DNA from: Thermoflexus sp.
GTDB lineage: Bacteria; Chloroflexota; Anaerolineae; Aggregatilineales; Aggregatilineaceae
Reading direction: 5' to 3'
NCBI GenBank assembly: GCA_020724465.1
Contig: DYGX01000003.1
Location: forward strand, 151,473 to 215,472
Length of the DNA: 64,000 nt
In this document: positions 1 to 64,000 of the stretch, piece by piece
Layout of the letters: every line of letters begins with the position of its first letter
Numbering within the stretch: the stretch's first letter is position 1
The notes under the pieces: model-generated
What the model was told of the DNA's origin: nothing
Seen by the model: the letters and a program-made list of their open reading frames with translations, nothing else
Databases searched by the model: none
Program-made: the position numbers and the translations under genes

Positions 1-1934
1 TCACCGTCGCCGCCCGCAACACCGACCCGTCCATCCAGCCCATCCCCGACCAGACCGTTACCGCCGGCCAGACCATCCAGGTCCCGGTGTCTGCCGCTGA
101 CCCGGACGGCGATCCGCTCAGCATCGAGGCGACCGCGCAAGACAGCGTGATCGCGTCGGTGAGCATCGCCGGGCCGGGCACGCTGTCCATCACGGGGAAC
201 GCACCTGGCACCACACTGATCACCGTGACCGTCTCGGACGGGCGCGGCGGGTCGGCCAGCGTCCAGTTTCCGGTGACCGTCAATCCGGCCAATACCGATC
301 CGGTTATCGAGCCGATCGGCGAGCAGCTTCTGACGTCCGGCGAGCAGCGCGACGTGCCGTACACGGCGTTCGACCCGGACGGCGACACGCTGAGCGCCGT
401 CAGCGCCTCGGACAACGAGGGCGTGGTCATGGCCGCCATTCCGCAGCCTGGCATCGTCCGGCTGATGGCGAACAACCCCGGACAGGCAACCGTCACAGTC
501 ACGGTCGACGACGGGCGCGGCGGTACGGCCAGCACACGCTTCCTGGTCACCGTGCAGGCGGCCAATGCCGAGCCGAGCGTCCAGCCGTTCGAGGATCAGA
601 CGCTTGAGCCGGGCGAGACGGTCAATCTGGCGGTGAACGCGTCCGATCCGGATGGCGACCCGCTCAGTGTGATCGCCCAGTCCAGCGACGAGAACATCGT
701 CTCGGCAGCGATCGACAACCAGGGCCAGCTTGCCCTGCGCGCCAACAACCCCGGCCAGGCGACCGTCACAGTGGCGGTGGATGACGGGCGCGGCGGCACG
801 GCACGGACGCAGTTCCTGGTCACCGTAACGCAGCCCAACCGCGAGCCGACCATCGAGCCGCTGCCCGAGCAGCAGCTCCAGCCAGGGCAGACGGTCCAGC
901 TCAGCGTGAGCGCGTCCGATCCGGATGGCGATCCGCTGACGCTCATGGCGACATCCGCGGACGAATCGGTCGTCACCGCCTCGGTGGCGCCGCCCAACAT
1001 TGTTGAGTTGGGCGCGCGCGGCCCTGGCAGCACGGCGGTGACCGTCTCGGTTGACGATGGGCGCGGCGGGATCGCCAGCGTCAACGTCCCCGTGACCGTC
1101 CAGGCGCCGCCCGGTCCGCCGACGCCGGAAATTGACCTGGGCGCTCTGCCCGTCGTCGATCCGGTCGAGGATGACGTGCGCGACGAAGTGCGCAGCATCC
1201 ACCGCGATGGCCGCCGCATGGACCCGCCCGTCAACCCGCGCGTCTTTAGCGTCGTTGGGGACACGCCACCCGCTGCGTTCCTGGCGGACTTCGCAGACGG
1301 GCAAGCGAACGTCGATGAGCTGCCGGACGCCGGCAACCTGCGCGAGCTGATCGCGTTCGTCACCCAGGCCGAGCTGCCCATCGGCGGCAACGCCTTCCAG
1401 TCCGGCGGCGCGCTCGCTTCGGGTGCGGATTGGCGCGCAGCCGATCTGCTCGACCCGGCGCGGGCCAACGCCAACATCTGCCAGCCGAACGAAACCCCGC
1501 TGGCCTGCGAGCTGCGTGTGAACCGTCCGGCGGTCGTCTTCGTCACGGTGGGCCGCGTGGATCTGTTGCGCGGCACGCCGGTCGACCAGTTCCAGGATGC
1601 GCTGGAGCAGATCGTCGAAGCCAGCGTCGCCTATGGCGCGGTTCCGGTGCTGGTCACCATCCCCGGCGATCCGAACGCCGTCCCGAACCTGCTAGCCTAC
1701 AACACCGCGATCGCCGAGCTGGCAGACGACATGGACCTGCCGCTGCTCAACCTGTGGCGCGGGATCACGGAGCGCCTGCCCGGCGCGGTCAACCCAGACC
1801 TGACGCTGAGCACGTCAGGTGTGGGCGATCAGCTCACCAACGCCGAGCTGTCCACGTATGGAGCGCCGCTGCGCAACCTGTACGCTCTGCGGCAGCTTGT
1901 GACGCTGATCGACCAAGGGGACTTCGGCGACTGA
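1..1934 (+). CDS. Surface/secreted protein, Ig-like repeats plus degenerate SGNH domain (5' partial)
   Basis: The reading frame is already open at base 3, so the start lies upstream. The visible part has four tandem Ig/cadherin-like repeats of 91 residues, each with a DPDGDPL-type motif and a VDDGRGG motif. A Pro-rich linker follows, then a C-terminal domain from about base 1170. That domain follows the layout of SGNH/GDSL hydrolases in Chloroflexota surface proteins, but the usual GDS block reads VVGDTP, the GxND block reads VGRVDL, and the terminal DGxH block is absent (STSGVGDQL). By family knowledge such repeats make extended cell-surface stalks. I infer an adhesin-like or structural role for a dead hydrolase head; no substrate can be named. 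Confidence 0.8.
   Translation, partial: TVAARNTDPSIQPIPDQTVTAGQTIQVPVSAADPDGDPLSIEATAQDSVIASVSIAGPGTLSITGNAPGTTLITVTVSDGRGGSASVQFPVTVNPANTDPVIEPIGEQLLTSGEQRDVPYTAFDPDGDTLSAVSASDNEGVVMAAIPQPGIVRLMANNPGQATVTVTVDDGRGGTASTRFLVTVQAANAEPSVQPFEDQTLEPGETVNLAVNASDPDGDPLSVIAQSSDENIVSAAIDNQGQLALRANNPGQATVTVAVDDGRGGTARTQFLVTVTQPNREPTIEPLPEQQLQPGQTVQLSVSASDPDGDPLTLMATSADESVVTASVAPPNIVELGARGPGSTAVTVSVDDGRGGIASVNVPVTVQAPPGPPTPEIDLGALPVVDPVEDDVRDEVRSIHRDGRRMDPPVNPRVFSVVGDTPPAAFLADFADGQANVDELPDAGNLRELIAFVTQAELPIGGNAFQSGGALASGADWRAADLLDPARANANICQPNETPLACELRVNRPAVVFVTVGRVDLLRGTPVDQFQDALEQIVEASVAYGAVPVLVTIPGDPNAVPNLLAYNTAIAELADDMDLPLLNLWRGITERLPGAVNPDLTLSTSGVGDQLTNAELSTYGAPLRNLYALRQLVTLIDQGDFGD
18..1106 (+). repeat. 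Four in-phase 273-bp coding repeats
   Basis: Units begin at 18, 291, 564 and 837, each with an N-x-x-P codon string (NTDP, NTDP, NAEP, NREP). The spacing is exactly 273 nt, or 91 codons, with no indels between the starts. The last unit is a few codons shorter. The array probably continues upstream of the window. Confidence 0.8.
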
Positions 1935-1980
1935 GGCTCGGGCGGGCGCCCGCGGCGTCCGCCTGGCGCTCGAAAACAAT

Positions 1981-2015
1981 CAGGGCGCGGCTTTCCGGGT
2001 GGGAACCGCGCCCTG
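1981..2015. terminator. Hairpin between convergent genes
   Basis: A perfect 10-bp stem (cagggcgcgg / ccgcgccctg) encloses a 15-nt loop in the gap between the convergent genes ending at 1934 and 2067. There is no clear T tract, so it is a probable bidirectional terminator or attenuating hairpin. Confidence 0.55.
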
Positions 2016-2066
2016 GCTGTTGAAAGGCCGGACTGTGCGCATGGCGCGCACGTCGGACATCGGCGA

Positions 2067-2399
2067 TCAGGCCAGCCCTAGAATCGTCTGGAGCTTGAGA
2101 GCGAGCGCCATCTCGCCCTTGACCTTGATTTTACCCTGCATAAACGCCATCATGGGGTTTAGCTCGCCGTTGAACACGGCCAGGAAGTCCTCAGCGGACG
2201 CGGTCATGATCATGTCGGGGCTGGCATGCTCGCCGCGCTCCACCTCGATCTGCTGGTTCTGGATGCGCGCCCAGTACTGGCCGCCGCCCTCACCCGTCAC
2301 GTTGAACTGGAAGACCGCGTTGACGCCTTCCGCCTTCTCGGGGTTAAAGCCTGTCTCAACATTCTCGAAAATCTCTTCTAGCGAGCTGGCTCGTGGCAT
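2067..2399 (-). CDS. SCP2 sterol-binding domain protein
   Basis: This 110-residue protein is a single SCP2 domain. It has an N-terminal helix, a beta-rich centre (VNAVFQFNV, GGQYWARI), a PDMIMTAS segment and the C-terminal GKIKVKGEMALALKL helix typical of the family. SCP2 domains bind lipids or other hydrophobic ligands; stand-alone bacterial copies have no settled role. The ATG follows a strong GGAGGAGAGG ribosome site. It is monocistronic, divergent from the esterase at 2575 and convergent with the Ig-repeat gene. Confidence 0.85.
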   Translation of the reverse strand: MPRASSLEEIFENVETGFNPEKAEGVNAVFQFNVTGEGGGQYWARIQNQQIEVERGEHASPDMIMTASAEDFLAVFNGELNPMMAFMQGKIKVKGEMALALKLQTILGLA

Positions 2400-2437
2400 A
2401 CCTCTCCTCCTGCCTCTGCGTGCCGGACCGAGCCTTA

Positions 2438-2443
2438 CTATAG
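2438..2443 (-). promoter_or_regulatory. -10 box for the SCP2 gene
   Basis: On the minus strand the bases read TATAGT, about 40 nt upstream of the ATG at 2399. No convincing -35 box was identified. Confidence 0.45.
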
Positions 2444-2520
2444 CAGAACATGGCGTTCAAGCCTAGATTCGCGGGCGGCTTGGCAGGCAGCAGGCCCCGT
2501 TCCACGCCCCGCCCAATCTA

Positions 2521-2548
2521 TTGCTCGCGCCGGGGGCGTTCGCTACAA
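2521..2548 (+). promoter_or_regulatory. Promoter of the esterase operon
   Basis: TTGCTC (2521-2526), a 16-nt spacer and TACAAT (2543-2548) form a plausible housekeeping promoter. It puts the transcript start near 2555, which excludes the longer upstream start of the following gene. Confidence 0.55.
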
Positions 2549-2574
2549 TGGGGCGCACAGGAGGAGGAAGAGCC

Positions 2575-3585
2575 TTGTACGTCTCGTCCAGCCGGATCGA
2601 ACAACTCACCCTCGAGAGCGCCGTCCTGCGCGACAATCCCCTGGGTGATCCATACATTCGAACGGTGACGGTCTATCTGCCGCCCGGCCACGACGACCTG
2701 CCGGTCCGCGGCTACCCGACGATCTATCTGCTCAGCAGCCACGGCAGCACCGGCCCCAGCATGATGAACTGGCGGCCCTGGGATGTTGACATCCGCCAGC
2801 AGATCGACGCGCTGATCGCCTCGGGCGCCATGCCACCCGCCATCGTCGTGATGCCGGACCTGTGGACTCGCTTCGGCAGCTCGCAGTTCGTCAACTCGGC
2901 GGGGATGGGGCGCTACGAGGATTATCTGATCGGGGAAGTCGTCCCGCTGATCGACCGCAACTATCGCACGCTGCCGGATCGCGATCATCGCGGGCTGGCA
3001 GGGCGCAGCAGCGGCGGCTTCGGCGCCATCACGCAGGCGCTGCGCCACCCTGAAGTGTTTGGCGCCTTCGCCTGCCACAGCGGCGACCTCTACTGGGAGT
3101 TCACCTGCCTGCCCGGCATCAGCCGCATGCACCAGAACCTGGCAAAGTTCGGCGGGCTGGACGCCTTTATTCGCGACATCCCGACTATCCGCCCCAAAAC
3201 GGGCGCCTTCTGGGATCTGGTTATGACGGTCTGTTGGTCGGCGGCGTTTGGCAGCAATCCCGGCGCTCCTCACGGCTTCGACCTGCCCATCGACCCGGAA
3301 ACCGGCGCGTTGAATGAAACCGTCTGGGCGCGCTGGCTGGCGTATGACCCGATCCGCCGCGTCGAGCAGCCCGCCGCTCGCGACGCGCTGCGCTCGATGC
3401 GGCTGATCGTCCTCGACGCCGGCCAATACGACGAGTACCAGCTTCAGGTCGGCGCGCGGCTGCTGCACCGCCAGCTGGACGCGCTGGGCATTGACCACGT
3501 CTACGAGGAATACCCGGACGGGCACCGGGACACACACTATCGCTACAATGTCTCGCTGCCCCGTCTGGCCGAGGCGCTCCAATGA
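2575..3585 (+). CDS. Esterase, alpha/beta hydrolase (EstD/FrmB-like)
   Basis: The protein is 336 residues. The TTG start at 2575 is chosen because a strong AGGAGGAGG site lies just upstream and the promoter excludes earlier starts. The nucleophile elbow is GRSSGG (Ser at about residue 145) after a beta strand, and a C-terminal DGHRDTHYRY segment would supply the His. A long N-terminal strand pattern (RTVTVYLPPG, YPTIYLLSSHG) matches the putative-esterase family (PF00756). Substrate is unknown. It is the first gene of a three-gene operon: its stop overlaps the next start as ATGA, so it is translationally coupled to envelope proteins. Confidence 0.8.
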   Translation: MYVSSSRIEQLTLESAVLRDNPLGDPYIRTVTVYLPPGHDDLPVRGYPTIYLLSSHGSTGPSMMNWRPWDVDIRQQIDALIASGAMPPAIVVMPDLWTRFGSSQFVNSAGMGRYEDYLIGEVVPLIDRNYRTLPDRDHRGLAGRSSGGFGAITQALRHPEVFGAFACHSGDLYWEFTCLPGISRMHQNLAKFGGLDAFIRDIPTIRPKTGAFWDLVMTVCWSAAFGSNPGAPHGFDLPIDPETGALNETVWARWLAYDPIRRVEQPAARDALRSMRLIVLDAGQYDEYQLQVGARLLHRQLDALGIDHVYEEYPDGHRDTHYRYNVSLPRLAEALQ

Positions 3586-5159
3586 GTCGGGGTTCTTTCC
3601 GCGCGCACCAGGCGGCTCCGCTGCTGGTCGCGCTCTTGATGGCGCTGGCAGCGCTGGCCTGCACCCAGGGCAAAGGCGAGGTCATTACCGTCACCGCCAC
3701 GCCGCTCTTTGATGAAGAGGGCCTGGTCATCATCCCGCCTTCGATGACTCCGACCGGCCCCACTCAGACACCGATCCTGCCCACGCCCAACCCGCCGCGC
3801 ACCCAGCCGCAAACCGGCAGCCTATACGTTGTGCAGCCCGGCGACACGCTGGGAACCATCGGCGCGCAGTACGGCGTCACGGTCGACGAGATGATCGCGC
3901 TCAACCCGCAGCTTCCAGATCCCAACACGCTCGAAGTCGGGCAGACGATCAACACGCCCGGCGGGAACATCCTGGTCGGTCCGGATTTCAAGCTGATTCC
4001 GGACAGCGAGTTAGTCTACGGCCCCACCGCCAGCGACTTCAGCCTGACCGGCTACGTCAAATACGTGCCCGGCTTCCTGCGTGCCTATTCCGAGCGGGTC
4101 GGCGATGAAGTGATGAGCGGCGTCGAGATCATCCATTTCGTGGCGCGCAACTACAGCGTCAACCCGCGCCTGCTGCTGGCGCTGCTCGAACATCGCGGTG
4201 AGTGGCTGACGAACCCGTACCCGCCGCAGCACAAGATCGATTACCCGATGGGGATGGTGCGCAGCGGCCGCGAGGGCCTCATGCGGCAAATGCTGGACGC
4301 TGCCGACGCGCTCAACGCCGGCTATTACGGCTGGAAGTATCGCGGCGTGACGGCGGTCAGCTTTGATGACGGCGTGCGCGTGCAGTTTGCCCCCACACTG
4401 AACCCCGGCACGGTTGGGGTGCAGCGCATGCTTGCCGAAGCCACCTCGTCCGTCCAGTGGCAGCGCGACGTCGCGCCGACCGGCTTCTTCCAGACGTATC
4501 TGTCGCTCTTTGGCGACCCGTTCGCCCGCGCCTACGAGCCGATCACCCCGCCGGACCTGTCCCAGCCAGAGCTGACGCTACCGTTCGCGCCCGGCGAAGA
4601 ATGGGTCTACACCGGCGGGCCGCATGGCGCTTACAACAGCGGATCGGCCTGGGGTGCCGTAGACTTCGCGCCGCCCAAACCGCCCGAAGAGCTGGTCGCC
4701 ATGCAGGGATCGTGCTACGTCTCGCCCTACTGGGTGACCGCGGTTGCGCCGGGGGTCATCGCGCGCAGCGGCGACGGATACGTTGTGCTCGATCTGGACG
4801 GCGACGGCAACGAGTTCACCGGCTGGACGATCGTCTATCTGCACATCGACGATCACGAGATCATCGCGCCGGGCACGCGCGTGAGCACCGGCGACCGGCT
4901 CGGCCATCCGTCCTGCGAGGGTGGCTTTAGTAGCGGAACCCATCTGCACATTTCGCGGCGCTATAACGGCGAGTGGATCCCGGTATCGTGCGAAGACTGC
5001 ATGCCGGGCGTCACCGTTCCGCCCTATGTGCTGGGCGAGTGGACGCTGCACGGCTATCCGAACCAGGAATATCAGGGCTACATGACGCGCGCCGGCGACG
5101 ACGGCTATCGCCAGGCGGATCAAATGCGTGAGTTTCGCGATAACAAGGTGATCTGGTGA
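3582..5159 (+). CDS. Lipoprotein with LysM and M23-type peptidase domains
   Basis: The protein is 525 residues. An N-terminal signal ends in a lipobox (LAALAC, Cys27). A Thr/Pro linker is followed by a LysM domain (about 78-125, YVVQPGDTL...), a central helical region of unknown fold, and a C-terminal M23-like domain with a PHG...WGAVDF segment and a GTHLHIS motif supplying the HxH metal ligands. LysM binds peptidoglycan glycans, and M23 enzymes cut peptide cross-links or serve as amidase activators. The expected HxGxD first motif is stretched by an insertion, so activity is not certain. It overlaps the esterase stop (ATGA) and the next gene (GTGA). Confidence 0.82.
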   Translation: MSRGSFRAHQAAPLLVALLMALAALACTQGKGEVITVTATPLFDEEGLVIIPPSMTPTGPTQTPILPTPNPPRTQPQTGSLYVVQPGDTLGTIGAQYGVTVDEMIALNPQLPDPNTLEVGQTINTPGGNILVGPDFKLIPDSELVYGPTASDFSLTGYVKYVPGFLRAYSERVGDEVMSGVEIIHFVARNYSVNPRLLLALLEHRGEWLTNPYPPQHKIDYPMGMVRSGREGLMRQMLDAADALNAGYYGWKYRGVTAVSFDDGVRVQFAPTLNPGTVGVQRMLAEATSSVQWQRDVAPTGFFQTYLSLFGDPFARAYEPITPPDLSQPELTLPFAPGEEWVYTGGPHGAYNSGSAWGAVDFAPPKPPEELVAMQGSCYVSPYWVTAVAPGVIARSGDGYVVLDLDGDGNEFTGWTIVYLHIDDHEIIAPGTRVSTGDRLGHPSCEGGFSSGTHLHISRRYNGEWIPVSCEDCMPGVTVPPYVLGEWTLHGYPNQEYQGYMTRAGDDGYRQADQMREFRDNKVIW

Positions 5160-5980
5160 CAACTCGACGGGGATATTCGCACATCTCAGCCTGGCTCGCG
5201 ACCGCTCCGGGGCGGCGCGGCGCCGCGCTGCTCCTGACGCTGGGCCTGCTGCTGGCAGCGGGAATGCTCGCAATCCGCGAAGCGCGCCGCCTGCCGCCCA
5301 GCGCCGAAGCGGCCCAGGCCCCAACGCCCACGCCGTTGCAGCTTGAGTTTCCGCAGCCGACCGCGACGGAGCCTGCCCTCACCGCCACCCCGACCCGCAC
5401 GCCGACGGTCGTCGTCAACAATTTCGTCGAGGCGCGGGCCAACGATACGAACGTCCGAGCCGGGCCGGATATCAACGCCGAGCGCATCGGCCTGATCTAC
5501 CCCGGCACGCAATACCGGGTCCTTGCCCGGCGGTTCGAGTGGTACCAGATCGAGTTTCCCGAGTCACCCACAGGCAGCGCGTGGGTGCACAACAGCGTCG
5601 TCGACCTGACCGGTAACGCGGCCGACATTCCGGAGATCGAGCTGGAGCAGATCCCGACCATCGACCCCACCTTTATCGCGGCGCAGGAAACGGCGCGCTT
5701 CGTGCGCGAAACGCCGGGTGCTCTGGCCACGCTGACCGCCGCCGTCGAGGTCACGCCGACCGGCGTCTTCACCACGTCGCCCGACGAGCTGTTCACGCTG
5801 GATCCCAGCGCCATCCCGCCCACTTTCACCGAGCCGCCCTACACCAACACGCCGATCGTCATCCCGCGCGGCGCGCCCGCCACAACCGGCACCGGGGGAC
5901 TGCCGCCCATCGTGCCCATTCTGGCGCTGGCGGCGCTGGGGCTGATGGGGCTGCTGGTCGGGCTGCTGCGGCGGCTCTAG
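5156..5980 (+). CDS. Membrane-anchored SH3 (SH3b) domain protein
   Basis: The protein is 274 residues with an N-terminal transmembrane segment (about 24-42), a Thr/Pro linker, then an SH3b-like domain (about 93-152; ANDTNVRAGPD, WYQIEF, GSAWVHNSVV). A disordered Thr/Pro-rich stretch and a second C-terminal hydrophobic helix (PIVPILALAALGLMGLLVGLL) ending in Arg residues follow. Bacterial SH3b domains usually bind peptidoglycan. The GTG start overlaps the preceding stop, making this the last gene of the esterase operon. Its TAG stop lies in a CTAG tetranucleotide shared with the opposing gene. Confidence 0.75.
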   Translation: MTTRRGYSHISAWLATAPGRRGAALLLTLGLLLAAGMLAIREARRLPPSAEAAQAPTPTPLQLEFPQPTATEPALTATPTRTPTVVVNNFVEARANDTNVRAGPDINAERIGLIYPGTQYRVLARRFEWYQIEFPESPTGSAWVHNSVVDLTGNAADIPEIELEQIPTIDPTFIAAQETARFVRETPGALATLTAAVEVTPTGVFTTSPDELFTLDPSAIPPTFTEPPYTNTPIVIPRGAPATTGTGGLPPIVPILALAALGLMGLLVGLLRRL

Positions 5981-6900
5981 CCGCGCCGCGCCAGGTCGAT
6001 TGCAGCCAGCGCGACGAGCGTCGCGATCAGGATCGCCCAGGTGGCAGCCGGTCGCACCGGTCGCCCGGCGCTGGCGGGCCGCGCGTTTTGCTCGTCCCGC
6101 AGATGCATGACGCGCAGCATCACCGCGGCTACGAAGCCGCCGAGCACCACCACGCTCAGCCACTGCGGGTCCAGGTAGCCCCGACCCGCCAGTGCGCGCA
6201 GCAGGTCATCGCGCAGCGCCAGCGAGGCGTAGGCAAAGGTGCCATGCGCCGCAAAGCCCGCCCAAAACGACCGGCCGAGGACCGCCGACCAGCTCGCGAC
6301 CACGCCCGCCAGCAGATAGCCAGGCAGCGCCGCCAGCCCGCCGGGCAGCGCCGGCTCAAGCTGCTGCGGGGCGCTCAGCGCCAGCACGCCCCCGCCCAAC
6401 ACGCCCGCCAGCCACGCGCCGCGCCGCCAGCCCCACGCCGCCACAAACTCGCGGCGCACCAGGCCCCACAGCAACACGCTCTGCGCCAGCGGGATCAGGA
6501 CGACGGCGAACAGCACCGCCAGCTCGTACGAGGCCGGGCGCAGGTCCAGGCCGAGCAACCGATCCGGCGCGCGCGACAGAATCTGCGGCAGGGGCAGCAA
6601 CCCGGCGACCTGCCGCAGCAGGTGATCGGTCAGGTCCATCGCCCACCACGCCACCGCCCAGATGCCCAGGCCCGCCACCCCGCCGAGAATCAGGTTGGCC
6701 GGATCAGGCGCCGGAGATCGCCGCCGGGCGGCACGCGGCGTCGCGCGCCACGCGAGGGCTGCCGCACCGCCTGTCGCAAGCAGCGCCAACAGGCTGCGCA
6801 GCGTCAGCGCATCCGACCCGGCCAGCGCCGTCTGTGCGGCCAGCAACACCGCCCCGCACACAACCGCCCACCACCCCGCGCCCCATCGCAGCGTGCCCAT
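5977..6900 (-). CDS. Polytopic membrane protein, CPBP-like
   Basis: The protein is about 307 residues with some eight hydrophobic segments. The ATG at 6900 is chosen because GGGGAG precedes it; an in-frame start 14 codons earlier has no such site. The order of a LLWGLVRREF segment and a later FAAHGTFAY segment resembles CPBP/CAAX-protease-like membrane proteins, but the EExxxR motif is not intact, so proteolysis cannot be claimed. It shares the CTAG stop with the gene ending at 5980. Confidence 0.6.
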   Translation of the reverse strand: MGTLRWGAGWWAVVCGAVLLAAQTALAGSDALTLRSLLALLATGGAAALAWRATPRAARRRSPAPDPANLILGGVAGLGIWAVAWWAMDLTDHLLRQVAGLLPLPQILSRAPDRLLGLDLRPASYELAVLFAVVLIPLAQSVLLWGLVRREFVAAWGWRRGAWLAGVLGGGVLALSAPQQLEPALPGGLAALPGYLLAGVVASWSAVLGRSFWAGFAAHGTFAYASLALRDDLLRALAGRGYLDPQWLSVVVLGGFVAAVMLRVMHLRDEQNARPASAGRPVRPAATWAILIATLVALAAIDLARRG

Positions 6901-7021
6901 GATTTCTCCCCGTATCAGCGTGACAGTCGCCCGGCAACGCACCCATTGTAGGCCGATCGCGCAGCCGGCTCAAATCCGGCAGCGACCCGCGACATTTGGG
7001 CGCTGTCGAATAAGGGATTGG

Positions 7022-7030
7022 TGGTATAAT
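7022..7030 (+). promoter_or_regulatory. Extended -10 promoter of the partner-switching module
   Basis: TGG followed by a perfect TATAAT (7025-7030) forms an extended -10 about 30 nt before the first ATG. The -35 region is weak. Confidence 0.65.
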
Positions 7031-7059
7031 GCTGTGCATGCTGTGAAAGGAGCGAAAAC

Positions 7060-7398
7060 ATGGCGATGGAAATCATCTCGTCCCAAATGAAGCGGGTGCA
7101 GTTGTTCGAGGTCGTCGGGCGTGTCGACAGCACCAACGCTTCGGAACTGGGAGCAGCGATGGATCAGGCGGCAGACGAGGGCCGCAATTATATTGTGTTG
7201 GACCTGGGGGGTGTTGAGTACATGAGCAGCGCCGGCCTGCGCGAGATGGTGCGCGTGCTCAAGCGTGTGAAGCGGTCCGGGGGGGATCTGCGTATCGCGA
7301 ATCCGTCGGAGCGGGTGCGCGAGGTGCTGGAGCTGGCGGGCCTCGATTCCATCTTCGAGATCTATCCCACGCAAGTCGAAGCGGTTGGCAGCTTCTAG
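7060..7398 (+). CDS. STAS anti-anti-sigma factor-like protein
   Basis: The 112-residue protein is a full STAS domain of the SpoIIAA/RsbV type. The conserved loop reads EYMSSAGLREM, with Ser57 at the position phosphorylated in SpoIIAA. In partner switching the unphosphorylated form binds an anti-sigma or other kinase and releases its target. A good ribosome site (AAAGGAGCG) precedes the ATG. It is followed by the kinase-STAS fusion and a SpoIIE-type phosphatase in the same direction, a complete phosphorylation cycle without an adjacent sigma factor. Confidence 0.9.
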   Translation: MAMEIISSQMKRVQLFEVVGRVDSTNASELGAAMDQAADEGRNYIVLDLGGVEYMSSAGLREMVRVLKRVKRSGGDLRIANPSERVREVLELAGLDSIFEIYPTQVEAVGSF

Positions 7399-7446
7399 GC
7401 GCGCCCGCCCACGTGGTACCGGACCGCAGCGTAACCGAGGATACCT

Positions 7447-8253
7447 ATGGGGGAAGTGAACAGCCTGTCCATCGCCGCCCGACTTGAAGAGGTCCGAGAC
7501 GCCTGCGACTTCGTTGTGCGGGCCGCTGAATCGTCCGGGCTCGATGAGCGGGCCGTGTACCACTGCCAGATGGCCGTGGATGAGGCGCTGACGAACATCA
7601 TCGAACACGGCTACGGTTACGAGGGAGCCGACAGCACGATCGAGATCCGGTGCCAGACGGAAAACGACCGCTTCATCATCACCCTGATTGATGATTCGCC
7701 AGCTTTCAACCCGCTCGAACACGAAGCGCCAGACCCCGACGAACCGCTCGACAGCCGCGAGCCGGGCGGCTGGGGAATTTACTTCATTCGCCGCCTGATG
7801 AACGAGGTGTCGTACGAGCGCGAAAATGGCCGCAACCGGCTTACGCTCGTCAAGCATATTGTGCCGGCGGGCGAACTCGAAGCCGGCCAGGGCGGTGAAG
7901 CCGAATTGCCCTTTCCGGTCCGCAAGATCGAAAGCGACGCGGTGGTCATCACACCCAGCGGCCGCCTGGATAGCAACACCAGTCCCAAGCTCGAGCGCGT
8001 GCTCAATCTGATGCTGGAAGAGGGACATATCTGGCTGTTTCTGGATATGACCGAAGTCACCTACATCGCCAGCAGCGGCCTCAAAATCCTGGTGTCCGCC
8101 TGGCGGCGCGCGCAGGATCAAAAAGGGGATGTCTTGCTCAGCGGCCTGCAGCCCCGGATCGTGGAGATCTTCGAGATGGTGGGCTTCGATATGCTGTTCA
8201 AAATCTTCCCCACGCTTGAAGCGGCCCTGGCGGCCCGATCCAAGACCGGCTGA
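7447..8253 (+). CDS. RsbW-like HATPase kinase fused to a STAS domain
   Basis: The protein is 268 residues. Residues 1-140 form an anti-sigma-type GHKL kinase: N box DEALTNIIEHGY (45-56), G1-like DDSPAFNP (82-89), G2-like PGGWGIYFIRRLM (106-118). Residues about 155-265 form a STAS domain with loop YIASSGLK, Ser209 at the phosphoacceptor position. RsbW-type kinases phosphorylate STAS partners; here kinase and a potential substrate are one chain. It lies 48 nt after the stand-alone STAS gene and 41 nt before the phosphatase gene, so it is very likely co-transcribed. Whether the fused STAS is its own substrate or a lock on the kinase is inference. Confidence 0.9.
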   Translation: MGEVNSLSIAARLEEVRDACDFVVRAAESSGLDERAVYHCQMAVDEALTNIIEHGYGYEGADSTIEIRCQTENDRFIITLIDDSPAFNPLEHEAPDPDEPLDSREPGGWGIYFIRRLMNEVSYERENGRNRLTLVKHIVPAGELEAGQGGEAELPFPVRKIESDAVVITPSGRLDSNTSPKLERVLNLMLEEGHIWLFLDMTEVTYIASSGLKILVSAWRRAQDQKGDVLLSGLQPRIVEIFEMVGFDMLFKIFPTLEAALAARSKTG

Positions 8254-8294
8254 CCCGCTTCGCCGCTCATAGCGCAGCGAGGTAAATCACCACG

Positions 8295-11200
8295 GTGGAC
8301 ACCACACTGATCCTGGTAATGGTGGTTGGTGCCACGCTGGCCGTGTGCGGTCTCGCCCTCGGCCTGGTAACCGGCTACTGGCGCGGTCGCCAGCGCGGGC
8401 TGAGTCTGGCGGCGCAGGCGCGCCCCAGCCCCGAGTTGGACGTCCTGGCCGGGGTTGGCAACGCGATCTTGAGCGTGCAGCTCAAGGTCGATGCGCTGTG
8501 CGAGGTGGTCTATCAGCAAGCGACGCGCATCGTCGATACGCGCAATTTTCAGATCGGCCTGTTCGAGGACAACGACTACGCCATCAAAGTCTGGCTCAAG
8601 GATGCCGAGCGCCTGCCCCCGCAGACCTTCAAGGGCGCGGCCAACGAAGGCGTGATCGGCTGGGTGCGCCGCACCGGCAACAGCCTGCTGGTCCGCGATT
8701 TCGAAAAAGAGTGGGACTCGCTGCCCGCCCGCCCAAGCCACTACACGGCCAAGCCATCCCGCGCGGCGATCTTCGCGCCGTTGATGTCTGGCGGGACGGT
8801 GCTGGGCGTGATCGCGGTCCAGAGCGACCAGCCAGATAGCTTCACAGACGAAGACCTGCGGCTGCTCACCCTGCTGGCCAACCAGGCCTCGGGCGCCATC
8901 CGCAACGCGCAGACCTTCGAGGCCACGCAGGAGCGCGCGCGCCAGCTTCGTCTGATCAACGATGTCACGCGGCAGATCACCGCCATCCAACCGCTGCCCG
9001 ATCTCTTCCGCCAGATCGTCACACTGATCCACGATGCCTTTGGCTACTACGCCGTCAGCATCTTCATCGTGGACGACAAAACCGGCCGCGTCGAGTTGCG
9101 CGCCAGCAGCCACGAGACGTTTGAGCAGGCCCAGTTGGTGCTGGAGCCGGGCCAGGGCCTCGTCGGCTGGACGGCCCGCCACGCCGAAACCGCACTGGTC
9201 CCCAACGTGGCCGAAGACCCGCGCTTTTTGCCCCACGCCGTGCTGGACGCGACGCGCTCGGAGATCTGCGTCCCGCTGGCAGTGCAGCAGCGCGTCCTGG
9301 GCGTGCTGGACGTGCAAAGCAACCGGCAGGATGCGTTCGGGTCGGACGACGTTTTTCTGCTCGAAACACTGGCCGGGCAGCTCGCCATCGCCATTCAGGA
9401 AGCGCAAACCTACGACGCCGAACGCCGCCAGACCGAGCGCATCAACGCCATGACAGATGTCGCGCGGGCGCTGGTGTCGATCCTCAACATCGACGACCTG
9501 CTCGACGAAGTGGTGGACCTGGTGACCGATCACCTCGGCTACGACCGCGTTCACCTCTTTCTGCGCGTGGGCGACCGGCTGGTTTTCCGCAGCGGGAGCG
9601 GCGTGCACAGCGGGCGTTGGGCGCTGGAGCGGCTCTCGTTCGGTATCAACAGCAACGGGGTGATCGCCTGGGTAGCGCGAGAAGGCCAACCACAAGTCAG
9701 CGGGGATGTCAGCGGCAACGAGTGGTACCTGGTCGGGCCGGACGTAGCGGATACGCGCAGCGAGATGACCGTCCCGATCCGCATCGGCTCGCACGTGCTG
9801 GGTGTGTTCGACATTCAAAGCACCGAGCCGGACGCCTTCACCGACGACGACGTCGCGCTGCTCCAGGCGCTGGCCGATACGGTCGCGATCGCGCTGCGCA
9901 ACGCCAGCCTGTTTGCCAACGAGTCGCGCCGCCGGATGCTGTCCGAGACGCTGCGCGAATTGAGCACCGTGCTCGGCTCGTCGCTCGATCTCAACAGCGT
10001 GCTTGACGGCATCCTGGTCGGGCTGGAGCGCGTGGTCGACTACACCGCCGGCGTCATTCTGCTCTATGACCCAAACACATCGCTCTACCAGATCAGCGCC
10101 GCGCGGGGCGAGCTGGTCGATTCGGACACGGGTCCCTGGGACGACCTGATCCACGCCAGCGAGCTAACCGACGCGCGCCTGACCGCCCTGTTGCACCAAC
10201 TGACGCTGGCCGACGAAGCGGAGCACGACGACAACCACGACCAGATTCTGGTCCCGCTCACCGTCGCGGGCGAGCCGACCGGGTATCTGGCACTGGAGCG
10301 CATCGGCCCGGACCGTTTCACGCCTGAAGACAAGGAGATCATCAGCACCTTCGCCAACCAGGCAGCGGTGGCGATCACCAACGCCCAGCTTTACATGGCC
10401 CAGCGGGAAGAGGCCTGGGTTTCTACCGCGCTGCTGCAGGTTGCCGAAGCGACCGCCCGCGCCACCACGCTCGACGAAGTGCTCAGCACCGTTGCGCGCA
10501 TCACGCCCTTGCTGGTGGGCGTCGAATGGAGCGCCGTGCTGCTGGCCGATACGAACGGTTTCCGGGTGGTCGAGGTGGCCGGCATATCGGCAGAGGCCGC
10601 TGCCGCCGTGACCGGCTACGTCGTGACGCCGCTCTCCTGGCCGCTGCTGAGCCAGATCAAGCAGGACGGCGAGCCAATTCTGCTCGACGCCAACACCCCC
10701 AAGCCGGCCGATCTGCCGGTTGACTTTCACATCGGCCAGGGGGTTGTCCTGCCGTTGCTGGCCAAGGGCGAGGTCATGGGGCTGCTGCTCATCGGCCAGC
10801 GCGACGGAAGCGAGCCGATGACGCACCGCAAGATCGAACTGGTCAGCGGCATCGCCAACCAGGCGGCGCTGGCCATCGAAAGCGCGCAGCTTCTGGCCGC
10901 TCAGCAGGAAGAAGCCTGGGTCTCGACCGCGCTGCTGCAAGTCGCCGAAGCGGTCAACACCCAGATCGATCCCGACCAGAGCCTGGAAACCATCGTCCGG
11001 CTGACGCCTCTGCTGGTCGGCGTCGAGCGGTGCGGCATTTTGAAGTGGAACCCGGAGCAGTACTGTTTCCTGGGTGGTCCGTCGTGGGGCCTGACGCCGG
11101 AGAACCGCGAGGTGTTCTACGAGCTGGAGCTGTATGCCGAAGACGAGCCGTTCCTGAGCCGCCTGGCGGAGAGTACGGAGCCGGTCTCGGCCGGTGTCGG

Positions 11201-12200
11201 CGCGGACTGCCCCACCCCCGGCGTGCTGCAGCGCCTGCTTGAAAGCCCGACGCTGCTCGGGCTGCCGCTGGTGGCGCGCGGCCAGCAGGTGGGCGCGATG
11301 CTGGTCGATCATCCGGCGCTGGGCGGGCCAATCGACCGCCGCCGCCTGAACATCCTCAGCGGCATCGCCCATCAGACGGCTCTGGCGTTGGAGAACGCAC
11401 GCCTGCAAGCCGAAGCCACGACCGCCGAGCGCATCGAGCGCGAGCTGGAAGTCGCCCGCGACATCCAGCGTAGCTTCATGCCCGATACCTTTCCCACTGT
11501 TCCCGGCTGGGATGTCTCCGCCTTCTACCGTGCAGCGCGTCTGGTGGGTGGCGACTTCTACGATTTCTTCGAGATCGACGATCACCGCTGGGCCATTGTG
11601 GTGGCCGACGTGGCCGACAAGGGCGTGCCCGCCGCCCTGTTCATGGCCCTGAGCCGCACCCTGCTGCGCGCGGTTGGCTCGAACCGGCACAGCCCTGCGG
11701 AAACCCTCACCCGCGTCAACGAGATTCTCCTGCGCGACACCCGCTCGGACTTGTTCGTCACGGTGTGGTACGGGCTGTGGGACGCGCATACCGGCGTGCT
11801 GCGCTATTCCAGCTCCGGCCACAACCCGCCGCTCCTCATCCACGCGGACGGGACCCCGGAGCTGCTCAACGCGCGGGGGATAGCGCTGGGCGTTGTGCCT
11901 AACATCAAGCTCGAAGAGCACGCCATCACGCTCCAGCCCGGCGATCTGGTGGTGGCATACACCGACGGCGTCACCGAGGCGCTGCGCGCCGACCAGACCG
12001 AGTTCGGTGTGGCCGGCCTGCAATCGGCGCTGCTGAACCTGCGCCACAAGTCGGCAGAGGACATCGCGCGCGGCGTGCTGGAAACACTGGACCACTTCGC
12101 GGCGGGAGAGCCGCAGTTTGACGACATCACGCTGGTGGTGCTCAAACACGTGAGCGGAGCAACACCGCCGCCCGAGCCGCCGCCTGAATTCTCGATCTAG
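8295..12200 (+). CDS. Membrane-anchored multi-GAF SpoIIE/RsbU-type PP2C phosphatase
   Basis: The protein is 1301 residues from a GTG start. An N-terminal transmembrane helix (about 4-26) is followed by six consecutive GAF domains (about 48-203, 209-370, 380-540, 545-695, 705-870, 875-1040), each ending in an NQA..AI.NA-type helix. A C-terminal SpoIIE phosphatase domain (about 1050-1290) follows. Metal-binding motifs are visible: VGGDFYDFF, VVADVADKG, YTDGVTEA and FDDITLVVL. These phosphatases dephosphorylate Ser-phosphorylated STAS proteins, so the two STAS domains just upstream are the obvious substrates. GAF ligands cannot be read from sequence. Six GAFs suggest integration of several small-molecule or redox cues. 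Confidence 0.9.
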   Translation: MDTTLILVMVVGATLAVCGLALGLVTGYWRGRQRGLSLAAQARPSPELDVLAGVGNAILSVQLKVDALCEVVYQQATRIVDTRNFQIGLFEDNDYAIKVWLKDAERLPPQTFKGAANEGVIGWVRRTGNSLLVRDFEKEWDSLPARPSHYTAKPSRAAIFAPLMSGGTVLGVIAVQSDQPDSFTDEDLRLLTLLANQASGAIRNAQTFEATQERARQLRLINDVTRQITAIQPLPDLFRQIVTLIHDAFGYYAVSIFIVDDKTGRVELRASSHETFEQAQLVLEPGQGLVGWTARHAETALVPNVAEDPRFLPHAVLDATRSEICVPLAVQQRVLGVLDVQSNRQDAFGSDDVFLLETLAGQLAIAIQEAQTYDAERRQTERINAMTDVARALVSILNIDDLLDEVVDLVTDHLGYDRVHLFLRVGDRLVFRSGSGVHSGRWALERLSFGINSNGVIAWVAREGQPQVSGDVSGNEWYLVGPDVADTRSEMTVPIRIGSHVLGVFDIQSTEPDAFTDDDVALLQALADTVAIALRNASLFANESRRRMLSETLRELSTVLGSSLDLNSVLDGILVGLERVVDYTAGVILLYDPNTSLYQISAARGELVDSDTGPWDDLIHASELTDARLTALLHQLTLADEAEHDDNHDQILVPLTVAGEPTGYLALERIGPDRFTPEDKEIISTFANQAAVAITNAQLYMAQREEAWVSTALLQVAEATARATTLDEVLSTVARITPLLVGVEWSAVLLADTNGFRVVEVAGISAEAAAAVTGYVVTPLSWPLLSQIKQDGEPILLDANTPKPADLPVDFHIGQGVVLPLLAKGEVMGLLLIGQRDGSEPMTHRKIELVSGIANQAALAIESAQLLAAQQEEAWVSTALLQVAEAVNTQIDPDQSLETIVRLTPLLVGVERCGILKWNPEQYCFLGGPSWGLTPENREVFYELELYAEDEPFLSRLAESTEPVSAGVGADCPTPGVLQRLLESPTLLGLPLVARGQQVGAMLVDHPALGGPIDRRRLNILSGIAHQTALALENARLQAEATTAERIERELEVARDIQRSFMPDTFPTVPGWDVSAFYRAARLVGGDFYDFFEIDDHRWAIVVADVADKGVPAALFMALSRTLLRAVGSNRHSPAETLTRVNEILLRDTRSDLFVTVWYGLWDAHTGVLRYSSSGHNPPLLIHADGTPELLNARGIALGVVPNIKLEEHAITLQPGDLVVAYTDGVTEALRADQTEFGVAGLQSALLNLRHKSAEDIARGVLETLDHFAAGEPQFDDITLVVLKHVSGATPPPEPPPEFSI

Positions 12201-12219
12201 CCTGTTACCGCGCCGCGCC

Positions 12220-12621
12220 GTGAAAACCGCTTTTGTGTCCGCCAGCTATGCCGACCGGGCCGCGCTCGCCCCGGCGCTGGACGCGATCAAAGCAGCATTG
12301 AACGCGGCGGGCTTCCGGCCGCACGTCTTCATCGAGCGCTATGCCTTCGCGCCTGAGGACGCTCGCCGGATGATGGCAACCACGCTGCGCGATCTGCACG
12401 CAGCTGACCTGCTGGTAGCCGAGGTGTCGCACAAAGCGATCGGCGTGGGGATTGAGGTCGGCGCGGCAGCCGCGTGGAGCATTCCGATCGTGGCCGTGCG
12501 CTGCGCCGGGGCCGAGCCGTCTACGACGGTCGGCGGGCTGGCCGCCGCCAGCATCGTCTACCGCGCGCCCGACGATCTGCGCGCAGCACTGGGCGCGGCA
12601 CTCGCCACCCTGTCCCTCTAG
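12220..12621 (+). CDS. Nucleoside 2-deoxyribosyltransferase-like protein
   Basis: The 133-residue protein has the small Rossmann-like fold of the nucleoside 2-deoxyribosyltransferase family: an N-terminal VSASYADR strand, a central ADLLVAEVS segment, and GVGIEVGAA containing the Glu used as nucleophile in the family. These enzymes cleave N-glycosidic bonds of nucleosides or nucleotides; the TIR fold is related. It starts with GTG 19 nt after the phosphatase, without a clear ribosome site, so it may be the fourth gene of that operon. Substrate is unknown. Confidence 0.65.
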   Translation: MKTAFVSASYADRAALAPALDAIKAALNAAGFRPHVFIERYAFAPEDARRMMATTLRDLHAADLLVAEVSHKAIGVGIEVGAAAAWSIPIVAVRCAGAEPSTTVGGLAAASIVYRAPDDLRAALGAALATLSL

Positions 12622-12648
12622 GCCGGGCGCGAGGCAGCCGGCGCCGGC

Positions 12649-14397
12649 CTACGGACCGGCACCCCACCCGTTAAACGGCAGGCATTCGCCGGTGGACGGG
12701 TTGAACTCGGACGGACCGCCGTAGCACGCGGTCGGCAGCGGGTTTCCGTTCTCATCCAGGCGGTTGGCGTTGATATTGTTCAGATCAACTTCCGCCGGGT
12801 TCATGACAGTCACGCAGTGGATCGCGCCGAAGGGGTTGATCGGCGTGCGCCGCTCGGTGAGCGGCGAGTCTGGGTTGAAGAAGTTGTACGTCAGCCGGCT
12901 GACTTCCTCGATCAGCTCCCATGTCCCGATCGACATCACGCCGTTGTTGTCGATGTCCTGCTCGTAGACATACATCACGAAGATGTAATCCCCGCCCGGC
13001 GAGAAGATAATGCCCGCGTCGCCGGTTGTCTCCGGACCCCATCCGTTCTTGTGCGCCACGCGCGTGCCTTCGGGCAGGCCCAGCTCGATCAGGCGGTCGA
13101 TCCGGTTGCCGCTGAGCAACTCGATCATCTGGCGGCACTCGGTCTGCGTGATGTCGTTCGGATACGCTGCCCGCAAGCCGCTGTCGTGGTACGCGCAGTC
13201 GTAGATCTGCATCAGCAGCATCCCCATGTCTTCGGCGGTCGTCTGCGAATAGCGATCCGCGTGGGCGTCGTAATCGGGGTTGGCGGGCTGCTGCGGGCGG
13301 CAGACCGGCACCTCGAAAATCAGGCTGGGATCGCCGACGTTGAGCGGCGCGCTGATGTAGGTGTGCTCGGCGCCCAGATCCTGGGCCGTGCACGACACCT
13401 GGCGCAGTCCATCGCTGAGCTGGGCGTTGGCGGTCGTCCCCTGCCCCGCGATCTGCATCAGGAAGTTCGACGCCGAATTCTCGCTGCACAGGATCGAGGC
13501 CGTCAGCAGGAAGGCGGTGTCCTGATCGACCAGAAGCTGCTGGCGGAACAGATTAACCATGATCGGGATTTTGATCGTGCTGACGGCGCTGTGCGCAACA
13601 TCCGCCAGGATGGACAGCTCCTCGCCGCTCTCCAGGTCCATGACGAAGACGGACGCCAGCGTCTGCGAGCCGTTCCAGGCAAACCCGCGCTGTTCCATCA
13701 ACTGGATGATCGCCTCGCGCAACACGGCCATATCCGCCGCGGGCGCCTCGCGCTCGACAACCGGGAGCTGGACGATGCGCCGCTCCGGCTCCATCTCGAA
13801 CAGGGCCTGCGCCACCAGCTCCATCGCCCGGTCGACATCGAGGGTCATGCCGGGGCGCCCCGACTCGAAGATCAGCTTGTCCGGCTCTTCCCACCGGAAG
13901 CGTGGGCGCTGGGGCTGCGTGTTGTACCCGGCCAGATCGCGCGTCAGAAATTCGCGCAGCAGCCCTTCGTTGTACGTCGCGTTCAGCGGCACCTCGACCG
14001 CAGCCACCGGCCGCCGGCCCAGATAGTTCCAGAACCCCAGCCAGAAATTGCTGGCAGCCGTGTTGCGTGCCCGCGCCTCGGCCAGCATCGCGTCGCTGTT
14101 GGTCCGGAAGCCGACTTCGGCGGGGTCCAGCATGATCAGATGAGAACCGAAGTAAAGCTGCACCGGCTGGAGCATATAGACCTGCTCCCATCGCTCTTGC
14201 GCACGGTTGGGATCCAGGCCGCCGACCTGCAACCCGGCAATGGTCAGGTCGGTCTGAAGCGAGTCGCGGGTGCTGCTATAGCGAGCCAGCTCGATCATCG
14301 CCAGGACGATCGCGGCCAGCAAGAGCAGCGCCGAGAAGATCTCCAGCAGTGGAAGCTGCATGCGGCGGCGGTCTTCGCGCAGATGCCCGTATGCCAT
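12649..14397 (-). CDS. Beta-lactamase-like serine hydrolase with N-terminal PG-binding domain
   Basis: The protein is 582 residues with an N-terminal transmembrane helix (about 18-40). A region like the VanW-associated peptidoglycan-binding domain follows (TIAGLQVGGL..., about 50-200), then a class A beta-lactamase/transpeptidase-like domain (about 235-500). Visible motifs are STIK (SxxK), SENSASN near the SDN position and HKNGWG in place of KTG. A Cys-containing C-terminal tail of about 70 residues follows. It likely acts outside the membrane on peptidoglycan or acyl substrates; antibiotic resistance cannot be assumed. It lies 8 nt downstream of the NUDIX gene and is probably co-transcribed with it. 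Confidence 0.75.
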   Translation of the reverse strand: MAYGHLREDRRRMQLPLLEIFSALLLLAAIVLAMIELARYSSTRDSLQTDLTIAGLQVGGLDPNRAQERWEQVYMLQPVQLYFGSHLIMLDPAEVGFRTNSDAMLAEARARNTAASNFWLGFWNYLGRRPVAAVEVPLNATYNEGLLREFLTRDLAGYNTQPQRPRFRWEEPDKLIFESGRPGMTLDVDRAMELVAQALFEMEPERRIVQLPVVEREAPAADMAVLREAIIQLMEQRGFAWNGSQTLASVFVMDLESGEELSILADVAHSAVSTIKIPIMVNLFRQQLLVDQDTAFLLTASILCSENSASNFLMQIAGQGTTANAQLSDGLRQVSCTAQDLGAEHTYISAPLNVGDPSLIFEVPVCRPQQPANPDYDAHADRYSQTTAEDMGMLLMQIYDCAYHDSGLRAAYPNDITQTECRQMIELLSGNRIDRLIELGLPEGTRVAHKNGWGPETTGDAGIIFSPGGDYIFVMYVYEQDIDNNGVMSIGTWELIEEVSRLTYNFFNPDSPLTERRTPINPFGAIHCVTVMNPAEVDLNNINANRLDENGNPLPTACYGGPSEFNPSTGECLPFNGWGAGP

Positions 14398-14405
14398 ACC
14401 CCTGA

Positions 14406-14972
14406 TTACCCTTCCTGATGCAGGTTATGCCACATGCCCGACTCGTCTCGCTCGCGCCGGAGCGCCGCCAGCGCCAGCTCGTGGAAGGCGACCAGCGGGG
14501 GCAGGGCGTCGAGCGAGGCCCAGCGGTAGCCCAGCAGCTCGTGGCTCAGCCGGATCGCCTGCGGGCCGTCCTCCGGCTCGCACAGATACACCAGGTCCAG
14601 ATGCCCGCGCATCCGCGGCGCGCGCAGCACCAGAATAGGCCGCACAGCCCGCACGCGCAGCCCGGTTTCCTCGTAGATCTCGCGCTCGGCGGTGCGCGCC
14701 GGATCTTCGCCGCGCGCCATCCAGCCGCCGGGCAGACCCCAGGGGCGATGCGGGTGAAACAGATGCTCGACCAGCAGCACGCGCTCGCCGGATGGGTCCA
14801 GCACGATCCCCACCACGCCCACCGAGAAGCGCGGCTGCGCCAGCCGATACACGGCCTGGACCAGATGCCCGGCAGCGGGCACCCGCTGCAGCAACCGCGC
14901 CAGACGGCGGTGCCAGCGGCGCCCCGGTGCGCGAACGGTGGACTGGCTCAGCGGAAAGGTCAAGCGCGGCAC
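14406..14972 (-). CDS. NUDIX hydrolase
   Basis: A complete NUDIX box is present (GGWMARGEDPARTAEREI followed by YEETGL). A basic amphipathic N-terminal helix (RRWHRRLARLLQRV) precedes the VGVVGIVLD strand. Family members hydrolyse nucleoside diphosphate derivatives; the substrate here is unknown. The start is uncertain: the frame is open to a TTG at 15086. I choose GTG at 14972 (188 residues) because AGGAG lies directly upstream and the upstream codons look non-coding, but that spacing is short. Confidence 0.75.
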   Translation of the reverse strand: MPRLTFPLSQSTVRAPGRRWHRRLARLLQRVPAAGHLVQAVYRLAQPRFSVGVVGIVLDPSGERVLLVEHLFHPHRPWGLPGGWMARGEDPARTAEREIYEETGLRVRAVRPILVLRAPRMRGHLDLVYLCEPEDGPQAIRLSHELLGYRWASLDALPPLVAFHELALAALRRERDESGMWHNLHQEG

Positions 14973-15144
14973 ATCTCCTGGCGCCAAAACCAACAAGAGG
15001 CCACTGCGCCGTGTCTTCGCAGCGCCTGGCCCCCCTCTAGGCGAAAACCGGTCGTGAGTGTAACGTGCTCTGCGTCGAAATGCCAAATCGTCGCACCGCG
15101 TGTCAGACGCGCCCGGCGGCTGGCGCGCACCAGATTTATACCTG

Positions 15145-15153
15145 TGCTATACT
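15145..15153 (+). promoter_or_regulatory. Extended -10 promoter of the sensor kinase gene
   Basis: TGC followed by TATACT (15148-15153) lies 46 nt upstream of the ATG at 15200. It places the transcript start downstream of the alternative start at 15065, supporting the shorter protein. Confidence 0.55.
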
Positions 15154-15199
15154 GAAACCGAACTATGCACCCTGCGACAGACTTCGCAGAGGAGCACTC

Positions 15200-18571
<3,372 letters not shown>

Positions 18572-20383
18572 GTGACGGAACGCCGCCGCAACCGGGCTAA
18601 CGAGCTGATTGTCGCGCTGGCGGTCACGGCCACGTTGGCGCTGGCGTTGACCTTCGCCATCATTCTGAGCCTGAGCACCAGCGCCAACGCCGACGACCGC
18701 GCCCAGTCGCCTCAGGCCACCAGCGCGGCCCTGGTTCCAACCGACACGCCGCCCGCCGTGGTGTTCCAGGCCACGCATACCACCGAGCCTTCACCGACCC
18801 GGACGCCCTCAGCCACGCGCACCCAGGCGCCGACGGACACACCCGAACCCACCGCTACGGCGCTGCCGGCCACCCACACGCCAACTGCGACTCCATCGGC
18901 AACGCGCACCGCAGCCGCGCAGCAACCCACCGCCCCATCATCGCCGGTCGAGGTCGCCGCCGCGGCGACGGCCAGCCCGACGCGCACACTCACGCCGACG
19001 CGGACGCCCTCGGCCACGCGCACGCCGCCGCCAACGCGCACGCCGCTGCCGACCCGCACGCCGACGTCGACGGCCACGGTCACGCTCACCCGCACGCCAA
19101 CTGCAACCCGCACCGCGATCCCAACGCGCACACCGCTGCCGACCCGCACGCCAAGCCCAACCCAAACCGCGACAGCGACGCCGACGGCAACCCGCACGCC
19201 GACGCCGACATTCACGCCATTCCCAACGCTGACACCCAGCGTCACGCGGACACCCACCCTGCGGCCGTCCGCCACGCACACGCCATCCGCGACCCACACC
19301 GCGTCACCGGTGCCAACGCGCACGCCGCGCCCGTCCGCGACGCCTGTGCCCACCGCTACACCGAGCGCGACACTGACGCCCACGCCGTTGCCGCCGACCC
19401 GGACACCGACGGTCACGCCTTCGGTCACGCGCACACCGACGCGCACACCGACGCCGCGCCCGTCCGCGACGCCTGTGCCCACCGTCACGCCGAGCGCCAC
19501 GCCCACAGCGACGCTGACGCGCACTCTCACGCCGAGCGCCACGCCAACCTGGACGCGCACACCCACGCCGACGCCATCGCGCACCCCGTCGGTGACGCGC
19601 ACGCCATCGCGCACGCCCACGCCGACGATCACACCGAGCGCGACCGCGACACCCACCCGCACGCCGAGCGCAACGCCAACCAGCACTGCGACGCCCACCC
19701 TGACGCGAACGCCGTCGCGCACGCCCACGCCGAGCCGCATCCCGCCGACCATGACCTTCACCCCCTACCCGTCGCTGACGCCGAGCATCACGCCGTTCGG
19801 CGGCGAGCGGACGCCCAGCCCGGCCCCGTCCGGCTGCGACGTGCCGGCGGGCTGGCAGCAATATGTCATCCAGCGGGGCGACACGCTCTTCGCGCTGGCG
19901 CGGCGCTGGAGGATCACGGTCGAAGCACTGGCGCGCGCGAACTGCATTGACGACCGCAGCAACATCACCGCGGGCCTGATCCTGTACGCGCCGCCCGGCA
20001 GCAATGTGACACCCTTCCCGACCGCGACAGGAGTCGCTGGGTCTGTCGCCACGGGCAACTACACCAGCTTTGACTGCGGCAACCCCGGCGCGACGATCAC
20101 CGATCCGCGCCCCGGCGCCATCCTGCGCGGCACCTTCGCCGTGTATGGCTCCGCCACCCATCCGGACTTTCAGTTCTATCGCCTGCAGGTATCCGGCGCG
20201 GGGACCGGCGACGGCGAGTTCGTGACGCTCAACGTCTATCACGAGCAGGTCAGCGGCGGGCAGTTAGGGACGATCAATACGCTGGCATTCACGCCCGGCG
20301 ACTACTGGATCCGTCTGACCGTCGTGGACAACACGGGCAATTACCCGCCGCAGTGCACGGTCAAGGTGCGCTTCGCGGAGTGA
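18572..20383 (+). CDS. Thr/Pro-rich LysM surface protein
   Basis: The protein is 603 residues. GTG directly follows the kinase stop and is preceded by AGGAGG, so the two genes are coupled. It has an N-terminal transmembrane helix (about 14-32), a roughly 340-residue low-complexity stretch of TRTP/SATP-type units (about 65-405), a LysM domain (about 425-471; [16 protein letters not shown]) and a C-terminal beta-sandwich-like domain with two Cys. LysM points to peptidoglycan binding; the linker would span the envelope. Its regular Arg makes the linker positively charged. Confidence 0.8.
18780..19760 (+). repeat. Low-complexity Thr/Pro/Arg coding repeat
   Basis: About 1 kb built from degenerate units such as acgccgacgcgcacgccg, encoding TPTRTP and SATRTP-like strings. 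A longer near-identical block encoding [14 protein letters not shown] recurs around 19320 and 19440. It is a coding repeat and a likely site of replication slippage and read misassembly. Confidence 0.8.
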
Positions 20384-20407
20384 GTGCCCCACGCGCAGAT
20401 CGAAACC

Positions 20408-20442
20408 GGCCGGGGCCGCGCCGCCAGACAGCCCCGGCCTTT
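20408..20442 (+). terminator. Hairpin terminator after the LysM gene
   Basis: A perfect 9-bp stem (ggccggggc / gccccggcc) with a 14-nt loop is followed by TTT. It separates the LysM gene from ogt. Confidence 0.6.
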
Positions 20443-20460
20443 CACGTTGCAGGAGACCTG

Positions 20461-20940
20461 ATGAACAGCCTGACCGCCTATCTGACCACTCCCATCGGCA
20501 CGCTGGCGATCAGCGGAACGGAAGCCGGCATCCGCGCAATTCGGTTCCTGGACGAGCCGGTCGAGCAGCCTGCCCCGGTCCCGCCGGAGCTGGCCACCTG
20601 CATCCGGCAGCTTGAGGAGTACTTCGCCGGAACGCGCACCACCTTTACCGTCGAGCTGCTGCCTGAGGGAACGCCCTTCGAGCGGCGTGTCTGGGCGCAT
20701 CTGCTCGACATCCCGTTCGGCGAGACGCGCACCTACGCGCAGATCGCCGAAGCCCTGGGCGACCCCAAGACGATCCGCGCCGTGGGCCGCGCCAACGGTC
20801 GCAACCCGATCCCGATCATCATCCCCTGCCACCGCGTGATCGGCAGCGGCGGCGAGCTGGTCGGCTACGGCGGCGGGCTGTGGCGCAAGGAGTGGCTGCT
20901 GGCGCATGAGGGGCGGCCCACGCAGCAGACCCTCTTCTGA
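20461..20940 (+). CDS. ogt: Methylated-DNA--protein-cysteine methyltransferase
   Basis: The protein is 159 residues, the usual length for single-domain Ogt. The active-site motif PCHRVIGSGG contains the acceptor Cys123, and the helix-turn-helix stretch TYAQIAEALG and RAVGRANGRNP are conserved. It removes alkyl groups from O6-alkylguanine by suicide transfer. The ATG is chosen for the AGGAG site seven nt upstream; the frame extends further 5' but overlaps the terminator hairpin. Confidence 0.95.
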   Translation: MNSLTAYLTTPIGTLAISGTEAGIRAIRFLDEPVEQPAPVPPELATCIRQLEEYFAGTRTTFTVELLPEGTPFERRVWAHLLDIPFGETRTYAQIAEALGDPKTIRAVGRANGRNPIPIIIPCHRVIGSGGELVGYGGGLWRKEWLLAHEGRPTQQTLF

Positions 20941-20994
20941 TCGCGGTCCGCTCGCGCCTTCCCGGCTTTTGCCCGCCGCCTGGCTGCCGCCGGG

Positions 20995-21023
20995 TTGGAG
21001 ATCCCCCCGTCTCGCGCTACACT
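20995..21023 (+). promoter_or_regulatory. Promoter of the LCP gene
   Basis: TTGGAG (20995-21000), 17 nt, TACACT (21018-21023). This predicts a leader of about 65 nt before the ATG at 21095. Confidence 0.6.
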
Positions 21024-21094
21024 TGCGCTGCACGCTGCCCGAAATCCGACCCTGGGCAGCGGCACCCTGACCTTGCAAGCGGAGTAGAGGATCG

Positions 21095-22663
21095 ATGCGC
21101 GCTCGATTTTCCCTGGTTTCTCTCGTCCTGCTCGCCGCGCTGGTCGCGGCGCTGGCGCTGGTCAGCCTGGCGTCGCCGGACGGCGCGCGGGCGGTCCAGC
21201 AGCCCACTCCGCCGCCCACCAACACCCCGCGTGTCGCCGCGCCGCCCACCAACACCCCGCGGGCGATGGAACCTGCGCAGCCGCCCGCGCCCAGCGCCAC
21301 GCCGCTCCCATCCGAGACGCCCACACCAACGGCGACCGAGCCAGCTTTCCTGCCCACGCCGACGCTCTACTACCCGCCGGACGTGCCCGTCCGCCAGCAG
21401 CCGGCGACCGCGATCCCCAGCCCGATGCCGCGCCTGCGCGCCTACGATCCGAGCGGCACGCCCTATGACCTGCTCAACGTTATGCTGATCGGCCACGATG
21501 GGAACGTGATCCCCAGCGACCCGAACTTCCATACGGACACGATGATCGTGGTGTCGATCAACCGCAACACCAACACCGTCAGCATGATCTCTCTGCCGCG
21601 CGATCTGTTCGTCTACATCCCCAACTGGGGTATGCAGCGGCTCAACCAGGCGTACTGGTACGGCCAGGCCATCGGGTGGGAAGACGGCGGCTGGGGGATG
21701 CTGCGCCAGGTTGTGCTCTACAACTTCGGGATCGAGCTGCACTATTACGCGATGGTCGATTTCGAGGGATTCGAGCAGATCATCGACACCATCGGCGGCG
21801 TGACGATCGCGGTCGACTGCCCGATTCAGGACATGCTGTGCACGGGCGAGCGGTGCCGCGACGGGATCCCCGGCAACGAGACGGACGAGGATTACGAGCT
21901 GTATACACTGCCGGTCGGCGTGTACGAGATGGACGGCGAGCAGGCGCTGTGGTACGCGCGCAGCCGCAAGAACACCATCGACTTTGACCGGGGCCGCCGC
22001 CAGCAGCAGCTTCTGCGCGCCATCTGGGCGCGCGCCGTCGATACCGGCCTCATCCCGCAGCTCCCCGACTTGTGGAGCCAGCTCACATCGGTCGTCGAAA
22101 CCAACATGCCGGTCAACGCCGTCTTGCCGCTGATTCCGCTGGCGCTGAGCATCGAGCCAAACGACATCGAAAACCACTTCTTCCGCAAGAACGTCGAGAC
22201 GGTCGCCTGGACCGACCCGGCCACCGGCGCCAACGTGCAGCTTCCGAACCCGGACGGGGGAATGCTGCGTATGATCGAGAACTTCCTCAGCCCGCCGACG
22301 CAAAACCGCCTGCGCCTGGAAAACGCGCGCATCGCCATTGAGAACGGGACAGACAACCCCGGCTGGGATCTGGTCGCTGCCGACCGGCTGATCTGGGAAG
22401 GGTTCGCGCCGGTTGCGATGGGCCAGGCCGGCGAAACGGGCATCGCCCGGACGGTGATCTACGACTACACCGGCAGCAGCAAGGGCAGCAGCCTGAGCGA
22501 GCTGGTGTCGCTGCTCAACATCCGGCCGGAGAACGTCATCATCGAGCCGGATCCAAACCGCACAGTCGATTTCCGCATTGTGCTCGGTGAGGACTATAAT
22601 TCATGTGTCGGACGCCAGTGGGTCGAACCCCGGCCCACCGGCGAGGAACTCGCCGGGTACTAG
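21095..22663 (+). CDS. LytR-CpsA-Psr (LCP) family protein
   Basis: The protein is 522 residues. A signal-anchor (about 5-27) and a Pro-rich linker precede the LCP domain (about 125-310). Key features are HTDTMIVVSINR, the SLPRDLFVYIP segment with the conserved Arg-Asp, and YARSRKNTIDFDRGRRQQQ near its end. A C-terminal LytR_C-like domain (about 400-500) follows. LCP enzymes transfer polyprenyl-linked glycopolymers to the cell wall or glycoproteins outside the membrane. It heads a run of three genes with a DUF456 protein and a lipoprotein. RBS: ggagtagagg. Confidence 0.9.
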   Translation: MRARFSLVSLVLLAALVAALALVSLASPDGARAVQQPTPPPTNTPRVAAPPTNTPRAMEPAQPPAPSATPLPSETPTPTATEPAFLPTPTLYYPPDVPVRQQPATAIPSPMPRLRAYDPSGTPYDLLNVMLIGHDGNVIPSDPNFHTDTMIVVSINRNTNTVSMISLPRDLFVYIPNWGMQRLNQAYWYGQAIGWEDGGWGMLRQVVLYNFGIELHYYAMVDFEGFEQIIDTIGGVTIAVDCPIQDMLCTGERCRDGIPGNETDEDYELYTLPVGVYEMDGEQALWYARSRKNTIDFDRGRRQQQLLRAIWARAVDTGLIPQLPDLWSQLTSVVETNMPVNAVLPLIPLALSIEPNDIENHFFRKNVETVAWTDPATGANVQLPNPDGGMLRMIENFLSPPTQNRLRLENARIAIENGTDNPGWDLVAADRLIWEGFAPVAMGQAGETGIARTVIYDYTGSSKGSSLSELVSLLNIRPENVIIEPDPNRTVDFRIVLGEDYNSCVGRQWVEPRPTGEELAGY

Positions 22664-22684
22664 CAGGCGGACGGCCAAGAGTCC

Positions 22685-23182
22685 ATGAGCGAATCGCTGT
22701 TGATCACGGCGGCGCTGGTGCTGATGGGCATCAGCGTCTTCGTCTCGGTCGTCCCCTTCGTGCCGGGGCCGCTGCTGGTCTGGGCGGTGGGTTTTGGCTT
22801 TGCGCTGCTAAACGACTTCGAGCGCCTCACCTACCTGGCCTTCGGCGTGATGACCGTCTTGATGCTGATCGGCTCTACCTCGGATTACTGGCTGCCGACG
22901 CTGGGCTTCAAGATCAAGGGCGGCTCGTGCCTGACCTCGCTTGGCAGCATTGCCGGGGGCATCGTGGGGACCTTCTTCATTCCCGTCCCGCTGTTCGGGA
23001 CCGTGATCGGGATGGTGCTTGGGGCGCTGGCGGTTGAGCTGATGCGCGCCGGTGATCTGCGCAGCGCGCTCGGTGCCGGACGCACGACCTTCGAGCTGTA
23101 CCTGATCGGCGTCGCGTTCGAGTTCACCACCAGCCTGATCATCGCCGCGGTCTTTGTGCTGAGCCTGTGGCAGACGGGGTAG
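22685..23182 (+). CDS. DUF456 family membrane protein
   Basis: The protein is 165 residues with about four transmembrane helices separated by Gly-rich loops. GSIAGGIVGTFF and FGTVIGMVLGALAVEL are the glycine-zipper-like repeats typical of DUF456. Function is unknown in the family. It lies 21 nt after the LCP gene and 2 nt before the next start, so it is very likely in the same operon. Confidence 0.8.
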   Translation: MSESLLITAALVLMGISVFVSVVPFVPGPLLVWAVGFGFALLNDFERLTYLAFGVMTVLMLIGSTSDYWLPTLGFKIKGGSCLTSLGSIAGGIVGTFFIPVPLFGTVIGMVLGALAVELMRAGDLRSALGAGRTTFELYLIGVAFEFTTSLIIAAVFVLSLWQTG

Positions 23183-23184
23183 AC

Positions 23185-23727
23185 ATGACGCGGATGCTGA
23201 GGTTCGTCGGGCTGGTCGTTGGGCTGGCGATCGGGTTGTGGGGATGCGGCGCCAACGAAGCGCCGGGTCTGCCGCCCAACATCGTCATCACCCCGCCCTC
23301 CGTTCCGCTGGGGACGGTCGTTTCCGGGTGCCGCGCCGCCGAGCTGGAAGCCTGGTACGAAATCGCCAGCACGGTCACGCGTAGCTTCTCCGCCGAAAGC
23401 CTGGCCGCGCTCAACCGGCCACGTGAGGACCTGTCGGATTCGCTCGGTCGCCAGAGCGATCTGCTGGCGCGCATGCTGCAAGAGCCGGCGCCCGAGTGCG
23501 CGCAGGACGCCCAGGCGGCTATCATCCGGCCGCTGCAGGCGATCCTCGACGCCTTTAGCGCCTACTACGGCCAGCAGATCACACACGACGAACTGCGCGC
23601 GCGCGTCGAGGCGCAGCACGCCACGCTGAACACCGAGGTCAGCGCGCACCTCGGTGATCTCGCCGCCGGCCTGGATCTGCTGTTCGAGCTTGAAACGTCC
23701 GGCCCCACCGCGCCGCCGGGCGAGTAG
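23185..23727 (+). CDS. Hypothetical lipoprotein
   Basis: The protein is 180 residues. An N-terminal signal with lipobox GLWGC (Cys21) is followed by a mainly helical region rich in Ala, Leu and Glu with two further Cys. I recognise no family. The ATG at 23185 is used because it starts the signal peptide properly; an upstream in-frame start would overlap the DUF456 gene. It is the last gene of the LCP operon. Confidence 0.65.
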   Translation: MTRMLRFVGLVVGLAIGLWGCGANEAPGLPPNIVITPPSVPLGTVVSGCRAAELEAWYEIASTVTRSFSAESLAALNRPREDLSDSLGRQSDLLARMLQEPAPECAQDAQAAIIRPLQAILDAFSAYYGQQITHDELRARVEAQHATLNTEVSAHLGDLAAGLDLLFELETSGPTAPPGE

Positions 23728-23742
23728 CCCGCCCGGAGATTA

Positions 23743-23772
23743 TTGCTGGCGAAAACCAGCATCCGGTATAAT
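23743..23772 (+). promoter_or_regulatory. Promoter of yebC-ruvC-ruvA
   Basis: TTGCTG (23743-23748), 18 nt, perfect TATAAT (23767-23772). A small inverted repeat (gctgg / ccagc, 23745-23760) overlaps the -35 box and could be a weak terminator or an operator. Confidence 0.6.
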
Positions 23773-23881
23773 TGGGGCGTTCAGCCGGCTGTCCCTGATA
23801 CCAGGATCGGCAGCCCGCCCAGGTCGAAATTTTCACCCTTATGCCACCCAGAATGTGTGCAAATGATGGAGATCATGAGGA

Positions 23882-24637
23882 ATGTCTGGTCACAGTAAGT
23901 GGTCAACGATCAAGCGCAAGAAAGGCGCTGAGGACGCCAAGCGCGGTAAGATCTTTACCCGCTTGGCCCGCGAGATTACGATGGCTGCCCGCGAGGGCGG
24001 ACCCGACCCCGAGGCCAACGCCCGTCTGCGTCTGGCGATCGACAAAGCCAAAGACAACAACATGCCCAAGGAAAATATCGAGCGCGCTATCCAGCGCGGC
24101 GCGGGCATCGGCGATGACGCCGCTCAGATGGAAGAGATCGTCTACGAGGGCTATGGGCCGCACGGTGTCGCCCTGGTGTTGGAAGTTGTCACCGACAACA
24201 GAAACCGCACCCTGGCGGACATCAAATACGTTTTCAACCGGTCGGGTGGTAACCTGGCAACCAGCGGCGCCGTGACCTGGCAGTTCGACCAGAAGGGTTA
24301 TATCGAGATCGAGCGCGCCGGTGCGGACTTCGAAGAAGTCTTCATGATGGCTGCCGAGGCCGGTGCCGACGACGTGCAGGAAGAAGACGACCGGCTGGTG
24401 ATTTACACCCCGCGCGAAAGCCTGGGCAACGTCGCCCGCACCCTGCGCGAAGCCGGCTACAAGATCCGCGAAGCCGAGCTGATCTGGATGCCCAAGAACG
24501 AGGTCGAGCTGGAGACCAGCCAGGCCATGCAGGTTATGTCGATGATCGAGAAGCTCGAAGACCTCGACGACGTGCAGAGCGTGGCCTCGAATCTGCGCCT
24601 GACCGACGAAATCGCCGCCGCGTTCGAAGCGGCCTAG
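23882..24637 (+). CDS. yebC: YebC/PmpR family protein (TACO1-like)
   Basis: The protein is 251 residues, standard for YebC. It begins with the diagnostic MSGHSKWSTIKRKK and has NMPKENIERAIQRG and YEGYGPHGVA. Members are described as transcription regulators and, more recently, as factors that relieve ribosome stalling; either role is possible here. The order yebC-ruvC-ruvA is widely conserved. Confidence 0.95.
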   Translation: MSGHSKWSTIKRKKGAEDAKRGKIFTRLAREITMAAREGGPDPEANARLRLAIDKAKDNNMPKENIERAIQRGAGIGDDAAQMEEIVYEGYGPHGVALVLEVVTDNRNRTLADIKYVFNRSGGNLATSGAVTWQFDQKGYIEIERAGADFEEVFMMAAEAGADDVQEEDDRLVIYTPRESLGNVARTLREAGYKIREAELIWMPKNEVELETSQAMQVMSMIEKLEDLDDVQSVASNLRLTDEIAAAFEAA

Positions 24638-24710
24638 TGCCCAAATCCCCGGCCGCCCGCCAACCGCCCTGTCTGCGGTGCGCGTTGCGTGCCCCGGTAA
24701 GGAAACGAGC

Positions 24711-25205
24711 ATGCTGGTTCTCGGTATCGACCCCGGCACCGCGACCACCGGCTACGGCCTGGTTCGCGAGCATCCCGACGGGCGGCTGGAAGCGGTCGCC
24801 TACGGGGTGATCGAAACCAAGCCGCGCCAGCCAATGCCGCAGCGTCTGCAGCAGATCCACGCTGAAATCACCGCGCTGATCGAGCAGCACGCGCCGGATG
24901 CTGCGGCCATCGAGGCGCTGTTTTTCGGCAAGAATGTGACAACGGCGATCACGGTGGCGCAGGGCCGCGGCGTGATCCTGCTGGCCCTGGCGGAAGCTGG
25001 CCTGCCGATCCACGAGTACAAGCCATCCGAGATCAAGCAGGCCATCGCCGGCTATGGCAACGCCGACAAGGGGCAGGTGCAGGAGATGATCCGCCAACTG
25101 CTGGGGCTGGACGAGGTTCCCCGTCCGGACGATGCCGCCGACGGATTGGGCGTGGCGATCACCGATCTCAACAGCAGTCGCTACGAGCGCATGGCGTCTG
25201 GCTGA
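24711..25205 (+). CDS. ruvC: Crossover junction endodeoxyribonuclease RuvC
   Basis: The protein is 164 residues. Catalytic acidic residues are visible as Asp7 (GIDPGTATTGYG), Glu68 (AAIEALFF) and the Asp141/Asp144 cluster (PDDAADGLG). It resolves Holliday junctions as a dimer with RuvAB. The ATG at 24711 is chosen because it starts the first beta strand and has AAGGA upstream. ruvB is not in this window. Confidence 0.95.
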   Translation: MLVLGIDPGTATTGYGLVREHPDGRLEAVAYGVIETKPRQPMPQRLQQIHAEITALIEQHAPDAAAIEALFFGKNVTTAITVAQGRGVILLALAEAGLPIHEYKPSEIKQAIAGYGNADKGQVQEMIRQLLGLDEVPRPDDAADGLGVAITDLNSSRYERMASG

Positions 25206-25224
25206 CGCGGGGAGAGTGCCCGTC

Positions 25225-25800
25225 ATGATCGACATGCTGACCGGTCAGGTGGTGGCCCTGCGCGAGGGCTACGTGGTGATGCTGGTTGGCGGCGTGGGGC
25301 TGCGGGTGTACGTTCCGGCGTCCGTGTTGAATGCGGTCGGGGGCCGCGGCCACCTGCTGACGCTGTACACCCACCTGGTCGTGCGCGAGGATGCTTTCGC
25401 GCTCTACGGCTTTGCCGAGCAAGACGAGCGCGCCCTGTTCGAGACGCTGCTCACTATCCCCGGCGTCGGGCCGCGCCTGGCGTTGTCGATCATCAGCACC
25501 CTGACCATCAGCCAGCTCAGCCAGGCCGTCGCCAGCCAGCAGCCCGAGCTGCTCACCCGCGTGCCGGGCATCGGCAAAAAGCTGGCGCAAAAGCTGCTCT
25601 TCGAGCTGAAAGACAAGCTGGCTGTGGACGCGGCGACCGGTCTGTCGACCGTCAGCGAAATTGACACCGACGTCATCGCCGCCCTGACCGCGCTCGGCTA
25701 CAGCGTCGTCGAGGCCCAGGCTGCGTTGCAGTCTATCCCGCGCGACGCCCCGCCCGACATCGAGGAGCGCGTCCGGCTGGCGCTCGACTATTTCGCCTGA
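25225..25800 (+). CDS. ruvA: Holliday junction branch migration protein RuvA
   Basis: The protein is 191 residues. N-terminal OB-fold (MIDMLTGQVVAL), two helix-hairpin-helix motifs (TIPGVGPRLAL, RVPGIGKKLAQKL) and the C-terminal RuvB-binding helices (ALTALGYSVVEAQAAL) are all present. It binds four-way junctions and loads RuvB. It lies 19 nt downstream of ruvC. Confidence 0.95.
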   Translation: MIDMLTGQVVALREGYVVMLVGGVGLRVYVPASVLNAVGGRGHLLTLYTHLVVREDAFALYGFAEQDERALFETLLTIPGVGPRLALSIISTLTISQLSQAVASQQPELLTRVPGIGKKLAQKLLFELKDKLAVDAATGLSTVSEIDTDVIAALTALGYSVVEAQAALQSIPRDAPPDIEERVRLALDYFA

Positions 25801-25825
25801 CCGCTTTTTTCACGGAGAAACAAAC

Positions 25826-26557
25826 GTGACCGACCAGACTCCCCGCCAGGCGCTGCTGGGCCGCCGCGTCGACGTGCTTGACAAGGGCTGGATCGAGCTT
25901 CAGGACCTGATGGGTGACGACCGTGCCATCGTCAACGCGGCGCGCGTGTCGTTCCTGGGCGAAAGCAAGGGAGACGAGCGCGATAAGAAGCTGTTGTTCT
26001 ACCTGCTGAAGCATCGCCATACCTCGCCTTTCGAGCAGGTCGAGTTCAAGTTTCGCGTGCGCGCGCCGCTGGTGACCTGGTGGCAATGGGTCCGCCACCG
26101 CACGTGGAGCATGAACGCGCAGTCTGGTCGCTATACGCCGTTCGAAGAAAATGACTTCTACGTGCCGGAGAGGTGGCGGCTGCAGGCCGCCGACAACAAA
26201 CAGGCCAGCCTGGGCGAGCTAACCGGCCCAGACGCCGACGCCCTGACCGACAGGCTGATGGCGCACTACCACCAGGGCTTCGCCCTCTACCGCGAGGCGC
26301 TGGATGCGGGCGTCGCGCGCGAGATGGCACGGCTGTTCTTGCCCGGCTTCGCAGTCTATTACACCTGGGTAGTCAAGGTGGACGCGCACAACCTGATGCA
26401 CTTCCTGCGGCTGCGCATGGCACCGGACGCCCAGTACGAGATCCGCGTCTACGCCTGGGCGATCTACGACCACTTCTTCAAACCCGCCCTGCCCTGGACC
26501 GCCGAAGCCTTCGAGCGTTACATTCTGCCGGACCTCGGCCCCATTCAGCGCGACTGA
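25826..26557 (+). CDS. thyX: FAD-dependent thymidylate synthase
   Basis: The protein is 243 residues with the ThyX signature RHRTWSMNAQSGRY (RHRx7S type) and the flavin/dUMP-binding LRMAPDAQYEIR region. ThyX makes dTMP from dUMP with methylenetetrahydrofolate and NADPH, replacing ThyA. The GTG start is preceded by acggagaaac. It follows ruvA by 25 nt. Confidence 0.95.
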   Translation: MTDQTPRQALLGRRVDVLDKGWIELQDLMGDDRAIVNAARVSFLGESKGDERDKKLLFYLLKHRHTSPFEQVEFKFRVRAPLVTWWQWVRHRTWSMNAQSGRYTPFEENDFYVPERWRLQAADNKQASLGELTGPDADALTDRLMAHYHQGFALYREALDAGVAREMARLFLPGFAVYYTWVVKVDAHNLMHFLRLRMAPDAQYEIRVYAWAIYDHFFKPALPWTAEAFERYILPDLGPIQRD

Positions 26558-26582
26558 GCGGCCCCTTTTCCGGACACGAACA

Positions 26583-26610
26583 CGGGCGGCTCGATAGTGC
26601 GAGCCGCCCG
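26583..26610. terminator. Bidirectional hairpin terminator
   Basis: A perfect 11-bp stem (cgggcggctcg / cgagccgcccg) with a 6-nt loop lies between the convergent thyX and lipoprotein genes. Long T tracts are absent. Confidence 0.65.
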
Positions 26611-26633
26611 CTGCATTTGACGCGCCGCATCTG

Positions 26634-27227
26634 CTAGGACGGCGGGACCCGTACCACGATCTCGTCCGAAAGGGAGTAGCAGATCGGCGTCCCATTCTCG
26701 GCCAGCGGCGTGACTTCCCAGCCATAGGCGCCCACCGTCTCAAACTGGTCGCCCCCAAAGGTGAACTCGTTGGTCGAGATCACCTGGCTGACGAGTAGTC
26801 CCCCACCCGGATGCCGCAGTTCCACGCGATACAGCGGCACATCCGGCAGCGGTGTCCAGATCAGCGAGACGGGGTGCCCGGTGTACGAGACGCCCGGCGC
26901 CGAGAGCGTCGTCAGCTCGAAGCACCAGTCTGGCAGCGGCGTCCAGGTGGGCGCGGCGGGGAACGGCGACGCCGTCGATCGCGGTGTGAACATGGCCTGC
27001 GGGGATGGGCGCGGTGTCCAGGTGGGCGGCAGGGCCTGTCCCGCCCCGGCGGCAGTAGCCTCTGGGCTGGGGGTCCAGGTGGGCGGCAGCGTCTGACCGC
27101 CGGACGGGGTCACCGTCGGGGTCGCGCCCGCTTCGTCCTGAGACGGCGAATCGGCCGCATCATCGCCGCCGCAGGCCGCCAGCGCAAGCGCCAGCAAGAG
27201 CACCAGCATCACTCCGGGTGCGCGCAT
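26634..27227 (-). CDS. Lipoprotein with Thr/Pro repeats
   Basis: The protein is 197 residues. The lipobox is ALAAC (Cys19). Three PPTWTP/APTWTP-type repeats form a linker, followed by a fibronectin-like beta domain with two Cys. GAGGG precedes the ATG. It is the last gene of a minus-strand group after the globin and a membrane protein. Function is unknown. Confidence 0.7.
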   Translation of the reverse strand: MRAPGVMLVLLLALALAACGGDDAADSPSQDEAGATPTVTPSGGQTLPPTWTPSPEATAAGAGQALPPTWTPRPSPQAMFTPRSTASPFPAAPTWTPLPDWCFELTTLSAPGVSYTGHPVSLIWTPLPDVPLYRVELRHPGGGLLVSQVISTNEFTFGGDQFETVGAYGWEVTPLAENGTPICYSLSDEIVVRVPPS

Positions 27228-27243
27228 CGGCCAAACCCTCGCC

Positions 27244-27621
27244 CTACATCAGATATCCGAACGCCAGTCCAAAGACGGCCACCATGATCAGCACGACCAT
27301 CCCGCCCAGGCCCACCGCCAGAAACCACACCGCGGGTCGCCCCGCCCGCCAGGGATGGTCTGGGGCGTCGTCGAAGCCCACCAGCGCCCACCACCCGATG
27401 GCATAGGCCACCAGCCCCACCACGACCGCCACAAAGGTCGAGGTCATGCTGCCGAACTCGTTGATGATGACGCGGTCGACAACCACCCAGGCCAGAATCG
27501 CCAGTTCCAGCGTGATGAGCAGGCTCAACATAATCCGCCACAGGCGCGGGGTGCCGGTCAGCCGGGCGGCCCACCGCTCGAACGGAGCTGCTGCGGACGA
27601 GGAACTATCGGGGTCACCCAT
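27244..27621 (-). CDS. Small three-helix membrane protein
   Basis: The protein is 125 residues with three transmembrane helices (about 32-53, 64-84, 98-122) separated by a short DDAPDHPW loop. The ATG at 27621 is chosen over an upstream GTG because GGAGG sits at proper distance. No family is recognised. It lies 16 nt after the globin gene and 16 nt before the lipoprotein gene. Confidence 0.65.
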   Translation of the reverse strand: MGDPDSSSSAAAPFERWAARLTGTPRLWRIMLSLLITLELAILAWVVVDRVIINEFGSMTSTFVAVVVGLVAYAIGWWALVGFDDAPDHPWRAGRPAVWFLAVGLGGMVVLIMVAVFGLAFGYLM

Positions 27622-27637
27622 CGCGCTTGCCTCCACA

Positions 27638-28027
27638 TCATTCCGGAAAGTAGCTGTTGATCAACCCCGTGGCGGTCCGCTCAAAGTACTGGCGCATGGC
27701 GCTGTGGGCCGGCTCGGGGATGGCGCACTCGTCCAGGGCGGCCAGCATGTGCCGCACCCAGACGTCGCGTGCAGTCTGGTTAATCCTAAATGGAGAATGG
27801 CGCAGGCGCAAGCGAGGGTGGCCGCGCTCGTCCGAGTAGGTCGTCGGGCCGCCGAAGAACTGGATCAGGAACAGCCGCAGCCGTCGCTCGGCCGGGGCCA
27901 GGTCGGCTTCCGGGTACATCGGGCGCAGGATGGGATCAGCCGCCACGCGGCGGTAGAACGCGGCCACCACGCGCCCGATGCCTTCCGCGCCGATCTGCTC
28001 GTAGACGGTTGGGGACGATGCTGCCAT
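27638..28027 (-). CDS. Truncated hemoglobin, group II
   Basis: The protein is 129 residues. The group II signature LRLRHSPFRI contains the proximal His, and the N-terminal YEQIGAEGIGRVVAAFY and C-terminal ARDVWVRHM are conserved. It binds heme and handles O2, NO or related ligands. The ATG at 28027 is chosen because the TATAAT box lies only 40 nt upstream, within the longer open frame. It is the first gene of a three-gene operon with two membrane-associated proteins. Confidence 0.9.
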   Translation of the reverse strand: MAASSPTVYEQIGAEGIGRVVAAFYRRVAADPILRPMYPEADLAPAERRLRLFLIQFFGGPTTYSDERGHPRLRLRHSPFRINQTARDVWVRHMLAALDECAIPEPAHSAMRQYFERTATGLINSYFPE

Positions 28028-28066
28028 GTCGCTGAGTGTGTCCTCCCTTGCCGAAACGCAGCCGGT

Positions 28067-28072
28067 ATTATA
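28067..28072 (-). promoter_or_regulatory. -10 box of the globin operon
   Basis: On the minus strand the bases read TATAAT, giving a leader of about 33 nt to the ATG at 28027. Confidence 0.6.
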
Positions 28073-28128
28073 CCATCCCCCTGCTGGCGCCGCGCCGGAT
28101 GGAGCGCGGGCCGTGGAAAGGCGTTGGA

Positions 28129-29037
28129 ATGGCATCACTCGACCGGGTCACGATCTACACCGACGGCGGCGCGTCGCCTAACCCTGGCCCCGGCGGCTGG
28201 GCCGCGCTGCTGATCGCCGAAAGCGGCGCGCAGCGCGAGCTTTCCGGCGCGGAGCCGCACACCACCAACAACCGCATGGAACTGACCGCCGCGGTCGAGG
28301 CCCTGCGCGCGCTCAAACGCCCTTGCGACGTGACGCTCTACACGGACTCGGAATATCTGCGCCGGGGGATCACCGAGTGGCTGGCGGACTGGCAGGCGAA
28401 CGGCTGGCAGCGCGCCCGCGGCCACGAGCTGTCCAATCAGGACTTATGGCAGGCGCTCGCCGCCGAGACGCGCCGCCACCGGATCACCTGGCGCTGGATC
28501 AAGGGACACGCCGGGGATCCGCACAACGAGCGCGTTGACCGGTTGGCAGCCGCCGCCCGCGCCCAGCTTGCGCCGTCCGAGGCGCCGGTGCAACCCGCCG
28601 CCGCCGCCACGCAGATCGCACTGCGCGTGTCGGCGCTGCCGGGCGGCCAGGGCGGATGGGCAGCGCGCCTATCCGCGCCCGGCGCGGACGCACCCCGCGT
28701 GCTCACCGGGCGGGCCGACGCGGCGACCAGCAATCAGCTTGAGCTGCTCGCGGCGCTCGGCGCGCTGCGCGAATGTCCTCCAGGGGCCGCCGTCCACGTG
28801 TACTGCCCGTCCGATTATCTCTACCAGGGCATCACACGCTGGATCGCCGGCTGGAAGGCGCGGGGCTGGACAACCAGGACGGGCGGCCCGGTGCAGCATG
28901 CGGATCTCTGGCGCGCGCTGGAAGCAGAATCCAGACGCCGCGAGGTACATTGGGCGCCCGCCCGCGAAACGCCCGTGGACCTGGCCGAGGGCCTCGACCG
29001 GCTGGCGGCGCAGGCAGCGCGCGGCGAGCAGGGCTAG
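28129..29037 (+). CDS. Tandem RNase H protein (active plus degenerate domain)
   Basis: The protein is 302 residues from the ATG at 28129. The N-terminal half (about 5-145) is a full RNase HI with all acidic residues: YTDGGASPNPG, TTNNRMELTA, YTDSEYLRRG and GHAGDPHNERVD. The C-terminal half (about 163-298) is a second RNase H fold that aligns along its length (QGITRWIAGWKARGW against RGITEWLADWQANGW). It has lost the first Asp motif, reads YCPSDY instead of YTDSEY, and ends in PVDLAEGLDRLA. It removes RNA from RNA:DNA hybrids through the first domain; the second may bind nucleic acid. It ends in a CTAG shared with the opposing gene. Confidence 0.85.
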   Translation: MASLDRVTIYTDGGASPNPGPGGWAALLIAESGAQRELSGAEPHTTNNRMELTAAVEALRALKRPCDVTLYTDSEYLRRGITEWLADWQANGWQRARGHELSNQDLWQALAAETRRHRITWRWIKGHAGDPHNERVDRLAAAARAQLAPSEAPVQPAAAATQIALRVSALPGGQGGWAARLSAPGADAPRVLTGRADAATSNQLELLAALGALRECPPGAAVHVYCPSDYLYQGITRWIAGWKARGWTTRTGGPVQHADLWRALEAESRRREVHWAPARETPVDLAEGLDRLAAQAARGEQG

Positions 29038-29381
29038 CGGCGGCGCTTGCGGCGCTCGGGCAGGGGCAGCGTCTGCGCGTAGGCGGCGCTCCGCTCAACC
29101 CAGGGGCGCAGCGCTGCCGGATCGGTCAGCGCTTCCGGCACCACTACATACTGCCCGCTGATCGACCACGGATGCGCGCCCGGCAGCGCCAGCAGCGCCT
29201 CGCGATCGGCCGGGGCCAGCTTGAGCGCCAGCCCTTCGCTGCCGATCACCGCGAAGAAACGCCCGCGCGAATAAACCCCGTACGCGCCAAACATCGGGCG
29301 AAATTCGAACTCAGCACCGGGCAGATCGTCGCCAATCCGCGCTATCAACCCCCGCAGCCGTCCGTGTCGCTCGCTCGTCAT
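29034..29381 (-). CDS. TfoX N-terminal domain protein
   Basis: The protein is 115 residues, a stand-alone TfoX-N domain (FEFRPMFGAYGVYSRGRFFAVI, then a YVVVPEAL segment) with a basic tail (RRKRRR). Full-length TfoX regulates competence in gamma-proteobacteria; isolated N domains are uncharacterised. The ATG at 29381 is used in preference to a GTG six codons upstream. Confidence 0.8.
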   Translation of the reverse strand: MTSERHGRLRGLIARIGDDLPGAEFEFRPMFGAYGVYSRGRFFAVIGSEGLALKLAPADREALLALPGAHPWSISGQYVVVPEALTDPAALRPWVERSAAYAQTLPLPERRKRRR

Positions 29382-29492
29382 GGGTCCGCCCTTTCGCACA
29401 TATGTTCTGCCATGACCGAGTATACCGCAAGCGGCCTGCGCCTGCCAGAACTATCGCCGCCGCAATCCGGCCTCATCAGCGCACGCGCGTTG

Positions 29493-29501
29493 TGGTAGAA
29501 T
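29493..29501 (+). promoter_or_regulatory. Extended -10 of the CDF gene (leaderless)
   Basis: TGG followed by TAGAAT (29496-29501) ends 7 nt before the ATG at 29509. The predicted transcript begins at or one base before the start codon. Confidence 0.55.
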
Positions 29502-29508
29502 TGGCGCT

Positions 29509-30915
29509 ATGACGACGGCCCAGGCAGCACCCACGTTCAATGACTCCGCGCACGAAGTCCGGCGCGTTTTGTGGATCGTGCTGATCCTCAACGCCCTGGT
29601 CGCGGCGGCAAAGCTGGCCGTCGGCATCCTGACCGGCGCGGTCGCCATGATCGCGGACGGCTTCCACTCGTCAATGGATGCTTCGTCGAACGTGGTTGGG
29701 CTGGTGGGCATCAAGCTCGCCGCGCAGCCGCCGGACGAAGAACACCCCTACGGTCACCGCCGCTTCGAGACGCTGGCGACGCTCGCCATCGGCGGGCTGC
29801 TGCTGGTCGCCGCGTGGGAGATTCTGCAAACGCTGCTTGATCGGCTGCTGTACGGCGGCCGCCCGGATGTGACGCCGATCAGCTTCGCGACCATGATCGG
29901 GACGATTGTGATCAATCTGGGCGTCACCCTCTACGAGCGGCGGCGCGGCCATGCGCTCCGCTCGGATATTCTGCTGGCGGACGCCTCGCACACGGCCAGC
30001 GACCTGTTTGTCTCGCTCTCGGTGATCGCCAGCCTGGGCGCGACCGCGCTGGGCTATCCCTGGGCCGATGTCGCCGTCGCGCTGGTAATCGTCGTCGTCA
30101 TCGCCCAGACGGGCATCCGCATCATCGGGCGAACAAGCAACGTGCTGGCTGATCGCCAGACGCTCGATCCGGACGACGTGGCTCGCCTGCTTCGGGAAGT
30201 GCCGGGGATTGAGGAAACCGTCCGCGTGCGCAGCCGGGGACCGGCGGACGCGGTGCACGTCGATATTGACGCGCGCATCAATCCATCGGTGACGACCGAT
30301 CACGCCTACGCAATCGCCAAGACGATCAAAGAGCGCATCCGCGCCGAGCATCCTGAAGTCGAAGAGGTGCAGGTACACTTCGCGCCGCAGCGTAACGCGC
30401 CGATCGATTACACGCTCGAAGCGCGCGCCGTGGCGGATGGGCTGGGGCTGGGCGTGCACGAAATCGTCACCGTGCCGCAGTCCAACGGCGTGGCGCTGGA
30501 GATGCATGTTGAGGTCAAGCCCGGACTCTCGCTCAGCGAGGCGCACCGCCAGGCGAGCGAGCTGGAGCGCGGGTTGAAAGAGCGGCTGCCGTCGGTCAAG
30601 GCGGTGCTGACGCACATCGAGCCGGGCAACGAACATGGCTCGGAGTTGCTGCTAACGGAAGCGGCGCTTCACCTGCGCGATGAAGCCCTGGCCCGCGCGC
30701 GAGCGCTGTTTCCCAACGCGGAGTGGGATCAGGCCGTGCTGCGGCTGGCGCTGGGGGGCTACGCGCTAACGGTGCGCTGCCGGCTGCCGGGCAGCATCAG
30801 CGTTGACGAGGCGCACAACATCGCCGAGCAGGTCGAGACGACGATCCGCAACGAAATGCCGCTGATCCAGCGGGTGACCATCCACACGGAGCCGCTGGAA
30901 CCCGGCGCTGCCTGA
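29509..30915 (+). CDS. Cation diffusion facilitator with three C-terminal modules
   Basis: The protein is 468 residues, long for the CDF family (about 300). Six transmembrane helices occupy residues about 18-205, with metal-site pairs HSSMD (53-57) in helix 2 and HTASD (161-165) in helix 5. Three ferredoxin-like cytoplasmic modules follow (about 206-290, 295-375, 380-460); only one is usual. The family exports Zn, Mn or Fe by proton antiport; the HD-HD site is most often Zn/Fe. There is no ribosome site and the promoter abuts the ATG. Confidence 0.85.
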   Translation: MTTAQAAPTFNDSAHEVRRVLWIVLILNALVAAAKLAVGILTGAVAMIADGFHSSMDASSNVVGLVGIKLAAQPPDEEHPYGHRRFETLATLAIGGLLLVAAWEILQTLLDRLLYGGRPDVTPISFATMIGTIVINLGVTLYERRRGHALRSDILLADASHTASDLFVSLSVIASLGATALGYPWADVAVALVIVVVIAQTGIRIIGRTSNVLADRQTLDPDDVARLLREVPGIEETVRVRSRGPADAVHVDIDARINPSVTTDHAYAIAKTIKERIRAEHPEVEEVQVHFAPQRNAPIDYTLEARAVADGLGLGVHEIVTVPQSNGVALEMHVEVKPGLSLSEAHRQASELERGLKERLPSVKAVLTHIEPGNEHGSELLLTEAALHLRDEALARARALFPNAEWDQAVLRLALGGYALTVRCRLPGSISVDEAHNIAEQVETTIRNEMPLIQRVTIHTEPLEPGAA

Positions 30916-31023
30916 GCGCAACGCCGGATCAGCGCCCGGCGTATAGATAGTCGGCAGGCATTTGCCCCGGGCCTGCCCGGCGCCGCGAGCGATCCGTCGC
31001 CGGTTCGAGACAGGAGATCCCAG

Positions 31024-32103
31024 GTGGATCACATCGCCAATCACCACTATCCGTTCGATCTGTCGGTCGTGCTGCCGGTATATAACGAAGAAGACAACAT
31101 CCGGCCGGTGCACGACGAGCTGGTCGAGGTTCTGTCCGGCCTGGGCCTGCGCTACGAAATCATCTACGTAGACGATGGCAGCCGCGACGCCAGCGCCCGG
31201 ATCCTGCTCGAGCTGGCCGAAGCGGCCCCCGACACGGTGCGCGTGGTCCTGCTGCGCCGCAACTTCGGCCAGACTGCTGCCATCCAGGCCGGGATCGATC
31301 ACGCCAACGGCGCGATTATCGCCCTGATGGATGCCGACTTGCAGAACGACCCGCGCGATATTCCCCTGATGCTGGCGCAGATGGAAGACGAAGGGTATGA
31401 CCTGGTCAGCGGCTGGCGCCGCCACCGCAAGGACCGGGCGCTTTCGCGCAAGCTGCCCTCGCGCATCGCCAACAGTCTGATCTCATTCGTCACCGGCGTG
31501 CGCCTGCACGACTACGGCTGCACGCTGAAGACCTATCGCCGCGAGGTGCTCGATCACGTCCGGCTCTACGGCGAGATGCACCGCTTTATTCCGGTGCTGG
31601 CGAATGCGGCAGGCGCGCGCATCATCGAGCGCGAAGTGAATCACCGCCCGCGTATTCACGGCAAGTCCAAATACGGGCTGTGGCGGACGATCAAGGTCGT
31701 GCTGGACCTGATGACCGTAACCTTCCTCACCAAGTACAACACGCGCCCGATGTACATCTTCGGCGGGGTGGGTTTTCTGCTCAGCGTGCTGGCGGGTGCG
31801 GGTGTTCTGGCGATGCTTGTCAGCGGTATCACCGGCGGCGGCTGGCTGATCGATACCACCCTGCCGGTGCTGATCGCGCTGTGTGCGATCACTGCCGCTC
31901 AGTCCGTGCTGCTCGGCTTGATGATGGAAATGTTGATGCGCACTTACTACGAGTCGCAGGGCAAAGGCCCGTACGCCATCCGGCGGGTGATCAACGGGCA
32001 CCGGCACATCCCGCTGGATACGAGCGCCGGCTACGCGACCTCGAACGGGACGCCCAGCTTATCGCACAGCGCGGCAGCTTCTTCGGCCAGCAGCACGCGA
32101 TAG
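31024..32103 (+). CDS. Glycosyltransferase family 2 (DPM1/GtrB-like)
   Basis: The protein is 359 residues. The GT2 domain has VVLPVYNEEDNI, YVDDGSRDAS and the MDADLQNDP metal motif, then HRPRIHGKSKYG and two C-terminal transmembrane helices (about 242-262, 275-300). Such enzymes transfer a sugar to polyprenyl phosphate at the inner membrane face. The GTG start has AGGAG upstream. The last 24 codons overlap the opposing gene by 73 nt and look low in complexity (SHSAAASSASS), so the conserved part may end earlier. Confidence 0.85.
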   Translation: MDHIANHHYPFDLSVVLPVYNEEDNIRPVHDELVEVLSGLGLRYEIIYVDDGSRDASARILLELAEAAPDTVRVVLLRRNFGQTAAIQAGIDHANGAIIALMDADLQNDPRDIPLMLAQMEDEGYDLVSGWRRHRKDRALSRKLPSRIANSLISFVTGVRLHDYGCTLKTYRREVLDHVRLYGEMHRFIPVLANAAGARIIEREVNHRPRIHGKSKYGLWRTIKVVLDLMTVTFLTKYNTRPMYIFGGVGFLLSVLAGAGVLAMLVSGITGGGWLIDTTLPVLIALCAITAAQSVLLGLMMEMLMRTYYESQGKGPYAIRRVINGHRHIPLDTSAGYATSNGTPSLSHSAAASSASSTR

Positions 32104-32597
32104 AACGGGCGATAGGCGGCGCAGTACGCCGGCGAATGGTGGACCGCCGGCCAGTGTTCCGCTGCGCGCACCATCCCGAACAGCCGCACCTCGCGGGTGG
32201 AGAACTCGCCCGCCAGAAGACCGCCGCGCTGGCACAGGTCCTCAAACACCTGCCAGCGGGCGGCCATCAGCCCCGGATCGCCGTGCACGGCGCTCGCCGA
32301 GCGCACAAAGGCGTCCAGCAGCCATTTGAGCTGCCCGCCCTGGAGCAGGTAGGGCCGCACCTGCAAGCGTACAAGCTCGCCGTCCGGGTGCACGCTGACG
32401 ATCAGCGGTTCGGACAGCGACAGGTTCGCCTTGCTGGCTTCCTGTTCCAGCCATTCGCGCGCCGCTTTTTTGCTGACGACAGCGTGCCCCGGCCCAAAGG
32501 TCGCCTGGTACAGCAGCTTATACACATCGGCCACTTCCAACGCCGGATAGCGCGACAGGTGCGCCTGGATCAGTGCGGCGAGGCGTTCTTCCCCCAT
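32031..32597 (-). CDS. Hypothetical protein
   Basis: The protein is 188 residues, mixed alpha/beta and soluble, with no signal peptide or membrane helix. Conserved-looking stretches include YKLLYQATFGPGHA, EPLIVSVHPDGELVRLQVRPY and SPAYCAAYRPFYRVL. I do not recognise the family. The gene is supported by an AGGGGGAA ribosome site, a TATAAT box on the same strand at 32652-32657 and coding-like composition. It overlaps the 3' end of the glycosyltransferase gene by 73 nt in antisense. Confidence 0.65.
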   Translation of the reverse strand: MGEERLAALIQAHLSRYPALEVADVYKLLYQATFGPGHAVVSKKAAREWLEQEASKANLSLSEPLIVSVHPDGELVRLQVRPYLLQGGQLKWLLDAFVRSASAVHGDPGLMAARWQVFEDLCQRGGLLAGEFSTREVRLFGMVRAAEHWPAVHHSPAYCAAYRPFYRVLLAEEAAALCDKLGVPFEVA

Positions 32598-32651
32598 CCG
32601 TTCCCCCTTTTTCCGCGGCGAACAACCACCCGGCCCAGCCGGACCCAGACG

Positions 32652-32657
32652 ATTATA
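32652..32657 (-). promoter_or_regulatory. -10 box of the hypothetical gene ending at 32031
   Basis: The minus strand reads TATAAT about 55 nt upstream of the ATG at 32597. Confidence 0.5.
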
Positions 32658-32707
32658 GCGGGTTTCGCCCGGCGCGCATCGGTGCGAATTGCGTACAACA
32701 AATGCGA

Positions 32708-32733
32708 CCCCGGACGCGTCGAGCGTGCCGGGG
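32708..32733 (-). terminator. Hairpin after the mrp gene
   Basis: ccccggacgc pairs with gcgt-ccgggg across one bulged base, with a 5-nt loop. It lies 31 nt past the mrp stop on the minus strand and could end that transcript. No T tract. Confidence 0.45.
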
Positions 32734-32763
32734 CCGTGAATCGCAGACCGCGAAAGGGTGCCG

Positions 32764-33825
32764 CTACTTGATGACGTTCAGCGGCACGACGTTTTGCTGG
32801 CCCAACAGCGTGACGCTCACCCGCGCCGCGACAGCTTCGGCCAGTTTGCGGAAAGCCTGGCCCGCCGGCGAGTCCGGATCGTCGGCAACGATGGGATGAC
32901 CCGTGTCCCCGCCGATGCGCACTTCCGCCGCCAGCGGCACGCGCCCCAGGAACGGCACGCCGCGCTCGGTCGCCAACGTCTCGCCGCCCCCCTCGCCGAA
33001 CAGCTCGCCGGACATGTTCTCGATTACACCCAGGATCGGCACGTTCAGCTTTTCGAACATCGCCAGCCCGCGGCGCGCGTCGTCGATCGCCACGCTCTGC
33101 GGCTGGGTCACAATAATCGCGCCGGTCAGCGGGACCGACTGCGCCAGGCTGAGCTGAGCGTCGCCCGTGCCCGGCGGCAGGTCGACCACCATATAGTCCA
33201 GCTCGCCCCACTCCACATCGGTAAAGAACTGGCGAATCGCGCCATGCAGCATCGGGCCGCGCCAAATCATCGGCGTGTTGGGATCCGCCAGAAAGCCCAT
33301 ACTCATGACTTTCAACCCAAAGACCTCGAACGGCACAAGCTTCCTGTTGGGCGAAATGGGGGGCTGGGCGTATCCCAACCCGACCATCTTGGGGACGTTT
33401 GGGCCGAGAATGTCGGCGTCCATCAGACCCACGCGCGCCCCGGTCTGTGCCAGCGCCACCGCCAGATTGACCGCGACGGTGGTCTTGCCGACGCCGCCCT
33501 TGCCACTGCTGACCGCGATCACGCTGCGAATCGGCGTCTGGATCTGCCCAAAAATGCGCCCGTCCGTCGGCACACTCGAATCCCACGCGATGTCCACGCC
33601 GGTGATGCCGTTCACGCGGGCCAGCGCCGCCCGGATGTCGCGGGCCATCACGTCTTTGAGCGGGCACGCCGGGGTCGTCAGCATGACGCGCAGATGCGCC
33701 ACGCCGTCGTCGTCAATCGTCAGATCGCGCACCATGTTCAACGTCACGAGGTCGCGGTGCAGTTCGGGCTCCATGACCGTGCTCAGCGCCTTCATGACCT
33801 CGTCGTGCAGTTCTTGTTTGCTCAC
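32764..33825 (-). CDS. mrp: Mrp/NBP35 family P-loop ATPase lacking the CxxC motif
   Basis: The protein is 353 residues. An N-terminal MIP18/DUF59 domain (about 5-80) is followed by the MinD/Mrp ATPase with deviant Walker A ([11 protein letters not shown], about 106-116), [12 protein letters not shown], and [14 protein letters not shown]. Mrp/ApbC proteins normally carry a CPxC pair just after IENMS that holds a bridging Fe-S cluster. Here [15 protein letters not shown] runs straight on and the whole CPxC segment is missing. ATP binding looks intact; Fe-S carrier function by the usual site is doubtful. Confidence 0.85.
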
Positions 33826-33858
33826 GCAGCACCTCTCTATCCCATCCGGCTTTCCGGC

Positions 33859-33887
33859 GTCCCGCGCGGGACAACGCCGCCATTATA
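33859..33887 (-). promoter_or_regulatory. mrp promoter with adjacent palindrome
   Basis: The minus strand has TATAAT at 33882-33887. A perfect 14-bp palindrome, gtcccgcgcgggac (33859-33872), sits at or just past the predicted transcript start, a typical operator position. It could also form a small hairpin in the leader. Confidence 0.5.
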
Positions 33888-34185
33888 GCGCAGTTTGTGC
33901 GGGGTGACTGGCTTTGCCGGCGCGAATCGCGCCAGATCGATCCTTTTGACGGTCTTTTCTATGACATTCGTCTTTCTTATTATGTGCGATTGTACCCTGG
34001 AGTGCCCGTCCAGACCAGTGATTGCCATCCTGATCCGGCCAGAATAGCACGCGCGGCTTAACGGGTTAGAGCGCCGTTGCATACCGGTAAGAAAGAAGTA
34101 CATATTCCGTGCCTTTAAGCCCAATCCTTATCATACTCAAACCAGCCATGCACCGGCGCCGCTGTCGCCCTATCGGCACCCGGAG

Positions 34186-34191
34186 TACAAT
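34186..34191 (+). promoter_or_regulatory. -10 box of the receiver-kinase gene
   Basis: TACAAT lies 40 nt upstream of the GTG at 34231. The -35 region is weak. Confidence 0.4.
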
Positions 34192-34230
34192 GAAGGTAGA
34201 TCGGCTGCTACCTGTGGGGCTGAAGTTTTC

Positions 34231-35415
34231 GTGGGTACCCGTCATCACACCACGCACCATTCGCTGAATCAAACGACCGGCACGCCCTTCGCGAGCATTC
34301 TGCTCGCTATGGGCAACCGCAACGTCGAGCTGACCCTGCGCCGCGCCTTGCAGGCGGACGGACACACGGTGGTCACGCTGGCCGATCGGGAAGCCATCCT
34401 TTCCACACTCTACGCCGAGCGCATCGACCTTGTGATTCTGGATGCGCAGAGCGACCGGGACACCAGCTACGCGCTGTGCAGCGAGATCAAGAGCCGGGTC
34501 GAGCTGGGGTTCGTGCCGATCGCGATCCTGGACGAGACGGATGCCCGCTGGCAGGATGATAGCCTGGCGTTCCAGCCGGATGTCGTGCTGCTGACGCCGG
34601 TGGACCTGCGCGAGCTGCAGGACGCGATCCGGTTCCTGATGCGCCTCAAGCGCCAGTTCAACTACCTGCTGCCGGGCGCTCCCGCTGCCCGCGCCCGCGA
34701 GATCGAAGTGCTGCGCGCGGATATCATCCGCAATGTCTCGCACGAGCTGACCACACCGCTGCTGCAGATCAAATCGGTGATCGCTCTGCTGCTCGACCCG
34801 GCCAGTAGCGCGGCCCATTCGGCCACGCTGGACACCATGGCGCGCATGGCTGCCGGGCGGCTGGAAGAGATCATCGACAACATCCGCCAGCTTGCCCAGG
34901 CGCACGATATCACCCCGGAGCCGTTCGTTGCACACGACGCGCTGACCGGCGCCGTGCGCTATCTGGAGCGAAGCTGGACCTGGCGCGGCGAGGTGGGGCG
35001 GATCCAGATCGACAGCCGCGCGCACGACCAGGTGGTGCTGGGCGACCGGGCCGCGGCGGCCCGGCTGCTGCAGCTTCTGCTGGAAAACGCGCTTAAATTC
35101 AGCGCCAGCGAAGCGCCGGTCTACCTGCGCGCCGTGCCGGTCGAGCCGCAGCACGTCTGGTTCGCCGTCGAAGACTCGGGGATCGGCATCGCGCCGGAAG
35201 AACAGGAGCAGATCTTCGAAGTGTTCTACCAGGTCGACCGCTCGCCGCGCCGGCGCTATTCCGGCGCGGGCATCGGCCTGGCGCTGGCGCTGCTGCTGGC
35301 AGACGGGATGGGTACCGCCATCGAGGTCGACAGCGCGCCCGGCGAAGGCAGCACGTTCTCGTTCCGCCTGCCCCTGGTTGAATCCGGCCCGCCAGATCCC
35401 GCTCGCCACGCGTGA
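34231..35415 (+). CDS. Histidine kinase with N-terminal receiver-like domain
   Basis: The protein is 394 residues and soluble. Residues about 20-140 resemble a response-regulator receiver (LVILDAQSD holds the candidate phospho-Asp), but the acidic pair expected near the start is replaced by AMGNRN, so it may not be phosphorylated normally. HisKA follows with an intact H box (NVSHELTTPL), then HATPase with LLLENALKFS, VEDSGIGIAPEE and GAGIGLALAL. It is a hybrid sensor with the receiver in front; no partner regulator is adjacent. The start is uncertain: GTG at 34231 has no good ribosome site. Confidence 0.8.
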   Translation: MGTRHHTTHHSLNQTTGTPFASILLAMGNRNVELTLRRALQADGHTVVTLADREAILSTLYAERIDLVILDAQSDRDTSYALCSEIKSRVELGFVPIAILDETDARWQDDSLAFQPDVVLLTPVDLRELQDAIRFLMRLKRQFNYLLPGAPAARAREIEVLRADIIRNVSHELTTPLLQIKSVIALLLDPASSAAHSATLDTMARMAAGRLEEIIDNIRQLAQAHDITPEPFVAHDALTGAVRYLERSWTWRGEVGRIQIDSRAHDQVVLGDRAAAARLLQLLLENALKFSASEAPVYLRAVPVEPQHVWFAVEDSGIGIAPEEQEQIFEVFYQVDRSPRRRYSGAGIGLALALLLADGMGTAIEVDSAPGEGSTFSFRLPLVESGPPDPARHA

Positions 35416-35445
35416 TTTGCCCTTTCCGAAACCCGGATTGGCTTT

Positions 35446-35451
35446 TATAAT
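35446..35451 (+). promoter_or_regulatory. -10 box of tRNA-Leu
   Basis: TATAAT lies 20 nt upstream of the tRNA 5' end. A weak -35 (TTTCCG, 35423-35428) is at 17-nt spacing. Confidence 0.55.
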
Positions 35452-35470
35452 CAAGCATCGATCCACCCCA

Positions 35471-35552
35471 GGGGAAGTGGCGGAACTGGCAGACGCGCAT
35501 GACTTAGGATCATGTGGAGCGATCCGTATGGGTTCGAGTCCCATCTTCCCCA
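35471..35552 (+). tRNA. tRNA-Leu (anticodon UAG)
   Basis: The acceptor stem ggggaag / cttcccc, the GGTTCGAGTCCC T arm, a long variable arm and the anticodon stem catga / tcatg with loop cttagga give anticodon TAG (UAG, Leu CUN codons). The discriminator is A; CCA is not encoded. Confidence 0.95.
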
Positions 35553-35557
35553 CAGCG

Positions 35558-35583
35558 CGGGGCGCACCAGGGCGCCCCGTTTT
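35558..35583 (+). terminator. Intrinsic terminator after tRNA-Leu
   Basis: An 8-bp stem (cggggcgc / gcgccccg) with a 6-nt loop is followed directly by TTTT. Confidence 0.85.
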
Positions 35584-35640
35584 CGTGCGTAAAAGCTCTG
35601 TTAGAAGTGCTGCCACGCATAGTCGCCGGGCGGTACGAGG

Positions 35641-35649
35641 TGCTATAAT
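35641..35649 (+). promoter_or_regulatory. Extended -10 promoter of tig-clpP-clpX
   Basis: TGC followed by a perfect TATAAT (35644-35649) lies 29 nt before the trigger factor ATG. The -35 region shows no TTGACA-like box. Confidence 0.65.
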
Positions 35650-35678
35650 CGCAGCGTTGCGAGACTGTGAAGGACAGA

Positions 35679-37250
35679 ATGCTGAACATCCACACTGAAT
35701 ACCTTGAGAACCATACTGCTCGACTGATCGTCGAGGTCGACGAGGAACGCTTGCAGCGTGCCATGGCGCGCGCCGCGCGTGACATCTCTCGGAAGGGCCG
35801 CATCCCCGGCTTTCGTCCGGGCAAGGCGCCGCTCAACGTCGTGATGAACCTCTATGGCCGCGAGTACGTCTTGAGCGAGGCGCTGGATAGTCTTGGCAAC
35901 GAAATCTATCGCGAGGCGCTGGAGCAGGCCGAGATCGAGCCGTACGCGCCGGGCAGCCTCGAAAATGTGGACAACGACGGGCGCACCCTCACCTTCGTCG
36001 TGCCGCTGCGGCCCACCGTCGACCTGGGAGACTATCGCTCGATCCGCGAGCCGTACGAGGTCCAGGACGTCACCGAGCAGATGGTGGAAGATGCCCTGGA
36101 AAACCTGCGCGAAGAACAGGCCGACCTCGAACCCGTCGACCGCCCCGCCGAGATGGGCGACCGCATCACCTTCGATCACATCGAGATCGTTGCGCTGGAT
36201 GACGAGACGGACGACGACCGCGCCGGAGAAGACGACGCAGCGGAGGACGAGGGCGAGCAAGACGAGCACCACGAGCACGACGAACACGACGAAGCGGGCC
36301 GCGTGATCTTGCACCAGCACGGTTGGGATCGTGTTCTGCGCGACGACAACCGGGACCTGTTCCCCGGCTTCTCGGCGCAGTTCGTCGGCGTCAGCGCGGG
36401 CGAGGAAAAGACGTTCACTCTGGACGTGCCCGAAGACTTCGACGCGGAAGATATCCGGGGGCGCACGGTGCGGGTCGAGGCGCGGGTCGGCCAGATTCGC
36501 GCGCGGACGCTGCCCGAATGGAGCGACGAGCTGGCGAGCAAAATCAGCAACGGCGAGCACGAAACCATCGACGCGCTGCGCGCCTATGTGCGCCAGCAGC
36601 TTGAGGAGTCGGCCCGCCGCCTGGCGGATCAGAAGGCGCTCGAAGGGGCGCTGGAGAAGCTGGTGGCCGGGGCGACGCTGCGCTATCCCGACGAGCTGGT
36701 GGAAGACTATCTGTCCGACCTGGTGGCCGAGTTCGATTACTCGCTGCGCCAGCAGGGTCTGACGCTTCAGGACTTCATGAAGATCACCGGTCAGACCGAG
36801 GAGCAGATCCGCCAGCAGTACCGCCCGCGGGCGATCCAGCGTGCGGAGCGCGCGTTGGCCCTGGGCGAGCTGGTGCGCGCCGAAGAGCTTGACGTCAGCG
36901 AAGAAGACATCGAAGCTGAAGTGGACGAGATGAGCACCGCGCTCGGCGGCGACCAGGCCGGCCAGTTCCGGCAGTTCCTGATGTCGGACCGCAGCCGCGC
37001 CAATATCGCCAACCGCCTGGCGACCGACCGCGCGACCGGCCGCCTGCTTGCCATCGCCAAGGGCGAAAACCCGCCCAAGGGACCCACCCCGAAGGCCGAG
37101 GCGCAGACCGCGCCCGCGGAGCTGTCCGCGCTGGTGCCTCCGCAAGAAGGCCCGGTGACCAAGGGCGAGCTTCAGACCACCGGCGCTTCGGATGTTCCGC
37201 CGGACGAAGATACCGATACCGATCACGAGGCCGCTTCTGCGGAAGAATAA
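35679..37250 (+). CDS. tig: Trigger factor with acidic/His insertion
   Basis: The protein is 523 residues. The ribosome-binding domain carries the signature GRIPGFRPGKAP, followed by an FKBP-type PPIase domain and the long helical C-terminal chaperone domain. Within the PPIase domain, residues about 174-206 are an insertion almost wholly of Asp, Glu and His (DEHHEHDEHDE). The disordered C-terminal tail is also acidic. It binds nascent chains at the ribosome exit. An in-frame GTG lies four codons upstream; ATG at 35679 is chosen for the AAGGA site. It starts the tig-clpP-clpX string. Confidence 0.95.
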   Translation: MLNIHTEYLENHTARLIVEVDEERLQRAMARAARDISRKGRIPGFRPGKAPLNVVMNLYGREYVLSEALDSLGNEIYREALEQAEIEPYAPGSLENVDNDGRTLTFVVPLRPTVDLGDYRSIREPYEVQDVTEQMVEDALENLREEQADLEPVDRPAEMGDRITFDHIEIVALDDETDDDRAGEDDAAEDEGEQDEHHEHDEHDEAGRVILHQHGWDRVLRDDNRDLFPGFSAQFVGVSAGEEKTFTLDVPEDFDAEDIRGRTVRVEARVGQIRARTLPEWSDELASKISNGEHETIDALRAYVRQQLEESARRLADQKALEGALEKLVAGATLRYPDELVEDYLSDLVAEFDYSLRQQGLTLQDFMKITGQTEEQIRQQYRPRAIQRAERALALGELVRAEELDVSEEDIEAEVDEMSTALGGDQAGQFRQFLMSDRSRANIANRLATDRATGRLLAIAKGENPPKGPTPKAEAQTAPAELSALVPPQEGPVTKGELQTTGASDVPPDEDTDTDHEAASAEE

Positions 37251-37260
37251 TGTCTCAGGC

Positions 37261-37287
37261 GGCACCGGCCAGAGCCGTGCCGGTGCC
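37261..37287 (+). other. Hairpin between tig and clpP
   Basis: A perfect 9-bp stem (ggcaccggc / gccggtgcc) with a 9-nt loop lies 20 nt before the clpP start. No T tract follows, so it is more likely an RNA-stability or processing element than a terminator. Confidence 0.5.
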
Positions 37288-37307
37288 TGGCTGCGAAGGG
37301 AGCAACT

Positions 37308-37948
37308 ATGCTTGACTCGTACAACGGCCTGATCCCGATGGTTATCGAGACCAGCGGGCGTGGCGAACGTGCATACGACATCTACTCTCTGCTGCTCAAG
37401 GAACGCATTGTGTTCCTGGGCACGCCGATCAACGACCAGGTGGCGAATCTGATCGTCGCCCAGCTTCTGTTCCTCGATCGCGAGGACCCGGATCGCCAGA
37501 TTCAACTCTACATCAACTGCCCCGGCGGGATGATCTACGCAGGGCTGGCGATCTACGACACCATCCGCCAGATCCGCCCGCCGGTCATGACCGTCGCCGT
37601 GGGGCTGACCGCCAGCTTCGGCACGGTGTTGCTGGCTGCGGGGACCAAGGGCCGCCGCTATGCCCTGCCGAACGCGACCATCCACATGCACCAGCCCTGG
37701 TCATCGGGCGGGGGCGGCCAGGCGTCGGACATCGAGATCCAGGCCCGCGAGATCCTGCGCCAGCGCGACCTGCTCAACCAGATCCTGTCCGAGCGCACCG
37801 GTCAGCCGCTGTCGCGCATCGAAGAAGATACGGACCGTGACTTCTATATGACGGCCCAGCAGGCGCTTGATTATGGCCTGATCGATGGTATCCTTTATCC
37901 ACCCGACAAGGCGGGTAAAGGTGACAAGTCTGAAGAAGGCAAGTCGAA

Positions 37949-37952
<4 letters not shown>
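37308..37952 (+). CDS. clpP: ATP-dependent Clp protease proteolytic subunit
   Basis: The protein is 214 residues. Catalytic Ser103 lies in [14 protein letters not shown], His128 in ATIHMHQP, and the Asp in [10 protein letters not shown]. It forms the tetradecameric protease chamber that works with ClpX. A hydrophilic Lys/Glu tail ends the protein. Its stop overlaps the clpX GTG start. Confidence 0.97.
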
Positions 37953-39238
<1,286 letters not shown>

Positions 39239-39265
39239 CGCGCGAGCGAAACTGAGCACATCGGG

Positions 39266-39290
39266 GGGCGCACACGCGCCCTCTTTTTTC
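39266..39290 (+). terminator. Intrinsic terminator after clpX
   Basis: Stem gggcgc / gcgccc with an acac loop is followed by tctttttt, a standard Rho-independent terminator. Confidence 0.85.
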
Positions 39291-39355
39291 GCCAGCGAGC
39301 CGCTGCGGTGTGTAAACTTGGTCAATAAGGTGGAAAGGACCGCGCAACGAAATTC

Positions 39356-41029
39356 ATGAGTCGCTTCGCCGTAAAGAGCGCCGGATTGGCCTTCATCGTC
39401 ATCGCCCTGGCGGCGCTGGCCGGCTGCACGCTGAGCCAGGACAGCGCGCCGCGCGTCATTACCGCGACGCCGGCGCTGCTGTTGGCGACCGCGACGGCGG
39501 CCCCGTCTGAAGCCGCCAGCCCGGTCGCCTCGCCGACCGCATCGCCCACCAGCACGCCAACCGAAGCCGCGTCGCCGACGCCATCCGAGCCAACCACGAC
39601 GCCGCTCCCCATCGACACCCCCACCCCAGAGCTCAGTCCCACCCCCTTCCTACTGCCACCCACGCTCGCACCGACGCGCACGCCGTCCATCCCGCCAACC
39701 GTCCCGCCGCTGGACGACGGCAGCGGCCGCGCCATCGCCGGAACCGGGCGCGATCTCTTCGCGATGACCGGGCTGGAGGACATCGACGCGCTGCCGGAAA
39801 CGCTCTACTATCTGGGCGGGGACGCCGGAGCGCCGCAGGTCTGGCGGCTGCAGTGGGGTCTGACAGCGCCGCAGCAGCTCAGCTACACCCCCTGGGGCGT
39901 GATAGCGTACAGCGTCGCGCCGGACGGCACGCTGGCTTATGTGGCGAACAACGGAGAAATGACCATCGGCGGCCTGCCTGTTATCCCGCCTGCCGGGCCG
40001 GATGGAGTCCGGCTGACGTTTCAGGCGCTGGCGTGGTCACCGCTCGGCGGCTGGCTGGCGTACGTGCTGCAGACGCCCGGCATCGAACCGGGCGCCGGGG
40101 GCGATTTCCCCCTGGATGGAGTCTGGCTGCGCGGAACCGATGGCCGCAGCGTGCATGTGGCGCGCAGCAGCGCGAGCGGAACCGACGCGGTGATCTACAC
40201 CGGGCCGCTTCACTGGCGCCCGGACGGCACGGAGATTCTGGTTGGCGCGCGGACCGCGACCGGGTTCGCTGCCGTGCGGATCAACATCTCCGCGGGCGAG
40301 ATCATCCCGGTGTGGAACGAGGCGGCGCTGCCCCCGGGCAGCTATGACGATGCCCGCTGGTCGGCAGACGGCAGCGCGATCATCGCCGCCGGGAGTGGCC
40401 AGGTGCTGCGCATCGAGCCGGACACGCTGGAGACACAAGTGCTGGTCGAGCCAGACGCCGCCCTGCAACCGCGCCTCGCCCAGCAGCTTCCCAACGGCAT
40501 CCTGACGTTCACCGCCCAGCCCGCTGGAGCCGCCGAAACCTGGAGACTCTATGTCAGCGCGCCGGGCCAGGCGGATCCGGCGCCGGTCACCGACCCGCTT
40601 GTAGACGAGGGATGGCTCGAATACCTGTGGGACAGCCGGGGAGAAGAAGCGATCCTGGTGGCGTATGCCTCGCCCGATGCCCCGTACGGTACGCCCTATT
40701 ACCTGGACGCCACAGGCGCTCTGCGCGACCTGTCGCCTGTCCTCGGCGAGATCGCCGCTCCATCCTGGGGTCCGGTCGTGATCCGCACCGACAGCGCGCT
40801 GATCGTCACCGGCGGTGAGCAACCGCTCAACATGCATGCCGCGCCCGGTGGCGCGGCGCTCGCAACCCTGCCGAATGGCACGCTCGTGACGGTGCTCGGC
40901 GGTCCGCGGGTGGTGGATGGGCTGCGCTGGTGGCAGGTGCGCACGGCCAGCGGGGATTCCGGCTGGGTGACCGAAGCCGTGACCGACGAGCGCGGGCGCC
41001 GCGTCCGGACTCTGATCCCGCTGCCCTAG
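39356..41029 (+). CDS. Lipoprotein with beta-propeller and SH3 domains
   Basis: The protein is 557 residues. Signal peptide with lipobox ALAGC (Cys24), a Thr/Pro linker (about 35-120), then a TolB/WD40-like beta-propeller region (repeated SVAPDGTLAYV, WSPLGGWLAYV, WRPDGTEILVG, WSADGSAIIA). A C-terminal SH3b-like domain (about 480-545; LNMHAAPGG, WWQVRTASGDSGWV) ends it. It is an outward-facing envelope protein, probably binding wall material by the SH3 domain. It is monocistronic, between two terminators. Confidence 0.75.
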   Translation: MSRFAVKSAGLAFIVIALAALAGCTLSQDSAPRVITATPALLLATATAAPSEAASPVASPTASPTSTPTEAASPTPSEPTTTPLPIDTPTPELSPTPFLLPPTLAPTRTPSIPPTVPPLDDGSGRAIAGTGRDLFAMTGLEDIDALPETLYYLGGDAGAPQVWRLQWGLTAPQQLSYTPWGVIAYSVAPDGTLAYVANNGEMTIGGLPVIPPAGPDGVRLTFQALAWSPLGGWLAYVLQTPGIEPGAGGDFPLDGVWLRGTDGRSVHVARSSASGTDAVIYTGPLHWRPDGTEILVGARTATGFAAVRINISAGEIIPVWNEAALPPGSYDDARWSADGSAIIAAGSGQVLRIEPDTLETQVLVEPDAALQPRLAQQLPNGILTFTAQPAGAAETWRLYVSAPGQADPAPVTDPLVDEGWLEYLWDSRGEEAILVAYASPDAPYGTPYYLDATGALRDLSPVLGEIAAPSWGPVVIRTDSALIVTGGEQPLNMHAAPGGAALATLPNGTLVTVLGGPRVVDGLRWWQVRTASGDSGWVTEAVTDERGRRVRTLIPLP

Positions 41030-41133
41030 AGCATATGACGGATTCGACATGTGGCGCCGGCCTTGTCCCGCGATCCCGTCTGCCAAGTTCGTATCAGCCT
41101 CGAGCCAGGGCATCCATTGGGACAGAAAAAGCG

Positions 41134-41156
41134 AGGCGGCTCGCGACGAGCCGCCT
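41134..41156. terminator. Bidirectional hairpin terminator
   Basis: A perfect 10-bp stem (aggcggctcg / cgagccgcct) with a 3-nt loop, flanked by an A run before and gaaaaacactttcttt after. It ends the lipoprotein transcript from the left. Confidence 0.7.
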
Positions 41157-41396
41157 GAAAAACACTTTCTTTCAAAACAGTTGCACTAAGTACGTAAAGC
41201 GTTCCAGTTAGACGAGGTGGTCAAAGCTCGCATTTAACGAACTAACTTGTCTAGTTTCTTATGACCCGACTAGTTCACCCAAACGCACTAACGCACAAAA
41301 ACGTGTCTCTTGGCCGATCAAACGCACTTTTCGTCGCTAAATATCTTGAGCACAGCGCAAACTTAGTTAGTCCATAAATCACTATACCATAAAAAA

Positions 41397-41421
41397 CGGC
41401 GGATGCAAGATGTCTCCGCCG
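41397..41421 (-). terminator. Intrinsic terminator of the MBL-fold gene
   Basis: Read on the minus strand, the 7-bp stem cggcgga / tccgccg is followed by TTTTTT. It lies 6 nt past the stop of the gene ending at 41427. Confidence 0.8.
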
Positions 41422-41426
41422 ATTTC

Positions 41427-42047
41427 TTACCGCACCGTTTCGTGCAAAACAACCGAGATCCCGCCGTCCAACGCCCGCTCAAGCATCTGCACGTCGAGCT
41501 GAGTGCCGGCCAGCGTGCCCCAATGGCTTGGGATCACCCAGCGGGGCCGCATGGCGTTCAGGAACTCCGCCGCGCTTTCGGGTGTCATCGTGCCTTGCCC
41601 GGCGGCCACGGGAACAATCGCGATATCGGCCTGCACGTGCTTCATCTCCGGGATGACGTCCGTCAGCCCGGCGTAGTAGATATCGTAGTAATCGAGGGAA
41701 ATGATATACCCCAGCCCACCCTTGGCGACCGGATGGTGTGCCGTGAAGGTGTAGGCCGGGACGGCTGTGATCCGCGCCGGGCCGATGTTGATGCTTTGCC
41801 ACGGGCGCAACACCGACGTGTGCGGACCCAGCACCGCCGCCGCCCCCGCGTTGCCCAGCACGACTGTGTGCGGGCCGCTCAGCTTGTCAATGTCGGCGGG
41901 GGAGCAGTGATCGTATTGATCGGTGGAAACCAGGATGACATCTGCGTGAAAGGCGTTACGCGCGACTCGCCAGGGGTTGATGTAAATCAGAGGGGGACCC
42001 TGAATGCGAAAGCTTCCGTGCCCCAGCCACTCGATTCGATCAATCAT
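41427..42047 (-). CDS. Metallo-beta-lactamase fold protein with altered metal motif
   Basis: The protein is 206 residues from the ATG at 42047. The fold and flanking motifs match the UlaG/UPF0173-like group (IEWLGHGSFRI, YINPWR, GYIISLDYYDIYYAGLTD, PSHWGT). The canonical HxHxDH motif reads TDQYDH (42-47): the first two His are Thr and Gln. A separate His remains in PSHWG. Metal binding and hydrolysis are therefore doubtful. An upstream in-frame start would extend it by 32 codons across the promoter. Confidence 0.8.
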   Translation of the reverse strand: MIDRIEWLGHGSFRIQGPPLIYINPWRVARNAFHADVILVSTDQYDHCSPADIDKLSGPHTVVLGNAGAAAVLGPHTSVLRPWQSINIGPARITAVPAYTFTAHHPVAKGGLGYIISLDYYDIYYAGLTDVIPEMKHVQADIAIVPVAAGQGTMTPESAAEFLNAMRPRWVIPSHWGTLAGTQLDVQMLERALDGGISVVLHETVR

Positions 42048-42096
42048 CAGCGATTCCCGTACACACCGGCAGATAGAGGTTGGGCGATTGCGCGCC

Positions 42097-42102
42097 AGTA
42101 TA
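42097..42102 (-). promoter_or_regulatory. -10 box of the MBL-fold gene
   Basis: The minus strand reads TATACT, giving a leader of about 43 nt to the ATG at 42047. Confidence 0.5.
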
Positions 42103-42214
42103 ACACCCGCACCCAGGGCCGACAACCTACGTTGAGCCAACAAGCGTTAGGATTCCGTTACAAAATCCTAAGCTTTTCCGCCCCTGTCCGGGTATCCCGC
42201 CCAGACGCAATGAG

Positions 42215-42220
42215 TATAAT
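42215..42220 (+). promoter_or_regulatory. -10 box of the aminotransferase operon
   Basis: Perfect TATAAT, 64 nt upstream of the GTG at 42284. The -35 region is weak. Confidence 0.5.
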
Positions 42221-42283
42221 TAGGGCCAGCTTGGGCGTCCACATCGCCCGATTGTGCTCGCACCACGGAATGACGAGGGAATA

Positions 42284-43492
42284 GTGACCAACCAGCCTGC
42301 TTACGATCTCGGGGCAGTCCGCCGGGCCTTTCCAATTGCGGACCGGGTCGTCTATCTCAACCACGCCAGCATTTCGCCTCTGCCGCGCCCGGTGCAGGAC
42401 GCAGCACACGAGGCCGTGGACCGGCTGGCGAGCGAGCCGCTGTCGTTCTTCGTTCCGGCTTCCGCTGACGACCAGCTCGCCGATATCTTCACCCGCTTTT
42501 CGACCAGGCTGGCGTCTTTCATTCACGCCGCGCGCCCGCAAGAGGTGGCCCCCCTGACCAGCACATCCGCCGGCATGAACGCCCTGGCCCGCGCGGTGGA
42601 TTGGTCGCCCGGCGACAACGTCGTGATGTGCGACGTCGAGTTCCCGTCGAATGTGTATCCGTTTATGGCGCTGGCTCGCGAGGGTGTCGAGCTGCGGCTG
42701 GTTCCGGCGGATCAGGGCGGCCTGTCGCTCGACGCGCTGGCGCGGGGCGTCGATGCCCGCACCAGGGTTGTCGTCGTCAGCTCGGTGCAGTTTCTCACCG
42801 GGCACCGCGCCGACCTGGACGCATTGGGCGCATTCTGCCGCGAGCGCGACATCCTCTTCGTCGTCGACGCGATCCAGTCTGCGGGGCACATCCCGGTCGA
42901 CGTGCAGGCCACGCCGATCGATGTGCTGATGGCCGGCGGGCAGAAGTCGCTGATGGCCGCGCCGGGCATGGGCTTTCTATATGTGCGCGAAGCGGTCGCC
43001 GAGCGGCTGCGCGTGGGGCTGGTCGGCGTCAACGCGGTCGAGGGCTGGGAGCACTGGCTGCGCTACGACCTGATCCCTCGCGAGGCAGCCTTGCGCTTCA
43101 TGATGGGCACGGCCAGCCTGATCGACATGGCGGCGCTGCTCGCCAGCGTGCGCTTCCTGAGCGACCTCGGCTTGGCCAACATCCAGGCGTGGACCTCGCA
43201 TCTGGCAGCCGTGGCGATGGACGACTTGAGCGCGCGCGGCTACGAGGTGATCACCCCGCGCGATCCGGCGTTGCACGGCCCGATTGCCACTTTCCGCGTG
43301 CCCGGCCGCGACCTGGACCAGGCCAGCCGGATGGCGAGCGCCTATCTTGCCGCGCTCAAGGCGGCGAACATTCGCATCACCAAGCACCTGGATGCCGGCG
43401 GCTGGCCGTACATCCGGCTGTCGATGCACTGCTATAACACCGAAGATGAAGTTCTGCGCGTTGGTGCTGTTTTGGAGGATGTCACCCTATGA
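42284..43492 (+). CDS. Class V aminotransferase / cysteine desulfurase-like protein
   Basis: The protein is 402 residues. Fold-type I PLP motifs are visible: LTSTSAGMNALA for cofactor phosphate, VVDAIQSAGHIPVD with the Asp that contacts the pyridine ring, and GGQKSLMAAPG with the Schiff-base Lys. No Cys-containing active loop typical of IscS/SufS is evident near the C terminus, so it is more like the isopenicillin-N-epimerase or SPT-like branch. Substrate is unknown. The GTG has GAGGGA upstream. Its stop overlaps the AAA ATPase start (ATGA). Confidence 0.8.
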   Translation: MTNQPAYDLGAVRRAFPIADRVVYLNHASISPLPRPVQDAAHEAVDRLASEPLSFFVPASADDQLADIFTRFSTRLASFIHAARPQEVAPLTSTSAGMNALARAVDWSPGDNVVMCDVEFPSNVYPFMALAREGVELRLVPADQGGLSLDALARGVDARTRVVVVSSVQFLTGHRADLDALGAFCRERDILFVVDAIQSAGHIPVDVQATPIDVLMAGGQKSLMAAPGMGFLYVREAVAERLRVGLVGVNAVEGWEHWLRYDLIPREAALRFMMGTASLIDMAALLASVRFLSDLGLANIQAWTSHLAAVAMDDLSARGYEVITPRDPALHGPIATFRVPGRDLDQASRMASAYLAALKAANIRITKHLDAGGWPYIRLSMHCYNTEDEVLRVGAVLEDVTL

Positions 43493-44820
43493 CCCGGCAG
43501 CCCCCTGCTACCCCGGCGCGCTCTCAGAGCGGGCCGTGGTCGCCACCCCCGATCCGCACCCTGAAGGATGTCGGTCTCAACATCGGCATACTCTCGGACC
43601 TGGCGATCAAGACGCTGTATTTCGGCGGCTATCTTTCCGGCAATGACGTCGCCGACCAGATGCATTTGCCGTTCACCGGTGTCGTCGAGTTTGTGCTGGA
43701 AACACTCAAGCGCGAGAAATTCGTCGAGGTGCGCGGCGGCGGGGGCCTTGGCTCCGGGGCCTACGAGTATGTGCTGACCGCGCGCGGACTGGAAAAAGCG
43801 CACGAGGCGTTGGCGCGCACCCAGTACGCCGGGCCGTGCCCGGTCACGTTGGAGCAGTACGTGGCGGCGATGAACGCGCAGGCCCGCGCCCGGCTGACCG
43901 TTCACCGCGACACGCTCGAAAAGGCGCTGCGCGGCATGACCCTCGGCGAGGACATGTACGGGCGCATCGGGCCGGCGGTGAACTCCGGCAAGGCGATCTT
44001 CATGTACGGCCCGCCTGGCAACGGTAAGACCACCATCGCGCAGAAGGTCGGCGCGATGATCCTCGGCGCGCCGATGTGGATCCCCTACGCCGTCGACGTG
44101 GACGGGCAGGTGGTGCGTGTCTTCGACAACATCAATCACCAGGTCCTGCCCGACAACGACGATCCGCAGCGCCGCGCCACCGCGACCGGCGAGCGCCGCG
44201 ACCCGCGCTGGCTGCGCATCCGCCGCCCGGTGATCATGGTCGGCGGCGAGCTGACCCTGGAGACGCTGGACCTGGTCTACGACCCGATCAACAAATACTA
44301 CGAAGCGCCCTTCCAGATGAAGGCCAACGGTGGCATGTTCCTGATCGATGACTTCGGGCGCCAGCAGGTTCGCCCGCGCGACCTGCTCAATCGCTGGATC
44401 GTGCCGCTCGAAAGCCGCGTGGATTTTCTGACGCTGTCCACCGGGCGCAAAATCGAAATCCCGTTCAACGTGCTGATCGTCTTCAGCACCAACATGCCGC
44501 CCGCCGACCTGGTGGACGAAGCATTCCTGCGCCGCATCCCGCACAAGATCGAGGTCGGCGACCCGACACCCGAACAGTTCCGCGAGATCTTCATCAAAGT
44601 CTGCGAGTCCCGCCACATCCCCTTCGACGATCGCGCGTTGAACTATCTGATCCAGGAGTGGTACGTCAAGGCCAACCGCAACCTGCGCGCCGTTCACCCG
44701 CGCGACATCGTCGAGCAGCTGATCGACATTGCCCGCTACCAGAACACGCCGCCCGCGCTGACGAAAGAGCTGCTCGACCGCGCGGCGTCTGCCTATTTTG
44801 TTGACCTGGACGCCTACTAG
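43489..44820 (+). CDS. AAA-type ATPase with N-terminal winged helix
   Basis: The protein is 443 residues. An N-terminal wHTH-like region (about 35-105; GVVEFVLETLKREKFVEV) precedes the ATPase with Walker A GPPGNGKT (174-181), Walker B-like MFLIDDFGRQ, a sensor-type IVFSTNMPP and an Arg-finger candidate FLRRIPHKI. A helical lid follows. The family is common in bacteria but its client is unknown. It is translationally coupled to the aminotransferase. Confidence 0.8.
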   Translation: MTRQPPATPARSQSGPWSPPPIRTLKDVGLNIGILSDLAIKTLYFGGYLSGNDVADQMHLPFTGVVEFVLETLKREKFVEVRGGGGLGSGAYEYVLTARGLEKAHEALARTQYAGPCPVTLEQYVAAMNAQARARLTVHRDTLEKALRGMTLGEDMYGRIGPAVNSGKAIFMYGPPGNGKTTIAQKVGAMILGAPMWIPYAVDVDGQVVRVFDNINHQVLPDNDDPQRRATATGERRDPRWLRIRRPVIMVGGELTLETLDLVYDPINKYYEAPFQMKANGGMFLIDDFGRQQVRPRDLLNRWIVPLESRVDFLTLSTGRKIEIPFNVLIVFSTNMPPADLVDEAFLRRIPHKIEVGDPTPEQFREIFIKVCESRHIPFDDRALNYLIQEWYVKANRNLRAVHPRDIVEQLIDIARYQNTPPALTKELLDRAASAYFVDLDAY

Positions 44821-44848
44821 GCGCGACGCTACTCAGGCTGCTTTCCAG

Positions 44849-44880
44849 GAGCGCGCAGGTCTGCGCGCTCTGCTTTTCTT
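44849..44880 (+). terminator. Intrinsic terminator after the AAA ATPase gene
   Basis: A 9-bp stem (gagcgcgca / tgcgcgctc) with a 4-nt loop is followed by tgcttttctt. Confidence 0.8.
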
Positions 44881-44910
44881 CCGCTCAACCCGCCGAACCT
44901 GCCCCGGTCC

Positions 44911-44919
44911 TGCTATATT
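44911..44919 (+). promoter_or_regulatory. Extended -10 promoter of the BNR-repeat gene
   Basis: TGC followed by TATATT (44914-44919), 34 nt before the ATG. Confidence 0.55.
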
Positions 44920-44952
44920 CTATACCTGCGAACAGAGTCAACGGAGAACCTC

Positions 44953-45957
44953 ATGAACGCAACTGTCTTTATCGCCCCCACAGGTCCGGGACTGGCCCGC
45001 GCCACACGCCAGGTGGACGACACGTGGACGGTCGAAGCCGTGCTTCCGGACCTGGACGTCCGCTCTCTCGCCGTCGATCCCCATCATCCGGATACGCTGT
45101 TGGCAGGGACGCAGGGGCGGGGTCTGTGGCGCTCAACCGATCGCGGCGCAAGCTGGCAACCCCACGCGCTCGACGGGCAGATCGTCAAATCCATCACGGT
45201 CAGCCGCGCCGTGCCTGGCCTGATGGCCGCCGGCACCAAGCCGCCGCATATCCTGCTGTCGCGCGATGGCGGCGCGACCTGGCACGAACTGGACGCGTTC
45301 CGCCGGATTCGCTCGCGCCGCCTCTGGTTCTCTCCGGCAGAAGCGCCGGGGACCGCCTATGTGCTTGGCCTGGCGCTGTCGCCGGTTGATCCCGACGTGA
45401 TCGTCGTCGGGATCGAGGCGGGCGCGACCGTTGCCTCGTTCGACGGTGGGCAGACGTGGACCAACCATATTCCCGGCTCGATCCGCGACTGTCACTCGCT
45501 AACCTTCCACACCACCGACGGCAACTGGGTATATGAAGCCGGGGGGTCGGGCGCGGGCGCCGCGTTCAGCCACGATGGCGGGCGCACCTGGCAGCAGACC
45601 GGCGAGGGGATGGATCGCCATTACGGTTGGGCAGTTGGTGCTGACCCTGCCGAGCCGGATCTGTGGTATGCTTCAACATCGCCCGGCCCGCGCAAAGCGC
45701 ACCAGGCCGGCCATGCCGAAGCGCACATCTACCGGGCGCGCGGCGGCGGCCCCTGGCAGAAGCTGGGCGGCGGCCTGCCGGACCCGCTGATGGATATGCC
45801 CTACGCGCTGCTGACCGACCCGCGCGCGCCGGGCCATGTCTACGCCGGGCTGCATGGGGGCGCAGTCTGGTTCTCGGCGGACCACGGCGACCACTGGGAG
45901 CCGCTTCCGGTGCGCCTGCCACAGATCGACAGAACCATGATTGCGCTCTTTGACTGA
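44953..45957 (+). CDS. BNR/Asp-box beta-propeller protein
   Basis: The protein is 334 residues with five Asp-box motifs of SxDxGxxW type (STDRGASW, SRDGGATW, SFDGGQTW, SHDGGRTW, SADHGDHW), as in sialidase-like and photosystem-assembly (Ycf48-like) propellers. There is no signal peptide, so it is probably cytoplasmic. Enzyme activity cannot be inferred from these repeats. It is 33 nt upstream of the NAD(P)HX repair gene and may share its transcript. Confidence 0.8.
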   Translation: MNATVFIAPTGPGLARATRQVDDTWTVEAVLPDLDVRSLAVDPHHPDTLLAGTQGRGLWRSTDRGASWQPHALDGQIVKSITVSRAVPGLMAAGTKPPHILLSRDGGATWHELDAFRRIRSRRLWFSPAEAPGTAYVLGLALSPVDPDVIVVGIEAGATVASFDGGQTWTNHIPGSIRDCHSLTFHTTDGNWVYEAGGSGAGAAFSHDGGRTWQQTGEGMDRHYGWAVGADPAEPDLWYASTSPGPRKAHQAGHAEAHIYRARGGGPWQKLGGGLPDPLMDMPYALLTDPRAPGHVYAGLHGGAVWFSADHGDHWEPLPVRLPQIDRTMIALFD

Positions 45958-45990
45958 TCGCACAGATCGCTCAACGAGGTGAGGCGTTGT

Positions 45991-47715
45991 ATGGCCAAGA
46001 TTGTCACCGCTGAACAAATGCGCGCTATCGAACAAGCATCCGACGCCAGAGGGCACACCTACGCCGACATGATGGAACTGGCCGGGCGCGCTGTGGCGCG
46101 GCGCGTGGCCGAGCTGCTGGCCGGGATCGAGCAGCCCCGCGTCGCGATTCTGGTCGGACCCGGCAACAACGGCGGGGATGGGCTGGTTGCCGGGCGCGTG
46201 CTGCTCGAAACGCTGGAAGGCGCCAGCGTGGGCGTTTATCTGCTCAAGCCGCGCGATCCCGACGACGACCCCGTCTTTTCCGCTGCGCAGCAAGCCGGCG
46301 CATTCGTGGCCGACGCAGAAAACGACGCTGCGCAGGGCTACCGTGTGCTGCAGAATCTGGTCGCTAACGCGGACGTGCTGATCGACGCGCTGTTTGGCAC
46401 CAGCGTTCGCCTGCCCATCAAAGGCGAGGCGGCCAAGGTGCTCCAGGCCGTGCGCAAGGCGCTGATCGCGCGCGAAGCCGAGACGCTGCGCCCGCCCCTG
46501 GTTACCCCCGCCCATCCGCGCGACCCGGGTCGCGCACGCCGCCCGCTGATCGTCGCGGTTGATCTCCCCAGCGGGCTGGACCCCGACACGGGCGAGATCG
46601 ACAAGGCGACGCTGGCGGCCGACGAGACCATCACGTTCGCCGCCGCCAAGCCCGGCCTGCTCACCTTCCCCGGCGCCGAGGCGGTCGGCGTGCTGCACAT
46701 TGCCGACATCGGCCTGCCCGAACGCCTGGACGAGCTGGAACAGGTATCCCTGACGTTGATCGATGCGGGCGAGGTTGGCGCCCGGCTGCCCCAGCGCCCG
46801 CGCGACAGCCATAAGGGGACGTTCGGCAAAGCGATGGTCGTCGCGGGCAGCCTGACTTACACCGGTGCCGCCTACCTGGCCGCTGCCGCCGCCTATCGCT
46901 CCGGCGCGGGTCTGGTGACCGTCGGCGCACCGCAAATCATCGTACCGGTGCTGGCCGGGATGCTGCCCGAAGCGACCTGGATCCTGCTGCCGCACGACCT
47001 GGGCGTGCTCAACGAGGCGGCGGTCAAAGTGCTGCGCAAAGAGCTTGAGGGGTACACGTCGCTGCTGCTGGGGCCGGGCTTCGGGCGCGAGGAAACGACC
47101 GGCGAGTTCCTGCGCGAGCTGCTGCGCCCGCGCGAGGAACGCCGCCCGGAGCGGATCATCGGGTTCGTGCGCGTCGCCGGGGTCGAGGTCGAAGCGCCGG
47201 AAGAAGATTTGGGCGCGCTGCCGCCCCTGGTCATCGACGCCGACGGGCTAAACCTGCTGGCCGGGATCGAGGACTGGCCCGCGCTGCTGCCGCCCAACAC
47301 GATCCTCACACCCCACCCCGGCGAATTCGCCCGCCTCTCCGGGCTGGAGATCGCCGAGATCCAGGCGGACCGTCTGGCGCACGCGCGTGACAAAGCCGCT
47401 GCCTGGAACGCGATCGTCGTGCTCAAGGGCGCGTTCACCGTCGTCGCCGCGCCTGATGGCCGCGCCGCCATCGCGCCATTCGCCTCGGCGGCGCTGGCCC
47501 GCGCCGGAACAGGCGACGTGCTGAGCGGGATCATCGCCGGGCTGCTCGCTCAGGGTCTGGAGCCGTTCGACGCGGCCCTGTGCGCCGTGTGGCTGCACGG
47601 CGCTGCAGGAGAGCGCGCCGCCGGGCAGATCGGGACAACTGCCGGCGTCGTCGCCGGCGACCTGCTGGAACACCTGCCGGGAGCCTTTGCCGACGCCGAG
47701 CGCGCCCGGCACTGA
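45991..47715 (+). CDS. nnr: Bifunctional NAD(P)H-hydrate epimerase / ADP-dependent dehydratase
   Basis: The protein is 574 residues. The N-terminal epimerase (about 1-245; VGPGNNGGDG, VDLPSGLDPDTG) is fused to a C-terminal dehydratase (about 275-560; SHKGTFGKAMVVAGS, TPHPGEFARL, AGTGDVLSGIIAG). Together they repair hydrated NADH and NADPH. The dehydratase carries an acidic insertion around 385-410 (VEVEAPEEDLG). The ATG at 45991 has GAGGTGAGG upstream. Confidence 0.95.
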   Translation: MAKIVTAEQMRAIEQASDARGHTYADMMELAGRAVARRVAELLAGIEQPRVAILVGPGNNGGDGLVAGRVLLETLEGASVGVYLLKPRDPDDDPVFSAAQQAGAFVADAENDAAQGYRVLQNLVANADVLIDALFGTSVRLPIKGEAAKVLQAVRKALIAREAETLRPPLVTPAHPRDPGRARRPLIVAVDLPSGLDPDTGEIDKATLAADETITFAAAKPGLLTFPGAEAVGVLHIADIGLPERLDELEQVSLTLIDAGEVGARLPQRPRDSHKGTFGKAMVVAGSLTYTGAAYLAAAAAYRSGAGLVTVGAPQIIVPVLAGMLPEATWILLPHDLGVLNEAAVKVLRKELEGYTSLLLGPGFGREETTGEFLRELLRPREERRPERIIGFVRVAGVEVEAPEEDLGALPPLVIDADGLNLLAGIEDWPALLPPNTILTPHPGEFARLSGLEIAEIQADRLAHARDKAAAWNAIVVLKGAFTVVAAPDGRAAIAPFASAALARAGTGDVLSGIIAGLLAQGLEPFDAALCAVWLHGAAGERAAGQIGTTAGVVAGDLLEHLPGAFADAERARH

Positions 47716-47754
47716 TGCGGCGATCCGGCTCGCCAGACACCGAGGGAAAACACA

Positions 47755-47785
47755 GCGGCGGTTCCCCCGTGCGAGGAACCGCCGC
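47755..47785. terminator. Bidirectional hairpin terminator
   Basis: A perfect 11-bp stem (gcggcggttcc / ggaaccgccgc) with a 9-nt loop between convergent genes, flanked by gaaaacaca and tgtctttcc. Confidence 0.75.
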
Positions 47786-47813
47786 CTGTCTTTCCACAGA
47801 TCGCGCCATGCCC

Positions 47814-48173
47814 TCAAGGCTGCGCCCCGCCGCGCCGCCGCGCCGCAATCGCCCGGCCCTCTTCCAGCGCCGCACTGATCGACTCGCTGCCGCGCACTTT
47901 GCTTTGAAGCTGCCCCACCTGCGCGCCGATCTGGTCCTGAAGCTGTTCAACCTGCTCGCCGACCTCTTCGCCGATGCGCGCCGGGAGACGGGTCACCTGC
48001 TGCGCGGCGCGCTCGGCCCTGTACACCATCACCCGCCCCTTCTGGCGGATCTCCTGGCGCAGCGCCCGCCCGCTGCGCGGGCTGAGCCAGGCCGCAATCG
48101 GGGCGCTCAGAAACAGGCCCAGCAGCAGCCCGCCCAGGAAGCTCCGCGCCTCGCCATCGTCATACTTCGCCAT
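47814..48173 (-). CDS. YtxH-like membrane-associated protein
   Basis: The protein is 119 residues. It has an N-terminal hydrophobic helix (FLGGLLLGLFLSAPIAAWL), the SPRSGRALRQEI motif of the YtxH family, and an amphipathic helical tail. YtxH proteins are linked to stress response, but their role is unknown. AGGAG precedes the ATG. It lies downstream of the 48188 gene in the same operon. Confidence 0.75.
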   Translation of the reverse strand: MAKYDDGEARSFLGGLLLGLFLSAPIAAWLSPRSGRALRQEIRQKGRVMVYRAERAAQQVTRLPARIGEEVGEQVEQLQDQIGAQVGQLQSKVRGSESISAALEEGRAIAARRRGGAQP

Positions 48174-48187
48174 CGGTCATCTCCTCG

Positions 48188-48679
48188 TCAGCGCTTGTCC
48201 TTCGGCCCGCGCATGGCGCGCCGGATGCCGAGCAGCTCGCGCAGAATCGCGCCCGCCGCCGCGGTTAGCGCGGTGAAGCGCACCACCGGCTCGACCAGGT
48301 TCTGGCTCATGAACTGTGCCGTCCCGCGCACGGTCGACACCGTCTCGCTGGCGTTGTCGACAATGGGCGTCACCTCGTTTTGCAGCAGGTTGATCAGCGC
48401 GGCAAGCTGCACGACCAGCACGATCAGCGCGATGCCCATCAGCATCCCTTCCAGCGCCAGCACGATGATGAAGATATCGCGGATCAGACCTACCCAGTTC
48501 GCCGCGTCTTGGGGGTCGGCCAACAGCGCGATCGCGATCGCCGCCACGAGGCCCACCACAAACACGACCACCAGGGCGATCAGGCCCGCCAGCACCCAGA
48601 AATACCACTTGCGCCCCTCGCGCGGTTCGGTATCGCCCTGGTAATTGACTTCGGGCAGCGCTCGCTGTGTATCGGCCAT
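48188..48679 (-). CDS. Hypothetical membrane protein
   Basis: The protein is 163 residues with two transmembrane helices (about 26-54, 69-96), then an amphipathic helical segment (LLQNEVTPIVDNASETVSTV) that resembles DUF948-like tails. It is 14 nt upstream of the YtxH-like gene; the two pair often in this kind of genome by my recollection. A TATAGT box lies upstream. Confidence 0.65.
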   Translation of the reverse strand: MADTQRALPEVNYQGDTEPREGRKWYFWVLAGLIALVVVFVVGLVAAIAIALLADPQDAANWVGLIRDIFIIVLALEGMLMGIALIVLVVQLAALINLLQNEVTPIVDNASETVSTVRGTAQFMSQNLVEPVVRFTALTAAAGAILRELLGIRRAMRGPKDKR

Positions 48680-48725
48680 ATGGGTTACACCCCCTCAACT
48701 GCGCAGCTCAGATCGGTTCCCTACA

Positions 48726-48731
48726 ACTATA
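48726..48731 (-). promoter_or_regulatory. -10 box of the 48679/48173 operon
   Basis: The minus strand reads TATAGT, 47 nt upstream of the ATG at 48679. Confidence 0.45.
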
Positions 48732-48761
48732 GGTTAGCGAATCGGATCGCGAATGCCACTT

Positions 48762-49037
48762 TCACGGCGGCGGACGGCGGCCCGGCGAACGCGTCAGCAG
48801 GCGCGCCACGACCAGCGCCAGCCACGCCCCAACCGTCGCCGACAGCATGTGCAGCGATCCGATGTCCAACAGAGTCAGGTCGAACAGCTCGCCCAGCGCG
48901 TGCCCCAGCCCGAAGCCCAGCCACGCTGCCAGCAGAAACAGCGCCAGCCGGCGCGCATCCCCCCCGCTGACCAGGTGGAAGGCCGCCCCATACAGCGTCG
49001 CCAGGATGAAGCTGAAGATAATTGACGGTCCGGGCAT
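48762..49037 (-). CDS. Small membrane protein
   Basis: The protein is 91 residues with three hydrophobic helices (about 4-22, 31-50, 62-82). CAGGAAC precedes the ATG at 49037. The frame is open much further upstream, but that part crosses promoter signals and the start of the opposing gene. No family is recognised. Confidence 0.6.
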   Translation of the reverse strand: MPGPSIIFSFILATLYGAAFHLVSGGDARRLALFLLAAWLGFGLGHALGELFDLTLLDIGSLHMLSATVGAWLALVVARLLTRSPGRRPPP

Positions 49038-49214
49038 GCGGTTCCTGTCACCCTGCGTCTGTGCAATCCGGCACGACCGCAGCATAGTGTAGCATACTCC
49101 GCCCGGCGCGCCGAAGAGCCGCCCTGCCCCGGCTCCGGGCGCGGCCAGGACTTGCCAATCCCCGGCACAAGCGGCAAAATCACGGCCAGTGTGCGAGCGT
49201 CCAGGTGGTGGAAC

Positions 49215-49243
49215 TTGGATGCATCCGCGGGATGCGTTAAGAT
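49215..49243 (+). promoter_or_regulatory. Promoter of the SRPBCC gene
   Basis: TTGGAT (49215-49220), 17 nt, TAAGAT (49238-49243). It argues for a start well downstream of the longest open frame. Confidence 0.45.
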
Positions 49244-49316
49244 GAAGGCACCCCGCACTCCGGACACGCGCCATGGAGAGTTCTCGTTTGCCTGCACGCG
49301 GAATGGATGGTTGCTT

Positions 49317-50684
49317 GTGCCGCTGATCGACCAGCGTATCTTGATTGACGCGCCACCCGAGGCGGTCTGGCAAGTGATCGCGGATCAGAACCGGCTTGCC
49401 CAATGGCACGCCGGCTGTCGCAGCGTATCCGTGCTGACCACGCAGCAGCGCGGCCCCGGCGTCCGGCGGCGCTGCACGTTGGTCAACGGCAAGGATGTGA
49501 TCGAGGAGATTACAACCTGGGTCGAGGGCATGGGCTACGAGTACCGCCGGGTGGAAGGCGGCCCCTATAAAGCCTATCAGGGGCGGCTGCGCCTGCAGCT
49601 TGGGCCGGATGGCACCAGCGTCCAATGGACGATCAACTACACGCCCAAAGGCCTGATCGGCTCGTTGCGCGATCGATTCGGCGGGCAGCGAGCCCTGGCT
49701 CAGATGGTCAGCGCCAGTCTGCGCCAGCTTCGCCGCGAAGTGGACGCCCTCGGCCAGCGCATGAACGACGAAGCCCGCGCGCGCGCCGCCATCCGCGAGC
49801 GGCTGAACGCCGACGAGCGCGCAGCCGCCTACCAGCAACGCCACGCGCAGACGGCCCAGGGCGCGCCCGACGCGGAGGCGATCGCTGGGGAACCGGCGGA
49901 ACAGGCGACGTTTCGCCCGCAGGCCGAACCATCGTTCGTCAGCCAGCTTGCCGCGGTCGAGGAGCCGCCCGTCGATCCGTCCGCCGACACCCAGCCCCAG
50001 GACGCGCCCGAAGGCGAGGCGCCAGCGCCGCCCGCTGCCGAGCACATGGCCCCCGGCGACGAGACAGCCGGCGAAGAGGACGTGCCGCTTCACCAGCGCG
50101 TGACACCGGCGCGAGGCACGCCGTCCGTCCAGCCCTCGTCGGGCGTGGTCGAGCGGCCCGCCCCGCCCGAGTCCGAGCCGCCGATCCCGCTGCCGACCGA
50201 GATCAAGCCGCCGGTTCCGCCGCCGGACCTGTCAGCGATCCAGCCGCCGGTCGAGGCGCAGCCTGACGTCGATCCGTACCGGCGCTTCCGCCGCCCAGCC
50301 GACGCGACCAAACCCTTGAGCGACACGCCGCCGAAAGGCATCCGGCCCGCCGAACTGGTCCGGCAGGAATCCGCAGCGCCCGCCGGGGCACGCCGCGGTC
50401 TGCCCCCCCAGACGCCCGAACACGACACGGGCGAGATCAGCATTTGGGATGTCTTTGGGATTCGCCGCCCCAGCGAACAGGACGCCGACGCGCTCGACGA
50501 CCTGATCCAGTCCATTCAGGCGCGACAGATGGCCGAGCAGCGGCTGCAGGGCCGCTTCTTCCGGCGGTCGGCGCGCGTGCGCTACCGCGAGGGCGTGCCC
50601 GGTTTGCGGCTCAAGCTGGCGCTGCAGGGCGCGCGCGTCCGCCTGGAGCACCGCCTGGGGACCCGTATCCGCAACGCGAAATAG
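49317..50684 (+). CDS. SRPBCC-domain protein with Pro-rich tail
   Basis: The protein is about 455 residues from the GTG at 49317; TTG at 49311 is also possible and neither has a strong ribosome site. Residues about 1-145 form an SRPBCC/polyketide-cyclase-like ligand-binding fold (IDQRILIDAPPEAVWQVIAD...). A Pro/Glu-rich disordered region (about 190-365) follows. A conserved-looking helical C terminus (ISIWDVFGIRRPSEQDADAL, then a basic end) closes the protein. Ligand is unknown. Confidence 0.7.
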   Translation: MPLIDQRILIDAPPEAVWQVIADQNRLAQWHAGCRSVSVLTTQQRGPGVRRRCTLVNGKDVIEEITTWVEGMGYEYRRVEGGPYKAYQGRLRLQLGPDGTSVQWTINYTPKGLIGSLRDRFGGQRALAQMVSASLRQLRREVDALGQRMNDEARARAAIRERLNADERAAAYQQRHAQTAQGAPDAEAIAGEPAEQATFRPQAEPSFVSQLAAVEEPPVDPSADTQPQDAPEGEAPAPPAAEHMAPGDETAGEEDVPLHQRVTPARGTPSVQPSSGVVERPAPPESEPPIPLPTEIKPPVPPPDLSAIQPPVEAQPDVDPYRRFRRPADATKPLSDTPPKGIRPAELVRQESAAPAGARRGLPPQTPEHDTGEISIWDVFGIRRPSEQDADALDDLIQSIQARQMAEQRLQGRFFRRSARVRYREGVPGLRLKLALQGARVRLEHRLGTRIRNAK

Positions 50685-50687
50685 AAA

Positions 50688-50711
50688 AGGCCGGCGCGCG
50701 CGCCGGCCTTA
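50688..50711. terminator. Palindromic hairpin between convergent genes
   Basis: A 24-nt perfect palindrome (aaggccggcgcg / cgcgccggcctt) lies between the SRPBCC gene and tRNA-His on the other strand. It can act on either strand. Confidence 0.65.
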
Positions 50712-50713
50712 GG

Positions 50714-50787
50714 GGTGACTGGAGGGATTTGAACCCTCGACCTTCTGATCCACAGTCAGACGTGCTAACCACTGCACCACAGTCACC
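50714..50787 (-). tRNA. tRNA-His (anticodon GUG)
   Basis: On the minus strand the acceptor stem gtgactg / cagtcac is extended by the extra G(-1) paired with C73, the hallmark of tRNA-His. The anticodon stem tctga / tcaga holds loop ctgtgga, giving GTG. CCA is not encoded. Confidence 0.95.
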
Positions 50788-50799
50788 ACGACGTCAGGG

Positions 50800-50805
50800 A
50801 TTGTA
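50800..50805 (-). promoter_or_regulatory. -10 box of tRNA-His
   Basis: The minus strand reads TACAAT, 13 nt before the mature tRNA 5' end. Confidence 0.5.
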
Positions 50806-50913
50806 ACATACTTGGCCAAGGCATGCCAGGGTAGATTTCCGAGCACCCGTCACGCAGCCTTGCGCACCGGAACGTTGCATATCATCTCGCGTAGAGGAGC
50901 CAACCAGCCGCCC

Positions 50914-51891
50914 ATGATCGCCGACACGCACAGCCGGATCGTCTTCCTGGGAACGCCGGAGTTCGCCGTTCCGTCGCTGGACGCGCTGCTGCACGCGCCC
51001 GACATGCACGTGGTGGGCGTTGTGACTCAGCCGGACCGCCCCGCCGGGCGCGGGCAAGCGGTCCGCGTCTCGCCGGTCAAGGCGCTGGCGCAGCAGGCCG
51101 GCGTGCCCGTGATTCAGCCGGAAAAAGTGCGCGAAGAGTGGGCGATGGCACAGATCCGCGAGTGGGCGCCCGATTTCCTGGTGGTGGTAGCCTTCGGGCA
51201 GATTCTGCGCCAGGAACTGCTGGACGTGCCGCGCATCGCCCCGATCAACGTGCATGCCTCGCTGCTGCCACGCTGGCGCGGCGCAGCCCCGATCCAGGCG
51301 GCCATCCGCGCCGGAGACACTTACACCGGCGTAACGACCATGATCATGGACGCCGGCCTCGACACCGGCCCGATTCTGCTGCAGGACTCCATCCCGATCG
51401 CCCCGCAGGAAACCGCCGAGAGCCTGCACGACAAGCTCGCTGTGCTGGGCGCCAACCTGCTTGTCCACACCCTGCGGTGGCTGCGCACCGGCAGCATCGC
51501 TCCGCACCCGCAGCCGACCGACGAGTCGCTGATCACCTACGCGCCGCAGCTCAAAAAAGAGGATGGCCTGATCGACTGGACGCGAAGCGCCACCGAGATC
51601 GACCGGCACGTGCGCGCTTTCACGCCCTGGCCGGGAACGTACACCTTCTGGAATGGACAGCGTCTGAAAATCCTGGCGGGCCGCCCGCTGCCGGTTGACC
51701 TGGACGTAGAACCCGGCGAAGTCGCCTCGACCCAGGGCACCGAACTGGCGAAGATCGTCCCGCTCGTGATCGGGACGGGCCGCCATGTCTACGCGCCGAC
51801 GCAGCTTCAGCTTGCCGGGCGGCAAGCGGTCGGCGCGGCGGATTTCCTCAACGGCGTGCCGGGCTTTGTAGGCAGCAAGCTGGGAAGCTGA
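50914..51891 (+). CDS. fmt: Methionyl-tRNA formyltransferase
   Basis: The protein is 325 residues. The formyltransferase domain begins [15 protein letters not shown] and carries SLLPRWRGAAPIQ, the formyl-THF site and active-site region. The C-terminal OB-like domain includes RAFTPWPGTYTFW. It formylates initiator Met-tRNA. The ATG at 50914 is used although GAGGAG lies an unusually long 14-16 nt upstream; no closer in-frame start exists. Confidence 0.95.
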   Translation: MIADTHSRIVFLGTPEFAVPSLDALLHAPDMHVVGVVTQPDRPAGRGQAVRVSPVKALAQQAGVPVIQPEKVREEWAMAQIREWAPDFLVVVAFGQILRQELLDVPRIAPINVHASLLPRWRGAAPIQAAIRAGDTYTGVTTMIMDAGLDTGPILLQDSIPIAPQETAESLHDKLAVLGANLLVHTLRWLRTGSIAPHPQPTDESLITYAPQLKKEDGLIDWTRSATEIDRHVRAFTPWPGTYTFWNGQRLKILAGRPLPVDLDVEPGEVASTQGTELAKIVPLVIGTGRHVYAPTQLQLAGRQAVGAADFLNGVPGFVGSKLGS

Positions 51892-51936
51892 GAAACCGGC
51901 AGTCCATACCCACCGGCTGCCTTCTCGCTGCTTCTT

Positions 51937-52458
51937 TCACCACCGCTCCCAGCGCACCACGTCGTCAAACGCCTTACGCCCGCCGGCACGCGGCGGTCGA
52001 TGACGCGGATCGGCTTCGGGAGCCGGGTAGCCGAACGAGATCGCCCAGGGGACGGCGCGCTCCGTCGGGATGCCGAGCAATGCGCGCACCCGCTCCGGCT
52101 CGTAGATGGTCGCCATGCACGAGCCGATGCCCAGCTCCCACGCGGCCAGGATCATGTTCTGAGCCGCCCGCCCCAGGTCGAACGGCTTGGTGAGCGTCGG
52201 CGGGTCGTGCAGGTCGTCCGCCGTCAGCACGACGGCAAACGCCGCCCCGGCCAGGTGGCTACACCACGGGCCGCACTCGCTCAGCCCGCGCAGCGTCTCG
52301 CGCCGGGTGACGATCACGAACTGCCACGGCTGCGCGTTCTTCGCCGAGCCGGAGAGCCGCCCGGCGTTAACGATGCGCTCGATGTCTTCACGGCTGACCG
52401 GGCGATCCGTGAACTGGCGCACCGACCGGTTGGTCCGGATCGCCTGATAGACTTCCAT
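51937..52458 (-). CDS. Nitroreductase family protein
   Basis: The protein is 173 residues. FMN-binding motifs include RTNRSVRQF near the N terminus, SGSAKNAQPWQFVIV and AAWELGIGSCMATI. These enzymes reduce nitro or other groups with NAD(P)H; substrate unknown. The ATG at 52458 has AGGAGG at correct spacing. It overlaps the end of the preceding gene on the same strand by 71 nt and is the last gene of a four-gene operon. Confidence 0.9.
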   Translation of the reverse strand: MEVYQAIRTNRSVRQFTDRPVSREDIERIVNAGRLSGSAKNAQPWQFVIVTRRETLRGLSECGPWCSHLAGAAFAVVLTADDLHDPPTLTKPFDLGRAAQNMILAAWELGIGSCMATIYEPERVRALLGIPTERAVPWAISFGYPAPEADPRHRPPRAGGRKAFDDVVRWERW

Positions 52459-54235
52459 TGCTTCCTCCTTCGTCACGCAGCGAGGGATTTTCCGTGCGCT
52501 GCTCGGCGCGAGAAGGTTGCTGGCGCAGCCGGGCCAGCTCGACCGAGAAGATGCGCCGCAGCGTGGCGATCGCGGTCGCGTAAGTCGGCTCCGTGCCGGG
52601 ATAGCTCAGCCGCACCGCCCCCAGGTTGCGCCCTTTGCTCATGGGGGTGTCGCTGGCGTAGTGGAGAAAGCCGACGTCGAACGGCGCAATGTACAGGTTG
52701 ACGATCTCGTTGATCGGATGCCGCTGCGCGCGCACCATCTCATAGATCGCGGACAGGTACGGCCCTGCTTCCATCTCTACGATGGTATAGCCCTCGCGGT
52801 AGAACACATCCATGTAGCGCGCGTTCTGCAGAAATGTCCCGCGCACCGTCACACCCTTCTGATTGTCCAGCACGCTGCTCATGGTCAGATAGGGCAGGAT
52901 GTCCGCGGCGGTGAAGCAGTTGCCGAACAGATACGAATTCTGGCTGTGCTCGTCGTAGATCACGTTCGCGAGCATCACGTCGCCGATCCGCGCGTTGAGC
53001 GTCGCCGCCTTGCCAATGACGTAAACCCCCTGCATCTGGGTCACGTACTGGCTGATTTTCGCCATAACGTGATAGGCCGCCATCCCCAGCGGGTAATCAA
53101 TGTTGATGATCACCGCGTCACTGTCGCGCAGGCGGCGCATCTCCGCCTCCGAGCAGCAGATCAGGCGCGGATCCATGGCGTCCAGATCGAGCTTGTTCAG
53201 CTCGATGACCTGCGCCTCGATGTCGAAGCCGTGCGCGCTCGGCACCCGCCGGATCCCGACCGCGCGCTCGGCCTCGCTGCGCCGCGCGTCGACCTCGGGC
53301 CGGCTGGTGTAGCGGCGCAGCGCGTAGTAGAGGAAGTTGTTCTTGTTGTTCAGCTCTTCCCGCACGCGCACATAATCGTATTCGGCGGTCAGCGCCGGGT
53401 CGTTGGCCTGGAGCACGTACTCGAAGATCGCCTCTTCTTCACGCAGCGCGAATCCGCTGAGCAGGTTCGGGATGGCGTGGATGTTGCTGGAGACGAAATA
53501 GGCGGGCCGGTCTTCGAAGACCACCGGCTCGACCTTCTGGCGCACATTCAGCCACCAGGTCGACGTGGCGCGCTGGTAATTGACGAAGGTGCCCGCCAGT
53601 AGCCGCACGGCGAACTTCTTCGGCCCTCGCGCGATCTTTTGCAGCGTGGCGGACATCTGCGGACCCCACGCTTCCTGCAAGCGGCTCAACTCGTCGGGCG
53701 TGATGCCCAGCACGCGCGCCAGCTCCGCCGTGCGAGACAGCGTCCGGTCCGCAGCGTAGGCAGCCAGCGTCGCCTGGGCGCTCACCGACTGCAACAGCGG
53801 ATAGAGCTTGTTCCACTCGATCTGATAGGCGACCAGCGTCGGGATCAGGTCGTCGATGTCGGACTGGCTGGCGATGTAGACGGCCAGGGTACCCTTGCCG
53901 TCATAGAGAGTTCGGCGGCGTCGTCCCGGCGCGGTCACGCTTTCCCACTCGCTCACGTCCTCATAGCCGTAGTCGCGAAACACCCGGTCCATCTGGCCCA
54001 TCACCACCAGGTTCACATCGGCGATGCAGGCCGGCAGGCGCATGACCGCGTAGAACAGCGCCGAGGCGTCCAGCCCCGGCTGGCGAGCGTTGATATGCAA
54101 AGACGAGTTCATCGCCACGTGCGCCTCGATCAAAGCGTCGAGCTGCACGGCATGAGATGAGCGCAACAGCGAGTAGATCGTGCGCAGATAAAGCTCAATT
54201 TCCTCGCTGCCGGTCTTCGGTACGGTTCTGTCCAT
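52388..54235 (-). CDS. Large uncharacterised protein with nucleoside-phosphorylase-like C-terminal half
   Basis: The protein is 615 residues, soluble, without signal or membrane helices. I think it belongs to an uncharacterised family (possibly the one named DUF6909; unverified). The C-terminal half has GKAATLNARIGDVMLANVIYDEHS and a later IVEMEAGPYLSAIYEM, which recall the phosphate/ribose loop and the EMEA motif of nucleoside phosphorylases and nucleosidases. The N-terminal half is mainly helical and unrecognised. The last 30 residues are low complexity and overlap the nitroreductase gene, so they may be dispensable. It lies 61 nt after the TIR gene. Confidence 0.6.
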   Translation of the reverse strand: MDRTVPKTGSEEIELYLRTIYSLLRSSHAVQLDALIEAHVAMNSSLHINARQPGLDASALFYAVMRLPACIADVNLVVMGQMDRVFRDYGYEDVSEWESVTAPGRRRRTLYDGKGTLAVYIASQSDIDDLIPTLVAYQIEWNKLYPLLQSVSAQATLAAYAADRTLSRTAELARVLGITPDELSRLQEAWGPQMSATLQKIARGPKKFAVRLLAGTFVNYQRATSTWWLNVRQKVEPVVFEDRPAYFVSSNIHAIPNLLSGFALREEEAIFEYVLQANDPALTAEYDYVRVREELNNKNNFLYYALRRYTSRPEVDARRSEAERAVGIRRVPSAHGFDIEAQVIELNKLDLDAMDPRLICCSEAEMRRLRDSDAVIINIDYPLGMAAYHVMAKISQYVTQMQGVYVIGKAATLNARIGDVMLANVIYDEHSQNSYLFGNCFTAADILPYLTMSSVLDNQKGVTVRGTFLQNARYMDVFYREGYTIVEMEAGPYLSAIYEMVRAQRHPINEIVNLYIAPFDVGFLHYASDTPMSKGRNLGAVRLSYPGTEPTYATAIATLRRIFSVELARLRQQPSRAEQRTENPSLRDEGGSNGSLSGDPDQPVGAPVHGSPGQP

Positions 54236-54296
54236 CGCCTGATCCTCGAATTCTGCACGCCGGGCCTGTGCCGCGCGCCGGACGGTCGACTCTATC

Positions 54297-54824
54297 CTAC
54301 CCCGTGAGCCAGCTAAAAACGAGCACCACAGCCGCGCCCAGCGCGATCAGCAGCGCCGCCCACCCCGCCCACGCGATCCACCGGCTGCGCGCGGCCTGTC
54401 GCCGGAACCGCTGCTGCCGGCGGATGGGCAGGGTTTCGGCGGCAAGCTGGCTGGCAGGCGGCAGCGCCGCCAGCAGCCGGTCGCGCACGCTTTCGTACGG
54501 TTCGGAGCAGTCGAACACCAGCGCATCCCTCAGATAGCGCGGCAGCGGCCCAGGGGCGCGGCGCAGGACAAACACCGGTTTGCGCCCGCGCCGCGCCAGA
54601 ACCCCCTCGTGCCGGATGCCGATCCGCCGCCACCGGACGCCCAGGATCATCACCATCGCCCCGCTCGCCCGGATCGCGCGGCGGGTCTCGGCGGACCACG
54701 CCAGGCTGCCCGGCTCGCTCACCGCGTCGATAAACACGGCATAGCCCGCCGCCTGCAGGTCGTCCACCAGGCGGTGAGCCAGCTCGTACTCGCTGCGCGG
54801 ATAGCTCAAGTAGATGTGCTGCAT
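54297..54824 (-). CDS. TIR-domain protein with C-terminal transmembrane helix
   Basis: The protein is 175 residues. Residues about 1-125 form a TIR-like fold: HIYLSYPRSEYELAHRL, a YAVFIDAV strand, SGAMVMILGVRWR and a downstream RHEG with a Glu near the expected catalytic position. A single C-terminal transmembrane helix (about 148-172) anchors it. Bacterial TIR domains often hydrolyse NAD+ or make cyclic ADP-ribose signals; whether this one is active cannot be read. It starts 27 nt after the metallopeptidase stop in the same operon. Confidence 0.75.
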   Translation of the reverse strand: MQHIYLSYPRSEYELAHRLVDDLQAAGYAVFIDAVSEPGSLAWSAETRRAIRASGAMVMILGVRWRRIGIRHEGVLARRGRKPVFVLRRAPGPLPRYLRDALVFDCSEPYESVRDRLLAALPPASQLAAETLPIRRQQRFRRQAARSRWIAWAGWAALLIALGAAVVLVFSWLTG

Positions 54825-54851
54825 CGTATCGGGGAAGCGCTGCCTAGTTGA

Positions 54852-56438
54852 CTATGCGAACCGCTGCACGAAGTATTCGGGGCGCAACGGCTCCCCCGTC
54901 GCGGCTTCGAGCTGGTGGTTCCAGTGCAGCGTGTTTCCTGGCGCGAAGATCCGCTCGCGGAAGAACGCGCCCGCCTCGGGCCGGCCCACGATCCCCCCGG
55001 CGTGCTGGCGCAGCCAGCTATCCCACTGCAAGGACATCATGCGCCCCAGCAGGTAATTCTGATAGTACGCCGGAGCCAGCGCGATGTGATATTTGGTGGC
55101 CCAGTCCGGCTGGCGCTGGCGCCCCTCGGGCACGTTGAGAAGCTGGTATTTGCGCACCAGTTCCCACCACAGCGCGTCCAGGTCCTGCGACGGATCTTCA
55201 TACAGCCGCCGCTCGAAGTTGACGACCACCATCACCCACCGCGCGAAGATCAGCTCGCCCAGCCGGAAGCGCCGCGCACCGTCGTCCGCCGCCTGCTGCG
55301 CGGTTTCAGGCGAAGCGCCGAGCACCGTTTCCTGCCAGTCCCGGTCGAATGGCAGCGTCCCCATCAGCAACGCCATGGCCTCGGTCGTCAGAATATGCGG
55401 GAATGTACGCAGCAGCCAGGGCAGGCTGTGCGGAATATTCGCGTCGTAGACGGCATGGCCCAGCTCGTGCAGCAGCGTCTCCATCCAGCGCAGGGACGGC
55501 TGCAGATTGCACAGGATCCGCACGTCGCCCTCGCGGTCGACGTGCATGCAGAAGGCGTGCTGGTCTTTGCCCTCGCGCTCGTACAGGTCGCTGCGCGCCA
55601 GGATCGGGCGGACGTCCATCCCCAGCCCGTCATACGTCGCCAGCGCCAGCTCGACCAGATCGCGCCCATCGAACAGGCGGTTGAAGTCCATCCCGTCCAC
55701 CATCGGCGCTTCCTGAAAGAACGGGTCGGCGTAGTGCCAGGGCATGAGGTCTTCGGGGGGCACGTTGAAGCGCTCGCTCAGCTCGGCGTCCATTGCGGCT
55801 TTCAGCTCGCGGAAGGCCGGTTCCGTCTGCCGCGCCAAATCGTCCAGCAACCCGAAAAGCCAGTCCGGATCCAGCTCGTTGAGCGTCAGGCTCATGCGGT
55901 GAAAGTTGGGATAGCCCATCCGGTGTGCCGCCTCGTTGCGCAGCACGGCCAGCCGCCGGATTTGATCGGCCACGCGCGGCCCGATCGTCTTGCTGGCTTC
56001 CCAGGCAGCGCGCCGCCGGTCGCTGTCCGTCTCGTTTTCAAGAATCTGGCGGATATCATTGGCCGTCAGGCGGCGCCCATCCACTTCGGGCCGGAAGTTG
56101 GTGTAGGCGTCGGTGAGCGCCTTGGACAGCGCGGCCATCTCGTCGATGGTGGCCGGATCGCGCTGGCCCTGGGCGTACTCCAGGTGGAGCAAATGGACCA
56201 TGCGCGCCAGGTGCGGGTCGTCGCCTGCCGCGCCCTCGTCGTCCCAGGCTTTGTAGCGCTCATACGCAGCCGGGTCCGCCCAGAATCGCAGCCAGGCGGC
56301 TTCGGCCTGAGCGGCGGCAGCGAGCGCCTCGGGAGTGCCCGTTGTCGCGGCTTCCCAGCTTGTCAGATGCAGGTCGATATAGAGTGGGCGAAGCTGTGCG
56401 GCTGTCGCCTCGACTGCTTCGCGCACGATAGCGGACAT
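54852..56438 (-). CDS. Zinc metallopeptidase, M3/M2-like
   Basis: The protein is 528 residues, cytoplasmic. The zinc motif is LLHELGHAVYD (HExxH at 324-328) with a downstream Glu in TTEAMALLMG (353) as third ligand. The helical scaffold and the MPWHYADPFFQE segment fit oligoendopeptidase-type M3 or M2-like enzymes. It would trim oligopeptides. The ATG at 56438 is chosen for GGAGAGG just upstream. It is the first gene of a minus-strand operon with TIR, large uncharacterised and nitroreductase genes. Confidence 0.85.
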   Translation of the reverse strand: MSAIVREAVEATAAQLRPLYIDLHLTSWEAATTGTPEALAAAAQAEAAWLRFWADPAAYERYKAWDDEGAAGDDPHLARMVHLLHLEYAQGQRDPATIDEMAALSKALTDAYTNFRPEVDGRRLTANDIRQILENETDSDRRRAAWEASKTIGPRVADQIRRLAVLRNEAAHRMGYPNFHRMSLTLNELDPDWLFGLLDDLARQTEPAFRELKAAMDAELSERFNVPPEDLMPWHYADPFFQEAPMVDGMDFNRLFDGRDLVELALATYDGLGMDVRPILARSDLYEREGKDQHAFCMHVDREGDVRILCNLQPSLRWMETLLHELGHAVYDANIPHSLPWLLRTFPHILTTEAMALLMGTLPFDRDWQETVLGASPETAQQAADDGARRFRLGELIFARWVMVVVNFERRLYEDPSQDLDALWWELVRKYQLLNVPEGRQRQPDWATKYHIALAPAYYQNYLLGRMMSLQWDSWLRQHAGGIVGRPEAGAFFRERIFAPGNTLHWNHQLEAATGEPLRPEYFVQRFA

Positions 56439-56488
56439 GTTTTCCTCTCCAGTCCAGTGTTGATACATACCCCCGGCAAGATGCGCAA

Positions 56489-56494
56489 GATATA
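56489..56494 (-). promoter_or_regulatory. Extended -10 promoter of the peptidase-TIR operon
   Basis: The minus strand reads TGG followed by TATATC, giving a leader of about 44 nt. Confidence 0.5.
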
Positions 56495-56628
56495 CCACAA
56501 ACACCCCCGAAAAACGAACCGTCTCCCGGCGGGCGCGCACCGGAACCGGCGATCACTTGCACACCCAGGGAGTCGTAGAGCATACTAGGCCAGACTGCCG
56601 TTTGCGTCGCGTCAGGAGAGTGCAGCCG

Positions 56629-57483
56629 ATGAAGCAGTTGATCGTCAACGCCGATGACTTTGGCAGCAGCCCCGGCCGGAATCAAAACACCATCGAGGCC
56701 CACCGCAAGGGAATCGTGACCTCGGCCACGCTTCTGATCAACCGGCCGGCTGCCGCGGCAGGCATCGAGCTGGCGCGGGCGGAAGCGCCACGCCTGGGCC
56801 TGGGGCTGCACCTGAACCTGACTTCTGGGCAGCCAGTGCTTCCGCCACAGCATGTGCCTTCGCTGGTCGACGAAACCGGCAACTTCTATCCCATCAGCCG
56901 GTGGGCGGCGGTCATGGACCAGTTCTCACCGGACGAGCTGCGGGCCGAGATCGAAGCGCAGTTCGACGCTTTCGTCCGGCTGGCCGGGCACGCCCCCGAC
57001 CACCTGGACTCGCACCATCACGCCGCCTACCTCCACCCCGCCGGGCTGCGCACGCTGCTCGACCTCGCGGTGCGGCACAACCTGCCGATCCGCTACCCAT
57101 TGCTCGATCTTCCCGACGAGCAGGCGCAGGCGCTGATGAGGCGAGTCCTGGTCGGCATGGAGCCGGAACGCACGCGCGCCCTGCAGGACTGGCTGCGCGC
57201 CGTGCTGGACGACGGTCCGCGTCCCCGCTGGCCAGACCGTCTGGTGCTGGACTACTCGAATGACCGGCCCACCCTCGGGGCGCTGCTGGTCGCGCTGACC
57301 ACGCTTGAGGACGGCAGCATCGCCGAGCTGGTGGTCCACCCGGGCTATGTCGCCGAGGCGGTGCGCGCCGGCCGGCTGGACGAGGGGCGCGAGGATGAGC
57401 TGGTTCACCTGACGCACGCCGCAACGCGCGAATGTGTTCAGTCTGAAGAGATCCATCTGGTAACGTTCGACGCGCTACGCTGA
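56629..57483 (+). CDS. ChbG/HpnK (YdjC) family deacetylase
   Basis: The protein is 284 residues. The family signature LIVNADDFGSS and the metal ligands in LDSHHHAAYLHP are present, plus LGLHLNLTSG. These enzymes remove N-acetyl groups from oligosaccharides or related carbohydrates. The ATG at 56629 has AGGAGAG upstream; a promoter-like TTGCAC-18-CATACT lies at 56557-56586. It is 13 nt before the LigT-like gene. Confidence 0.85.
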   Translation: MKQLIVNADDFGSSPGRNQNTIEAHRKGIVTSATLLINRPAAAAGIELARAEAPRLGLGLHLNLTSGQPVLPPQHVPSLVDETGNFYPISRWAAVMDQFSPDELRAEIEAQFDAFVRLAGHAPDHLDSHHHAAYLHPAGLRTLLDLAVRHNLPIRYPLLDLPDEQAQALMRRVLVGMEPERTRALQDWLRAVLDDGPRPRWPDRLVLDYSNDRPTLGALLVALTTLEDGSIAELVVHPGYVAEAVRAGRLDEGREDELVHLTHAATRECVQSEEIHLVTFDALR

Positions 57484-57496
57484 ACGTAAGAAAGCC

Positions 57497-58351
57497 ATGA
57501 TCAAGCCGCCTCATTTCGCACAGGATGATTTTACGGGCACCGGCTCCGATGATGACGAGATCGTCTACGAGCCGCTCGACGATGTGACGTGGGTGGACGA
57601 GGACGAGATCGAGGTTATTGAGCTGCCGGAAGAGCCGGCTGTCGATGTAACCGAGGTTCCGCCCGAGATACCAGCCGGCGATGCCGTCGAAGAGACCGGC
57701 GAGGCGCCTGCCGAAACGCCCGCCGCGTCGGCGCCTGCTGCCGTCCCCCTACCGCTGCCGCTCGAGCTTCCGCCCGAAGCCGGGCCAGAACAGGCCGCCG
57801 AGCCGGTTCCCGCGCCGGGCGGACCGCCGTGCCTTTATCGCGTTGTGATCCCGTTGGACGAGGCGCTGCGCTCCACGATCGATGCCGTGCGGGGCGAGCA
57901 CGCGCTGGGCGGGCCCGCTCCTGCCGCGCTGGAACTGATCGCGCCGTTCCGCAGCGACCACCCCGACGCCCTGGCCGACGCGCTGCGCACCTGGTCCGGG
58001 GCCTGGCTGCCGCTGGAGCTGGCGCTGGACGCGGTCAGTGCCGAGGTGATCGGGCCGCGGCGCTATGTCGCCGGTTGGTCGCTGGAGCCAGCCGGACGCC
58101 TGATCGCGGCGCAGCACGCGCTGGTCGACGCACTGGACGGCCTGCGCGAACCCTGCGAGGGAGAAAGCGAGCCTTTCGAGCCGCGGATCGTGGTGGCGGA
58201 TCGCGTGCCGCCGCATGTCTTCCCGCACCTGATCGCGGATATGCAGCGCGCCTTCGAACCGCAGAGGCGGGCAATCACAGCAATCGTGCTGGAAGAGGCG
58301 ACGCCGGGTCCGCAGCCGCCGCGCTGGTCGGTGCGCCTTTCCGTGCCCTGA
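57497..58351 (+). CDS. LigT/2H phosphoesterase-like protein with acidic Pro-rich N terminus
   Basis: The protein is 284 residues. Residues 1-105 are acidic and Pro/Ala-rich (disordered). From about 112 a fold resembling 2'-5' RNA ligase/2H phosphoesterases appears: YRVVIPLDEALRSTIDAV, LELIAPFR and a symmetric FEPRIVVADRVPPHVF. The two HxT/S motifs that define the active site read ALEL and PRIVVA, so both His are gone. Catalysis is unlikely; ligand binding is possible. The family assignment is moderate because it rests on pattern, not a search. Confidence 0.5.
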   Translation: MIKPPHFAQDDFTGTGSDDDEIVYEPLDDVTWVDEDEIEVIELPEEPAVDVTEVPPEIPAGDAVEETGEAPAETPAASAPAAVPLPLPLELPPEAGPEQAAEPVPAPGGPPCLYRVVIPLDEALRSTIDAVRGEHALGGPAPAALELIAPFRSDHPDALADALRTWSGAWLPLELALDAVSAEVIGPRRYVAGWSLEPAGRLIAAQHALVDALDGLREPCEGESEPFEPRIVVADRVPPHVFPHLIADMQRAFEPQRRAITAIVLEEATPGPQPPRWSVRLSVP

Positions 58352-58368
58352 CGGGTTCCGCCCCGCCT

Positions 58369-59742
58369 CTATTGGCAGCGGATATTGGCGAGGTGCTCCT
58401 CGTAGGTGCGGGCAAACGCCGCCCCGCGCCCGCATCCACCGCTGTGGTAATACAGATCTGTCTCCGGCGCGTAGACCGTTGCCACGATCGCGTTGATGTC
58501 CGGGCTGTTGATCGGCGTGGGCGGCAGCCCCGGCCGGGTGTAGGTGTTGTAGGGCGAGTCAACTTCCATGTTCGAGCCGGTGACGCGCGGCCACCAGTTC
58601 CCCGGACGGCCCAGCGCGTACGACACGGGCACAGTCGACGCCAGGCGGTTGCCGTCGCGCAGGCGGTTGAAGTAGATGCTGGCAATCAGCTTTTGCGTTT
58701 CCAGCACGCGGGACTCGCGCTGGACCACCGAGGCGAGGATCAGCGCCTGGTAGAACGTCACCCCTTTCGCGGCGGCGTCCGTGCGGACGGTTGGGCTGAC
58801 GTTGGCGGCGAACGCGTCCAGCAGCATATCGCGGAACGCTTCGGCGGTGGTGTCGTTCTGCACCGTGTACGTGCCCGGATACATAAACCCCTCAAGCGAG
58901 GTGCCCGGCGGGCGCTCTTGTGTGAAATCGTACGGCGTTTGCACCCCCGGCCCAACCGCCGCCAGAAAGTCCGCACCCGTGAACAGGGTCGACGATGCGT
59001 CAATCGCGCCCGCGATCTGCTCCAGCCGCCAGCCCGGCGGGATGACGATCGTGCAGGGGCAGTTCGGCGGGCGCGGGCCGCGCGCCCCGTCTGGACCCGC
59101 CGCGGCTTCAGGGGCGGACGGCGGCGCGTTCTCTGCGGCGCCCGGCGGCAGATAGAGAAGCTGCCCCACCTGCAGATAGCGGCTGCTCAGGCAGTTGGCC
59201 GCCATCAGATCATCGACGGTGACGGTTCCGCCTGCGCCCAGCACAAACGCGAACAGCGTGTCGTCCTGTTGGACGGTGTACGGCTCCCAACCATCCGGCG
59301 GCAAGCAAGCGCCATCCGGGAAATCGTCGGGGACGGCGGTCGCTTCGTCCGGGAGAGCCGGCTCGTCCGGCGCGGCACCCTCGCCTGAGGCCGGAACGTT
59401 GTCGGGCGCGGGCGGCGCCTCGCCGTCCTGGGGTGCAGGCGGTGTCTCCGGCGTGGACGTGCGGGTCGCGGTCGGGACCGGGCTGGGTGTGAGGGTCGGG
59501 GTGGGCGTTACGGTGGGTGTATCGGTCGGCGTGCTGGTCAGCGCGGCGAGCGTCGGGCGCCCGGCCACAGCTTCGACCGGCGCTGTGGCGTCGTCCGGCG
59601 GCAGGGGATCGTCCGCCGCCAGCAGTACCACGCTGACGGCCAGCCCCCAGGCCAGCACGCCCCCCGCCAGGATCGCGACGGGCAGCAGCCAGGCCCGCCG
59701 CGCGGCATTCGTCGTGGAATGAGACCGATCCTCAGGTATCAT
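58369..59742 (-). CDS. mltG: MltG-like endolytic transglycosylase with LysM domain
   Basis: The protein is 457 residues. An N-terminal transmembrane helix (about 18-42) and a Thr/Pro linker precede a LysM domain (about 155-200; YTVQQDDTLFAF). The YceG/MltG catalytic domain follows (about 230-457) with LEGFMYPGTYTV, LASVVQRES holding the likely catalytic Glu, and SPYNTYTRPGLPPTPI. It cuts glycan strands near the membrane and sets their length. The LysM module is unusual for MltG of model bacteria. ATG at 59742 or the GTG just before it; the promoter places the transcript start at these codons. Confidence 0.88.
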   Translation of the reverse strand: MIPEDRSHSTTNAARRAWLLPVAILAGGVLAWGLAVSVVLLAADDPLPPDDATAPVEAVAGRPTLAALTSTPTDTPTVTPTPTLTPSPVPTATRTSTPETPPAPQDGEAPPAPDNVPASGEGAAPDEPALPDEATAVPDDFPDGACLPPDGWEPYTVQQDDTLFAFVLGAGGTVTVDDLMAANCLSSRYLQVGQLLYLPPGAAENAPPSAPEAAAGPDGARGPRPPNCPCTIVIPPGWRLEQIAGAIDASSTLFTGADFLAAVGPGVQTPYDFTQERPPGTSLEGFMYPGTYTVQNDTTAEAFRDMLLDAFAANVSPTVRTDAAAKGVTFYQALILASVVQRESRVLETQKLIASIYFNRLRDGNRLASTVPVSYALGRPGNWWPRVTGSNMEVDSPYNTYTRPGLPPTPINSPDINAIVATVYAPETDLYYHSGGCGRGAAFARTYEEHLANIRCQ

Positions 59743-59752
59743 CACGCTGCCG

Positions 59753-59780
59753 ATTGTACCGTCTGGCTCCGATCCGGCAA
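59753..59780 (-). promoter_or_regulatory. Promoter of mltG (leaderless)
   Basis: On the minus strand TTGCCG (59775-59780), 16 nt, TACAAT (59753-59758). The expected transcript start is 59746, one base before the GTG at 59745. Confidence 0.55.
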
Positions 59781-59876
59781 GCCGACCCGCGCCCCAAATA
59801 ACACAAAGCTCTCTCCACGCCGGGAAAGAGCTTTGGTGTAACGCTCAAGCCAGAGACGTTGCAGCGCGAGACGATG

Positions 59877-60524
59877 TCAGCCGGTCTGTGCGGGATGCTG
59901 CCCGTTCTGGAACAGGTACGAACAGGTTTCGTCATCCTCCTGGCGCCAGCTAATGCGGCGGGGTCGCGCGCCGACCAGGTTCGCGATCAGCTTCTCGTCC
60001 ATCTTGCACAGCTCTGGATTCGAGCACGAGACCTGCTCGTAGGGGCAGTTGGTGATCGACAGCACATGCCCGCCGTCAATCTCCTGCCAGGTCGCGGCGT
60101 AACCGGATTTGTTCAGGAAGGTCACGACATGCTCCAGACGCACGTCGATCGGGCCATCCGGGATGACCGCCTGATTCGCCATCGAGTCCGCCACACCCTC
60201 AAGAATCTGGTTGACCTGGACGGGCGGAAGCTGCGACTTAAGCTGTGCGAGCAGACCGGTCGCCAGCCCCTGGTAGTTGTTGGGGAATACATCAGCGGCG
60301 CGCTCGGTCAGGGAATAGACGTACTGCGGACGGCCCGGCGCGCTGCGACGGCGCACCGTCGGCGCTGCGACAAGGCCATCCCCCCGCAAGATCTCGAGGT
60401 GATGGCGCACCGTCACCGCTGTGATCTTGCCGATCCGGTCGCTCAAGGCCTCGACAATCTCATCGATCGTCGCTTCCTTGTGCTCCTTAAGAATTTCCAG
60501 GATGTGTCGTCGTGTTTGCTGCAT
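59877..60524 (-). CDS. SufR-like Fe-S winged-helix regulator
   Basis: The protein is 215 residues. An N-terminal winged helix (about 1-75; TIDEIVEAL, AVTVRHHLEIL, PQYVYSLT) is joined to a C-terminal domain with four Cys: NCPYEQVSCSNPELC (Cys160, 167, 173) and ETCSYLF (Cys201). This matches SufR, where three of these Cys hold an Fe-S cluster that controls DNA binding and represses suf genes. No suf genes are in the window; an iscX-like gene and nuo genes lie 1.8 kb away. Two TTTACGA repeats sit just upstream. Confidence 0.85.
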   Translation of the reverse strand: MQQTRRHILEILKEHKEATIDEIVEALSDRIGKITAVTVRHHLEILRGDGLVAAPTVRRRSAPGRPQYVYSLTERAADVFPNNYQGLATGLLAQLKSQLPPVQVNQILEGVADSMANQAVIPDGPIDVRLEHVVTFLNKSGYAATWQEIDGGHVLSITNCPYEQVSCSNPELCKMDEKLIANLVGARPRRISWRQEDDETCSYLFQNGQHPAQTG

Positions 60525-60548
60525 GTCTCACGGCTCGCTTTGTTCATA

Positions 60549-60569
60549 TTTACGAGTTTGTTTTTACGA
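60549..60569 (-). promoter_or_regulatory. TTTACGA direct repeats, putative operator
   Basis: Two TTTACGA copies (60549-60555 and 60563-60569) are 14 nt apart in an AT-rich patch 25-45 nt upstream of the SufR-like ATG, a fitting place for autoregulation. Confidence 0.4.
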
Positions 60570-60764
60570 TATTGTTGATAAATTTTAAAAATCTTACCAT
60601 GCGGATTCCTGCGTTGTCAAATGACAGGCGGCAGGGTGCAGCGTGCCAATCATCACCCTTCGAGTGCCGCGCCGGACAGGACACATGCCCGCAAGCGCTC
60701 CCCTACTAGGCAAGTTTGCCGCAACTTCTCTGCGCCAGACAGTGACAAATACCCCGATTTCGAA

Positions 60765-60792
60765 TTGACATTTTACAGATAAGTTTTATTCT
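60765..60792 (+). promoter_or_regulatory. Canonical promoter with perfect TTGACA
   Basis: TTGACA (60765-60770), 16 nt, TATTCT (60787-60792): the best -35 box in the window. Its start near 60799 would give a 160-nt leader for the gene at 60961 or a small separate RNA. Confidence 0.55.
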
Positions 60793-60856
60793 AATGATGT
60801 CCAACCCTCAGGCCACTGTGCCGCTTTCCCCTGTCGCCAGTTTCCCCAACGCGCGT

Positions 60857-60885
60857 TTGAAAGCTCGGGCCGAGTCGGCTACACT
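60857..60885 (+). promoter_or_regulatory. Proximal promoter of the duplicated-domain gene
   Basis: TTGAAA (60857-60862), 17 nt, TACACT (60880-60885), giving a leader of about 70 nt. Confidence 0.6.
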
Positions 60886-60960
60886 TAGGGGGTGTTCCGC
60901 AGCCCGGACCTGCGGCGGTATTCTTTTTGGAGCATCCCTCTTTTGGTAAGGAGCCGGCGC

Positions 60961-62253
60961 ATGACGCCTCGCGCAACAACTTATGCGGTGGTTATTCTGC
61001 TGGTGACATTAGGGGTTATCTTTGTGTTGGTGGGCGAAAGCGGTGTCTCGACGGGCGTCTACCTGCCCAACCAGCCCACCAGCACGCCGGAGCCAACCGT
61101 CGGCCCCAGCCCAACCCCCCTGCCCGATCCTGCTGTTGAAAACTGGCAAGAAAACGCCCCCGGCCAGCTCACCTATATCGCCCGGCCAGACAGCCGGGTT
61201 CAACTGCTGTACAACACCACCACGCTCGAGACGTTTGTGCGCGGGATGGGCGCCGAGCTGCCGCCCGCCGACGATCCGTACCCGCTGCTCACGGCGCTGC
61301 AATCCCTGCGCGACAGCTTCGAAGAGCAGATCGCCGAGCTGGGGCTGACCCCCGGGCCGGATGCGCTGGACGGCCCCGCGACAGAACTGGTAGGCGGCGT
61401 ACCGTTCTCGCGGCTCCGGGTGCGTCTGGATCCGCAGCCGGACGGCGAAGGCAACCCGTTCTCCGGCCTGGATCTGGTCATCGGCCTGATCGACCGTCCC
61501 GGCGACGAGGTCGAGGTGATCCAGTACCGGTTGCAGGGCGCGCCCGACCCGGCGATCTATCAGGACTTCCGCGCGTGGCTGGCGGTGAAGGCTGCCGAGC
61601 TGGCAGGCAGCGAGTCCGGGGAACAACCGGCCGAGGACACCGCCGGGGAACCGTCTGGCGAGGCCGGCGACGAAGGCACCGGCGCGACCGCTACACCGAC
61701 CGCCGAGCCAACCCCGGTTGCTATGGCGCCCGATGAAGCGGCCAGCCCGTGGTCCGAAGTAGCCGAGGGCGTGCTGCTGTACAGCGCGGATCCCGCGATC
61801 ACCGCGCAGGTCGCCTACCGCTCGATGCCGGTGCAGGCCTTCATCGCGGACAACGGGTTCGCCGCGCCGGCAGCGGACGACGAGGCCCCCATGCTCGATC
61901 TGCTCACCCAGCTTCGCAACTCGCTGGCTGCGCAGCTTCAGCCGCAGGGTGTCGAGCTGGGCGCCGAGACGGACGAAGGCCCCGCCGCAGTCGTCCTGGC
62001 CGGCCAGCCTGCCGCGCGCCTGCGGATCCGGCTCCCCGCGCAGACGCTGGCTGGCGGGCAGCCGTTTCCGGGCATGGATCTGGTTATCATTCTGATCGAC
62101 GTGGGCGACGAGCAACTGACGGCGATCCAGTACACCTATCAGGGCGCGCCGGAAGCCAGCGTGTATCCGGCGTTCGAAACCTGGTTGGACGAGCACATCG
62201 CTGCCGTCGCCATGCCTGATCCCGCCGCGGCGGCGCAGGAAGCGGACGGATAA
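60961..62253 (+). CDS. Secreted/anchored protein with duplicated unknown domain
   Basis: The protein is 430 residues with an N-terminal signal-anchor (about 8-26), a Thr/Pro linker, and two copies of a domain of about 140 residues (about 45-185 and 265-400) joined by an acidic Glu/Pro/Thr linker. The copies align along their length: LLTALQSLRDSFEEQIAELG with LLTQLRNSLAAQLQPQG, FSGLDLVIGLID with FPGMDLVIILID, and VIQYRLQGAPDPAIY with AIQYTYQGAPEASVY. I recognise no family. AAGGAG precedes the ATG. It lies between a SufR-like regulator and iscX-nuo genes. Confidence 0.7.
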   Translation: MTPRATTYAVVILLVTLGVIFVLVGESGVSTGVYLPNQPTSTPEPTVGPSPTPLPDPAVENWQENAPGQLTYIARPDSRVQLLYNTTTLETFVRGMGAELPPADDPYPLLTALQSLRDSFEEQIAELGLTPGPDALDGPATELVGGVPFSRLRVRLDPQPDGEGNPFSGLDLVIGLIDRPGDEVEVIQYRLQGAPDPAIYQDFRAWLAVKAAELAGSESGEQPAEDTAGEPSGEAGDEGTGATATPTAEPTPVAMAPDEAASPWSEVAEGVLLYSADPAITAQVAYRSMPVQAFIADNGFAAPAADDEAPMLDLLTQLRNSLAAQLQPQGVELGAETDEGPAAVVLAGQPAARLRIRLPAQTLAGGQPFPGMDLVIILIDVGDEQLTAIQYTYQGAPEASVYPAFETWLDEHIAAVAMPDPAAAAQEADG

Positions 62254-62310
62254 GCTGGCATCTGGCGGCGGAAAGCGCGGCATCTGATACGTGTCAGGCT
62301 GGCGGCAGCC

Positions 62311-62319
62311 TGCTATTAT
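62311..62319 (+). promoter_or_regulatory. Extended -10 promoter of iscX-nuoB-nuoC/D
   Basis: TGC followed by TATTAT (62314-62319), about 20 nt before the ATG. The resulting leader is only about 13 nt and has no clear ribosome site. Confidence 0.5.
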
Positions 62320-62338
62320 TAACGGCACGCTGCGAGCG

Positions 62339-62569
62339 ATGAACGACGAGGAGCAGCCCAAAGCGCTTTACTGGGAAGCGTCTTACGAAATCGTGCTCAG
62401 CCTGATGGAGCACCATCCGGACGCCGACCTCGACGCGGTGGGGCTGAACGAACTGTTCACCTGGATCATCGCGCTGCCGGGGTTCGCGGACGACCCGCTC
62501 CTGGCAAACGACGAACTGCTCACCGAGATCCTGCGCGAGTGGTACGAGGAGATGAGCGAGGCATCATGA
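62339..62569 (+). CDS. IscX-like Fe-S assembly protein
   Basis: The protein is 76 residues. It matches IscX in length and pattern: [19 protein letters not shown], then a [18 protein letters not shown] segment equivalent to MHQWICDLEDFDDDP, and ILREWYEE at the end. IscX modulates Fe-S assembly with IscS and frataxin in E. coli. Here it heads a complex I operon and overlaps nuoB by ATGA, so it may help supply clusters to the enzyme. That link is inference. Confidence 0.7.
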
Positions 62570-63249
62570 GTGATTTTCTGCGAGAACTGCACGACCCCGA
62601 TATCCCTGTGCCGGAAGGGATCCAGTCGGCAGTAGCCGTCACCCGGCTCGACAAGCTGCTCTCCACCGTCTACAACTGGGGGCGGCACTACTCCGTCTGG
62701 CCGATGGCCTTTGGCCTGGCCTGCTGCGCGATTGAGATGATCGCCGCCGCGTCCAGCCGCTACGATCAGGCGCGCTTCGGAATGGAAGTGTTGCGCCCCA
62801 GCCCGCGCCAGGCCGATCTGATGATCGTCAGCGGGACGGTCACCAAGAAGATGGTGGTGCCGATTGTCCGGCTGTACAACCAGATGCCAGAGCCGAAATA
62901 TGTGCTGGCGATGGGCGCTTGCGCGTCGGGCGGCGGGCCGTTCAAAGAGGGCTACAACGTCGTGAGCGGCATCGACAACTTTCTCCCCGTCGATGTCTAC
63001 GTACCCGGCTGCCCGCCCACCCCTCAGGCGCTGCTCCACGGTTTCATCACCCTGATCAAGAAGCTGGACAGCCAGAATCTGGGCAACCGCAACAGCATGC
63101 CCTGGTACAGCCGGGGTCCGAGCGACGCGGTTCCGATCCCGGTCCTGGGGCCAGACATCATCGACCCGCGCCAGCTTCATCTGATCCGGCGCTACGCCGC
63201 CCAACCGGAACCCGCCGATGAGTCCGCAGCCGTCGAGGCCGAGGCGTGA
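62566..63249 (+). CDS. nuoB: NADH-quinone oxidoreductase subunit B
   Basis: The protein is 227 residues. The N2 cluster ligands are visible: GLACCAIEM with the paired Cys, MGACASGGG, and VPGCPPTPQ. NuoB sits at the junction of the peripheral arm next to the quinone site. The ATG overlaps the iscX stop. The C terminus has an acidic extension. Confidence 0.95.
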
Positions 63250-63292
63250 TCAGGCACCGCCGGCCACCAGCCCTGCACGTGAAGGAGATCGT

Positions 63293-64000
63293 ATGACCGA
63301 ACACGCTCCCACCGCCGACACCGTTCTCCCGGCGGACGACGCCCTCAACCAGCTTTCGGCGCGCTTTGGCGACGCGCTCCAGCGCGACACACGCCCCGGC
63401 TATGAAGGGCTGATCGTCGATCCGGATCATCTGGTAGCCGTCGCAACGGCCCTGCGCGACGACCTGGGGTACGATTATCTCGCCAGCGCGACCGCCGTCG
63501 ATTACCTGGGCAAAGGCGACCATTTCGAGATGGTCTATCACCTCTGCCAGACCAGCGGCGGGCCGCCGCTCGTGTTGAAGGCACAAACCCCGCGCGAGAC
63601 CGCCACCCTGCCCTCGCTGGTCGGCGTCTGGCCCGGCGCCGAGTTCCAGGAGCGCGAAGCCTGGGACCTGATGGGCATCCGCTTCGAGGGGCATCCGGAC
63701 CTGCGCCGCATCCTGATGTGGGAAGGGTTCGCCGGCCACCCGCTGCGTAAAGACTGGAAAGAAGCCTATTACGAGCAAGACCAAAAACCGTTTGACAGCC
63801 GCTGGCCGGGCGGCCACGTCCGGCGCGCGGAAGAGCTGGTCCCGTACGGCCGCAACGTGCGCTACCCGGACGGTTTCTCGCCGGAAGACTACGAGGAGAT
63901 CGCCGAGACGCCGCAGGCGCGCGGGCTGTCGAGCTTGGGGCCGGGCGTCGAGGTCGAGGAACTGGCGACCGACCGGCTGGTGGTCAACCTGGGTCCGCAG
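63293..64000 (+). CDS. nuoC: NADH-quinone oxidoreductase subunit C, apparently fused to D (3' partial)
   Basis: GAAGGAG precedes the ATG at 63293. The frame runs open for 236 codons to the window edge. Residues about 30-170 are NuoC ([40 protein letters not shown]). About 60 residues later the text reads [10 protein letters not shown], which is how NuoD begins before its HPSTHG motif. No stop or new start lies between, so this looks like a NuoCD fusion as in E. coli. Confidence 0.88.

What the first reader, a model, noticed from the sequence alone, without database searches (positions are those of the whole stretch)
7060..12621. Partner-switching module with kinase and STAS domain in one chain and no sigma factor
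A stand-alone STAS protein, an RsbW-like kinase fused to a second STAS domain, and a membrane phosphatase with six GAF domains lie in one direction with gaps under 50 nt. Classical systems keep kinase and STAS substrate separate so they can switch partners. Here Ser209 of the fused STAS sits beside its own kinase, which suggests cis phosphorylation or a built-in competitor of the free STAS protein. No sigma factor or other target gene is adjacent, so the output is unknown. Motifs are seen directly; the mechanism is inference.
Basis: partly seen in the sequence, partly recalled or inferred. Interest (0 to 1): 0.6.

Follow-up and report, generated by a model that had tools for sequence, protein, structure and literature searches.

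The report
Stress-type switch kinase fused to STAS
Three neighbouring bacterial genes encode a protein on/off switch of the kind used in stress responses, in which the kinase carries a second copy of the protein it modifies; this linked form is widespread in one bacterial phylum, which makes it a good natural test of how such switches are wired, but it is a variation on a known theme.

Summary
Window 7060-12200 encodes a stand-alone STAS protein (Ser57), an RsbW/SpoIIAB-type kinase fused to a second STAS domain (Ser209), and a membrane-anchored six-GAF SpoIIE phosphatase, on one strand with gaps of 48 and 41 nt. The fusion is no oddity: 34 of 41 genomes searched around this one encode it full-length in one frame, and the same STAS / kinase-STAS / GAF-SpoIIE order recurs in a second Chloroflexota lineage that includes Chloroflexus aurantiacus. 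Relatives show the same switch with the second STAS absent, or as a separate gene in the same place. Catalytic residues are invariant in 73 of 73 fusions and position 209 is always Ser or Thr, so degenerate readings are unlikely. Most likely this is an RsbU/V/W-type partner switch whose kinase carries a tethered second substrate that competes with the free STAS protein. Phosphorylation, competition and output are inferred. No SigB/SigF-type sigma factor was found beside it or in the genome. Kinase and STAS in one chain has published precedents (Rv1364c, SipA), but in the papers I could search I found neither this layout nor a function for it. New variant of a known kind; moderate interest.

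The parts
7060..7398 (+). stand-alone STAS protein (STAS1, RsbV-like), phosphosite Ser57, conserved C-terminal tail TQVEAVGSF
   Evidence: Pfam STAS 3.3e-22, TIGR00377 3.2e-23; Ser57 in 107 of 107 STAS1 proteins, Asp23 100 of 107, Arg85 104 of 107
7447..7866 (+). RsbW/SpoIIAB-type kinase domain of the fusion (N box E46/N50, D82, G108/G110)
   Evidence: HATPase_c_2 1.4e-29; E46, N50, D82, G108, G110 in 73 of 73 fusions; Foldseek best hits SpoIIAB 1th8_A/1til_E, then RsbV-RsbW complex chains
7867..7917 (+). flexible linker between kinase and STAS2
   Evidence: AlphaFold2 pLDDT below 50 at residues 142-152 or 143-152; linker 12-24 aa in the Anaerolineae-type fusions, 3-8 aa in the second lineage, one outlier of 39
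7918..8253 (+). fused second STAS domain (STAS2), phosphosite Ser209
   Evidence: Pfam STAS 4.4e-18; position 209 Ser 69, Thr 4, other 0 of 73; one clade with separately encoded STAS2 proteins (support 94/76)
8295..12200 (+). membrane-anchored phosphatase: one N-terminal hydrophobic segment, six GAF domains, SpoIIE/PPM phosphatase
   Evidence: Pfam GAF, 6 stretches, and SpoIIE 5.6e-51; hydrophobic segment and PPM motifs
12220..12621 (+). small ORF 19 nt downstream, nucleoside deoxyribosyltransferase-like, probably not a core part
   Evidence: Pfam Nuc_deoxyrib_tr 28.4 bits, just under the 28.8 cut-off; found at this place in L058 but not in most relatives

Best explanation
A phosphatase-reset partner switch of the RsbU/RsbV/RsbW type, in which the kinase carries a tethered second STAS substrate. 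Shown from sequence: the three genes, intact catalytic and phosphoacceptor residues, conserved gene order, and relatives in which STAS2 is absent, separate or fused. Inferred: the kinase dimer phosphorylates free STAS1 (Ser57) and also STAS2 (Ser209) on its own or the partner chain. Unphosphorylated STAS2, at high local concentration, occupies the kinase surface that STAS1 would use, so it sets a threshold and lowers sensitivity to free STAS1 until it is phosphorylated and lets go. The membrane GAF-SpoIIE phosphatase, on a small-molecule or redox cue sensed by the GAF domains, removes both phosphates. The free STAS1, or the released kinase, then acts on an unidentified target that is unlikely to be a SigB/SigF-type sigma factor.
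For: Domain content and motifs. Gene order STAS1, kinase-STAS2, GAF-SpoIIE kept in the Anaerolineae-type loci (35 of 43 fused loci with enough flank have the SpoIIE gene downstream) and in a second lineage (L196-L201, L203, L204, L229), one member of which, G158, has exactly the 5,258,541 bases of C. aurantiacus J-10-fl. Same order with STAS2 as its own gene in L206, L207 and, without an adjacent SpoIIE, L209. Same order without STAS2 in about ten loci (L216-L220, L223, L226-L228, L230). Fused and separate STAS2 form one clade and STAS1 the other. Positions that contact the kinase in the RsbV-RsbW crystal (Asp23, Tyr53, Ser56 and Arg84 of RsbV; PMC7340262) are, as a set, more conserved than random positions in both domains; in STAS2 the Ser/Thr and Asp are kept while the Arg equivalent is relaxed to 55%, as expected if tethering replaces part of the affinity. 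Rv1364c sets a precedent: its kinase domain phosphorylates the STAS domain of the same protein and its phosphatase domain reverses it (PMC9138534). In SipA the kinase-like and STAS domains of one chain bind each other.
Against: No biochemistry was found for this subfamily. AlphaFold2 does not place STAS2 on its own kinase with confidence (pTM 0.59). In the second lineage the linker is only 3-8 residues, which may forbid docking on the own active site and favour the partner chain or another face. In SipA the structural model placed the own and the foreign STAS on opposite faces of the kinase-like domain, and its authors judged competition unlikely. The Arg that RsbW uses to bind RsbV Asp23 is usually Cys or Ser here, so the interface differs in detail.
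Confidence: 0.55

Rival explanations
1. STAS2 is an output or scaffold domain, not a competitor: its phosphorylation state controls binding to a downstream effector or to the phosphatase, as a second branch of the switch. The free STAS1 and tethered STAS2 would then have different targets.
For: STAS2 forms its own subfamily, distinct from STAS1, whether fused or separate; it is encoded as an independent protein in L206, L207 and L209, so tethering is not essential. STAS1 is the more strictly conserved, with a conserved tail, consistent with different partners.
Against: No effector gene is consistently linked. The phosphoserine and the Asp equivalent to RsbV Asp23 are kept, as for a kinase substrate.
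Confidence: 0.25
2. The fusion is a nearly neutral joining of two adjacent cognate genes; it ensures equal amounts of kinase and STAS2 but adds no new regulatory logic.
For: The two genes are adjacent and in the same order where they are separate; the kinase and STAS2 trees require several fused/unfused changes.
Against: Long retention of the fusion across the order (34 of 41 genomes) and in a second lineage with a different linker length.
Confidence: 0.15
3. It is a conventional anti-sigma switch whose target is a housekeeping-type (group 1/2) or ECF sigma factor encoded elsewhere.
For: 16 Sigma70 region-2 hits in the genome. In Chlamydia an Rsb network has been reported to control availability of the primary sigma factor (PMC4552016, abstract).
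Against: No sigma factor is linked to the locus; no SigB/SigF-type protein was found; the position equivalent to RsbW Arg23 is usually Cys or Ser (its role in sigma binding is recalled from the SpoIIAB literature, not tested).
Confidence: 0.2

Closest known systems
RsbU-RsbV-RsbW / SpoIIE-SpoIIAA-SpoIIAB partner switches (Bacillus)
   Same: STAS protein with conserved phosphoserine, GHKL kinase with intact N and G boxes, SpoIIE/PPM phosphatase with a sensor region; folds match SpoIIAB, SpoIIAA and RsbV
   Different: second STAS fused to the kinase; no sigma factor adjacent and no SigB/SigF-type factor found in the genome; RsbW Arg23 equivalent usually Cys or Ser
Rv1364c of Mycobacterium tuberculosis
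   Same: kinase domain followed by STAS in one chain; the STAS serine is phosphorylated by that kinase domain and reversed by its phosphatase domain (PMC9138534, PMC10950880)
   Different: Rv1364c also holds a PAS sensor and the phosphatase in the same chain; here the phosphatase is a separate membrane protein and a second, free STAS is encoded first
SipA of Actinoplanes missouriensis
   Same: RsbW-like domain and STAS in one chain, shown to bind each other (PMC10733313)
   Different: domain order reversed (STAS first); its partner is a sigma factor with its own STAS; its authors knew of no similar domain structure
Own-genome module at contig C44 (L003/L212)
   Same: SpoIIE, kinase and two STAS genes in one cluster
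   Different: nothing is fused

Membership tests
RsbU/V/W-type partner switch | stand-alone STAS protein with phosphoacceptor Ser | tested here: met
   STAS 3e-22; Ser57 in 107 of 107 relatives
RsbU/V/W-type partner switch | GHKL serine kinase with catalytic Glu and Mg-binding Asn | tested here: met
   HATPase_c_2 1e-29; E46 and N50 in 73 of 73
RsbU/V/W-type partner switch | SpoIIE/PPM phosphatase with sensor region, genetically linked | tested here: met
RsbU/V/W-type partner switch | phosphorylation-controlled exchange of kinase partners | not testable with these tools
   needs biochemistry
SigB/SigF anti-sigma module | cognate SigB/F/G-type sigma factor, usually linked | tested here: not met
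   none adjacent; all Sigma70_r3 hits over the cut-off lie in frames of 385-615 aa; genome about 99% complete, so a missing gene is not fully excluded
SigB/SigF anti-sigma module | NCBIfam RsbW, SpoIIAB and SpoIIAA equivalog cut-offs | tested here: not met
   kinase 48 bits against 145 (RsbW) and 28 against 135 (SpoIIAB); STAS1 50 against 115 (SpoIIAA)
Rv1364c-type multidomain switch | sensor, phosphatase, kinase and STAS in a single chain | tested here: not met
   phosphatase is a separate ORF
Rv1364c-type multidomain switch | kinase phosphorylates the STAS of the same protein | not testable with these tools
   needs biochemistry; the residues are present
SipA | STAS N-terminal to the RsbW-like domain, sigma-STAS partner | tested here: not met
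   order is kinase then STAS; no sigma factor linked

The most novel reading that the evidence does not exclude
A partner switch in which the kinase contains its own built-in competitor, so that auto-phosphorylation of the tethered STAS sets a threshold for the free STAS protein, and whose output is not a sigma factor; the phylum preserves the states 'no STAS2', 'separate STAS2' and 'fused STAS2' as a natural series.
Probability: 0.3. Interest if true: 0.6.

Novelty: new variant of a known kind. Interest (0 to 1): 0.38.

Why it matters
Partner switching is usually explained by free exchange of separate proteins. A lineage-wide switch that tethers one STAS to the kinase and keeps another free, with close relatives that lack the tether or the second STAS, allows the role of tethering to be tested by comparison and by simple domain swaps. 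One carrier, Chloroflexus aurantiacus, is cultured (identified by its exact genome size). It also adds a switch without an evident sigma-factor target.

Tried and rejected
Degenerate kinase or dead phosphosite: rejected, catalytic residues 73 of 73 and position 209 Ser/Thr in all. Assembly or frameshift artefact: rejected. Idea that STAS2 is lost only when the phosphatase is lost: suggested, then rejected, because ten loci have STAS1-kinase-GAF-SpoIIE without STAS2. AlphaFold2 on two alignments (26 and 59 sequences) to see whether STAS2 docks on its own kinase: orientation undetermined, and no coordinates are returned to measure distances. Promoter scan: no promoter-like match on the + strand just upstream of STAS1. 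A solved structure of a kinase-STAS fusion: none by sequence or among the Foldseek matches listed. Several literature searches with many terms returned nothing useful. The rooting of fusion against fission is unresolved; trees have few columns.

Full report
Observation. The three genes are as described: STAS 7060-7398, kinase-STAS 7447-8253, GAF-SpoIIE 8295-12200, one strand, gaps of 48 and 41 nt. Pfam gives STAS; HATPase_c_2 (9-136) plus STAS (160-260); and six GAF stretches plus SpoIIE. Ser57 and Ser209 sit at the position of SpoIIAA Ser58/RsbV Ser56. The phosphatase has one hydrophobic N-terminal segment and the PPM motifs. The domains of the fusion fold like SpoIIAB, SpoIIAA and RsbV.

How common it is. 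Of 41 genomes searched around this one, 34 encode a full-length kinase-STAS match in one frame, three have the kinase alone, and four gave no clear ortholog. In 400 genomes drawn across the phylum, 23 gave a single full-length fused match without a stop, and more show the two halves as separate hits in frames of 250-290 aa. Of the named hits in the genome collection, nearly all are Anaerolineae or Chloroflexi; the Luteimonas and Planctomycetota relatives are not fused.

Four states of one locus. (A) STAS1, kinase, GAF-SpoIIE, no second STAS: L216-L220, L223, L226-L228, L230. (B) STAS1, kinase, STAS2, GAF-SpoIIE as four genes: L206, L207; L209 has STAS1, kinase and STAS2 without an adjacent SpoIIE, and in L208 only kinase and STAS2 were detected. 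(C) STAS1, kinase-STAS2 fused, GAF-SpoIIE: the window and its relatives, and a second lineage L196-L201, L203, L204 and L229. G158, the genome of L196, has 5,258,541 bases, exactly the size published for Chloroflexus aurantiacus J-10-fl. (D) STAS1 and kinase, with or without STAS2, but no SpoIIE within about 6 kb. In several D loci the beta-lactamase-like, NUDIX and histidine-kinase neighbours appear to recur at the same place; I matched these by position, strand and length and by Pfam only in the window.

Relationship of the STAS domains. In a careful tree of 81 STAS domains, STAS1 is one side of a branch (95/91, starred) and fused plus separate STAS2 together form one side (94/76, not starred). 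Separate STAS2 proteins nest among fused ones, so the fused state changed more than once; direction is not resolved. The kinase tree likewise mixes fused and unfused kinases.

Are both serines plausible substrates? Kinase E46, N50, D82, G108 and G110 are in 73 of 73 fusions; position 209 is Ser in 69 and Thr in 4. Positions that contact RsbW in the RsbV-RsbW crystal structure (PMC7340262) are conserved in STAS1 (Asp 100/107, Tyr 105/107, Ser 107/107, Arg 104/107) and partly in STAS2 (Asp 70/73, Tyr or Phe 71/73, Ser/Thr 73/73, Arg 40/73). I read this as two real substrates, with looser contacts in the tethered one. These counts include close relatives and are not independent events; the SpoIIAB and RsbV letters used to place the positions were written from memory and agree with the residue numbers in the paper.

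Geometry. The linker is 12-24 residues in Anaerolineae-type fusions and 3-8 in the second lineage, with one outlier of 39. AlphaFold2 leaves it disordered and does not fix the domain arrangement (pTM 0.55 and 0.59). Own-chain docking is therefore neither shown nor excluded, and may differ between lineages.

Output. No sigma factor is adjacent. The genome has 16 Sigma70 region-2 hits; all region-3 hits over the cut-off lie in frames of 385-615 aa, so the factor types that classical switches control were not found. The neighbourhood holds cell-envelope genes (LysM/M23, beta-lactamase-like with a peptidoglycan-binding domain, LytR-CpsA-Psr) and a histidine kinase, which is a hint only.

Known or new. 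Published precedents put kinase and STAS in one chain: Rv1364c (PAS-phosphatase-kinase-STAS, the STAS serine phosphorylated by the kinase domain of the same protein) and SipA (STAS-RsbW order, the two domains bind each other). Neither has this layout. My literature searches covered only the held open-access library and found no study of the Chloroflexota form. It works like an RsbU/V/W switch by its parts; it does not meet the cut-offs of the named RsbW or SpoIIAB families. I file it as a new variant of a known kind.

Noticed in passing
window 12220-12621: Small ORF 19 nt after the phosphatase gene with a sub-cut-off match to nucleoside 2-deoxyribosyltransferase; an ortholog lies at the same place in L058 but not in most relatives.
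   Followed up: partly
window 3582-22663: Cell-envelope-themed neighbourhood: LysM/M23 peptidase, SH3_3, beta-lactamase2 with PG_binding_4, NUDIX, long histidine kinase, LysM protein, LytR_cpsA_psr.
   Followed up: partly
L002/L214 (own contig C13): A single 567-aa ORF that joins a kinase-like ATPase, a GAF domain and a SpoIIE phosphatase, with a STAS gene upstream: another fused partner-switch arrangement in the same genome.
   Followed up: partly
L115 7232-7795, L117 3323-3799, L118 1368-1913: A second, unfused kinase lies between the kinase-STAS fusion and the phosphatase in three related genomes.
   Followed up: partly
L073, L077, L079, L080: An extra STAS1 paralog precedes STAS1 in the operon.
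   Followed up: no
L144 (Luteimonas), L149 and L150 (Planctomycetota): Distant relatives of the kinase next to separate STAS and SpoIIE genes, outside Chloroflexota.
   Followed up: partly
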